Shown: positions 1-37,229 of the stretch, in pieces
How positions within the stretch are numbered: the first letter of the stretch is position 1
Layout: the number at the start of each line of letters is the position of its first letter
Assembly: GCA_002381615.1 (NCBI GenBank)
Contig: DFWY01000050.1
Location: 1-37,229 of the forward strand
DNA: 37,229 bases
Reading direction: 5' to 3'
Origin: Polaromonas sp. UBA4122
GTDB taxonomy: Bacteria > Pseudomonadota > Gammaproteobacteria > Burkholderiales > Burkholderiaceae_C
The notes under the pieces: model-generated
Databases searched by the model: none
Told to the model about the DNA's origin: nothing
What the model saw: the letters and a program-made list of their open reading frames with translations, nothing else
Program-made: the position numbers and the translations under genes

Positions 1-327
1 ATCATGAACATCATGCTGGTGAGCGTGACCGAGCGCACCCGCGAGATCGGGCTGCGCCTGGCCATTGGCGCGCTGGAGCGCGAGGTGCTGCTGCAGTTCC
101 TGATCGAGGCGGTGGTGCTGGCATCGCTGGGTGGCCTGATCGGCATCGTGCTGGCCACCGGCGCGTCGCTGGGGCTGTCCAGCGTGATGAAAGTGCCCTA
201 TCTCTTCAATCCGGGCGTGAACGTGATTTCGTTTATTTTTTCTGCTGGCATTGGCGTGCTGTTCGGTTATTTCCCGGCCAGGCGGGCCGCCCGCATGGAC
301 CCGATTGAGGCACTCCGGCATGAGTAA
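1..327 (+). CDS. MacB-like ABC transporter permease, C-terminal part (5' truncated by window edge)
   Basis: The reading frame is open from the first base and ends with TAA at 325-327, so only about the last 108 residues of a longer protein are present. The start of the visible part carries the MacB/FtsX hallmark MNIMLVSVTERTREIGLR, which follows a transmembrane helix in this family. Two further hydrophobic helices follow (about residues 30-55 and 72-92), and the protein ends in ARRAARMDPIEALRHE, the usual cytoplasmic end of MacB-type permeases. Family members export macrolides, peptides or lipoprotein-like substrates together with a periplasmic adaptor and TolC. The substrate here cannot be told from the C-terminus. 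The downstream neighbour is a degraded region, so the operon probably ends here. Confidence 0.9.
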   Translation: MMNIMLVSVTERTREIGLRLAIGALEREVLLQFLIEAVVLASLGGLIGIVLATGASLGLSSVMKVPYLFNPGVNVISFIFSAGIGVLFGYFPARRAARMDPIEALRHE

Positions 328-431
328 GCGCCGAGAGGGTTACCAACAGGTTCGCTTTCTTTTATATGCCCAAATACCATTTCAGGTTAGCCTGAGTATG
401 GGGCAGCTCGATTCACCCAAGGCAACTGCCA

Positions 432-594
432 ACGGATTTAGGTTTATGAAGCCAGCATGTGACGACGCTGTTGGGCCTGGTGGAGGTGGGTCACGGTGTG
501 GCCGCAGTGCCTTCTTTGGCGATGCCATGCAAAGACCATCCCCGGCTGGTCAGCATTCCTTTGTTTGAGCCAATCGTCACACGCAAGCGGTGTA
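432..594 (+). pseudogene. LysR-family regulator, C-terminal remnant
   Basis: The frame from 459 reads TTLLGLVEVGHGVAAVP followed by HPRLVSIPLFEPIVTRK. This is the typical effector-domain end of a LysR-type regulator (TTLLGLVEAG.GVAAVP...HP.L..IPL.EP.VTR). Just upstream the likeness continues in shifted frames (around 430-458), with at least one missing base before 459. No DNA-binding domain or start is present. The remnant stops at about 594, exactly where a piece of dctQ on the other strand begins, which marks a deletion or recombination joint. It cannot make a working regulator. Confidence 0.7.
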
Positions 595-676
595 GCACAG
601 CCACAAAAATCAATACCGTCGCCGCCGCAATGAGGAAGGCGATGATTCCTTCCTCCAGATGGTCAAGTAGTTTCAC
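594..676 (-). pseudogene. dctQ: TRAP transporter small permease (DctQ), N-terminal fragment
   Basis: On the minus strand, downstream of dctP, a frame beginning with GTG at 676 (or ATG at 709) reads VKLLDHLEEGIIAFLIAAA and continues through the first membrane helix to VAVLHR. This matches the first membrane segment of TRAP DctQ proteins (L..LEE.L.AFLLA...LIFV.V..R). After about 28 residues the frame runs into the antisense of the LysR remnant, so the other helices are missing. The large permease DctM is also absent. The neighbouring dctP therefore has no membrane partner in this window. Confidence 0.7.
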
Positions 677-727
677 GTGAAGTCCCGAAAATGAAAGGGT
701 ACACAGCATCGACGCCGGCCAACAAAG

Positions 728-753
728 GTCCGCTGGTTTCGACGCCAGCGGAC
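728..753 (-). promoter_or_regulatory. Stem-loop between dctP and dctQ fragment
   Basis: GTCCGCTGG (728-736) and CCAGCGGAC (745-753) form a perfect 9-bp stem with an 8-nt loop, 17 nt downstream of the dctP stop. There is no long T run after it in the direction of transcription, only CTTTGTT. It may be a weak terminator or an mRNA-stabilising intercistronic hairpin that lets dctP be expressed above the permease genes; such hairpins are common after binding-protein genes. Confidence 0.6.
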
Positions 754-770
754 ACGTGATTCGTGCCTTG

Positions 771-1775
771 TCAGCGGGTCGACGCGGCACGCACCGTCTC
801 AATCACTTGTTGGCCACCTACGCGTGACGCCATTTCCTTGTGCACGGGCAACATGGCCTTGACCCACAGTTCATGCTCTGCCGCCGTCGGGGTATAGACT
901 TCGGATTTTCCGGAGGCCCTGATCGCATCCAGCGATTCGGCCTCGTCTTTTTCGGCAATTTTGTCGTTGAATGCCGTAGCCTCCTTCATTGCCAATTCAA
1001 GCGTGGCACGGATATCAACTGGCAGGCCGTCCCAGAACTTCTTGTTGGCGACCACCACGTAGTTGCTAATGGTGTGGTAAGTCAGCGAAACATGCTTTTG
1101 CACCTCGTATTGCTTCTGTGTATACAAATTGGACAAAGGACCTTCTGTCCCATCGACCACGCCTGTTTGCAAGGCCAGATACACCTCGGAAAAGGCCAGG
1201 GTTTGCGGCAATGCGCCGACTGACTGCATGATCGCGGAATTGACCTTGGACGAGTTGATGCGCATTTTCAAGCCTCGCATGTCATCGGGGGTCCGTATCG
1301 GCTTATTGGCGCTCATCACGCGAAAACCATTGTCCCAATAGGACAGGCCCACCAGGCCCCGCGGCTCCAGCTTCTTCAGCAGGGCTGTGCCCGCTGGCCC
1401 GCGGGCAAAGCGATGGACCGCCTTGATGTCCTTGAAGATGTACGGGAGATCAAACACCTCGAATTCCTTGACCCCCATCGGGCCGAACTTGCCTGGCACG
1501 GGGGCGAGCATCTGCACCGCGCCGATTTGCAGTGCTTCCAGTTCCTCCTTGTCCTTGAACAGGGAGCTGTTCGGGTAAACATCGACTTTGACGCGCCCCT
1601 TGGTTCGCTCCTCCACCAACTTCTTGAAGTAGTCTGCCGCCTGGCCCTTGGGTGTATTGGACGCCGCAACATGGCTGAACTTGATGATGATGGGTTCCTG
1701 CGCCGCGGCAGGACCGCTCAGGGCAATGGTGGCGGCCACGCCAAAAGCAGCGAGGATGGTTTTATGGAATTTCAT
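771..1775 (-). CDS. dctP: TRAP transporter substrate-binding protein (DctP family)
   Basis: 334 residues, the usual length for DctP proteins. An N-terminal signal peptide (MKFHKTILAAFGVAATIALS, likely cleaved after AAAQ) sends it to the periplasm. The mature part begins with PIIIKFSHVAASNTPKGQAA and contains the DctP features YFKKLVEERTKGRVKVDVYP and GLKMRI near residue 170, where the conserved arginine binds the carboxylate of the substrate. FSEVYLALQTGVVDGTEGP is the typical TRAP signature. A GGAG ribosome-binding site lies before the ATG. The following dctQ gene is truncated, so uptake would need a permease encoded elsewhere. The tcu genes lie upstream, which makes a C4/C6 di- or tricarboxylate substrate plausible, but this is inference. 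Confidence 0.93.
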   Translation of the reverse strand: MKFHKTILAAFGVAATIALSGPAAAQEPIIIKFSHVAASNTPKGQAADYFKKLVEERTKGRVKVDVYPNSSLFKDKEELEALQIGAVQMLAPVPGKFGPMGVKEFEVFDLPYIFKDIKAVHRFARGPAGTALLKKLEPRGLVGLSYWDNGFRVMSANKPIRTPDDMRGLKMRINSSKVNSAIMQSVGALPQTLAFSEVYLALQTGVVDGTEGPLSNLYTQKQYEVQKHVSLTYHTISNYVVVANKKFWDGLPVDIRATLELAMKEATAFNDKIAEKDEAESLDAIRASGKSEVYTPTAAEHELWVKAMLPVHKEMASRVGGQQVIETVRAASTR

Positions 1776-1833
1776 GGTTTGTCTCCTGTTGTAAAAAATT
1801 ATTGCGAATCGTCTCGCGTCCGGAATGAGCGAG

Positions 1834-1844
1834 GTTACCGTAAC
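1834..1844. promoter_or_regulatory. Palindrome GTTAC-C-GTAAC upstream of dctP (possible operator)
   Basis: An 11-bp dyad with 5-bp arms lies about 60 nt upstream of the dctP start codon, a position suited to a regulator site. TRAP operons are often controlled by GntR- or LysR-type proteins. A similar string, GTTACCGTAA, occurs again near 2239 inside a dispersed repeat, so chance or repeat origin is possible. Confidence 0.25.
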
Positions 1845-1846
1845 AG

Positions 1847-2023
1847 TCAGAGGCGGGCGAACACCCGATCAACCATCACTCTCGCTTGGCCAAGGTCATC
1901 GGTCGGATCGCACAGTTTTACCAAAGCTTCTCGGTCAAGGTGTTTACCGATGGCGATAGGCACCCACGGCAACCATCTTCCCGCCTTGTCGGGCAGCGTG
2001 ACCCGCGCAGCCTGGCGCTGGGT
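1847..2023 (-). pseudogene. Unidentified coding remnant upstream of dctP
   Basis: The minus-strand frame between an in-frame TAG (2026-2024) and TGA (1849-1847) is open for 58 codons. It reads like protein rather than noise, with segments such as GRWLPWVPIAIGKHLDREA and LVKLCDPTDDLGQARVMV. I do not recognise the family. It has no start codon of its own with a ribosome site and follows directly on the transposase fragment in the same frame, so it is probably the C-terminal leftover of a gene broken by insertion and deletion. The rest of the 1776-2288 spacer holds the dctP leader, the palindrome, the transposase fragment and a repeat copy. Confidence 0.25.
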
Positions 2024-2122
2024 CTAGCCGACTTCAACCAACGAAGCCAGCGCGTCAGTACAGGACGCCTCTGTACCAAACCGTTCCGGAAAATCCATCA
2101 GGTTCGTCTCTGCCGTCTTCAT
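2024..2122 (-). pseudogene. IS1595-type transposase, N-terminal fragment
   Basis: From ATG at 2122 the minus strand reads MKTAETNLMDFPERFGTEA and then SCTDALASL before losing similarity and meeting TAG at 2026-2024. The pattern (L.DF..RFGTE..C...L..L) is how many IS1595/ISXO2-like transposases begin, just before their zinc ribbon and DDE domain, both of which are missing here. Only about 28 residues support this, so the family call is tentative. No intact terminal repeats were found. Confidence 0.5.
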
Positions 2123-2216
2123 GGCTCAACGCCTTCTGTTGTCGATCTGAACGGATTCAACAGCTGCTACTGAAAATGGTTCATAAGCATATTTTTTTAT
2201 TCCATTTACCTTTCCT

Positions 2217-2275
2217 TTGCTATATTTTATATAGCTGGCCGTTACCGTAATCATTGGGGTAGTGCCCTATTTGTC
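2217..2275 (+). repeat. Dispersed intergenic repeat, copy 1 (diverged)
   Basis: The core is the perfect dyad GCTATAT-TTT-ATATAGC at 2219-2235, followed by GTAATCATTGGGGTAGTGCCC. It aligns with the copies at 8076, 18496 and 34965 (minus): a T-rich hairpin ending in ATAGCT, about 10 variable bases, a GCGCAAT-like segment, then GGGGCTAGAG-like bases. It lies just downstream of tcuB and may act as a 3' hairpin for that transcript. Confidence 0.55.
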
Positions 2276-2288
2276 TTCTAAAAACCGC

Positions 2289-3470
2289 TTAATCACCGCC
2301 CAGTTGAAGCCGGCTGGGCTGGCGCCTTTCAATCGCCCATTTCAGCAGGGCTGCGACCCGGTAAACGCCATGGGCAAATTTGCCATAAGGCAGGGTCGCA
2401 AACAGCGCCATGACCATCCCCAAGTGCAGCGCCAGCAGCAACGCCATGGCAGAGGTGTCGCGCCAGACCAGCAAGGCCAGCCCTGTCAAACTGGTGAAAA
2501 ACAACAGTCCTATAAACCCGCGATCCATCGGTTTTTGGGCAGCGTCGCCATGCAGGGCGTGGCGCTGCAGGTTAAGCCACAACAAACCGGCAGGACCCAC
2601 CAACAAGCCGATGCCGCCGACGGTCCCCAACAGCACCGGCACACTGGTGATACCGTAGGGTGCTTGCCACTTGAACACGTAGTGGTACAGCGTGGCCACG
2701 CTGGTCGCGGCAAAGCACAGCATGAAACCATAGAAAGTGGCATGGTGAAAACGCTGCCGCCACAGGGTGGGCGCATCGTCCTGGTTGGGGCAGCCTTCGG
2801 CCAGCTCACCCGATTGAATCTGGTTGGCGCCATCGAGATATTTCAGACGCAAGGCATCCGAGGTAGCCTCCAGCACGGCGGCCCCCGATGCAGCGCCCGG
2901 CGACACGTCGCGCCAGAACCTGCGCACCCCGAGGCCAAGGGCCAACGTGGCAAACAGGAAAATCGGCGTAAACATCAAAACCAGCAGATTATGTGGAAAG
3001 ATGGCATCAAAGTTTCCCGCCAGCGGTTCGTGAAACAGCGTGCCTTTCATCATCACGGCCAGCACCAGGAACAGCGCCAGTCCGGCGGCCAGGGCCAGCG
3101 CCAGGGTCAGGCCATTGCGCTTGTACAGGGCGCCCAAGGCAGGCGGCCAGGCGTAGTCGGCATACGTCTGGCCACGCACCTGAGCCATGGCCTGCGGCAC
3201 ATTGACGGCAAACTCGTGCGGCGGTGCGTACTGGCAGGCATGCAAGCACGCCCCGCAGTTGTGGCACAGGTTGGCCAGGTAGTGAATGTCGGCCTTGCCA
3301 AATTCCAGGCGCCGCGTCATGGCGGGGAATACCGCGCAAAAACCTTCGCAATAGCGGCAGGCATTGCAGATCTGCAGCTGCCGGCCCACTTCGGCTTCGT
3401 AAGGCGTTAGCGGCAGTTCGCCGCTTGCGAGCGCCCGGGCTTCACGGGTCAGGGCTTCAAGCTGCTGCAT
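2289..3470 (-). CDS. tcuB: Tricarballylate/citrate utilisation electron-transfer protein TcuB (CobZ-like)
   Basis: TcuB carries electrons from the FADH2 of TcuA to the membrane quinone pool during tricarballylate oxidation. The N-terminal part holds two 4Fe-4S motifs, [11 protein letters not shown] and [11 protein letters not shown], each CxxCxxCxxxC. These are followed by the family segment [13 protein letters not shown] and a membrane part of several helices, including [19 protein letters not shown] with possible haem or quinone histidines. About 393 residues is a normal length. I chose ATG 3470 because AGGGG lies 8 nt upstream; an in-frame GTG at 3479 is possible. The gene overlaps the end of tcuA by 14 bp, so the two are co-translated. 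Family assignment is strong; the natural substrate (tricarballylate, citrate or a related acid) is inferred. Confidence 0.88.
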
Positions 3471-4863
3471 GATGCGCACCCCTGTTCATGGCTGCCCTGG
3501 CAGCCTGGGTGCCGGCAATACGGCCAAAGACGGTGCCAATCGTCATGCCAACACCGGCCGTGTAACCCTTGCCGAGCACATTGCCCGCCATGATTTCACC
3601 CGCGGCAAACAGGTTGGGACTGGCCTGGCCGCCAAAATGCACCGCGGCTTGGTCGTTGACTTTCATGCCCAGGTAGGTGAAGGTGATGCCGGGTTTGAGC
3701 GCGTAACCATAAAACGGGGCGGTGTCGATAGGCCGCGCCCAATGGGTCTTGGCCGGGGTCAGCCCCTCGGTGTGGCAGTCGTCCAGTACGGCATGGTCGA
3801 ACGTGCCGACGCGGCAGGCCGCGTTGTAGTCCTGCATGGTGCGCATGAAGGCCGGCACATCCAGGCCCAGTTGCTGCGCGAGATGCTCCAGCGAATCGGC
3901 TTTTTCGCCGGGAAACACCGGCGGCATGAACCGGCCAATGGCCTTGGCGTCGATCACCGAATAAGCCAGTTGCCCGGGCTGGTGCGCCACCAGCCGGCCC
4001 CAGATGGCATAACGCTTGGGCCAGAAATCTTCGCCTTCATCGTAAAAGCGCTGGGCCTGTTTGTTCACCACCACCCCGAGCGAGACACAATCCACCCGGG
4101 TGCAAATGCCGCCGTCGTAGAGCGGCGCGCGCGCGTCAATGGCGACCGAGTGGCTTTGCGTCGGGTCGCCGATGGTGTCGGCACCCTGGGCCATCAAGTC
4201 GCGCAGCAGCACGCCCATGTTGAAACGCGTGCCACGAATCGCGAAGTTGTCGGCCGGCCATTCACCGGCTTCGTTCTGGCCCCAGGCTTCGCGCAGCCAC
4301 CCGCGGTTGGACTCAAACCCGCCACTGGCCACCACACAGGCCCGCGCTTCAATGCGCGCTGAAGCGCAGTGCGCTGCCACAAAGCGGCCACCCTCCAACT
4401 CCAGGCGATCGACCGGTGACGCATAGCGAATTTGCACGCCCAGCCTTTCCGCGCTGCGGTAGTAGGCGTTCATCAGCGCCTTGCCGCCGCCCATGAAAAA
4501 GGCGTTGGTGCGCGACAGATGCAGGGTGCCCGACAGCGAGGGCTGAAACCGCACCCCGTGCTTGCGCATCCACCCGCGGCAGTGCGACGACTCCCGAATC
4601 GCCAGCCGGGCCAAGTGCTCATTGGTCTGCCCACCGGTAACTTTAAGCAGGTCTTGCCAATACTCTTCTTCCGTATAGGACTCGGTCAGCACATCCTGCG
4701 GCGCATCGTGCATGCAGCGCAGATTGCGCGTGTGCTGCGAGTTGCCACCGCGCCACTCGCGCGGTGCCGACTCCAGTACCAGCACGCTCGCACCGGCTTC
4801 CCGCGCCATCAGCGCGGCACACAGCGCGGCATTGCCACCGCCAATGACCAGGACGTCAATCAT
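3457..4863 (-). CDS. tcuA: FAD-dependent tricarballylate dehydrogenase TcuA
   Basis: TcuA oxidises tricarballylate to cis-aconitate with FAD; TcuB re-oxidises the flavin. The protein starts [20 protein letters not shown], a Rossmann FAD-binding motif, and continues with an acidic strand end ([16 protein letters not shown]). It has the fumarate reductase/succinate dehydrogenase flavoprotein fold and ends with the FAD-contacting segment [20 protein letters not shown]. The start at ATG 4863 is preferred because AGGAG precedes it at 7 nt; an in-frame ATG at 4884 lacks this. The length of 468 residues fits TcuA. No TcuC transporter gene is present. The gene forms a block with tcuB and, upstream, an SDR and a TcuR-like regulator on the same strand. 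Confidence 0.88.
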
Positions 4864-4940
4864 CCAATAACTCCTAATTTCCACTTAATCTGTGTGAATG
4901 CCAGTGCGACTGGCAGACCGGCTGGACGCTTGGAGGACGC

Positions 4941-5696
4941 TTAGAACTGGTAGCGTCGCAAGCCACCGTCAACAGGAATCACCGCGCCGGTGATGTAGCT
5001 GGCCAGGGGCGACGACAAGAAACACACCAGATGGGCCATATCTTCCGGCTCGCCATAACGGCCCACGGGGATTTCGTTGTCGCACTGCCACTGGCGGTAC
5101 TCCGGGGTGTAGTTGCGAAAAATCTGCTCTGAGTTAATCCGCCCAGGCGGAATGCTGTTGACCGTGATGCCGTTCTTGCCGACCATGCGGCTCAAACCCT
5201 TGGCCCAGCTGTGAAGGCCGGCTTTGGCGCAGAACGCACCATTGACATGATCAGGCTCGCTCTTGCCGGTGATATTGATGATGCGCCCCCAGTGGCGCGC
5301 AATCATCTGGTCCAGCAGGGCCTGCGCCACTTGGCGGGGGCGGTGAAAGTTCAGGGTAATCGCTTCCTGCCAGCGGTCTTCACTGACATGCAGGTCGGCA
5401 AAAGAGCGCGAGCCCCCCGCATTGTTGACCAGGATATCCACACCGCCCAGGCCCGCCATGGCGGCGTCCGTCAGGGTTTTAGCGGCGTCTTCAGCGTAAA
5501 GATCAGACTCAATGACCACCGGGCGGTGCCCGCCCCGGCTGACAATTTCCTCGGCGACCTCGTTGAGCAGCGCAACGCGGCGTGCAGAAATGGCCAGCCT
5601 GACGCCCTCGGCCGCCAGCGCGAGCGCAATGCCCCGCCCGATGCCCGAGCTGGCGCCGGTCACCAGCGCTGTTTTGTCTCCAAGTTGCAGATCCAT
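4941..5696 (-). CDS. Short-chain dehydrogenase/reductase family protein lacking the usual catalytic Tyr
   Basis: 251 residues with the SDR cofactor motif TGASSGIG at 13-20 and NNAG at 91-94; the end ITGAVIPVDGGLRRYQF is also typical. NAD(P)H binding is therefore likely. The active-site region reads NITGKSEPDHVNGAFCAKAG. The lysine is K158, but the residue four places before it, normally Tyr of YxxxK, is Ala154, with Phe155 beside it. I believe a subfamily with GKSEP...FxAKA exists in Burkholderiales, so this is probably inherited and not a lesion, but the reaction is uncertain. GGAG precedes ATG 5696. It is transcribed with tcuAB (gap of 77 bp), so a role in the same acid pathway is possible. 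Confidence 0.85.
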   Translation of the reverse strand: MDLQLGDKTALVTGASSGIGRGIALALAAEGVRLAISARRVALLNEVAEEIVSRGGHRPVVIESDLYAEDAAKTLTDAAMAGLGGVDILVNNAGGSRSFADLHVSEDRWQEAITLNFHRPRQVAQALLDQMIARHWGRIINITGKSEPDHVNGAFCAKAGLHSWAKGLSRMVGKNGITVNSIPPGRINSEQIFRNYTPEYRQWQCDNEIPVGRYGEPEDMAHLVCFLSSPLASYITGAVIPVDGGLRRYQF

Positions 5697-5788
5697 GATG
5701 TCTCCTCGTGGCGGATGTTTGAAAACGTTGAAGGCTGGAATTTAGCGCTGAAGCACCGCCTGTGAAAGGAGTTGCGCGGCATGGGGCT

Positions 5789-5803
5789 ATCACAAATCGT
5801 GAT
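5789..5803. promoter_or_regulatory. ATCAC-N5-GTGAT palindrome upstream of the SDR-tcuAB operon (candidate LysR box)
   Basis: ATCAC-AAATC-GTGAT fits the LysR consensus T-N11-A inside a dyad. It lies 93 nt upstream of the SDR start codon. The same arms occur at 6804-6818 in front of the LysR gene itself, which suggests both are sites of that regulator. Confidence 0.55.
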
Positions 5804-5830
5804 GGCAGCCGCTATAGGGTCAGGCCGGTC

Positions 5831-6763
5831 TCAGGCGCTGGCCAGCCGAGCCCCGACCCAGCGGCCTGAACGCACCGCCTCGGTCGCGCAATCCGCCAGC
5901 ACCACTCGAGCCGCCAAAGCTGCGGGCGAGAGCTCGTCGTCAGACAGGCTGCACAGCGAGTTGGATCGGCGTGCCAGCGTATCGGTGAGTTGCGCCAGAT
6001 GAAAGCGCTGCGGCGCGTCGGCGAAACGGCTCACCGCGGCCCAGGGCTGCAGCGTACATCCCAGGCCGCTGTCGACCGCATCCATCAGCATGGCCAGTGA
6101 GTCGATTTCGGCGACCAGCGTGGGTGTGCATTTGGCCCGTGCAAAGGCGCTTTCGAGCGTGCTGCGCAAACCGTGCGAGCCGGTGGGCAATATCAGCGGC
6201 ATCCCGGCAAGCTGCGCCACACTGATGCGGTTTGCGGGTTCCCCCAGCAACCCCCGGCGCGACTGGATCAAAAACAGTTTTTCCTCCAACAGGGGCATCA
6301 CGCTCCAGCGGCGTCCGGCATGAGTGTTGAACAGCATGGCCAGATCCAGCTGACGCGCGTTGAGCATGGCTGTCAGGTGACCTGACAGGCTTTCCACCAT
6401 ATGGAGGCGCACATCGGGGTAACGTTCGCGCATGGCCCGAATCAGCGGCAGACCCAGCACGGCGGCCGTGGTGGGGGCCATTCCCACACTGACACTCCCC
6501 GACAGGCGCGCCTGCTGCGCCGCACGCGCTGCTTGCTCCGCATGGCGCAGCACCAGTTGCGCCTCGCGAAAAAAAGCCAGCCCCGCCTCGGTGGGAACTA
6601 CCCCCTTGGGACTTCGTTGAAACAAGCGGGTCGAAAGCTCGCCCTCTAACCGGCTGATCTGCTGGCTCAAAGCCGATTGCACAAGATTCATATCCAGCGC
6701 GGCCCGGCTGATGCTGCCCAGTTCAATCACCCGGACCAGATAACGCAGTTGGCGCAGTTCCAT
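5831..6763 (-). CDS. LysR-type transcriptional regulator, TcuR-like
   Basis: 310 residues from ATG 6763, chosen because AGGAG lies just upstream (GGAGTCTGCATG) and because MELRQLRYLVRVIELGSISR is the natural LysR start. The winged helix-turn-helix spans about residues 1-60, with AALDMNLVQSALSQQISRLE as the recognition part. The effector domain runs from about 90 to 300 (GSVSVGMAPTTAAVLGLPL onward). The N-terminus resembles TcuR/Nac-type regulators. It lies directly upstream of the SDR-tcuAB genes on the same strand, with matching palindromes before itself and before the SDR. It probably activates the tcu block in response to a carboxylate and controls its own synthesis. Inference rests on position and on the paired sites. 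Confidence 0.88.
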   Translation of the reverse strand: MELRQLRYLVRVIELGSISRAALDMNLVQSALSQQISRLEGELSTRLFQRSPKGVVPTEAGLAFFREAQLVLRHAEQAARAAQQARLSGSVSVGMAPTTAAVLGLPLIRAMRERYPDVRLHMVESLSGHLTAMLNARQLDLAMLFNTHAGRRWSVMPLLEEKLFLIQSRRGLLGEPANRISVAQLAGMPLILPTGSHGLRSTLESAFARAKCTPTLVAEIDSLAMLMDAVDSGLGCTLQPWAAVSRFADAPQRFHLAQLTDTLARRSNSLCSLSDDELSPAALAARVVLADCATEAVRSGRWVGARLASA

Positions 6764-6802
6764 GCAGACTCCTTCGCTGGGGATTAACCCCCACCGCATA
6801 AC

Positions 6803-6819
6803 CATCACCTTTTGTGATG
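6803..6819. promoter_or_regulatory. CATCAC-N5-GTGATG palindrome between lysR and ddpX (candidate LysR box)
   Basis: The arms are perfect over 6 bp with spacer CTTTT, 40 nt upstream of the LysR start and 115 nt upstream of ddpX. They contain the same ATCAC-N5-GTGAT core as the site at 5789-5803. A second short dyad, CCGTG-N7-CACGG, follows at 6821-6837. The position suits autoregulation and possibly control of the divergent ddpX-sigZ pair. Confidence 0.5.
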
Positions 6820-6933
6820 CCCGTGATCATCGCACGGGGCAGCGCCTCCCGCCCAGCCTCGCACACACCGGAACAGTCCATGGTCAAATGACGCGTTGGG
6901 GAAAAATCCCCGGTCTTCAGTTCTTCAGGACAT

Positions 6934-7527
6934 ATGGAAACCCAGCTACCCCTCGTGCTCATCACCGATCAGATCCACGGTGTCGTCATCGATTTGATCT
7001 ATGCAGGGCCAAGAAACTTCACCGGCCAGGTGCTCTATGACAACGCCCTGTGCTTTTTGCATCCGCAAGCCGAGGCGTGCCTACGCAAGGCCATCACTGC
7101 AGCCAGAGGTTTTGGGGTTCAGCTAAAGATATTCGATGCGTTTCGGCCGCAGGAGGCCCAAGAAGCCTTGTGGGCCTTCTCGCCCAACCCCGCCTATATC
7201 GCAGACCCTGCCAAGGGCTCCAACCACACGCGGGGTGTCGCCCTTGACCTGACGCTAATCGGACCGGACGGGCAAGTGCTCGACATGGGCACGCCGGTAG
7301 ACACCATGACTGCCGCATCACATCATTTTCATGTGGCTCTGCCTGCGGCCGTTCAGGTCAACCGCATGGTTTTACTCACCCTCATGCTGGAAGCCGGCTT
7401 TGTTCATCACCCCAATGAATGGTGGCACTATCAACTCCCGGACGCCCACCAGTTTCCACTGATAGACAGCCAGGCTTCCATGACTTGCGTGCCTGCCGGC
7501 ATCCAGCCAATCATTGACTCACCATGA
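6934..7527 (+). CDS. ddpX: D-alanyl-D-alanine dipeptidase (VanX/DdpX family, M15D)
   Basis: A zinc peptidase that splits D-Ala-D-Ala, used in cell-wall dipeptide recycling (DdpX) or in glycopeptide resistance (VanX). Visible family marks are the substrate-binding FDAFRPQEAQ near residue 65, the zinc motif SNHTRGVALDLT with H98 and D105, and EWWHY with the catalytic E162 and third ligand H165. 197 residues is normal. No signal peptide is seen, which fits a cytoplasmic enzyme. AGGA precedes the ATG at short distance. No vanH/vanA-like ligase is present, so resistance is unlikely. The stop overlaps the start of the next gene as ATGA, so it is translationally coupled to a sigma factor, which is an odd pairing. 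Confidence 0.9.
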   Translation: METQLPLVLITDQIHGVVIDLIYAGPRNFTGQVLYDNALCFLHPQAEACLRKAITAARGFGVQLKIFDAFRPQEAQEALWAFSPNPAYIADPAKGSNHTRGVALDLTLIGPDGQVLDMGTPVDTMTAASHHFHVALPAAVQVNRMVLLTLMLEAGFVHHPNEWWHYQLPDAHQFPLIDSQASMTCVPAGIQPIIDSP

Positions 7528-8048
7528 ACTGCTTGACTACTGCCTGGAGCGCTCACGAAGCCGAGTTGCGCAGCTGGGCGCGTCGCCGTCTGAGCAACCC
7601 GGCAGAAGCCGATGACCTGATACAGGACCTGTTCATCAAGGCGCTACGCCAGGGTGAGCGATTCTGCTCCGTACACAACGCACGCGCCTGGCTGTTCGAG
7701 GTCGCGCGCAACATACTGGCCGACCGCTTGCGCGTGGCACGTGACACGGTGGAGCTACCCGAGGAGTTGTCGGCGCCGCTGGAGGATACCGACACGGTGG
7801 ACAGCCTGACGGCCTGCCTGCCGCGTGTGCTGTCGGAGTTGAGTACCGAGGACCGCGACGCCATTACCCAGTGCGACCTGCAGGGCGTGCCCCAGGCAGA
7901 TTTCGCCAACGCCCGGGGCTTGAGTCTGAGCGCGGCCAAGTCACGCCTGCAGCGCGCCCGCCTGCGCCTGAAAGCGCGCATGACGCAAGTCTGCCAGGTG
8001 CAGCTGGACGACGCAGGCCACGTGGCGGATTTTGTGCCGCGCAATTGA
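7524..8048 (+). CDS. sigZ: ECF RNA polymerase sigma factor, SigZ-like
   Basis: 174 residues with sigma region 2 at about 8-75 (AEADDLIQDLFIKALRQ for core binding, ARAWLFEVARNILADRLR for -10 recognition) and region 4 at about 105-160 (the helix-turn-helix around GVPQADFANARGLSLSAAKS). The wording matches the SigZ branch of ECF factors. The start overlaps the ddpX stop by 4 bp. No anti-sigma gene follows; the next genes are the ArsP-like permease, a thioredoxin-like protein and a rhodanese. This hints that SigZ may serve that module, but the 222-bp gap with a repeat element leaves it open whether they share a transcript. Confidence 0.87.
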   Translation: MNCLTTAWSAHEAELRSWARRRLSNPAEADDLIQDLFIKALRQGERFCSVHNARAWLFEVARNILADRLRVARDTVELPEELSAPLEDTDTVDSLTACLPRVLSELSTEDRDAITQCDLQGVPQADFANARGLSLSAAKSRLQRARLRLKARMTQVCQVQLDDAGHVADFVPRN

Positions 8049-8075
8049 TGCCGGCATCCATGCTAACCCGACCTG

Positions 8076-8131
8076 CAAATTGCTATTATTTTAATAGCTT
8101 GTAGCGCAATCCCCTATTGGGCTAGAAGCAC
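8076..8131 (+). repeat. Dispersed intergenic repeat, copy 2
   Basis: It starts with a T-rich stem (TTGCTATTATTTTAATAGCT), continues with TGTAGCGCAAT, and ends in ATTGGGCTAGAAGCA. It aligns with copies at 2217, 18496 and 34965 (minus). It sits in the 222-bp gap between sigZ and the permease. No other gene is visible in that gap. Confidence 0.7.
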
Positions 8132-8270
8132 TTTTTCTTAAATTTTTTGCATTGGATGTAAAAGAATGCCGAGGCCGGGTGACGCTGCGGGTATCTGAAG
8201 CAGCGCATGGATCAGGATAAAAATATCCAGTTTCCTGCGTCTTTTGCCAAACTCATTCGTCTTCACAAGT

Positions 8271-9317
8271 ATGAGCACACTCACTTCATCCCTCCAGCGC
8301 TGGCCCACGCGCCAGCCCGCCATTTTTCTGGCCTTGGCCGCTGCCGTCTGGTGGGGCCTCTACCAGACCCTCGCGTCGGCTTCTGAAGCCCTGGTCGCAA
8401 GCTTGCCGGTGGACCCGGCCAGCCACCTGGGCGGGGCGCTGCAGTTTTTCTTCTACGACACACCCAAGGTGCTGATGCTCTTGACAGGTGTAGTGTTTGT
8501 CATGGGCATGATCAACAGCTATTTCACGCCCGAGCGCACCCGGCTGCTGCTGGCGGGGCGCACCGAAGGAGTGGCCAACGTCATGGCGGCGTCTTTGGGC
8601 ATCGTCACGCCGTTCTGCTCGTGCTCGGCCGTACCCCTGTTCATCGGCTTTGTGCAGGCTGGCGTGCCGCTGGGGGTGACTTTTTCGTTCCTGATCTCGG
8701 CCCCCATGGTTAACGAGGTAGCGCTGACGCTGCTCTTTGGCATGTTTGGCTGGAAGGTCGCTCTGCTGTATATGGGGCTGGGACTGTCGGTCGCCATCGT
8801 CGCCGGCTGGACCATCGGACGCCTGAAAATGGAAGCGTACCTGGAAGACTGGGTGCGCGACATGCCCAAGACAGCAGCAAGCTTCGAGGCTGTTGACACC
8901 ACGCTGGGCGACCGCATTGAAGGCGGGTTTGCGGCGGTGCGTGAGATCGTCGGCAAGGTCTGGCCCTACATCCTGGCGGGCATTGCACTGGGCGCCTTGA
9001 TTCACGGCTATGTGCCGGAAGACTTCATGGCCAGTTTCATGGGCAAGGACGCGTGGTGGTCGGTGCCACTGGCCGTCATCATCGGCGTGCCCATGTACAC
9101 CAATGCAGCCGGCGTGATACCCATCGTGCAGGCGCTGCTGGCCAAGGGCGCGGCGCTGGGTACGGTGCTGGCCTTCATGATGAGCGTGATTGCGCTGTCG
9201 CTGCCCGAGATGATCATCCTGCGCAAGGTGCTCAAGGTGCGGCTGATCGCCACCTTCGTTGGTGTGGTCGCCACCGGTATCCTGATCGTCGGCTATGTGT
9301 TCAACGCCGTGCTGTGA
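8271..9317 (+). CDS. ArsP/DUF318-type permease
   Basis: 348 residues, almost entirely membrane helices in two blocks around a cytoplasmic loop (about residues 175-215). The first block holds VTPFCSCSAVPLFIGF and the second GVPMYTNAAGVIPIVQAL, the repeated signature of the PF03773 permease family. Known members export trivalent organoarsenicals (ArsP) or have been linked to other metals; the CSC motif is thought to matter for thiophilic substrates. ATG 8271 is used, since the in-frame TTG at 8244 is a poorer start; no strong ribosome site is seen. A mini-thioredoxin gene follows 44 bp after the stop, a common pairing for this family, and then a rhodanese. Confidence 0.87.
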   Translation: MSTLTSSLQRWPTRQPAIFLALAAAVWWGLYQTLASASEALVASLPVDPASHLGGALQFFFYDTPKVLMLLTGVVFVMGMINSYFTPERTRLLLAGRTEGVANVMAASLGIVTPFCSCSAVPLFIGFVQAGVPLGVTFSFLISAPMVNEVALTLLFGMFGWKVALLYMGLGLSVAIVAGWTIGRLKMEAYLEDWVRDMPKTAASFEAVDTTLGDRIEGGFAAVREIVGKVWPYILAGIALGALIHGYVPEDFMASFMGKDAWWSVPLAVIIGVPMYTNAAGVIPIVQALLAKGAALGTVLAFMMSVIALSLPEMIILRKVLKVRLIATFVGVVATGILIVGYVFNAVL

Positions 9318-9361
9318 GGCACGTCACCAGTCCCTTCTAAACAATATCAAAAGGAAACTTC

Positions 9362-9601
9362 ATGGACATCAAGGTACTCGGCACCGGCTGTGCCAACTGC
9401 AAAAACACGATTGCACTGATCGACCAGGTGGCGAAAGCCAAAGGGGTCGCGGTCAAGCTGGAAAAAGTGGAAGAACTGCGCGATATCATGAGCTATGGCG
9501 TGATGTCCACGCCAGGCGTCGTCATCAACGGCAAGGTGGTTCACGCTGGCGGCGTACCCAGCCGCGACAAGATCGAGCAATGGCTCACGGCCCAGGCCTG
9601 A
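9362..9601 (+). CDS. Small thioredoxin-family redox protein
   Basis: 79 residues with the redox pair in GTGCANCKNT near the N-terminus (C11 and C14), and the cis-proline loop GVMSTPGVVINGKVV that ends typical TM0996/MTH895-type mini-thioredoxins. The strand order of the short sequence fits a reduced thioredoxin fold. A good ribosome site (AAAGGAAACTTC) precedes the ATG. This type commonly sits beside PF03773 permeases, where it may deliver or reduce the cargo or a disulphide of the permease. The stop is followed immediately by a 7-bp tandem repeat. Confidence 0.88.
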   Translation: MDIKVLGTGCANCKNTIALIDQVAKAKGVAVKLEKVEELRDIMSYGVMSTPGVVINGKVVHAGGVPSRDKIEQWLTAQA

Positions 9602-9635
9602 CACCTCACACCTCACACCTCACAACTCACACCTG
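9601..9635 (+). repeat. Five tandem 7-bp units (ACACCTC) between trx and rhodanese genes
   Basis: Units at 9601, 9608 and 9615 are identical (ACACCTC); those at 9622 (ACAACTC) and 9629 (ACACCTG) differ by one base each. The array begins with the last base of the thioredoxin stop codon and fills the gap up to the ribosome site of the rhodanese gene (ACAGGAGAACTTT). Confidence 0.9.
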
Positions 9636-9648
9636 ACAGGAGAACTTT

Positions 9649-10059
9649 ATGCTGCAAGAAGCCAAAGAGGTTTGCCCCACCACCACGCGCCGTCTGGCGA
9701 CTGAAGGTGCGCTGCTGGTGGACGTACGCGAGCCGCGCGAGGTACAAGCCCTGACGTTCGACGTACCGGCCATCGTGAACATTCCGCTGCTGGAGCTGGA
9801 GAAGCGCTGGAGCGAGCTGCCAAAGGACCGCGAGATCGTCCTGGTGTGCGAAAGCGGCGCCCGCAGCCTCAAGGCGACCTATTACCTTCAGTACCACGGG
9901 TACACCCAGGTCAGCAACATGAGCGGCGGCATCCTCAAGTGGATGAAAAAAGGGTTTCCGGTAATCGGGCAACGCCTTGAAGCGGGTGCCTGTTCGACGG
10001 GCTGCTGTGGGTCTGGATGCACACCGGCTGACGCTGCCGATGCATCGTCCTGCTGCTGA
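9649..10059 (+). CDS. Rhodanese-domain protein with Cys-rich C-terminal tail
   Basis: The single rhodanese domain spans about residues 10-110, with LLVDVREPREV, the active-site loop VCESGARS (nucleophile C67), and the ending MSGGILKWMKKGFPV. Such proteins move sulfane sulfur or bind thiophilic oxyanions. The last 25 residues carry six cysteines in ACSTGCCGSGC and SSCC, which are not part of the rhodanese fold and look like a metal- or sulfur-binding tail. GGAG precedes the ATG. It is the third gene of the permease-thioredoxin-rhodanese set, so handling of a thiol-reactive metalloid or sulfur species is a fair guess. Confidence 0.9.
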   Translation: MLQEAKEVCPTTTRRLATEGALLVDVREPREVQALTFDVPAIVNIPLLELEKRWSELPKDREIVLVCESGARSLKATYYLQYHGYTQVSNMSGGILKWMKKGFPVIGQRLEAGACSTGCCGSGCTPADAADASSCC

Positions 10060-10117
10060 GCACGGCGCGCTGCTGATGGCTGCGGTTGACCTGTGGTGGA
10101 CCGCGCAAGCCGTGCTC
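10058..10117 (+). terminator. Long-range inverted repeat after the rhodanese gene (possible hairpin)
   Basis: GAGCACGGC (10058-10066) and GCCGTGCTC (10109-10117) are perfect 9-bp arms separated by 42 nt that could themselves pair partly (GGTTGACC with GGTGGACC-like bases). It overlaps the rhodanese stop. No T run follows, so it is a weak terminator candidate at best. Confidence 0.35.
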
Positions 10118-10160
10118 CTGTGATGCGCTTGCTCAACCTCGAACCTGAACCGGCTACCCC

Positions 10161-10367
10161 GTGAAAGAACTACTCTCCCACCGCTTCCACCTCGTATTTT
10201 CGATGCTGATGGGTGCAATGATGGCGCTCCTTATGACCTTCGTCATCACGCTGGGCAAAATTGGCTGGCAAACTGACTTCCGGCGTGCCTGGACCAAGGC
10301 CTATGCGCTTGCCTACGTGATTGCCGTGCCGGTCATCCACTTCCGGCGCCACTGGCCCGCAAGCTGA
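10161..10367 (+). CDS. DUF2798 small membrane protein
   Basis: 68 residues with two membrane helices, about 10-32 (LVFSMLMGAMMALLMTFVIT) and 45-60, separated by a short charged loop. The layout and the end AYVIAVPVIHFRR match DUF2798 proteins, whose function is unknown. The start used is GTG 10161, which keeps the family N-terminus HRFHLVFS; no strong ribosome site is visible. It lies 101 bp after the rhodanese gene and may belong to the same unit. Confidence 0.75.
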   Translation: MKELLSHRFHLVFSMLMGAMMALLMTFVITLGKIGWQTDFRRAWTKAYALAYVIAVPVIHFRRHWPAS

Positions 10368-10445
10368 CGGTACGATTCGTCCAGATGCCTTAGCATGGGA
10401 CGCAGGTCAGCTTTTTGATCTCTTCTTCCACTGGAGCGTCACACC

Positions 10446-10541
10446 ATGAATGCCAATAAAGTCCTCGACATGATGCACACGCGCATGGGCCAGGTGCGCG
10501 CCGAGCAGCCCATGTTGACCGCAAGCGCCAAGGCAGCGTGA
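10446..10541 (+). CDS. 31-codon small ORF coupled to the next gene
   Basis: The ORF reads MNANKVLDMMHTRMGQVRAE and ends with ASAKAA. GGAG lies 9-10 nt before its ATG, the best ribosome site in the area. Its stop overlaps the GTG start of the next gene as GTGA, so ribosomes could pass directly to that gene, which has no good site of its own. It shows no membrane helix, no signal peptide and no family I recognise. It may be a leader that ensures translation of the downstream gene, or a small protein in its own right. Confidence 0.45.
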   Translation: MNANKVLDMMHTRMGQVRAEQPMLTASAKAA

Positions 10542-11791
10542 CAGGCACCACAACATCGCCTTCTGCACCGACGACGCTTCAAGCCGTCGCCGGTTTCGCG
10601 TTGCTGTTCACGGTGTCATTCGACCGCAGGGTCAGACCGATCGAAGCAGGCGCCGCAGCACAGGCTGCGGCTCTGAAGCCATTTTCAGCGGACGAACTCG
10701 CCGCATACCAGGCGCTGCGAGACGAGACCGAACTGCATGTCCTGGGCAGCGCGTTCATCGAAGCTGGACGGCTCACTCACCTGCCGATCGGGCGTATCGC
10801 ACTGGAGCCGTTGACCGGCGACCCACAGGCCCCGACCGCGGCCGACGTGCACCTGTTCACGCATGTATCCGGCGCGGCGCTGTGGGAGGTCTGGTTGCCA
10901 GGCCAGCCGCAGGACTTCGACGCGCAACGCTGGGTCGCCTGGCTTGACGAGCAGGCTGAAAGCAGTCTGCCATCCCGCGTCTGGCGGGCGTTGCAGCCCC
11001 TGAATAAGGCCATCGGCGGGTCCGACGCTTACCGGCAGTACCTGCCGTGCAGCGTCGTGCGCCTGCTCGACCAAGCACTGGCTGCGCTGACCGAGCGGCA
11101 TGCCGCTGACATTGTCGGCCTGCTGTGGCGTGACCGCTCGACACGCACGCTCAAGCCCGAGGTGATCGACGCCGAGCTGGAGCGCGACTACTGCGCCCGC
11201 GAAGGCGGGATCACGCTGCTGGGGCGCAGGGCCGCGCTGGACATCCACGGCAACGAAGACAATGCCGCGCCCGAAGCCTTGGCATCGGGCTTGCCGCCGC
11301 GTAGCGCCGTGCCCTATCTGATCACCCTGGAGCTGCTTCTGGTCGAGCGCGCCGTGCTGCTGCAGCTCTACGAGCGGCTTTCACTATCCACGCCAGCCAG
11401 CATTGAGGGCCTGCTCGAACTCAAGCAACAGGTCAGCGACGGGCTGGAGGAATACTACGGTGCCACCCTGGCGGTCACCCGCTTCGGTGACGCCGTGGCC
11501 GAGGACGGCGAGCGCCTGTTCGGCATCGTCGAGTTGTACGACGCGCTGATGGACCGGCTGGAAACAGTCAGCTTTGCGCTGACCACCCGCTACCAGCAGC
11601 GCATGACGCAAATGCAGTTCTGGCTGACGGTGGTGTTCGGCTCCACCGAGATCGGCTTCATCGCGGCGAGTATCGCCACCTGGTACTACCGCAGCGAGCT
11701 CGGGTCCGTGCTGGCCTGGACGGTCGGCGCGACCCTCGTGTCAGCAGGCGTGCTGGTGGCGCTGCTGCGCCGACGCATTGAAAAACCATGA
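10538..11791 (+). CDS. Uncharacterised membrane protein with CorA-like layout
   Basis: 417 residues from GTG 10538, the only possible start in the frame before the conserved-looking part. The first 340 residues are soluble and rich in charged helices, with a likely long coiled coil near 290-350. Two membrane helices follow at about 361-383 and 391-410, then a basic tail (LRRRIEKP). This shape resembles CorA-type divalent cation channels, but the signature GMN after the first helix is missing; the loop reads WYYRSELGS. I do not recognise a domain family. The gene leads a packed cluster that includes two metal exporters, so a role in ion transport or sensing fits, without proof. Confidence 0.7.
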   Translation: MTGTTTSPSAPTTLQAVAGFALLFTVSFDRRVRPIEAGAAAQAAALKPFSADELAAYQALRDETELHVLGSAFIEAGRLTHLPIGRIALEPLTGDPQAPTAADVHLFTHVSGAALWEVWLPGQPQDFDAQRWVAWLDEQAESSLPSRVWRALQPLNKAIGGSDAYRQYLPCSVVRLLDQALAALTERHAADIVGLLWRDRSTRTLKPEVIDAELERDYCAREGGITLLGRRAALDIHGNEDNAAPEALASGLPPRSAVPYLITLELLLVERAVLLQLYERLSLSTPASIEGLLELKQQVSDGLEEYYGATLAVTRFGDAVAEDGERLFGIVELYDALMDRLETVSFALTTRYQQRMTQMQFWLTVVFGSTEIGFIAASIATWYYRSELGSVLAWTVGATLVSAGVLVALLRRRIEKP

Positions 11792-11857
11792 TGTTAAATC
11801 CACCCGCTGACCACACCCACCTTGGCTGCGCGCCGCTTTCTTTGAGGCAGGCCCACC

Positions 11858-12640
11858 ATGTGTGAACTCTTCGCGCTCTCCAGCGAACGGCCTGCCAACG
11901 CGACGTTTTCGCTCGGAGTCTTCGGCGAACGCGGAGGCAGGCTGGGGCCCCACAAGGATGGCTGGGGCGTCGCATTCAAGGAAGGGCGCGACTTTCGCTT
12001 GATCAAGGAAGCGGCCCCCGCTTCAGACAGTGCCTGCTTGCGCTTCGTCGAATCCCAGGAATTTCGCAGCGAGATCGTGCTCTCGCATATTCGATTGGCC
12101 AGCGTGCCGCGCGTGAACTCCTACACCAACACGCATCCGTTCGCGCGCGAGTTGTACGGCGCCTGTCATGTGTTCGCACACAACGGCGACATGCCAGGCG
12201 TTCTGGGCGATAGCCGCTTCGCACCGGCGTGGAATTTTCCGCTCGGCGAGACCGACTCGGAGTGGTCGTTCTGCGCCTTGATGGACCGCCTGCGCCGTGC
12301 GCTGGCCCCCGACGAGGTGCTGAATGTACCCAAAAAGCTGCCGGTCATCCAGAACTGGGCCAACGAGCTCGCGCAAGGTGGCACAGCCAACTTCCTGCTG
12401 TCCGACAGTGAGTACCTTTATGCGCACTGTTCGACCAAGTTGTTCTACATCGAAAGGCAGTGCCTGGCGCCCCGCGAGTCGTTCGGCAGCGCGTCCCTGC
12501 GCGTGGCGCTGGAACCCGCGCAAGACGGTGCCCAGCATGTCAGCCTGATCGCCACCCAGCCCTTGACGACAAACGAAGCCTGGCTCGCGCTGCCGCCCGG
12601 AGAGGTGGTGGTGTTCCACCGCGGTCGGCGCATTTTTTAA
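11858..12640 (+). CDS. Class II glutamine amidotransferase (YafJ/EgtC-type)
   Basis: The protein starts MCELFALSS; Cys2, exposed after removal of Met, is the nucleophile of Ntn-type glutaminases. Further family marks are GPHKDGWGVAF near residue 32, SHIRLAS near 74, THPFARE near 90, and FAHNGDMPG near 107, which carries the Asn-Gly of the oxyanion hole. The 260 residues contain only the glutaminase domain, as in YafJ or EgtC, which act on a gamma-glutamyl amide or supply ammonia to a partner. It is followed within 450 bp by a DsrE-like gene and an ATP-grasp-like ligase, which could be that partner. Substrate unknown. Confidence 0.88.
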   Translation: MCELFALSSERPANATFSLGVFGERGGRLGPHKDGWGVAFKEGRDFRLIKEAAPASDSACLRFVESQEFRSEIVLSHIRLASVPRVNSYTNTHPFARELYGACHVFAHNGDMPGVLGDSRFAPAWNFPLGETDSEWSFCALMDRLRRALAPDEVLNVPKKLPVIQNWANELAQGGTANFLLSDSEYLYAHCSTKLFYIERQCLAPRESFGSASLRVALEPAQDGAQHVSLIATQPLTTNEAWLALPPGEVVVFHRGRRIF

Positions 12641-12666
12641 AACCCGAAACTCAACTGGAGACCGAT

Positions 12667-13011
12667 ATGTCCAAACTTGTTCTGCATCTGTTCCATGACG
12701 ACGCGCCTTCCCTCTCAACCGTTGCGGCGCTGGCCGAACGCATGCACCAGACTCCGGGCGGCAGCGCCGCAGCACTGGAAGTCTATGTGTTCGGGCCGGC
12801 CGAAGCCGTGCTCGCCGCGCCTGACCGGACCGAGTTCAACGCGCAAATCGACAGTCTGGTCAACCAAGGCGTACGCGTGACCAGCTGCATCGGGCTGGCG
12901 CAAAAATTCGGCGCCGAAGCGGCTTTTCGTGCCCGTGGTATCGCGCTTGAGTCGGCGGCACTGGCTTTTCCCCGCTTTGCGGCCGAGGCTGCAACGGTGA
13001 TCAGTTTCTGA
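12667..13011 (+). CDS. DsrE-like small protein
   Basis: 114 residues from ATG 12667, with GGAG 7 nt upstream. The pattern of a first strand (KLVLHLFHDD), helix, strand (LEVYVFGPAEAVL), a segment around FNAQIDSLVNQGVRVTSCIG, and C-terminal half (ALAFPRFAAEAATVISF) matches the DsrE/DsrF/YchN fold. A cysteine lies in VTSCIGLAQKFG, close to where sulfur-carrying DsrE proteins have theirs. Family members carry sulfur or bind small molecules. It sits between an amidotransferase and an ATP-grasp-like gene in one direction with short gaps. Confidence 0.7.
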   Translation: MSKLVLHLFHDDAPSLSTVAALAERMHQTPGGSAAALEVYVFGPAEAVLAAPDRTEFNAQIDSLVNQGVRVTSCIGLAQKFGAEAAFRARGIALESAALAFPRFAAEAATVISF

Positions 13012-13081
13012 TCGACCGACAATCCGTAACATCACGGCATCGCGCAGTGCGAATTGCGAATTGACTAACGGAATCCCCTTC

Positions 13082-14404
13082 ATGACCCCTCTCATTGCAT
13101 ACCCCTCGGCGGCTCCCGCCGTCATCGCATCGCTCGAAGCCCTATCGGTCGAGACACTCAACAGCGACTGCTTCTGCATCAGCCTGGACACCGACGCGCT
13201 GCGCGTGGCGCTGGAATCTGAAATCGGCCAACCGGGCCTGTTTGACCTAGTGCAGCAACGTTGTCCATATCTGTTCGCGGCACGCCCCGTGTTTGTGTCG
13301 CAGGCCCACATGGCACGCATGGCCAGGCTGATCCAGGCCATCGAGTCGGTGGTCGCGCTGCCAACTTACCGCGAAGAGGTATTGGCCCGCTCGCCCGCCA
13401 TCGCGCGGCATCATCCGGGCGGTGCGAGGAGCGTTTTCTTCGGCTACGACTTTCATGTGACCGAGGGCGGCTTCGGTCTCATCGAGATCAACACCAATGC
13501 AGGCGGCGCCATGCTCAACGCCGTACTGGCGCGGGCGCAACGCGCCTGCTGCCCGGCGATGGAGTCCTTGGTGCCGCCGCAGGCTACGGCCGATGCGCTG
13601 GAAGCCAGCATCGTGGCCATGTTCCGCCACGAGTGGTCTCTTTCTGGTCATACGCAGCCGCTGCGCAGCATCGCCATCGTCGACGAGGCCCCCGAGCAGC
13701 AGTACCTGTACCCCGAGTTTGTGCTGTTCCAGCAATTGTTCCAGCGCCATGGGCTGCAGGCGGTAATCGCTGGCCCGTCCGAGTTCAGCTTGCGCGGTGG
13801 CGTGCTCTGGCATGGAGAGCTGGCCATCGACCTGGTCTACAACCGTCTGACGGATTTCTCGCTCGAGGCACCCGCCAGCGCCACACTGCGCGAAGCCTAC
13901 CTGCAAAACGCCATGGTGCTCACGCCGCACCCCCAGGCGCATGCCTTGTATGCCGACAAGCGCAACCTGGCCCTGCTCAGCGATACCAAGCGGCTCCAGG
14001 CCCTGGGCGTGCCGCAGGCCACGCAAGACGTGTTGCTGGCGGGCATTCCGCATACGGAAATTGTGGACCCGGCGAATGCAGAACGCCTGTGGCGGGATCG
14101 CAAGCGACTCTTCTTCAAGCCGTTTGCGGGCTTCGGCGGCCATGCCGCCTACCGCGGCGACAAGCTGACCCAGCGTGTCTGGCAGGAAATCCTCGTAGGC
14201 GACTATGTCGCGCAGGCGCTGGTCAGCCCTGGCGAGCGGGTCATCTCGGACCAGCAGCCGGCCCAGGTGCTGAAGTTCGACTTGCGCGACTATGCCTATG
14301 ACGGCCGGGTGCAATGGGTGGCGGCACGCTTGTACCAGGGCCAGACCACCAACTTTCGCACGCCTGGCGGCGGCTTCGCGCCGGTGTATGAAGCGCCCGT
14401 ATGA
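13082..14404 (+). CDS. ATP-grasp-like ligase with circularly permuted motif order
   Basis: 440 residues from ATG 13082 (the in-frame TTG at 13061 is less likely). Two blocks look like ATP-grasp pieces: LIEINTNAGGAML, with E135 and N137 as likely metal ligands, and FFKPFAGFGGHAAYRG, with K346 and a Gly-rich loop as a likely nucleotide site. In ordinary ATP-grasp enzymes the Lys/Gly part comes before the ExN part; here the order is reversed, as in circularly permuted members such as glutathionylspermidine synthetase-like proteins. These enzymes join a carboxylate to an amine. The stop overlaps the P-type ATPase start as ATGA. The product is unknown; position next to a glutaminase suggests an amide or peptide-like compound. 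Confidence 0.65.
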   Translation: MTPLIAYPSAAPAVIASLEALSVETLNSDCFCISLDTDALRVALESEIGQPGLFDLVQQRCPYLFAARPVFVSQAHMARMARLIQAIESVVALPTYREEVLARSPAIARHHPGGARSVFFGYDFHVTEGGFGLIEINTNAGGAMLNAVLARAQRACCPAMESLVPPQATADALEASIVAMFRHEWSLSGHTQPLRSIAIVDEAPEQQYLYPEFVLFQQLFQRHGLQAVIAGPSEFSLRGGVLWHGELAIDLVYNRLTDFSLEAPASATLREAYLQNAMVLTPHPQAHALYADKRNLALLSDTKRLQALGVPQATQDVLLAGIPHTEIVDPANAERLWRDRKRLFFKPFAGFGGHAAYRGDKLTQRVWQEILVGDYVAQALVSPGERVISDQQPAQVLKFDLRDYAYDGRVQWVAARLYQGQTTNFRTPGGGFAPVYEAPV

Positions 14405-17052
14405 CAGCGACGACGCCTGAAAGTGAATCGGGGCAACCCGACCTCGCCGCGCGGCCTCAGGCGTCATCGGCAGCATCGACCAGCGGGTGGCCACAGCGCC
14501 AAGGACTGAGCACTGCCGAGGCGGCGCGCCGACTGGCCGCCGAGGGCCCGAACCTGCTACCCGGCAGCACACCGAAATCGACCCTGGCGATCGTGCGAAA
14601 GGTACTCACCGAGCCGATGTTCCTGATGCTGCTGGCCGCTGGCGGTATCTACCTGGCGCTGGGCGACCGGGCCGAAGCGCTGTTCCTGCTCGGCTTTGTG
14701 TTCGTTGTGATCGGCATCACGCTGGCGCAGGAGCGCAAGACGCAACGCGCGATGGAGTCGCTGCGCGACCTGTCAGCGCCGCGCGCGCTGGTGATCCGGG
14801 GCGGGCAAGAGCAACGAATCGCCGGGCGCGATGTGGCGCGCGGCGATCTGCTGGTGCTACGCGAAGGTGACCGCATCGCCGCAGATGCGCTGCTGCTCAA
14901 TGGGCAACTGGAGGTGGATGAATCGCTGCTGACCGGAGAGGCGGTGCCGGTGGCGAAGTTACCCGGCGCGGCGGACGCCGCATTCGGACAACCCGGTGGC
15001 GACAGCACGGCGTTTGTGTTTGCCAGCACGGTGGTCACGAAAGGCCTTGGTCTGGCCGAGGTACACGCCACCGCCAGCGCTACGGCAGTTGGGCGTATCG
15101 GTGCCGACCTGGCGGCCACCACCGAGCCGCCGTCGGCGCTGCAACAGGCCTCGCGCACACTGGTCCGCCGGCTTGGCCTGGGCGCGCTTGTTCTCGCCAG
15201 CATTCAGGTGCTGCTGGGCTGGTGGTGGGACGGCCGGCCGCTGCTGGACAGCCTGCTGGCGGGCATCGCGCTGGCGATGGCCATCCTGCCGGAGGAGATT
15301 CCGGTCATCCTCACCGTATTCCTGGCGCTGGGCGCCTGGCGCATCTCAAAACAAAAGGTGCTGACGCGGCGCGCCTCGGCGGTCGAGGCGCTGGGCGCCA
15401 TCACCGTGCTGGCGGTGGACAAGACCGGCACGCTCACTGTCAACCGCATGGCAGTGGCCGAGATCGCCACCGCCGACGCGCACTTCACTCCCGACGGCGC
15501 GGCCAACTTGCCCGAGGTCTTTCACGAACTGGCCGAGTTTGCGATGCTGGCCACGCCGGGCGACCCCTTCGATCCGATGGAAAAGGCAATCCAGCTGTTC
15601 GGCCACCGCTGGCTGGCGGGCACCGAGCATGTGCACGATGGCCGCATGCCGGAGTTCGAATACGCGCTCTCGGGCGATATCCTGGCGATGACGCGGGTGT
15701 TCGCCAGCGCCGACCCATCGCAGCACCTGCTGGCTACCAAGGGCGCGCCCGAGGCGGTGGCCGACCTATGCCACCTGGATGCCGAGCGGCGCGAGGCGAT
15801 CCGACACCAGGTCGAGGGGATGGCCGAGCGCGGCCTGCGCGTGCTGGGCATAGCCCGTGGGCGCTGGGCTGGTGCAGCCGCCGCACCGGACACTGAGCCA
15901 GTCTGGCCGCAAAGTCAGCATGATTTCGATTTCGAATTCCTCGGAATGCTCGGACTGGCCGATCCGCCGCGCCCCGAGGTATCTGCCGCGTTGGCCGAGT
16001 GCCGCCGCGCTGGCGTGCGCGTGATCATGATGACCGGCGACCACCCTGCCACGGCCCGCGCCATCGCGCGCCAGGTGGGCCTGTCAGAGCGCCCCGAGGT
16101 CATCACCGGGGCCGAGATCGCCGCGCTGGACGACGCGGCGTTGCGCGAACGCCTGCGGCATGTGGACCTGTGCGCACGGCTGCAGCCAGCGCACAAGCTG
16201 CGCCTGGTGCAGGTGCTGCGCGCCGCCGGTGAGGTGGTGGCAATGACCGGCGACGGCGTCAACGATGCGCCGGCGCTGAAAGCCGCTGACGTGGGCATCG
16301 CGATGGGCGAGCGCGGCACCGACGTGGCACGCGAAGCCGCCGCGCTGGTGCTGCTGGACGACAGTTTTGCCCGCATCGTCGCGGCCATCCGCCAGGGACG
16401 GCGCATCGACGACAACATCCGCAAAGCCACGCGCTTCGTCTTTGCTGTGCATGTACCCATCATCGCGCTGGCGCTGGTGCCAGCGCTGCTGCAATGGCCG
16501 GTGCTGCTGCTGCCGGTACATATCGTGTTGCTGGAACTATTGATCGACCCCGCCTGCTCGATCGTTTTCGAGGCCGAGCCTGAAGCCAGCGGCCTGATGG
16601 ACCGTCCGCCCCGCCCGGTATCAAGCTCGCCGTTTGCTGCCGCGCCGCTGGGCCATGCGGTGCTGCAGGGCCTGGGCATCGCGGGGCTACTCTTGCTCGG
16701 GTATGCCTGGCTCGCAGAGCAAGGCTGGAGCGCCGCTCAAGGCCGCAGCATGGTGTTCAGCGCACTGGTGCTCAGCGTGCTGCTGCTGATCCTGGCGAAC
16801 CGCGACCTGACGCGGCCGGCGATCATGGGCGTCAGCAATCCCAACCCCTGGCTGTGGCGCATGGCCGCCGCCGTGGGGCTGCTGCTCGCGGCGGTGCTGG
16901 GCGTTCCCTGGCTGCAAAACGTCATGGGCCTGGCACTCCCCGGCCCTGCAGGGCTGGCCGTCGAGGTCGGCCTCCTGGCGTTGTGCTGCGTATGGCTGGA
17001 GTTGGTGCGGCGCTTCGGCCCTCGCCTGCGCACGCCCGGCGTTGGCGCCTGA
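14401..17052 (+). CDS. Cation-transporting P-type ATPase (P2-like)
   Basis: 883 residues with an N-terminal cation-ATPase domain (GLSTAEAARRLAAEGPNLLP), actuator loop TGEAVPV near 178, M4 motif ILPEEIPVIL, phosphorylation site DKTGTLT (D340), MTGDHPATARAIA, and hinge GDGVNDAP (D618 and D622). About ten membrane helices are visible, six after the catalytic part. There is no HMA domain and no CPx motif, so it is not a P1B pump; the M4 PEEIP resembles the PEGLP of Ca2+/Mn2+-type pumps. The ending LLELLIDPACSIVFEAEP is shared by a bacterial subfamily without firm substrate. It is translationally coupled to the ATP-grasp-like gene upstream. Confidence 0.92.
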   Translation: MTATTPESESGQPDLAARPQASSAASTSGWPQRQGLSTAEAARRLAAEGPNLLPGSTPKSTLAIVRKVLTEPMFLMLLAAGGIYLALGDRAEALFLLGFVFVVIGITLAQERKTQRAMESLRDLSAPRALVIRGGQEQRIAGRDVARGDLLVLREGDRIAADALLLNGQLEVDESLLTGEAVPVAKLPGAADAAFGQPGGDSTAFVFASTVVTKGLGLAEVHATASATAVGRIGADLAATTEPPSALQQASRTLVRRLGLGALVLASIQVLLGWWWDGRPLLDSLLAGIALAMAILPEEIPVILTVFLALGAWRISKQKVLTRRASAVEALGAITVLAVDKTGTLTVNRMAVAEIATADAHFTPDGAANLPEVFHELAEFAMLATPGDPFDPMEKAIQLFGHRWLAGTEHVHDGRMPEFEYALSGDILAMTRVFASADPSQHLLATKGAPEAVADLCHLDAERREAIRHQVEGMAERGLRVLGIARGRWAGAAAAPDTEPVWPQSQHDFDFEFLGMLGLADPPRPEVSAALAECRRAGVRVIMMTGDHPATARAIARQVGLSERPEVITGAEIAALDDAALRERLRHVDLCARLQPAHKLRLVQVLRAAGEVVAMTGDGVNDAPALKAADVGIAMGERGTDVAREAAALVLLDDSFARIVAAIRQGRRIDDNIRKATRFVFAVHVPIIALALVPALLQWPVLLLPVHIVLLELLIDPACSIVFEAEPEASGLMDRPPRPVSSSPFAAAPLGHAVLQGLGIAGLLLLGYAWLAEQGWSAAQGRSMVFSALVLSVLLLILANRDLTRPAIMGVSNPNPWLWRMAAAVGLLLAAVLGVPWLQNVMGLALPGPAGLAVEVGLLALCCVWLELVRRFGPRLRTPGVGA

Positions 17053-17115
17053 GCCTCGACCCGTAACTAGATCGCGGTCGCACATTCATCCGAACATTGA
17101 CAGAAGAAAGCTTTC

Positions 17116-17577
17116 ATGACAGATACCCCAAAGATGACGTTCACGGTCAAGGCCCGCCGCGTTGATGCACATGGCAGCGAAGCCGATTGCAAGGATGCGC
17201 AGATCACGCTCGACACCGACCTGGCTGGGCGGCGCGATGCCTTCAACCCGGCCGAGCTACTGCTGGCCGCGCTGTCGGCCTGCATGATCAAGGGCATCGA
17301 GCGCGTCACGCCCATCCTGAAGTTCGATTTGCGCGGCGTCGAGGTCCGCGTACATGGCGTGCGCCAGGACGTGCCGCCCAAGATGGAGTCCATCCGCTAC
17401 GAGATCGTGGTGGACACCGACGAGTCAGACCAGCGCCTCAATCTACTACACGAGAACGTGAAGAAGTACGGAACGGTCTTCAACACCGTGACACCCGGCA
17501 CCGATCTGGCCGGCACGATGCGCCGTAAGTCAGCCAATGAACCAGGTCAGACAGGGCAAGCAGGAGACAGGCAATGA
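17116..17577 (+). CDS. OsmC-family protein
   Basis: 153 residues. The segment FNPAELLLAALSACMIKGIE is the OsmC helix bearing the first redox cysteine (C57-like position); the second usual cysteine near the C-terminus is not evident, as that region reads KYGTVFNTVTPGTDLAG. OsmC/Ohr proteins reduce organic hydroperoxides with two cysteines, so one-cysteine members may do something else. AGAAAG precedes the ATG. The stop overlaps the CDF gene start as ATGA, so the protein is made together with a metal exporter. Confidence 0.87.
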   Translation: MTDTPKMTFTVKARRVDAHGSEADCKDAQITLDTDLAGRRDAFNPAELLLAALSACMIKGIERVTPILKFDLRGVEVRVHGVRQDVPPKMESIRYEIVVDTDESDQRLNLLHENVKKYGTVFNTVTPGTDLAGTMRRKSANEPGQTGQAGDRQ

Positions 17578-18494
17578 GCACCGGACACGACCATGGCCAC
17601 GATCATGCGCCCGCAGAGTTCAACCGCGCGTTTGCCATCGGTATCGCGCTGAATATCGCCTTCGTCGCGATCGAGGGTTTTTATGGCTGGAAGGTCAACT
17701 CACTGGCGCTGCTGGCCGATGCCGGTCACAACCTGAGCGACGTGGCAGGCCTGGTGCTGGCCTGGGGCGGCGCGCTGGCCGGCAAGCTGCGGCCCGATCT
17801 GCGCCACACCTATGGATGGAAGCGGGCATCCATTTTGGCCGCGTTCTTTAACGCCCTGCTGTTGCTGGTGGCCATGGGCTCGTTGGGTTGGGAGGCAGTG
17901 GGCCGCCTGGGTACGCCGGAGGCGACCGAGGGCTGGACCATCATCGCCGTTGCCGGTGTCGGTATTGCGATCAACACCGCCACCGCACTGCTGTTCATGC
18001 GGGGCCGAAAAGGCGATCTGAACATTCGCGGTGCCTTCCTGCACATGGCGGCCGACGCGCTGGTGTCGTTGGGCGTGGTGATTGGCGGCGCGCTCTACCT
18101 CTGGCAGGGCTGGGCGTGGATTGACCCGGTGATGAGCCTGGCCATCGCGGTGATCATTGTGGTCGGCACCTGGAATTTGTTCAAACAATCGCTGCACCTG
18201 ATGTTTGATGGCGTTCCCGAGGGTGTCGATCTGGCTGCCGTGCGCACGCTATTGCTGAGCCTGCCGGGAGTCGGCGAGGTGCATGACCTGCACGTCTGGG
18301 CCATGGGCACCTCCGAGACTGCACTGACGGCGCATGTGGTGCTGAAAGATCAGGGCACGGATGCCAGCGCCGTACTGCACGAGGCCGAGCACGAATTGCA
18401 CGAGCACTTTGAGATTCGTCACATCACGCTGCAGCTGGAGTCTGCTGCATATGCCCCGCTGTGCGCGCTGCGGGAAGGCAGCGGCTGCTGCTAA
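17574..18494 (+). CDS. Cation diffusion facilitator metal exporter (CzcD/ZitB-like)
   Basis: 306 residues that begin with a His-rich stretch (GHDHGHDH), followed by six membrane helices. The two metal-binding motifs are visible: LADAGHNLSDVAGL in helix 2 and FLHMAADALVSLGVV in helix 5, with the HxxxD pairs of zinc-type CDF proteins. The cytoplasmic C-terminal domain follows (LPGVGEVHDLHVWAMG), and the protein ends with cysteines (PLCALREGSGCC). It exports Zn2+, Cd2+ or Co2+ against protons. It is the last gene of the packed cluster; a repeat copy lies right after its stop. Confidence 0.92.
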   Translation: MSTGHDHGHDHAPAEFNRAFAIGIALNIAFVAIEGFYGWKVNSLALLADAGHNLSDVAGLVLAWGGALAGKLRPDLRHTYGWKRASILAAFFNALLLLVAMGSLGWEAVGRLGTPEATEGWTIIAVAGVGIAINTATALLFMRGRKGDLNIRGAFLHMAADALVSLGVVIGGALYLWQGWAWIDPVMSLAIAVIIVVGTWNLFKQSLHLMFDGVPEGVDLAAVRTLLLSLPGVGEVHDLHVWAMGTSETALTAHVVLKDQGTDASAVLHEAEHELHEHFEIRHITLQLESAAYAPLCALREGSGCC

Positions 18495-18495
18495 A

Positions 18496-18553
18496 AGCGC
18501 TCTTTTTTTAATAGCTGCTTGCGCAGTATATTCGGGGGCCAGAGCCTGTTTTT
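18496..18553 (+). repeat. Dispersed intergenic repeat, copy 3
   Basis: It reads GCGCTCTTTTTTTAATAGCT, then GCTTGCGCAGTA and GGGGGCCAGAGCC. It aligns with the copies at 2217, 8076 and 34965 (minus). It lies between the convergent CDF and histidine-kinase genes and, with its T-rich hairpin, may help end both transcripts. Confidence 0.7.
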
Positions 18554-18567
18554 GTCGTAAGAATTGG

Positions 18568-19977
18568 TCAAACCACGGCCGCTTTGCGTGGCAGGCTGAG
18601 CACAACTTCCAGGCCACCCTGCGGGCGATTGCGCAGCGCGATATCGCCACCGTGCGTCTGGGCAATGTTGCGCGCAATCGTCAGCCCGAGCCCGGTGCCG
18701 CCGGTTTGACGGCTGCGTGAGCCTTCGAGCCGGTAAAACGGCTCGAAGACCTTCTCCAATTCTGCCTCCGCAATACCCGGGCCGTCGTCGATCACGCGCA
18801 GCGTCAGACTCAGCGGTGTGTCCTCGACTGTCACCGTGGCCTGCCCGCCATAGAGCACGGCGTTGTCGATCAGGTTGACCAGGCAACGCTTGAGCAGCGA
18901 TGCCACGGCAACAAAGGGCTGAAGGGCGCGCCCTTCAATGCGCACCGAGCGACCCATGGCCTCGTTGTCGGACTGGAGGCTCTCGAGCAGCGCCATCACA
19001 TCCACTGCTTGCCGGGGCTCGTTGCCGCCCAGGCCGCGCATGAACTCAAGCGTGTGCGTGACCATGGCCTCCATTTCCTTCAGGTCGGCCTCGAATCGTT
19101 CGCGCAATTCATCGTCATCCAGCAGGTCGGCGCGCAGGCGCATGCGCGTGATCGGGGTTTTCAGGTCGTGCGACATCGCTGCCAGGATGCGCGTGCGGTC
19201 ATGAATAAAATGCGACAGTCGCCTTTGCATCGCGTTGAAGGCCTGCGCGGCACGGCGCACCTCCAATGGTCCCTCTTCATCCAGGGGCGGGCGGTCGATA
19301 TCCTGGCCCAGACCCTCAGCGGCCATGGCCAGCACATGCAGCGGACGGGTGATCCAGCGCACCGCCACAAACGACAGCGCCAGCACCGCGCACAGCAAGA
19401 GCAGCAACGTGAGCGCCAGGCGCCAGGGCAGCGTCGCGGCGGCCTGTGGCAGTTCGGTGTCGAAGCGCGCCCAGCGTCCGTCGCGCAGTTGAACCTGGGT
19501 GCGCAACACCGGGCCGCCCTGCGCGGCTGCGTGGTCCATGCCCGGCCCGCCGCCCATCATGGCCTGGCGCCGCCCGTAGCCCGAGCCCGCCGAGCGCGCC
19601 GGGTTGAAAGATTCGACGGGCTCGACGCGGATCGGACGCGCATCACCCAAGGCGGCGCGCAACATCGACGTAAACATCATCGCCCGCGGTCCGACAGCCG
19701 CTTCGTCGGGTGAGGCGATGACCGCATCGTGCAAGGACAGCACCAGCGGCGGCACGCTCAATACCGCGACGATGCGCTCGCGCTCGGCCGGCCCCAGGGA
19801 GTCCAGCAGCTTGACCACGTCAGTGACGCGCTGGACCTGCTGCATGCCACTGGTCTTCTGCAGCAAACGGTCGCGCTCGGCGAAATTGAAAGCCGCACTC
19901 AGCAACTGGGCCACCAGCATGCCGCCAGCCAACACCAGCATCAACCGACCGAACAGCGACTGCGGCCACCAGCGCAT
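18568..19977 (-). CDS. Sensor histidine kinase (EnvZ-like layout)
   Basis: 469 residues: membrane helix at about 10-30, a periplasmic sensor part of about 155 residues, a second helix near 186-207, HAMP linker (about 208-260), dimerisation domain with AMSHDLKTPITRMRLRADLL (H270 phosphorylated), and a catalytic domain with LVNLIDNAVLYGG, VIDDGPGI and GGTGLGLTIARN. The sensor part has a Met/Gly-rich stretch at about 139-150 (AMMGGGPGMDHA), similar in kind to the Met-rich region of the divergent Spy-like protein. The ATG overlaps the regulator's stop by one base. It likely senses a periplasmic stress, perhaps a soft metal. Confidence 0.92.
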   Translation of the reverse strand: MRWWPQSLFGRLMLVLAGGMLVAQLLSAAFNFAERDRLLQKTSGMQQVQRVTDVVKLLDSLGPAERERIVAVLSVPPLVLSLHDAVIASPDEAAVGPRAMMFTSMLRAALGDARPIRVEPVESFNPARSAGSGYGRRQAMMGGGPGMDHAAAQGGPVLRTQVQLRDGRWARFDTELPQAAATLPWRLALTLLLLLCAVLALSFVAVRWITRPLHVLAMAAEGLGQDIDRPPLDEEGPLEVRRAAQAFNAMQRRLSHFIHDRTRILAAMSHDLKTPITRMRLRADLLDDDELRERFEADLKEMEAMVTHTLEFMRGLGGNEPRQAVDVMALLESLQSDNEAMGRSVRIEGRALQPFVAVASLLKRCLVNLIDNAVLYGGQATVTVEDTPLSLTLRVIDDGPGIAEAELEKVFEPFYRLEGSRSRQTGGTGLGLTIARNIAQTHGGDIALRNRPQGGLEVVLSLPRKAAVV

Positions 19978-20699
19978 CAGTGCTCCTTGCTCACCGTGGC
20001 CGCGAGCACATAGCCCTCGCCGCGCACAGTCTTGATCAGTTGCGGATCGCGCGAGTCGTCGCCGAGCCGATGGCGCAGGCGGCTGACCTGCACGTCGATG
20101 CTGCGGTCCAGTGGCCCGGCCTCCTTGCCCTGGGTCAGGTCCAGCAGCTGATCGCGGTTGAGCACGCGATTGGGGTGGTCGAGGAAGACCCGCAGCAGCC
20201 GGTACTCGGCCCCACTGATCGGCGTGACCACGTCCATCGAGGAGATCAGGTTGCGCTGGACCGTGTCGAGCACCCAGTCGGCAAAACGCAGCGTTGCCGA
20301 CTCGTCGGGCCGCAGGTTGGGCGGCAGGCTGCGGGCGCGCCGCAAAATGACCTTGATGCGCGCGAGCAGCTCGCGCGCGCTGAAGGGCTTGGGCAGGTAG
20401 TCGTCAGCCCCCATTTCCAGGCCCACGATGCGGTCGGTCTCATCGCCGCGAGCGGTCAACATGATGACCGGAATGTCGGATTTCGTTCGCAGGGTGCGAC
20501 ACAGCGTAAGCCCGTCGTCGCCAGGCAGCATCAGGTCGAGCACGATCAGGTCGAAGTTGGCGCTGGCTAGCGCCCGCCACATCGCGCGGCCGTCACCCAC
20601 CGTGCTCGCCTGCAGGCCATTCTTTTCAAGATACCGGCTCAACAAGTGGCAAATTTCGGCGTCGTCATCAACGATCAGGATGTGGTCGGGTCGGTCCAT
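19977..20699 (-). CDS. OmpR-family response regulator
   Basis: 240 residues from ATG 20699, where MDRPDHILIVDDDAEICHLL gives a normal receiver start; longer in-frame starts add an unlikely tail. The receiver has the acidic pair near 11-13, the phosphorylated D55 in LIVLDLMLPGDDG, and K in DDYLPKPFSAREL. The OmpR-type winged helix (about 140-235) ends with RLGDDSRDPQLIKTVRGEGY. It forms an operon with the histidine kinase and is divergent from the Spy-like gene. The shared 222-bp region contains a perfect dyad that may be its operator. Confidence 0.93.
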   Translation of the reverse strand: MDRPDHILIVDDDAEICHLLSRYLEKNGLQASTVGDGRAMWRALASANFDLIVLDLMLPGDDGLTLCRTLRTKSDIPVIMLTARGDETDRIVGLEMGADDYLPKPFSARELLARIKVILRRARSLPPNLRPDESATLRFADWVLDTVQRNLISSMDVVTPISGAEYRLLRVFLDHPNRVLNRDQLLDLTQGKEAGPLDRSIDVQVSRLRHRLGDDSRDPQLIKTVRGEGYVLAATVSKEH

Positions 20700-20768
20700 G
20701 GTGCTTATTACATCGCAGCCCGCACAGTGCAGGCCATGAAGATGTATCACAGTATGTCAGGTCGCGGG

Positions 20769-20789
20769 TTTGTCGCATGCCGCGACAAA
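20769..20789. promoter_or_regulatory. Perfect dyad TTTGTCGC-N5-GCGACAAA in the divergent promoter region
   Basis: Eight-bp arms with spacer ATGCC, located 70 nt upstream of the response-regulator gene and 133 nt upstream of the Spy-like gene. No T run follows on either side, so a terminator role is unlikely. It could be an operator for a dimeric regulator; note that OmpR-family proteins usually prefer direct repeats, so another protein may bind it. Confidence 0.5.
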
Positions 20790-20921
20790 AAGACCGAGGG
20801 CTGACATCGCCCGCTTACATGGCGGCGCTGAAATAGACCACGTTGCAAGGCACTTCCCTGCAGCAGGTCAACGCGACAGGCGCGTTGAGCCAATTCACCA
20901 ACTACTGACAGGACATTTATC

Positions 20922-21452
20922 ATGAAACTCACCTACAAAATCATCGCTGGCGTTGCCGCCTCATTGGCGTTGGCCGCGGCTGGCGTGGTGTATGCAAATC
21001 CGGGCATGGGCTCGGGCATGGGCCAAGGAATGAACATGGGCATGGGCCATGGCATGGCCGGCGGGATGATGGCTGGTACCGACGTCGGGGCGATGGCCGC
21101 CACTCGACTGGCCGACCTGAAAACCGAGCTGAAGATCACCCCCACCCAGGAGGCTGCCTGGTTGACCTTCGAGAACCAGGCCAAGCAGCAGTCCGCAGCG
21201 ATGCAGGCGATGCAGGCGATGCGCAGCCAGATGCATTCACAGATGCAGAACCAGCAGCCGGGGGCGACCAGCACCGACTTCGCGGCTCAGCGCAATGCAA
21301 TGATGGCGCTACGCGATGCCAACCGGACGGCCCGCGATGCCGCGGTGAAGGACCTGTACGCGGTGCTGACGCCTGAGCAGAAGGCCATCGCGGATCAGCG
21401 CCTGAATGCCATGGGCGGCCATCGCACTGCGCGCAATTACCGGGCGAACTGA
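20922..21452 (+). CDS. Spy/CpxP-like periplasmic protein, Met-rich
   Basis: 176 residues with a signal peptide (MKLTYKIIAGVAASLALAAA, cleaved near VYA-NP). Residues about 27-52 are a Gly/Met-rich run (GMGQGMNMGMGHGMAGGMM), and a second Met-rich helix follows (AMQAMQAMRSQMHSQMQ). The two LTxxQ-type motifs, ITPTQEAAW and LTPEQKA, define the Spy/CpxP family of periplasmic chaperones and stress sensors. The Met-rich parts could bind Cu+ or Ag+. GGACATTTATC precedes the ATG. It is divergent from the two-component system that probably controls it. Confidence 0.85.
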   Translation: MKLTYKIIAGVAASLALAAAGVVYANPGMGSGMGQGMNMGMGHGMAGGMMAGTDVGAMAATRLADLKTELKITPTQEAAWLTFENQAKQQSAAMQAMQAMRSQMHSQMQNQQPGATSTDFAAQRNAMMALRDANRTARDAAVKDLYAVLTPEQKAIADQRLNAMGGHRTARNYRAN

Positions 21453-21524
21453 CCGACCGTTCCCCCGGGATTTGCTTAGATGCCGGCGGCTTGGGGGATA
21501 AATGGCGCGCGAACACCGTCATCG

Positions 21525-21538
21525 TTGATTTTCGTCAA
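21525..21538 (+). promoter_or_regulatory. FNR/Anr-like box upstream of asnB-type gene
   Basis: TTGAT-TTTC-GTCAA matches the FNR consensus TTGAT-N4-ATCAA at nine of ten fixed bases. Its centre is 31 nt upstream of the centre of a -10-like GACAAT (21560-21565), close to the class II activator spacing. This would place transcription start at or next to the ATG at 21572. Confidence 0.55.
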
Positions 21539-21571
21539 GATACGTAGCCCCCACCGGGTGACAATCAAATC

Positions 21572-23353
21572 ATGTGCGGTATTTGCGGCGAATTACGTTT
21601 CGATGGTTTGATGGCAGACAGCGCTGCGGTGGCGCTGATGTCTGCCAGGCTCGCCCGCCGCGGGCCGGATCACGCGGGCCAGTTCGCCGACGGCTCGCTG
21701 GCTTTCGGGCACCGCCGCCTGGCCATCATTGACCTGACGCACAGCGCCGACCAGCCGATGGTCGACCCCGCGCTGCAGCTGGTGCTGGTGTTCAACGGCA
21801 CGATCTACAACTACAAGGAATTGCGCGATGAGCTGGTGGCGCTGGGCTACAGTTTCTTCTCCGAGAGCGACACCGAAGTCATCCTGAAGGCCTACCACGC
21901 CTGGGGCGAAGCGTGCGTGGAGCGCTTCTTCGGCATGTTCGCCTTTGCACTGTGGGACCAGCGCGATGCCAGCCTGTTTTTGGCGCGTGACCGCTTTGGC
22001 ATCAAGCCTCTGTACTACACCCTGGATGGCACTCGCCTGCGCTTTGCCTCCAGCCTGCAGGCACTTCTGGCAGCCGGCGGCGTGGACACGCAGATCGACC
22101 CGGTGGCCCTGCATCACCACTTCAGCCTGCACGGCGTGGTGCCGGCCCCGCGCACCATTCTGCGTGGGGTGAAGAAACTGGCAGCGGCCACGTCGATGCG
22201 CGTCAGCCCCACCGGGCAGGTGACTGAGCGCCGCTACTGGCAGCTGAACGCCACCCGACCTGCGCAAGCACTGTCCGAGACCGAGTGGCTGGATGCCACG
22301 CGTAGCGTGTTGCTCCGCGCGGTGGAGCGCCACCGCTTGGCCGCCGACGTACCGGTGGGGGTGCTGCTGTCCGGTGGGCTGGATTCGAGCCTGCTGGTCG
22401 CATTGCTGGCCGAGCATGTGGACAAGCTCCAAACCTTTTCGATGGGCTTCGAGACGCTCGGCGAGGGCATCGAAAAGGCCGACGAGTTCGAGTTTTCAGA
22501 TCAGGTGGCCGCGCAGTTCAACACACAACACCACAAGTACCTGATTCCGTATGACGAGGTCCTGCGGCGGCTGCCCGAGGCCGTCGACCAGATGTCCGAG
22601 CCCATGGTGAGCCAGGACGTGGTGGCGTTCTACCTGCTGGGCGAGCGGGTTTCCAAGCAAGTCAAAGTCGTGCTCAACGGCCAGGGGGCGGACGAAGTGT
22701 TCGGCGGCTACTTCTGGTACCCACAGATGAACGCGGCCGCAGGGTCGGCACTGCAGCGCTTCAGCGAGCACTATGTCGATCGCGATCACGCCGAGATGCT
22801 GGAGATGCTCAGCCCCGCTTATCACGTTCCGGATGTCACTGCCGAATGGCTTGCGCATGAACTGGCGCGTCCGGGCGCAGACACTTTTATCGACCAGGTG
22901 CTGCGTCTGGACGCCACCACGCTGGTGGTGGACGATCCGGTCAAGCGGGTCGACAACATGACCATGGCCTGGGGACTGGAGGCGCGCGTGCCGTTTCTGG
23001 ACCATGAGCTGGTGGAGCTGGCCGCCCGCATGCCGCCGGAACTCAAGCTCAAGGAGGGCGGCAAGTTCCCGCTCAAGGCCATTGCGCGCGGCCTGATCCC
23101 GGATTCAGTCATCGACCGGCCCAAGGGCTACTTCCCGGTTCCTGTGCTGAAGCACGTGAGCGGGGAGTTTCTTGAATTCATGCGCAACATTTTGATGTCG
23201 GATGCCTGTCTGCAACGCGGCTTGTACCAGCGCCCCTATGTCGAGAAACTGCTGGCGCAGCCGCAAGCGCCAGAGAATTTCACCCGCATCCAGGGCAGCA
23301 AGCTGTGGCACCTGGCGCTGCTGGAGCTTTGGCTGCAGCGCACGGTAGACTGA
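21572..23353 (+). CDS. Asparagine-synthase-type amidotransferase, likely N-acetylglutaminylglutamine (NAGGN) amide-forming type
   Basis: 593 residues. The N-terminal glutaminase begins MCGICGELRFDG, with Cys2 as nucleophile, followed by RRGPDHAG and VFNGTIYNYKELRDEL. The synthetase domain has the PP-loop SGGLDSS (S267 on), NGQGADEVFGGYFWYP and a C-terminal segment VDNMTMAWGLEARVPFLDHE. The wording (MCGICGELRFDG, KAYHAWGEACVERF, VALHHHFSLHGVVPAPRTIL) is closer to NAGGN amidotransferases, which amidate an osmoprotective dipeptide, than to AsnB proper. The partner that builds the dipeptide (GNAT/ATP-grasp NAGGN synthase) is not in the window. An FNR-like box lies upstream and the ribosome site is weak. 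Confidence 0.85.
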   Translation: MCGICGELRFDGLMADSAAVALMSARLARRGPDHAGQFADGSLAFGHRRLAIIDLTHSADQPMVDPALQLVLVFNGTIYNYKELRDELVALGYSFFSESDTEVILKAYHAWGEACVERFFGMFAFALWDQRDASLFLARDRFGIKPLYYTLDGTRLRFASSLQALLAAGGVDTQIDPVALHHHFSLHGVVPAPRTILRGVKKLAAATSMRVSPTGQVTERRYWQLNATRPAQALSETEWLDATRSVLLRAVERHRLAADVPVGVLLSGGLDSSLLVALLAEHVDKLQTFSMGFETLGEGIEKADEFEFSDQVAAQFNTQHHKYLIPYDEVLRRLPEAVDQMSEPMVSQDVVAFYLLGERVSKQVKVVLNGQGADEVFGGYFWYPQMNAAAGSALQRFSEHYVDRDHAEMLEMLSPAYHVPDVTAEWLAHELARPGADTFIDQVLRLDATTLVVDDPVKRVDNMTMAWGLEARVPFLDHELVELAARMPPELKLKEGGKFPLKAIARGLIPDSVIDRPKGYFPVPVLKHVSGEFLEFMRNILMSDACLQRGLYQRPYVEKLLAQPQAPENFTRIQGSKLWHLALLELWLQRTVD

Positions 23354-23462
23354 TCACGCCACCGCGGCCGTGCGGGCGCTCAGAGTCTCTTCTCGGGCGT
23401 GAAGAAGCGCAGCCGTTCCGACAGAAAGCACCGCCAGGCTCCCAAGACGCTGACCTGTCAAG

Positions 23463-23476
23463 TTGATAGAGATCAA
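23463..23476 (+). promoter_or_regulatory. Perfect FNR/Anr box upstream of the thiolase gene
   Basis: TTGAT-AGAG-ATCAA is an exact match to the FNR/Anr consensus, about 120 nt upstream of the thiolase start. Read as a -35 element, TTGATA has TCCAAT 17 nt further on, in which case the box would overlap the promoter; as an activator site, no good -10 is seen at the class II distance. The rest of the 242-bp gap shows nothing else. Confidence 0.7.
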
Positions 23477-23595
23477 ATACCTATTTCCAATAGCAGAACA
23501 AAGTAAGAGCGGCCATCGCACCGAGATCGTCAGCGATGCCCAACCCCCAATTTTTCGATTCGTTTAGTGTTTGATCAATTCAAGGAGTGATGACC

Positions 23596-24779
23596 ATGAA
23601 CCACCGTGAAGTTGTGCTTTGTAACCCCGTCCGCACTGCCATCGGTACCTATGGCGGCAGCCTGAAAGACATTCCGGCACCCGACTTGGGCGCGGCGGTG
23701 GTCCGTGAGACGCTCAAGCGCTCGGGCCTCGCCGCCGACAAGGTGCAGGCGCTAATCATGGGCAACGTCATCCAGGCCGGCGTCAAGATGAATCCGGCGC
23801 GCCAGGCCGGTATCGGTGCCGGGCTGCCGGTGGACGTGCCCGCGCTCACCGTCAACCGCGTCTGCGGGTCTGGCGCGCAGGCCATTGCCAGCGCAGCCCT
23901 GGAAATCTGGTCCGGCATGATCGATTGCGCCATTGGCGGTGGCATGGAAAACATGGACCGCGCGCCCTACCTGCTGCCACAGGGCCGCTGGGGCGCACGT
24001 ATGGGCGATGTCACCATGTTTGACAGTATGTTGTATGACGGCTTGAACGACGCTTTCAGCGGCAAGCATTCGGGCTGGCATACCGAAGACCTGGTGACTC
24101 GCAACAGCATCTCGCGCGACGATCAGGACCGCTGGGCGCTGCGTTCTCAGCAGCGCTTTGCTGGGGCGCAGGCGACCGGCAAGTTCGATGCCGAGATCGT
24201 GCCGTTCGAGGTGCCTGGCCGCAAGGGCCCGGTGGTGTTCACCAAAGACGAGCACAACCGTCCGGATACCACCGCCGAGTCGCTCGCCAAGCTCAAACCA
24301 GCCTTCCGCAAGGACGGCACCATCACCGCCGGCAGTGCGCCTGGCCTCAATTCCGCCGCGGCCGCCATGATCGTGGTCGAGCGTGCCTGGGCCGAGAAAA
24401 ACGGCCTGCAGCCGATGGCTAGCCTGGCAAGCTACGGCATCGGCGCGGTCGAGCCGGGTCTGTTCGGCCTCGGGCCGGTTCCTGCTGTGCGCCAGGCGCT
24501 GGCGCGTGCAGGCTGGAGCGTGGGCGATGTTCAGCGCGTGGAAATCAACGAGGCCTTGCCGCCATTACGCTGGCCTGCCTGCGCGAACTCGGCTTTGCCG
24601 AAGGCGTGGTGAACGTGGAGGGCGGTGCCATTGCCCACGGGCACCCCATCGGCGCCAGTGGTGCAGTGCTGGCCACCCGGCTGATGCATTCAATGAAGCG
24701 CGATGGCCTCAAGCGCGGCATCGTCACGCTGTGTATTGGCGGCGGTCAGGGCATTGCGCTGGCGCTGGAAATGCGCTGA
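23596..24779 (+). pseudogene. Thiolase (acetyl-CoA acetyltransferase) with a one-base frameshift
   Basis: The first frame gives 339 residues of a thiolase: REVVLCNPVRTAIGTYGGSL, the acyl-accepting cysteine in VNRVCGSGAQAIASAAL, and NSAAAAMIVVERAW. At VEINEA the frame is lost: one base is missing after 24557 (GCC-TT-GCC, where GCC-TTN-GCC is expected). The next frame then continues correctly with ITLACLRELGFAEGVVNVEG, the catalytic GGAIAHGHPIGASGA and CIGGGQGIALALEMR, ending TGA 24777-24779. ATG 23596 is chosen because AAGGAG lies 8 nt before it. Either the gene is broken or this is a sequencing error; the product would otherwise serve acetoacetyl-CoA metabolism, for example polyhydroxybutyrate. 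Confidence 0.88.
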
Positions 24780-24787
24780 GTGCGGCC

Positions 24788-25181
24788 ATGGACAAATCGA
24801 TTCATCGTTTCAGCGAGCTCTTTGCGCAATTGGGAATTCCCCTGTGATACGCAGGGCATCCAACATTTCCTGGCAACTCACACGCCGCTGGCTTCTGACG
24901 TCAAGCTGCCGGATGTGCCTTTCTGGACACCAACGCAGGCCACACTCTTGCGGGAAGCGTTACTTCAAGATTCGGATTGGGCCGAACGGGTCGATCAACT
25001 GAGTGGAGCCCTCGTGGGTCCGTCAGAAGGAAACAATAAGTGCAGGCCAGGATCGCGATCACGCCCCCGCGAACTTCAATCCAGCTGGGGGTCGCCTTCT
25101 ACCAAGGCGAGGACGTCTCTATGGTCCTTGAGCCGACGTCGAACCACGGTCAGTATGTACTTGCGAAGTGCTTGCAAATAG
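24788..25181 (+). pseudogene. DUF2789 protein with a frameshift in a C run
   Basis: ATG 24788 opens MDKSIHRFSELFAQLGIP and stops after 19 codons. Taking out one C from CCCC at 24839-24842 joins this to DTQGIQHFLATHTPLASDVK and then FWTPTQATLLREALLQDSDW, which together give the usual DUF2789 protein of about 80 residues (function unknown). After GALVGPSEGNNK (about 25038) similarity ends but the frame is open to TAG at 25179-25181. The tail 25040-25190 contains another open frame (QLGVAFYQGEDVSMVLEP) that I could not identify. It lies just after the frameshifted thiolase gene, so two lesions or two errors sit within 300 bp. Confidence 0.75.
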
Positions 25182-25225
25182 GACATTGACGCCAAATAGA
25201 CCCACCTCATCTGCAATGAACGTCC

Positions 25226-27553
25226 ATGACTGAAAAACTTTCCCTCCAATTGGCGCTCGTACTCCCCGGCATTCCGGACGAACGGGATTCCTGCATCGAA
25301 CGTCTGACTGTCATGTTGCAGGCGGCAGGACTGGAAAAGGTGCACATTGTTCAGCAGAACGGCAAGCCTTGTTTATGCCTTCACTATGACCCGACACGGT
25401 TCAGCCTCCAGCAAGTACGAAGCATGGCGCAAGCGTCTGGAGCCCAGCTCGCCGGACGCTATCAACATGAACTGATGCGAATTGATGGCATGGACTGCTC
25501 GACCTGCGCCACTGTGATCGAGCATGCCTTGCATCGTCTGGATGGCGTGCTGGAAGCCTCAGTGAGCTATGCGGCCGAGCGAATGCGTCTGGAATACGAC
25601 ACCGAGAAGGTATCCCGCAAGGCCATCGTGCACCGCCTTGAGGCACTGGGCTACAAAGTGCTCGAAGCGGACCACGAAGCGACCTGGTATGTCGAGTATC
25701 GCGAGTTGATTGTGAGCGCAGTCGCAGGCGCACTGCTGCTGTCTGGATGGCTGGTTGGGTTGCGTGACAATGCCCATTTCGCATCCCTGGGGCTGCTGGG
25801 CGCCTCGCTTCTGGTCGGCGGCTATTACGCGATGCGTGATGCCTGGCAGAGCATCCGCGAACGCCAGCTTGACATCGACGTGTTGATGATCGTGGCCGCG
25901 ATGGGCGCAGCGGCGTTGGGGAAGTGGGCCGAAGGCGCTCTTCTTCTCGTCCTGTTCAGCCTCGGTCACGCTCTGGAGCACCTTGCCATGGACCGAGCCC
26001 GCCATGCCATCGAGGCTTTGGCTGACCTGGCGCCAAAAACTGCACTTGTCTTGCGAAACGGCGTTGAGGTAGAGCTTGCGGTGGAAGCTCTGCTGCGCGG
26101 GGACACGGTCCTGGTGCGCCCTGGGCAGCGCATTCCGGCAGATGGCAAGGTACTCGAAGGCTCGTCAGCGGTTGATCAGGCCGCGATTACCGGGGAATCC
26201 ATGCCGGTTGACAAGACGGTGGGGGCCGCGGTTTTTGCGGGAACGGTGAACGGTGAGGGGCTGCTCACCGTGGAAGTGTCCAAACTGTCAAAAGACAGTT
26301 CACTTGCCCGCATGGTGCAACTGGTGGCAGAGGCACAGACCGAGAAGTCGCCGACACAACGCTTCGTGACGCGTTTTGAGAAGATATTTGTTCCCCTTGT
26401 ACTCGTGGGCGTTGTCGCGCTCATTGTGGTCCCGTTGCTCTTGGGCATGCCGTTTTCCGAATCGTTCTACCGGGCCATGGCGGTCCTTGTTGCCGCCTCC
26501 CCCTGCGCGCTGGCCATTGCCACGCCCTCTGCCGTGTTGGCCGGGGTTGCCCGTGCCGCGCGGGGCGGCGTGCTCATCAAGGGTGGCGTGCATCTGGAAA
26601 ATTTGCGGACGCTTTCGTCTATCGCGTTTGACAAGACCGGCACCATCACCACTGGCAAACCCAGCGTCACGGATGTGATCGTACTGGAGGGGGATGAAGC
26701 AAGCCTGTTGGCAACCGCTGCCAGTGTTGAGAGTCGCAGTGGGCACCCGCTGGCGCAGGCTGTCGTGCAGGCGGCACGCGCGCGCAAGCTGGACTGGCCC
26801 CCTGCCAGCGATGTGCAGGCCATCACGGGTAAGGGAATGCATGCGCTGGTGTCGTCCAGAAAAGTCAGCATCGGAAACTTGCGACTTTTCGAGCGCGATG
26901 ATGTTCCCGATTCGGTTCGTCAACAGGTGGCCCGCCTGGAATCGCTGGGCAAAACCACCATGCTGGTTCGCACGGATGGTGTCTTTGTGGGCCTGCTGGC
27001 GCTGGCCGACACGCCCCGCCCCGGCATGCGGGAGGTATTCGTCCGGCTTGCATCTCTCGGCGTGCGCCAGACCATCATGCTGACGGGCGATAACGAACAA
27101 GTTGCAAAGGCGGTCGCCGCATCCGTCGGGATCAGCGACGTGCGTGCTGGCCTGCTGCCGGAAGAAAAACTCAAGGTGATCGATGAGTTGATGCGCCTGC
27201 ATGGACAGGTGGCCATGGTGGGTGATGGTGTGAACGATGCGCCAGCCATGGCACGTGCCACCATTGGCATCGCCATGGGTGGTGCCGGAACCGATGTGGC
27301 CCTGGAAACCGCCGATGTGGCACTGATGGCCGATGACCTTTCACGGCTCCCCTTTGCCATTGCCTTGAGCCGCGCCTCGCACAACATCATCCAGCAAAAT
27401 CTTTGGGTTGCGTTTGGGGTGGTGGCGCTGCTGATTCCTGCAACACTATTCGGCTGGGCAAGCATGGGCATTGCCGTGCTGATTCACGAAGGGGCTACCG
27501 TTTTGGTGGTTCTCAATGCTTTGCGCCTATTGCGGTTTGTTGATGCCCGCTGA
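25226..27553 (+). CDS. Heavy-metal P1B-type ATPase (P1B-4-like, SPC/HEGxT)
   Basis: 775 residues. The N-terminus has two HMA-like folds: the first (1-80) lacks CxxC, the second carries MDCSTCATVIE (C91 and C94). After the first membrane helices come the actuator ITGESMPVD, the M6 motif SPC (S425-C427) in VAASPCALAIATPSA, phosphorylation site DKTGTITTG (D469), the HP dipeptide in SGHPLAQAV, TGDN, GDGVNDAPAMA, and a last helix with HEGAT (H754-T758). SPC instead of CPC, together with HEGxT, is the mark of P1B-4 pumps (Co2+, Fe2+, Zn2+ or Ni2+ export). The ribosome site is poor. The upstream neighbour is the DUF2789 remnant; the TauE/SafE gene follows. Confidence 0.92.
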   Translation: MTEKLSLQLALVLPGIPDERDSCIERLTVMLQAAGLEKVHIVQQNGKPCLCLHYDPTRFSLQQVRSMAQASGAQLAGRYQHELMRIDGMDCSTCATVIEHALHRLDGVLEASVSYAAERMRLEYDTEKVSRKAIVHRLEALGYKVLEADHEATWYVEYRELIVSAVAGALLLSGWLVGLRDNAHFASLGLLGASLLVGGYYAMRDAWQSIRERQLDIDVLMIVAAMGAAALGKWAEGALLLVLFSLGHALEHLAMDRARHAIEALADLAPKTALVLRNGVEVELAVEALLRGDTVLVRPGQRIPADGKVLEGSSAVDQAAITGESMPVDKTVGAAVFAGTVNGEGLLTVEVSKLSKDSSLARMVQLVAEAQTEKSPTQRFVTRFEKIFVPLVLVGVVALIVVPLLLGMPFSESFYRAMAVLVAASPCALAIATPSAVLAGVARAARGGVLIKGGVHLENLRTLSSIAFDKTGTITTGKPSVTDVIVLEGDEASLLATAASVESRSGHPLAQAVVQAARARKLDWPPASDVQAITGKGMHALVSSRKVSIGNLRLFERDDVPDSVRQQVARLESLGKTTMLVRTDGVFVGLLALADTPRPGMREVFVRLASLGVRQTIMLTGDNEQVAKAVAASVGISDVRAGLLPEEKLKVIDELMRLHGQVAMVGDGVNDAPAMARATIGIAMGGAGTDVALETADVALMADDLSRLPFAIALSRASHNIIQQNLWVAFGVVALLIPATLFGWASMGIAVLIHEGATVLVVLNALRLLRFVDAR

Positions 27554-27624
27554 ATCTTGGCTCAAGTTTGGCGCGACTGGATATGAGGCGGAAGACTCCA
27601 AAGGGGATTTGGCCAACGAATTAG

Positions 27625-27638
27625 TTGATTTCCCTCAA
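27625..27638 (+). promoter_or_regulatory. FNR/Anr-like box upstream of the TauE/SafE gene
   Basis: TTGAT-TTCC-CTCAA matches the FNR consensus at nine of ten fixed bases. A -10-like TATCTG lies at 27659-27664, about 30 nt after the centre of the box, close to class II spacing. No other feature is seen in the 223-bp gap after the P1B ATPase gene. Confidence 0.45.
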
Positions 27639-27776
27639 ATAGGCTCAACCATTTTGGGTATCTGATACGCAGTTCACCTCGCAGCATCGTGGAAGCCGAG
27701 CTGGCGGGGCTTGGCGATGGACAAAAAATTTGAGGTGCCGCTGCAATGGCAGCCAATGTATAGGAGCTGATACATC

Positions 27777-28532
27777 ATGTCGCTCACTTTCTACCTGATC
27801 GCCGCGCCTGTGGTGTTTATTTTTTCCGGGCTGATGGCGATGGCTGGTTTAGGGGCGGCGTTCCTGTTCGTGCCATTTTTCTACTATCTGGGTATACCGC
27901 TCTCTGAAGCGGCGCCGGTTGCACTGCTCCTCAACGCCATTAGCCTCTCGTTTGCTACGATCAATTATTGGCGTGGCCGGCTTATCGACTGGCGCGTTGC
28001 ATTGCCGGTTGCCGCCATAGCCGTCGTGTTTGCACCCATTGGCGCTCGCCTTACACCCCACGTCAACAAGACGACGTTGCTCATTCTCTTCGCCGTGTTT
28101 TTGGCATTTGCCGGTGGAATGATGCTCTTTTATCAATCACAGGCACGTGCTCAAAATGCCAGCTCGGAAAAGGTCTGGCTGGTCGGCGCGGGTGTCGGCG
28201 GCACGGCAGGTTTTATCGGTGGCCTGCTCGGGGTGGGAGGGGGCAACATCATTGTTCCGGCACTCAACTGGCTTGGGCTCGATGCCAAACGAGCGTCGGC
28301 CACCAGTGCCGTGGCAGTGGTTTTTTCTTCGCTCTCGGGGTTTCTCGGTCACGCCACGTTCGGGAAAATGGACATGACTTTTTTGGGAATCATGGCGCTC
28401 ATGGCTGCGGGGGGATCGCTTGCCGGATCGCAATTGATGAAAGAAAAACTCTCCAGCAACCAGCTCAAGAAGATCATTGGCGTCGTGCTGTGGCTGGTGG
28501 CGGCGAAGATGTTTTTTGACGTTTTCAAGTAG
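27777..28532 (+). CDS. TauE/SafE family membrane permease
   Basis: 251 residues with about eight membrane helices in two inverted halves. The Gly-rich entries to each half, GLMAMAGLGAAFLFVPFFYY and GFIGGLLGVGGGNIIVPALN, are the TauE/SafE (DUF81) signature. Known members export sulfite, sulfoacetate or other organosulfur anions, but most are untested. AGGAG lies 10 nt before the ATG. The next gene (FmdE family) starts 24 bp after the stop, so they form an operon, with a candidate FNR-like box in front. Confidence 0.88.
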   Translation: MSLTFYLIAAPVVFIFSGLMAMAGLGAAFLFVPFFYYLGIPLSEAAPVALLLNAISLSFATINYWRGRLIDWRVALPVAAIAVVFAPIGARLTPHVNKTTLLILFAVFLAFAGGMMLFYQSQARAQNASSEKVWLVGAGVGGTAGFIGGLLGVGGGNIIVPALNWLGLDAKRASATSAVAVVFSSLSGFLGHATFGKMDMTFLGIMALMAAGGSLAGSQLMKEKLSSNQLKKIIGVVLWLVAAKMFFDVFK

Positions 28533-28556
28533 TGCTTTCTTAACAAGGAGAACCAA

Positions 28557-29153
28557 ATGACAGCGCAACATATCGCCCCTGCCTGGGCCTTTGAATTCCA
28601 TGGCCATCAATGTCCGTTCATGCCGATCGGCTATCGGATGGGTCGCCTTGCCCTTGAAAAACTGGGGGTCGAAAGGGAAAAAGACCACGGGTTTTTCGTG
28701 ATTGCGGAACTGGGCGAGGGACATCCGCAGACGTGCATGATGGATGGCATCCAGGCAGCCACCGGGGCCACCTTTGGCAAGCTTCTTATCTCCAAGACCT
28801 TCTACGGCAAACTTGCGGCAACCTTCTATCACCCGCAAAAGGGAGGCATCCGTTTTTCGCTCAAACCGGATGCAGTCGATGGGATGGGCAAGTTCGAGTT
28901 CATCGCAATGCGAAAGAAAGGAATCGAGCCATCCCAGATTCCTGCGCCAGTGAGCGAAGAAATCATTCGCTGGGTCTATGAACAAACTGACGAAACGCTG
29001 TTTTCCGTGGAACCAAAACCTGACTTCCAATTCAAGCCCGTGAAGGGCTCGTTCAACAAGACCAAGTGCGGCACCTGCGGCGAATACGTATTTGATCGTT
29101 ACCTGAGAATGAAGGACGGGAAACCCGTGTGCATTCCATGCTCGGGCTATTGA
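28557..29153 (+). CDS. FmdE-family protein with C-terminal zinc ribbon
   Basis: 198 residues. The N-terminal FmdE domain has FHGHQCPFMPIGYRMGRLAL, where H17 and C19 are the expected metal ligands, and ELGEGHPQTCMMDGIQAATG, which holds a second cysteine. The C-terminus is a zinc ribbon with KCGTCGEYVF and VCIPCSGY. In methanogens FmdE is tied to the Mo/W formylmethanofuran dehydrogenase; in bacteria like this one no such enzyme exists and the role is unclear, perhaps metal or molybdenum-cofactor handling. AAGGAG precedes the ATG. The gene is paired with a TauE/SafE permease and overlaps the DTW gene. Confidence 0.87.
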   Translation: MTAQHIAPAWAFEFHGHQCPFMPIGYRMGRLALEKLGVEREKDHGFFVIAELGEGHPQTCMMDGIQAATGATFGKLLISKTFYGKLAATFYHPQKGGIRFSLKPDAVDGMGKFEFIAMRKKGIEPSQIPAPVSEEIIRWVYEQTDETLFSVEPKPDFQFKPVKGSFNKTKCGTCGEYVFDRYLRMKDGKPVCIPCSGY

Positions 29154-29821
29154 GTTCATTCCATTCAGGCACCGCACCCGCATGCAATACCAAACGCCTA
29201 AGCTGCGCGATCTGCATGCGCCCGCAAAGCACTTGTATCTGCCAGTGGATTACGCCGACGGCCCACGAGGTCGAGGTGGTGATTTTGCAGCATCCGCTGG
29301 AGGTGGCTAACGCCAAAGGTAGCGCGCGACTGTTGTGCTTGAGTCTGCCGCACAGCCGGATGGTGACGGGCGAAGTGTTTGCCGAGCAGGAGCTGCAGAC
29401 CTTGCTGACTGCGCCACTCCAGCCTCAGGCCGCGGCGCACAGCCCGAAGCACGCAATTCTGCTGTATCCGGATACGCCGCAAGACAAGGCGCTGGACCTG
29501 CCGACGCCGCCTGTTCTGGCGGGCGCCTTGTTGCGTGATCCCTCGCAATTTCGCCTGATCGTGCTGGATGGCACCTGGCGCAAGAGCCGCAAGATGCTTT
29601 ACCTCAACCCGCTGCTGCAACAACTACCGCGCCTGTCGCTGCGTGACATGCCTGCTTCGCACTACCTGATCCGCAAAGCGCATAGCCCCGATCAGCTTTC
29701 CACGCTGGAGGCGACTTGCGCGGCGCTGATGCAACTGGAAGGCAGAATCGACCCGTTTCAGCCCTTGCTGAGGGCGTTTGATAGCTTTGTGGCGCAGCAG
29801 TTGGGGTATCGGACAAAGTAA
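29138..29821 (+). CDS. DTW-domain protein (tRNA-uridine aminocarboxypropyltransferase family)
   Basis: 227 residues from ATG 29138 (an in-frame GTG lies at 29129); it overlaps the end of the FmdE gene by 16 bp. The N-terminal cysteines (CAICMRPQSTCIC) form the usual zinc site. The DTW motif appears as LDGTWRKSRKML, and SLRDMPASHYLIRKAHSPDQ is typical of the C-terminal half. Characterised members (TapT/YfiP, TuaA) use S-adenosylmethionine to put an aminocarboxypropyl group on uridine of tRNA. The other motif parts, such as LQHPLEVANAKGSARL, agree. Coupled translation with the FmdE gene is likely but a functional tie is not obvious. Confidence 0.88.
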   Translation: MLGLLSSFHSGTAPACNTKRLSCAICMRPQSTCICQWITPTAHEVEVVILQHPLEVANAKGSARLLCLSLPHSRMVTGEVFAEQELQTLLTAPLQPQAAAHSPKHAILLYPDTPQDKALDLPTPPVLAGALLRDPSQFRLIVLDGTWRKSRKMLYLNPLLQQLPRLSLRDMPASHYLIRKAHSPDQLSTLEATCAALMQLEGRIDPFQPLLRAFDSFVAQQLGYRTK

Positions 29822-29828
29822 CCTGTCT

Positions 29829-29905
29829 CTGATGCCAGAGCCGCACCACAGGCATCGCTACTTGGGTGTGCTGGCACCGAATGCCTCACTGCGCGCGGCC
29901 GCGAA
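29829..29905 (+). pseudogene. IS91-type transposase remnant
   Basis: The frame reads LMPEPHHRHRYLGVLAPNAS and then LRAAANV. HRHRY.GVLAPN..LR is the C-terminal signature of IS91/IS801-like (Y2) transposases. Only about 25 residues remain and no ends are recognisable. The rest of the 29822-30104 spacer holds short GTCCGC/GCGGAC inverted bases and no gene that I can support. Confidence 0.65.
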
Positions 29906-30104
29906 CGTCCGCATTCAGTTTCAAGCAGCCCGATACCGAGTAGACGTTTTATGCTTCCTTGTTCGGCGTCTGCAGAGCAAAAGCGGACAGTCGACATTGC
30001 CTAGCCCGTAAGGATGTGTTCTATTACATCGAGTGCTTCTACATCACGACACGCCAGAATTCGACGCTTGACTATCTCAGTCGGCTAATTTCCAAGGAGA
30101 AACT

Positions 30105-30188
30105 ATGAAACCTCACGCTCATATTCGTTCGCTGCCCCCTGAGGGGACGCTTGCCTCCTTTGAGGTGAGTCTGCAGGAGGCACCATGA
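30105..30188 (+). CDS. 27-codon leader ORF coupled to the phosphofructokinase gene
   Basis: The ORF MKPHAHIRSLPPEGTLASFE ends in VSLQEAP. AAGGAG lies 4-5 nt before its ATG, and its TGA overlaps the ATG of the next gene (ATGA). The middle contains the dyad CCCCT-G-AGGGG (30136-30146). The next gene also has a strong AGGAGG site inside this ORF. It resembles no family I know; it may be a translated leader, or a repeat-derived reading frame that happens to carry a good start. Confidence 0.35.
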   Translation: MKPHAHIRSLPPEGTLASFEVSLQEAP

Positions 30189-31405
30189 CATCCGGAAAAA
30201 TACTTGTCGCCCAGGGTGGCGGCCCGACAGCGGTGATCAATCAGTCGCTGGTGGGCGTGGCGCTGGAGGCGCGACGCTTTGGCCAGGTGGAGCACATTTA
30301 CGGCGCGCGCCATGGGGTACGTGGCATCGTGGATGAAGATTTTGTAGACCTCACGCAAGAGACCAGCCACAACCTGGAGCTGGTGGCCAACACGCCATCG
30401 TCTGCCCTGGGCTCCACGCGCGACAAGCCGGACGTACGTTATTGCCAGGAGATCTTCAAGGTGTTGCAGGCGCACCAGATCGAACACTTCTTCTATATCG
30501 GCGGCAACGATTCATCCGACACGGTGCGCATCGTGAGCCTGGAGGCGCAAAAAGCCGGCTACCCGCTGCGCTGCATTCACATCCCGAAGACGATAGACAA
30601 CGACCTGGTTGGCAACGACCACACGCCGGGTTTTCCGTCGGCCGCGCGTTTTGTGGCGCAAGCGTTCGCCGGGGCCAACCTGGACAACGCGGCCCTGCCC
30701 GGTGTTTATGTGGGTGTGGTGATGGGCCGCCATGCCGGTTTTTTGACGGCGGCGTCCGCCCTGGGCAAGAAGTTTCCCGATGACGGGCCGCACCTGATCT
30801 ACCTGCCGGAGCGCACCTTTGTGCTGGAAAAATTTCTGGCTGACGTCAAAAGCACGTACGAGCGCTATGGTCGCTGCGTGATTGCGGTCTCTGAGGGCAT
30901 TCACGATTCGACCGGCGCGCCCATTGCCAGCCTGCTGGCCAAGGACCTGGAGCACGATGCCCACGGCAACGTGCAGCTTTCGGGCAACGGCGCGCTGGCC
31001 GATCTGTTGTGCGAAGAGATCAAGTCCAAACTCAAGATCAAACGGGTGCGCGGCGACACCTTTGGCTATTTGCAACGCTCGTTCATCGGCTGCGTGTCTG
31101 ACGTGGACCAGCGCGAAGCGCGCGAGGTGGGCGAGAAGGCCGTGCAGTTTGCGATGTGGGGCGCTCGCGATGGTTCGGTCGCCATCAAGCGCACCGGCTT
31201 TTATTCGGTGGACTACGAGCTGCTGCCGCTCGACGCCGTAGCCGGCAAGACGCGGGTGATGGAAGACGAATTCATTGCGTCAAACGGCACCGATGTGACC
31301 GATGCCTTCAGGATGTACCTGCGTCCGCTGCTGGGCTCCGGCATGCCCGACGCTTTCAGGCTGCGCCACAATCCGGTGGCCAAGGTGCTGCAGCCCGGCC
31401 GCTGA
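30185..31405 (+). CDS. pfp: Pyrophosphate-type 6-phosphofructokinase
   Basis: 406 residues of the PFK family, converting fructose 6-phosphate and the 1,6-bisphosphate with pyrophosphate as likely phosphoryl donor, and therefore reversible. The phosphate-site motif is GGNDS at residues 106-110, where ATP enzymes have GGDGS; the catalytic loop is PKTIDND (K135, D138, D140) in place of PGTIDND. Asp in the first motif and Lys in the second are the marks of the PPi type. VMGRHAGFLTAASAL and the sugar-site PERTF follow. AGGAGG precedes the ATG. It replaces classic PfkA in many obligately respiratory betaproteobacteria. Confidence 0.92.
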   Translation: MTSGKILVAQGGGPTAVINQSLVGVALEARRFGQVEHIYGARHGVRGIVDEDFVDLTQETSHNLELVANTPSSALGSTRDKPDVRYCQEIFKVLQAHQIEHFFYIGGNDSSDTVRIVSLEAQKAGYPLRCIHIPKTIDNDLVGNDHTPGFPSAARFVAQAFAGANLDNAALPGVYVGVVMGRHAGFLTAASALGKKFPDDGPHLIYLPERTFVLEKFLADVKSTYERYGRCVIAVSEGIHDSTGAPIASLLAKDLEHDAHGNVQLSGNGALADLLCEEIKSKLKIKRVRGDTFGYLQRSFIGCVSDVDQREAREVGEKAVQFAMWGARDGSVAIKRTGFYSVDYELLPLDAVAGKTRVMEDEFIASNGTDVTDAFRMYLRPLLGSGMPDAFRLRHNPVAKVLQPGR

Positions 31406-31465
31406 AGTCGCCCCGGACGCCGTGCCTGCTCCCGCCGACCGTGATTTGACCATCCAACGCATATT

Positions 31466-31529
31466 GTGCCGATTCAGAACTGACCAGGGGGTACTCCTCT
31501 GAAAACACTGGTCAAAACCAAATCGGCAC
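31466..31529. repeat. 64-bp inverted repeat with 22-bp imperfect arms
   Basis: The left arm (31466-31487) starts GTGCCGATT and ends TGACCAG; the right arm (31508-31529) starts CTGGTCA and ends AATCGGCAC. Seventeen of 22 positions pair, around a 20-nt spacer. It resembles the ends of an insertion sequence (GTGCCGATT...TGACCAG recalls IS21-type ends) left without its genes. The rest of the 31406-31901 spacer shows no gene; TTGACG at 31839-31844 may be a -35 element for the following gene. Confidence 0.55.
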
Positions 31530-31901
31530 GGGTGGTCAATAGCCAACTGGCGCCAACAACCGTCGTCTTCCAGTCTGAAGGAGACGGTGACTGGGGTGTC
31601 TAAAATTTTTCCGCTTGACCGACTGGATTGCAGCGGAACCGGCCATTCGGGTTCGGCCGGGGAATTGGAGCTATCGGCCATAGCGGCCGGTCACATTAAG
31701 CCGCAATTCAGCGATCAAGTGCCGCGTGAAACAATTTCCAACCAACTACTTTTGATTGGCACAAGAAATCGAAGTAACGCCAACGTCCAGGATGGAAAAA
31801 GAAATCATACCGCCGCGCCTAGGATACTTCCGTGACCCTTGACGGTCTGACCGAGAAATCCCTTACCCTGTCCACTTTCCGGACTCCATTGATCGGCAAT
31901 C

Positions 31902-33467
31902 ATGCTACCCAGGTTTGTTCACTGCCTCCTGCTCGTGCTGGCCGTAGCGGCGGGCCGGGCGCCAGCGGCCGATGCGCCGCTGTGGTTCGACGCGGGCCGC
32001 CCGACGACCGAGGCGAGGCAGGCGGTCGAGATCTTGGTGTCTGCCGCCGACGAAGGCCTGGATCCGCGCGATTATGATGCCGCTCATCTCGACCGCGAGG
32101 TGATCGGAGCGCTGGAGGGGCCCGCGCTGGCGGACGCGCCGCAGGCACAACTGGACGCCGCGCTAACGAACGCGCTGCAGCACTATCTGGCGGACCTGAA
32201 AGCGGGGCGGGTGAACCCGCGACAGATTCATGCCAACTTTACGGTGCAGCGCGACGCGCCTCTCGACACCGCCGCATACCTGCGCGAGGCGGTGGCCGAA
32301 CATCGCTTGGCCGAGGCGGTCCGGCAAGCGGTTCCGCAGTTGCCGATATATGCCAGCCTGCACCGGGCACTGGCGCGCTACCGCGAACTGGCAAACCACC
32401 CAGCCTGGCAGACCGCCCTGCCGCCGCTGCCGGCCTACAAAGTCGTCGCCGGCCAGGCCTATGCGGGCCTGCCGGTACTGGCCCAGCGGCTGGAGGCCCT
32501 GGGCGATCTGCCTGCCGGGGCATCACCGCCGTCGTATCTCGAAGGAACGCTGGTAACGGCACTTGAAGCATTCCAGGAGCGTCATGGGCTGGTCCCAGAC
32601 GGTGTGCTGGGCCAAATGACGCTGCAACAGTTGAATGTGGCACCGGACAGCCGGGTGCGGCAGATCGAGCTAACAATGGAGCGGCTGCGCTGGACGCCCT
32701 TCCTGCAGGTGCCGCGCATGATCGTGGTCAATGTGCCCGAGTTTGTGCTGCGCGCCTACGAGGTACGCGACGGGCAGATCGATGTCAAGCTGACGATGAA
32801 GGTCATCGTCGGCAAGGCACTGGACACGCGCACTCCGCTGTTCAACGAGGACATGCGCTTCATCGAATTCAGCCCCTACTGGAACGTGCCGCCGTCGATC
32901 GCACGCAAGGAACTCGTGCCCCGGCTGCGGCGCGATCCAGCCTATTTCCAGCAGCAGGGCTTTGAATTCGTCACTACCAGTGGTCAGGTGGTGACCATGC
33001 TGTCAGAGGAGCACCTGGACGCCGTGCTCAGCGGCGGGTGGCGCATTCGCCAGCGGCCCGGGCCAAACAATGCGCTAGGGGACATCAAGTTCGTCTTTCC
33101 CAACAATGACAACATCTACCTACACCACACCCCGGTGCAGCAACTGTTTCAGCGCGTTCGCCGGGATTTTAGCCATGGCTGCATCCGCGTTGAAGCCCCC
33201 GTGGCGCTGGCGCAATTTGTCCTGCAGGACGAGCCGACCTGGACTCAAGATCGCATCCGCCAAGCCATGGAAAAAGGCGAGTCCAGCACGCTGAGTCTGA
33301 AGCAGCCGCTGCCGGTCCTGATTACCTACAGCACGGTGATCGTCAAGGGCGGCCGGGTATTTTTCTACCCCGACTTGTATGGGCACGACCGGCTGCTGGA
33401 CCAGGCGCTGCGTCAGCATTCGGCGGCCTTACCCCCTTCCCGCCTGCCAGATTTCGACGCAAGATAA
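31902..33467 (+). CDS. ldtD: L,D-transpeptidase, YcbB/LdtD type
   Basis: 521 residues with an N-terminal signal sequence (LPRFVHCLLLVLAVAAGRAP). The first half is the YcbB scaffold (DPRDYDAAHLDREV, ALQHYLADLKAGRVNPRQIH), followed by a peptidoglycan-binding domain near 205-248 (ALEAFQERHGLVPDGVLGQM) and the YkuD catalytic domain with SHGCIRVE (H425, C427). It forms 3-3 cross-links in the cell wall and can bypass beta-lactam-sensitive enzymes. The next gene is a YcbK homologue, the same order as ycbB-ycbK in Escherichia coli. Confidence 0.92.
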   Translation: MLPRFVHCLLLVLAVAAGRAPAADAPLWFDAGRPTTEARQAVEILVSAADEGLDPRDYDAAHLDREVIGALEGPALADAPQAQLDAALTNALQHYLADLKAGRVNPRQIHANFTVQRDAPLDTAAYLREAVAEHRLAEAVRQAVPQLPIYASLHRALARYRELANHPAWQTALPPLPAYKVVAGQAYAGLPVLAQRLEALGDLPAGASPPSYLEGTLVTALEAFQERHGLVPDGVLGQMTLQQLNVAPDSRVRQIELTMERLRWTPFLQVPRMIVVNVPEFVLRAYEVRDGQIDVKLTMKVIVGKALDTRTPLFNEDMRFIEFSPYWNVPPSIARKELVPRLRRDPAYFQQQGFEFVTTSGQVVTMLSEEHLDAVLSGGWRIRQRPGPNNALGDIKFVFPNNDNIYLHHTPVQQLFQRVRRDFSHGCIRVEAPVALAQFVLQDEPTWTQDRIRQAMEKGESSTLSLKQPLPVLITYSTVIVKGGRVFFYPDLYGHDRLLDQALRQHSAALPPSRLPDFDAR

Positions 33468-33492
33468 AATCCAGGGTATTACGCGCCAGCCC

Positions 33493-34062
33493 ATGTCCAT
33501 CCAGGCCGCCCAGCCATCCCGTCGTTTGTTCCTGCGCCGCGCCGCCCACTTGGCGGTGGTGGGCGCAACCCTGCCACTGGCGTCGCAATCGGCGCTGGCG
33601 TCCCTGCCGGATGCGCGCAGCCTGGCGTTGGACCACACACACACGCACGAACGCATTGCCTTGGTGTATGCCATGGGTGAGCAGTATGTGCCGGGGGCTC
33701 TAAGCACGCTGAACCACTTCTTGCGGGATCACTATCTCGGCGACGTTGGCCTGATCGATCCACGGCTGTTCGATCTGCTGCACGGGGTGACGCAGATGCT
33801 GGGTGCCGGGCAGTCGTTTCAGGTGATTTCCGGCTACCGTTGCCCGACCACCAACGCCACGCTGCGCAACACGCTGGGCGGTGGCGTGGCAAGTCGTAGC
33901 CTGCACATGGAGGGCAAGGCGATCGACATTTGTCTGCCGGGTGTGCCACTTAGCGAGTTGCGCGATGCCGCCTTGTCGCTGCGTGCCGGTGGCGTGGGCG
34001 TGGGCTATTACCCCCGCGAGCAGTTCGTCCACGTCGACACCGGCCGCGTGCGCAGTTGGTAG
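33493..34062 (+). CDS. ycbK: YcbK/DUF882 (M15-type) cell-wall protein with Tat-like signal
   Basis: 189 residues from ATG 33493. The N-terminus SRRLFLRRAAHLAVVGATLP has a twin-arginine-like start before a hydrophobic stretch, so export by Tat is likely. The peptidase_M15 domain shows VISGYRCPTTNATLR, the metal motif SLHMEGKAIDI and FVHVDTGRVRSW. Zinc DD- or LD-peptidase activity on murein is expected. It lies 25 bp after ldtD and is probably in its operon. The spacer that follows (34063-34602) contains no gene I can support, only repeated motifs. Confidence 0.88.
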   Translation: MSIQAAQPSRRLFLRRAAHLAVVGATLPLASQSALASLPDARSLALDHTHTHERIALVYAMGEQYVPGALSTLNHFLRDHYLGDVGLIDPRLFDLLHGVTQMLGAGQSFQVISGYRCPTTNATLRNTLGGGVASRSLHMEGKAIDICLPGVPLSELRDAALSLRAGGVGVGYYPREQFVHVDTGRVRSW

Positions 34063-34357
34063 GCGTGGTTCACGCGGCACCACCACCACTAGCGGCAGCG
34101 CGGGGCTCTTGATGGCAGCCAAGCATACGTTGCAATATTAAGTTAGCTATCGACCGAGGGCCGGTACGGTCTGTGGCTGACCATGAATGGTTACCGTAGT
34201 CGGACATTCATTAACAACGTGTTGGGCTGCTCCCGGTGTTGTGGGCAGCATCTAGACTTACAGAGGCAAAGGTCGCTTTCGGCTTGACGGACTGACCGCG
34301 CAGGGCACTTTGCCGCTGTTCACCGGCCGAAATTGAATGTCGGTTTGCAGTCCAGCC

Positions 34358-34507
34358 TGTGTGAAAACTCGAAAATAGGCGTCAGGGTCAAGAAATTGGG
34401 TGTACCAAAACCATTCCCGACCATACGATCGTCGCTTGTGGGTCGTTCTACGAGGTCGATTTTTGCTACGCGTTTGCAATCGACATTTCCGAAGACGTTT
34501 TCACACA
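34358..34507. repeat. Degenerate inverted element with TGTGTGAAAAC / GTTTTCACACA ends
   Basis: Perfect 11-bp arms at 34358-34368 and 34497-34507 enclose 128 bp without a credible gene. A second motif, AATGTCG followed by TTGCA-like bases, occurs outside the left arm and, inverted, inside the right arm. The layout looks like a rearranged miniature or insertion-element relic in the spacer between ycbK and the HNH gene. Confidence 0.45.
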
Positions 34508-34602
34508 ACCTCGGTCTGAAGCAGATGATCAACGCGGCTTGATTGGGCGTCTGCAACAATCCAGCGACAAGCCAACTGCCCCAGACAAGTCTACATTCCA
34601 TC

Positions 34603-34890
34603 ATGAGCAAACTCTCCCACTCCCGCGACAAGATATACAAGACGGTGGCTCGCCAATTGCATGGTGTTGTGCCCTGCTGGGTTTGCGGCGAGCATGTGCT
34701 GCCCACAGCCGCAACGCTGGAACACATCAAGCCACGGTGCGAAGGCGGCAACAGCCATGCGGAAAACCTGGCCATCAGCCACGACCTCTGCAACAACCAG
34801 CGCCATGCCATGGCGCCGGTCAACTCTACATTGAACGTCCAGTCTGAAGTAGACCTTCGACCGAGGATGCTCGACCGCCCGGTCCGATAG
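34603..34890 (+). CDS. Small HNH-nuclease-like protein
   Basis: 95 residues from ATG 34603. The HNH pattern is complete in short form: CWVCGEHV (zinc pair), ATLEHIKPRCEGG (first His and Gly-Gly), then AENLAISHDLCNNQR (Asn, second His). HNH proteins of this size are often orphan nucleases or belong to phages and mobile elements. The C-terminal part (VNSTLNVQSEVDLRPRMLDR) looks like read-through into repeat sequence. No methyltransferase or other partner is nearby and no clear ribosome site is seen. Flanking repeats suggest a mobile origin. Confidence 0.7.
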   Translation: MSKLSHSRDKIYKTVARQLHGVVPCWVCGEHVLPTAATLEHIKPRCEGGNSHAENLAISHDLCNNQRHAMAPVNSTLNVQSEVDLRPRMLDRPVR

Positions 34891-34964
34891 CCTTCACTCA
34901 GGGGCTACTCTGACCTCGTGGCATGCGCAGTGGATCAAGGGCAGCAGTTGCGGTTTCTTCAAGC

Positions 34965-35026
34965 AATTTGGCCCTCTAGCCCCCGTCCTTATTGCACAAA
35001 TAGCTACAAAAAAGAGAGCGATCAGA
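34965..35026 (-). repeat. Dispersed intergenic repeat, copy 4
   Basis: Read on the minus strand it is TCGCTCTCTTTTTTGTAGCT, then ATTTGTGCAATA and GGGGGCTAGAGGGCC. This aligns with copies at 2217, 8076 and 18496. It lies just downstream of arsC and may serve as a 3' hairpin. Confidence 0.7.
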
Positions 35027-35112
35027 ATGCTTTCTGGTGCACCTGCTTTGACAGTTCTTCGGCACTTTCCTTCCGCTCGCTGTACCGGTCGACCAAATAG
35101 GTGTGCCTGTGG

Positions 35113-35535
35113 TCAAACACGCCGCCCCTCCGCATCGATCACCGCTTCGCCATCTTCCTTGGCGAAGGCACCCAACTGCTGGTGCGGCAGAAGGTCCAGC
35201 ACCGCTTCGGATGGACGACACAGGCGTGTGCCCAGGGGCGTCACCACGATGGGGCGGTTGATAAGGATCGGATGGGCCAGCATGAAGTCGATCAGCTCGT
35301 CATCGCTCCATTTCGGGTTGTCCAGGTCCAGTTCCTTGTAGCTCGCTTCCTTGCTGCGCATCACCTCGCGCACCGGCGTCCCCATGGCGGCAATCAGGGC
35401 CACCAGTTCGGCGCGAGTCGGCGGTGTTTCCAGGTAATGGACGACGCGGGGTTCGACACCCGTGTTGCGAATCAGCGCCAGCGTGTTGCGGGACGTGCCG
35501 CACTTGGGATTGTGATAGATCGTGATGTTGGTCAT
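35113..35535 (-). CDS. arsC: Arsenate reductase ArsC (glutaredoxin-coupled type)
   Basis: 140 residues. Reduces arsenate to arsenite with glutathione and glutaredoxin. The start MTNITIYHNPKCGTSRNTLA places the catalytic cysteine at C12 in the loop HNPxCGTSR. Three arginines for the arsenate/thiolate site are expected; RPIVVTPLGTRLCRPSE supplies two or three of them. Length fits the plasmid R773 type. It is the last gene of the arsR-acr3-arsC operon, 20 bp after acr3. Confidence 0.93.
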   Translation of the reverse strand: MTNITIYHNPKCGTSRNTLALIRNTGVEPRVVHYLETPPTRAELVALIAAMGTPVREVMRSKEASYKELDLDNPKWSDDELIDFMLAHPILINRPIVVTPLGTRLCRPSEAVLDLLPHQQLGAFAKEDGEAVIDAEGRRV

Positions 35536-35555
35536 GGGTAAATTCTTTCAGGCAA

Positions 35556-36623
35556 TCAAGTCCGTTCGTACCAGGCTTTGGAGTTGTTGACGACGCGCAC
35601 CACCAGCAGCATCACAGGCACTTCAATCAGCACGCCGACCACTGTGGCCAGCGCTGCGCCCGAGTTGAAGCCGAACAGGCTGATGGCCGCGGCGACGGCC
35701 AGCTCGAAGAAGTTGGAGGCACCGATCAGCGCTGAAGGACAAGCGATGTTGTGCTTCTCGCCCACCGCCCGGTTGAGCCAGTAGGCCAGCGCCGAGTTGA
35801 AAAAGACCTGAATCAGGATCGGCACCGCCAGCAAGGCAATCACCAGCGGCTGTTTCAGGATCGCCTCACCCTGAAAAGCAAACAGCAATACGAGAGTCGC
35901 CAGCAGCGCGCTGATGGACCAGGGCCCGATCATGGCCATTGCGGCATCAAATGCAGCGGGCCCTTTGGCCAGTAACGACTTGCGCAAGAGCTGGGCAAAA
36001 ATCACCGGAATCACGATATAGAGCACCACCGATGTGATGAGCGTCGCCCAAGGGACGGTGATCGCCGAGATGCCCAACAGAAACGCCACCAATGGCGCGA
36101 ACGCCACAATCATGATGCCGTCATTGAGCGCCACCTGCGACAAGGTGAATAGCGGGTCGCCGCCGGTGAGCCGGCTCCAGACGAACACCATGGCCGTGCA
36201 GGGCGCAGCGGCCAGCAGGATCAGGCCGGCGATATAGCTGTCGAGCTGGTCGGTGGGCAACATCGGTGCAAACAGGTGGCGGATGAACAGCCAGCCCAGG
36301 AAGGCCATGGAGAACGGTTTGACCAGCCAGTTCACGAACAGCGTTACGCCGATGCCTTTGACATGCTGACGCAGCTCGTGCAGTGCGCCGAAGTCGACCT
36401 TGACCAGCATCGGAATGATCATGGCCCAGATCAGCAAGCCCACCGGCAGGTTCACCTTGGCGACTTCCATGCGACCAATGGCCTGGAATAGATCAGGCAG
36501 AAGCTGCCCCAGCGCAATACCCGTGACGATACACAGGAGCACCCAGACCGTCAGGTAGCGCTCGAACACGCTCATCGGTGCGCCTGCCGCCTGTTTGGCG
36601 CTTACTTCACATTGGGCGCTCAT
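35556..36623 (-). CDS. acr3: Arsenite efflux permease Acr3
   Basis: 355 residues with ten membrane helices. Family marks include LLIWAMIIPMLVKVDFGALH, LILLAAAPCTAMVFVWSRLT with the conserved cysteine in helix 4 needed for As(III) export, TLSQVALNDGIMIV, and the helix-9 part LIGASNFFELAVAAAIS. Acr3 exports arsenite using the proton gradient. GGGAG lies upstream of the ATG at a somewhat long distance; an internal ATG (MSVFERYL, 48 bp later) is an alternative start. It lies between arsR and arsC. Confidence 0.94.
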   Translation of the reverse strand: MSAQCEVSAKQAAGAPMSVFERYLTVWVLLCIVTGIALGQLLPDLFQAIGRMEVAKVNLPVGLLIWAMIIPMLVKVDFGALHELRQHVKGIGVTLFVNWLVKPFSMAFLGWLFIRHLFAPMLPTDQLDSYIAGLILLAAAPCTAMVFVWSRLTGGDPLFTLSQVALNDGIMIVAFAPLVAFLLGISAITVPWATLITSVVLYIVIPVIFAQLLRKSLLAKGPAAFDAAMAMIGPWSISALLATLVLLFAFQGEAILKQPLVIALLAVPILIQVFFNSALAYWLNRAVGEKHNIACPSALIGASNFFELAVAAAISLFGFNSGAALATVVGVLIEVPVMLLVVRVVNNSKAWYERT

Positions 36624-36732
36624 GGCTTCAGGCTCCCGTCTCTTGCGAAAATTACTGGGTTAATTTTGTCGTTCACTTCAAGCTCCATGGCGGTTGATGC
36701 GGTTTGCAAAGGTCATCAGGGAACAGCCCCTT

Positions 36733-37098
36733 TCAGGCGGACTTGACAGAGGAAGATGAGTCGATGCACTCGTCACAAAACACCAAGTTGCTCCTATCCA
36801 TGCACTGCTCGGGCTGGCCTGCGCAACACTCCGCGGTGAGGTAGCCAATCACCTCCACCATCAGGGGAATGTTCGCCCGGTATCGCTGGTATCGGCCTTC
36901 CTGTTCGACGCTGACCAGCTGAGCGTGTGTGAGCGCCTTCAGGTGAAATGACAGGTTGGTGGGCGGCAGTTCGAGCTTTGCGGCAATGTCTCCCGCGACC
37001 ATACCTTCAGGACCTTGCTTGACGAGCAGCCGGTACACGTCCAGGCGCACGCCGGAAGAAAGGGATTCGAAAATGGTGACGGCTTTTTGTTGTTCCAT
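36733..37098 (-). CDS. arsR: ArsR-family arsenite-responsive repressor
   Basis: 121 residues from ATG 37098 (an in-frame TTG at 37113 is less likely). The winged helix-turn-helix spans about 10-85, with LSSGVRLDVYRLLV and LPPTNLSFHLKAL as the recognition part. The As(III) site is not the classical ELCVCDL; instead the C-terminal part has AECCAGQPEQC, two adjacent cysteines and a third six residues after the second, as in the ArsR of Acidithiobacillus ferrooxidans. Two further cysteines (FCDEC) follow. It represses its own operon from the dyad at 37109. Confidence 0.93.
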   Translation of the reverse strand: MEQQKAVTIFESLSSGVRLDVYRLLVKQGPEGMVAGDIAAKLELPPTNLSFHLKALTHAQLVSVEQEGRYQRYRANIPLMVEVIGYLTAECCAGQPEQCMDRSNLVFCDECIDSSSSVKSA

Positions 37099-37108
37099 AT
37101 GTTTATTA

Positions 37109-37124
37109 TTCAACTAATGTTGAA
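37109..37124. promoter_or_regulatory. ArsR operator candidate TTCAAC-TAAT-GTTGAA
   Basis: A perfect dyad with 6-bp arms just upstream of the arsR start codon. ArsR proteins bind this kind of AT-rich inverted repeat. It also lies about 50 nt before the start of the divergent gene, so both directions could be controlled. Confidence 0.7.
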
Positions 37125-37173
37125 GTGATGTCAAGGATATGACCATGAACGGTCACGGCAGCACAATACAGGC

Positions 37174-37229
37174 ATGATTTCAGAGACCCCTTCACCGATT
37201 TTTTCCGTTCAGGCCTTGAGCAAGCGCTA
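37174..37229 (+). CDS. Start of an ABC-transporter ATPase gene (cut by window end)
   Basis: Only 18 codons are visible, MISETPSPIFSVQALSKR. The pattern of a first strand followed by ALSKR(Y) is how many ABC ATPases begin, before the Walker A motif that would follow outside the window. ACAGG precedes the ATG, and CACAAT at 37162-37167 could be part of a -10. The identity is tentative. Confidence 0.4.
   Translation, partial: MISETPSPIFSVQALSKR

Follow-up and report, generated by a model that had tools for sequence, protein, structure and literature searches.

A putative permuted ATP-grasp ligase, probably a synthetase of glutathione or a related metal-binding thiol, in a Polaromonas metal-resistance island

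Gene Organization of the Locus

The window, i.e., the whole stretch of DNA analysed here, covers 37,229 nucleotides of Polaromonas sp. UBA4122 (assembly GCA_002381615.1, contig DFWY01000050.1, positions 1 to 37,229 of the forward strand). It is a metal(loid)-resistance island with an ArsP-type permease, a CDF exporter, P2- and P1B-type ATPases and ars genes, and its unusual member is a gene for a putative ligase, LIG. The features are as follows.

8244..9317, +, ArsP_1 permease (Pfam 6.4e-77; SaoE / SO_0444-like in NCBIfam, below cut-offs)
9362..9601, +, MTH895/ArsE-family thioredoxin-like protein (Pfam 3.2e-29; TIGR00412 97 bits, cut-off 62)
9649..10059, +, rhodanese-domain protein (all profile matches below their own cut-offs)
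10161..10367, +, DUF2798 protein
10446..10541, +, predicted 31-aa ORF (4-base overlap with the next start; no Pfam/NCBIfam family)
10538..11791, +, membrane protein of CorA-like outline (hydropathy scan; no profile match)
11858..12640, +, GAT, class II glutamine amidotransferase type (GATase_4), predicted gamma-glutamyl-peptide hydrolase
12667..13011, +, 114-aa protein, earlier called DsrE-like (not confirmed)
13082..14404, +, LIG, permuted ATP-grasp protein, predicted glutathione (or gamma-Glu-Cys-X) synthetase (AlphaFold2 fold, distribution)
14401..17052, +, P2-type cation ATPase (Pfam matches; NCBIfam equivalogs all below cut-off)
17116..17577, +, OsmC-like protein (Pfam OsmC 3e-14)
17574..18494, +, CDF cation exporter, ZitB-like below cut-off, with a His-rich N-terminus (profiles)
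21572..23353, +, AsnO-type N-acetylglutaminylglutamine amidotransferase, asparagine-synthase type (TIGR03104 958.6 bits, cut-off 570)
25226..27553, +, heavy-metal P1B ATPase (TIGR01525 617 bits, cut-off 346)
35113..37113, -, group of ars genes, namely:
35113..35535, -, glutaredoxin-type ArsC (TIGR00014 155 bits, cut-off 106)
35556..36623, -, ACR3 (TIGR00832 389 bits, cut-off 283)
36733..37113, -, ArsR/SmtB-like protein (NF033788 54.6 bits, slightly below the cut-off of 55)

A sequence-only reading had described the eight plus-strand frames from the 31-aa ORF to the CDF exporter as a packed cluster with three start-stop overlaps, and the open reading frame check of the window found every frame and overlap in place, with 4-base overlaps at 10538, 14401 and 17574 and gaps of 26-70 bases elsewhere. 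Spacing of this kind is usual for an operon. The same-strand run extends beyond the eight frames to the four upstream genes (permease, thioredoxin, rhodanese and DUF2798), which are separated by gaps of 44-101 bases. No RNA families or tRNAs were detected within the window at the thresholds applied.

Fold and Conserved Residues of LIG

LIG has no Pfam match of its own, no NCBIfam model matched at E <= 0.01, the GshB profile TIGR01380 included, and no PDB sequence matched at E <= 5. The family CP_ATPgrasp_2 (PF14403), missing for LIG of the window even in a scan down to E <= 5, was matched by 12 of 65 LIG relatives (best E 1.8e-6), and no glutathione-synthetase Pfam family was among the 12 families listed for the 65 members at E <= 5. 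None of the 32 plasmid records with LIG gives it a functional name, and no description of the family was found in the titles and abstract openings listed from a literature made up mostly of non-subscription papers.

The AlphaFold2 model of LIG is confident (pLDDT 89.6, pTM 0.89), and its best Foldseek matches are human glutathione synthetase (5.6e-15) and soybean homoglutathione synthetase (5.9e-15), both with a probability of 1.00, TM scores of 0.57-0.64 and an rmsd of about 7 A. Across the top 20 matches, the rmsd was about 6-11 A and the identity 13-16%; Cp1B ranked seventh, with GspS, YjfC and YgiC at lower ranks. The permuted ATP-grasp-like ligase proposed earlier is supported by the fold match and by CP_ATPgrasp_2 among the relatives. 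LIG shares the circularly permuted ATP-grasp fold with the eukaryotic glutathione synthetases (human GSS 8fbz/2hgs, soybean 3kal), although structurally aligned residues are only about 13-14% identical and no profile matches, and differs from them in occurring in Pseudomonadota, in being often plasmid-borne and in usually carrying CxC and CC motifs (Cys30/Cys32 and Cys156/Cys157 here). The E. coli glutathionylspermidine synthetase, YgiC and YjfC belong to the same fold family, whereas hhalign found no sequence relation of LIG to GspS/YgiC with a profile that held two sequences only. Since this fold family also holds glutathionylspermidine/peptide-spermidine ligases and Cp1B, the fold leaves the substrate of LIG unfixed.

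All 132 sequences compared are identical at D123, H125, E135, N137, N139, D201, Q207, E212, Y253, R255 and D258, and K346 is kept in 131 of them. The E-x-N and K-P motifs, which are conserved, presumably occupy the Mg/ATP positions of the eukaryotic glutathione synthetase fold, and E135, N137, D123, R255 and K346 are candidates for the residues that bind Mg/ATP and gamma-Glu-Cys, an equivalence with the human residues that we assume.

Distribution of LIG Relative to GshA and GshB

The order sample comprised 399 genomes, 30 lacking GshB and 369 others, and GshA was scored as three types over cut-off. LIG was present in 19 of the 30 genomes without GshB versus 50 of the 369 others, and GshA exceeded its cut-off in 18/19 GshB-lacking genomes with LIG versus 1/11 without it; p-values for this distribution overstate independence because the GshB-lacking genomes with LIG sit in few families (f25, 14; f21, 3; f24 and f15, one each). 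In one genome (G339), LIG is present but GshB and all three GshA types are missing. In another (G148), the absence of GshB may be an artefact of a broken assembly (98% complete, 350 contigs), and GshB is present in its three sampled congeners. The window's own genome carries GshB and two GshA types. An AMO family search, based on a guess that f25 is ammonia-oxidising, returned nothing in 16 genomes, where the control was equally silent.

Two lineages outside the order, family f86 and a magnetotactic-type group, also combine GshA and LIG with no GshB over cut-off. In f86, GshA was found in 12/12 genomes tested and GshB over cut-off in 0/12, with partial GshB matches of up to 75 bits in several genomes, which might suffice for function. 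In the magnetotactic-type group, the corresponding counts were 9/9 and 0/10, and three of the ten genomes have a full-length GshB-like match below cut-off (194-196 bits). In several bacterial groups, relatives of LIG appear to be the glutathione-making enzyme that is otherwise missing.

LIG proteins with at most one cysteine occur in 18/19 GshB-lacking versus 15/47 GshB-containing genomes (raw-count p 4e-6). Because only about two independent pairs were informative (median p 0.5), an association between cysteine state and GshB absence is not claimed as shown.

Genes Adjoining LIG

GAT matches GATase_4 in Pfam at 8e-70 and the structure 1te5 at 8.4e-52, in agreement with its earlier assignment as a class II glutaminase, and begins with MCEL, i.e., with an N-terminal Cys. 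DUG3 is placed in GATase_4, the Pfam family of GAT. EgtC and DUG3-type amidases resemble GAT in this family membership and in the N-terminal Cys, but GAT reaches only 36.5 bits (E 3.3e-9) against the EgtC profile TIGR03442, far under the cut-off of 218.65. DUG3 has been described as part of a glutathione-degradation pathway (PMC9012958, PMC12653102). GAT orthologues of at least 80% identity were found in 6 of 61 genomes, the window's own included, and all six adjoin LIG or LIG remnants; the one in G029 lies next to remnants and not an intact LIG. Adjacency of GAT to gshB was considered as a general rule and rejected: it holds in the window's genome (C146) and fails in G024, the sole other place examined.

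Profile matches likewise agree with the earlier calls of a P2-like ATPase, an OsmC protein and a CDF exporter. The ATPase has DKTGT at 340 and PEEIP at 297 and lacks CPC, CPH and SPC. OsmC peroxidases have two catalytic cysteines that are well separated in sequence; the OsmC-like protein has cysteines at 25 and 56 only, and its C-terminal half has none. Of two other labels, CorA is not supported and DsrE is not confirmed. The GMN motif defines CorA Mg/Co channels; it is absent from the 10538 protein, which matched nothing in Pfam or NCBIfam, has hydrophobic stretches at 257-275 and 388-411 in a simple hydropathy scan, and occurs at full length in 4/61 genomes and as a fragment in 1/61 (window's genome included). 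The 114-aa protein, proposed as DsrE-like, gave nothing in Pfam and NCBIfam profile searches; its single-sequence model was weak (pLDDT 65) and matched nothing in Foldseek at E <= 0.001.

As a conserved unit, the eight genes were rejected. Among 20 regions round related ligases, the CorA-like protein, GAT, LIG, the P2 ATPase and the CDF exporter stand together in two congeners only (G008, G028). No OsmC was found in these two regions, and the one trace of the 12667 protein there is a 20% fragment in G008. Most LIG genes elsewhere adjoin neither the CorA-like gene nor GAT. The sequence-only reading had proposed a single dedicated and so far undescribed system for making a metal-binding thiol or peptide and exporting the metal or its complex; this neighbourhood comparison round the ligase and the CorA-like protein showed that the eight genes rarely co-occur, the outcome which that reading had named as refuting and which applies to the whole set. 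The close packing, the overlaps, the two congeners and the constant adjacency of close GAT orthologues to LIG or its remnants speak for such a system, but with LIG occurring apart from these partners at most other loci it is highly improbable.

Metal-Resistance Neighbourhoods

Copper, arsenic, mercury and CDF genes recur beside LIG. At least two metal-panel genes were present in 6 of 20 LIG windows of the order versus 0 of 40 control windows (p 8e-4). A metal link was also seen in 44/80 fetched LIG loci and 18/21 plasmid LIG stretches, two sets without controls of their own, and no panel gene lies near LIG in 27/80 fetched loci and 13/20 order windows. The metal label, placed on the LIG tree, requires 19 changes when unscored genus loci are left out, and 20, of which 15 are forced by starred branches, when they count as non-metal. 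For Cupriavidus metallidurans, independent work has reported cooperation between glutathione and copper efflux systems (PMC10304878).

Proposed Role of LIG

The probable product of LIG is glutathione or a related thiol that binds metal. In the reading we consider somewhat better than even, LIG serves as an alternative glutathione (or gamma-Glu-Cys-X) synthetase, which substitutes for GshB in some lineages and accompanies metal resistance in islands such as this one. By permuted ATP-grasp chemistry, LIG would use ATP to join gamma-glutamylcysteine with glycine (or a close analogue) into glutathione (or its analogue), acting as a synthetase that fits no GshB profile and has a fold nearest to the eukaryotic enzyme; the step predicted is that of GshB, whose profile TIGR01380 finds no match in LIG. 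LIG would be the main synthetase where a lineage has no GshB, while in islands it would lift the local thiol supply, by which soft metals (Cu, As, Hg, Zn/Cd) might be buffered and then passed on to exporters and to steps that use glutathione, e.g., glutaredoxin-type ArsC. GAT may trim or recycle gamma-glutamyl peptides. The earlier idea of a ligase and small thiol linked to metal export is accordingly strengthened by the glutathione-synthetase-like fold, the presence with GshA in genomes without GshB and the recurrent metal neighbours, but its single eight-gene system did not survive, as the set is not conserved. If the synthetase reading is true, an unannotated family performs the second glutathione step in proteobacterial lineages seemingly without such an enzyme, a gap in glutathione pathways is explained, and the same enzyme moves on plasmids together with resistance to copper, mercury and arsenic, so that islands described otherwise in terms of pumps, oxidases and reductases gain a thiol-making arm.

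LIG might instead add something other than glycine (another amino acid, a polyamine or one more gamma-Glu-Cys) to gamma-glutamylcysteine or glutathione and yield another metal-binding thiol. The Foldseek neighbours, which include homoglutathione, glutathionylspermidine and trypanothione synthetases and YgiC, fit this, as do the 50 of 69 LIG-containing genomes of the order that are not GshB-lacking and the AsnO-type amidotransferase homologue directly after LIG in four relatives (L034, L035, L049 and L219; the plasmid record of the L034 sequence uses the same name for its homologue). However, the presence with GshA in genomes without GshB fits ordinary glutathione synthesis most simply, and AsnO and GAT homologues are missing beside most LIG genes, so we judge this alternative fairly unlikely. 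A role in an unrelated peptide, glycoconjugate or metallophore pathway, with the pairing of GshA and absent GshB an accident of few lineages, is distinctly unlikely. The independent lineages are indeed few, with one family supplying 14 of the 19 GshB-lacking genomes with LIG, an informative neighbour is missing at many LIG genes, and a TIGR04283-type glycosyltransferase that comes after LIG in 6/8 f86 loci could indicate another pathway; but no partner next to LIG is conserved across lineages, and nine f20 genomes without GshB and the three GshA types also lack LIG.

In a further and rather unlikely reading, LIG is a new mobile thiol-synthetase family of two forms, a cysteine-poor housekeeping replacement of GshB across entire lineages and a four-cysteine island form that produces a thiol for metal buffering. 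The four-cysteine form, with CxC and CC, would belong to copper, arsenic and mercury islands, its thiol would perhaps not be glutathione, and its cysteines may sense or bind metal.

Gene Content of the Window and Conservation of the Gene Set

The window (G000:C37) is one contig of 37,229 bases from a genome of 4.17 Mb. All eight plus-strand frames that the sequence-only reading placed at 10446–18494 were found as described, and the same-strand run extends beyond them, starting with an ArsP_1 permease at 8244. The remainder of the window carries a heavy-metal P1B ATPase and, at its right end, arsC (glutaredoxin type), acr3 and an ArsR/SmtB-like gene; taken as a whole, the window is best described as a metal(loid)-resistance region. 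Among the genes compared were the following:

10538–11791 (+), CorA-like membrane protein
11858–12640 (+), GAT, class II glutamine amidotransferase-type (GATase_4) protein
13082–14404 (+), LIG, predicted permuted ATP-grasp ligase
14401–17052 (+), P2, P-type ATPase
17574–18494 (+), CDF cation exporter

The P2-type ATPase has PEEIP in its membrane motif; calcium pumps have PEGLP there. At 6934–8048, a D-alanyl-D-alanine dipeptidase gene overlaps a SigZ-like sigma factor gene (match below the cut-off) just upstream of the permease, and a homologous sigma-factor gene likewise lies ahead of the permease in G028, G024 and G033. By eye, a thiolase-like gene at 23587–24847 looks shortened, and a second frame (24383–24847) overlaps it.

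Neighbourhood comparison showed that the eight genes, proposed to be an undescribed system, are not a conserved set. When the window proteins were searched by tblastn against 20 regions round LIG genes, some of which stop at contig ends, the CorA-like protein, GAT, LIG, P2 and CDF occurred jointly in only two (G028 and G008), and other congeners carried subsets, such as LIG and CDF in G014, or permease, thioredoxin, LIG and CDF in G024. The neighbours of LIG were likewise diverse across 80 further loci. Among 61 genomes, four encode the CorA-like protein at full length and one a fragment of it. Close GAT orthologues (80–100% identity) are present in 6 of the 61, each adjoining a LIG gene or, in G029, LIG remnants. 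Modules are thus assembled round LIG in the window's lineage, and LIG is the part worth following. The G029 remnants lie in separate pieces at G029:C17:48035–48472, beside a full-length GAT orthologue. In the window's genome, a GAT paralogue (about 38% identical) at locus L273 (G000:C146) is convergent with gshB, 21 bases away, with gshA upstream; this arrangement is not present in G024.

Identity and Predicted Function of LIG

The window LIG by itself matched nothing in Pfam (E ≤ 0.1), NCBIfam (E ≤ 0.01) or PDB sequences (E ≤ 1), and its sole Pfam match at E ≤ 5 was ATP-grasp_3 (0.15). Among 65 aligned relatives, 12 matched CP_ATPgrasp_2 (best 1.8e-6). The structural model built from this alignment was confident (pLDDT 89.6, pTM 0.89), and its best PDB fold match was human glutathione synthetase (5.6e-15), closely followed by soybean homoglutathione synthetase. 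Cp1B stands at rank 7; the potato and yeast glutathione synthetases are also among the matches, and GspS, YjfC and YgiC come lower down. Over the top 20, identity was low (13–16%) and rmsd high (about 6–11 Å), as would be expected where no more than the fold is shared; hhalign of LIG against E. coli GspS and YgiC gave no match. Eleven polar or charged residues, including E135, N137, D123 and R255, are invariant across all 132 sequences, whereas K346 is conserved in 131 of them; E-x-N and K-P are presumably Mg/ATP positions of this type of fold. Although the model shares the fold of eukaryotic glutathione synthetase, LIG lacks a defining sequence feature of that family and is, for this reason, not classed as a member; what is claimed is a predicted function, namely that LIG would work like the eukaryotic enzyme.

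From the observed fold, context and distribution, we infer substrate, product and phenotype: LIG most likely condenses gamma-Glu-Cys with glycine. It would then replace GshB wherever GshB is absent and provide an extra thiol supply on islands, and GAT, with its N-terminal cysteine, would trim gamma-glutamyl peptides. Cooperation of glutathione with copper efflux is known (PMC10304878). In addition, the window encodes an AsnO-type N-acetylglutaminylglutamine amidotransferase (TIGR03104) at 21572–23353, 7 kb from LIG, and a LIG–AsnO peptide amide is possible.

Distribution of LIG, GshA and GshB

LIG is present in 69 of 399 genomes of the order, and GshB exceeds the cut-off in 365. The GshB-lacking set comprised 30 genomes, 28 without any match plus G149 and G367 with matches of only E about 1e-4; four with sub-cut-off matches (E 8e-23 to 7e-80) were counted as GshB-positive. 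LIG occurs in 19 of the 30 GshB-lacking versus 50 of the 369 other genomes (p 4e-9). It was predicted beforehand that GshA would be found in GshB-lacking genomes with LIG and not in those without it. With three GshA families searched, GshA exceeded the cut-off in 18/19 and 1/11, respectively (p 4e-6). The exceptions are G339, which has LIG without GshA over the cut-off, and G350, which has GshA without LIG, is 94% complete and has sampled congeners that carry GshB. In G089, a GshA match below the threshold lies in a 759-residue frame that is probably a GshA–GshB fusion. Nine f20 genomes yielded no GshB, LIG or any of the three GshA types; other members of this family have GshB. Family f25 alone supplies 14 of the 19 GshB-lacking genomes with LIG, and the pattern is a correlation across few lineages. 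In G148, one of the 19 from outside f25, GshB absence may be an artefact of incomplete assembly.

In the phylum sample, LIG was found in 90 of 397 genomes, including 37 from the small-genome family f86 (a count of LIG carriers among those f86 genomes that were searched), which is perhaps, as a guess, Zetaproteobacteria. In a second LIG-positive group, MamB exceeded the cut-off in 10/10 tested members, so this group is probably Magnetococcia. GshA (TIGR01436) was present in 12/12 f86 and 9/9 magnetotactic-type genomes tested, and GshB exceeded the cut-off in 0/12 and 0/10; three of the latter 10 had full-length sub-threshold GshB matches (194–196 bits), and several f86 genomes had partial ones (up to 75 bits).

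Linkage to Metal Resistance

LIG matches occur in 32 plasmid records, of which 31 name the gene a hypothetical or conserved hypothetical protein and one lists no gene there. One plasmid that carries LIG is pPNAP02 of Polaromonas naphthalenivorans CJ2. Stretches from 21 were examined, the first eight partly picked for metal-suggesting names or sources and the next 13 excluding near-copies; the 11 outside the count include seven from Moraxella or Psychrobacter. In a count without a control set, 7/8 and 11/13 stretches, respectively, contained one or more genes with a copper, mercury, heavy-metal or CDF annotation; H2, H5 and H21 contained none. Plasmids are rich in metal genes.

A controlled comparison used 12-kb LIG windows on long contigs from 20 of the 69 LIG-positive order genomes. 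Another 40 windows, positioned by hand on other parts of these contigs, served as controls, and both sets were searched with one panel of 26 proteins (23 for metal resistance or its regulation and three DUFs recurring beside copper genes). At least one match was found in 7/20 LIG versus 2/40 control windows (p 0.004), and at least two in 6/20 versus 0/40 (p 0.0008). Across the 80 further loci, 53 had at least one match and 44 at least two; this set had no separate control, and some of its loci had supplied panel proteins.

When mapped on a phylogeny of 121 LIG proteins, the metal label requires 20 changes, 15 forced by starred branches, with 16 unscored genus rows taken as non-metal, and 19 changes without these rows. 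Such changes can be either gains or losses; the metal link was, therefore, gained or lost many times. The label is also clustered (0/500 shuffles as low), and the link is not universal.

Metal-type LIG carries CxC (30, 32) and CC (156, 157) cysteines. Their occurrence is nearly all-or-none among the 132 sequences (all four in 100, none in 21, mixed in 11), and they are absent from the seven magnetotactic-type and eight f86 sequences of this set, mostly via a missing stretch. In the order sample, LIG with one or no cysteine occurs in 18/19 GshB-lacking versus 15/47 GshB-positive genomes; an independent-pairs test of cysteine state against GshB absence was uninformative (median p 0.5). A metal-sensing role may be hypothesized for these cysteines.

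Other Observations on LIG Loci

In 6/8 f86 loci (L196, L197, L203, L204, L205 and L208), a glycosyltransferase gene comes after LIG, belonging to the family that NCBI names for arsenosugar biosynthesis (TIGR04283), and in four of these six loci a TIGR04282 gene comes after LIG as well, as assigned by scanning one member of each family. Two LIG genes (L080, L085) in a record titled Klebsiella pneumoniae, probably a mislabelled genome bin, group with an Undibacterium LIG. As well, an AsnO-type homologue lies directly 3' of LIG in four relatives (L034, L035, L049 and L219).
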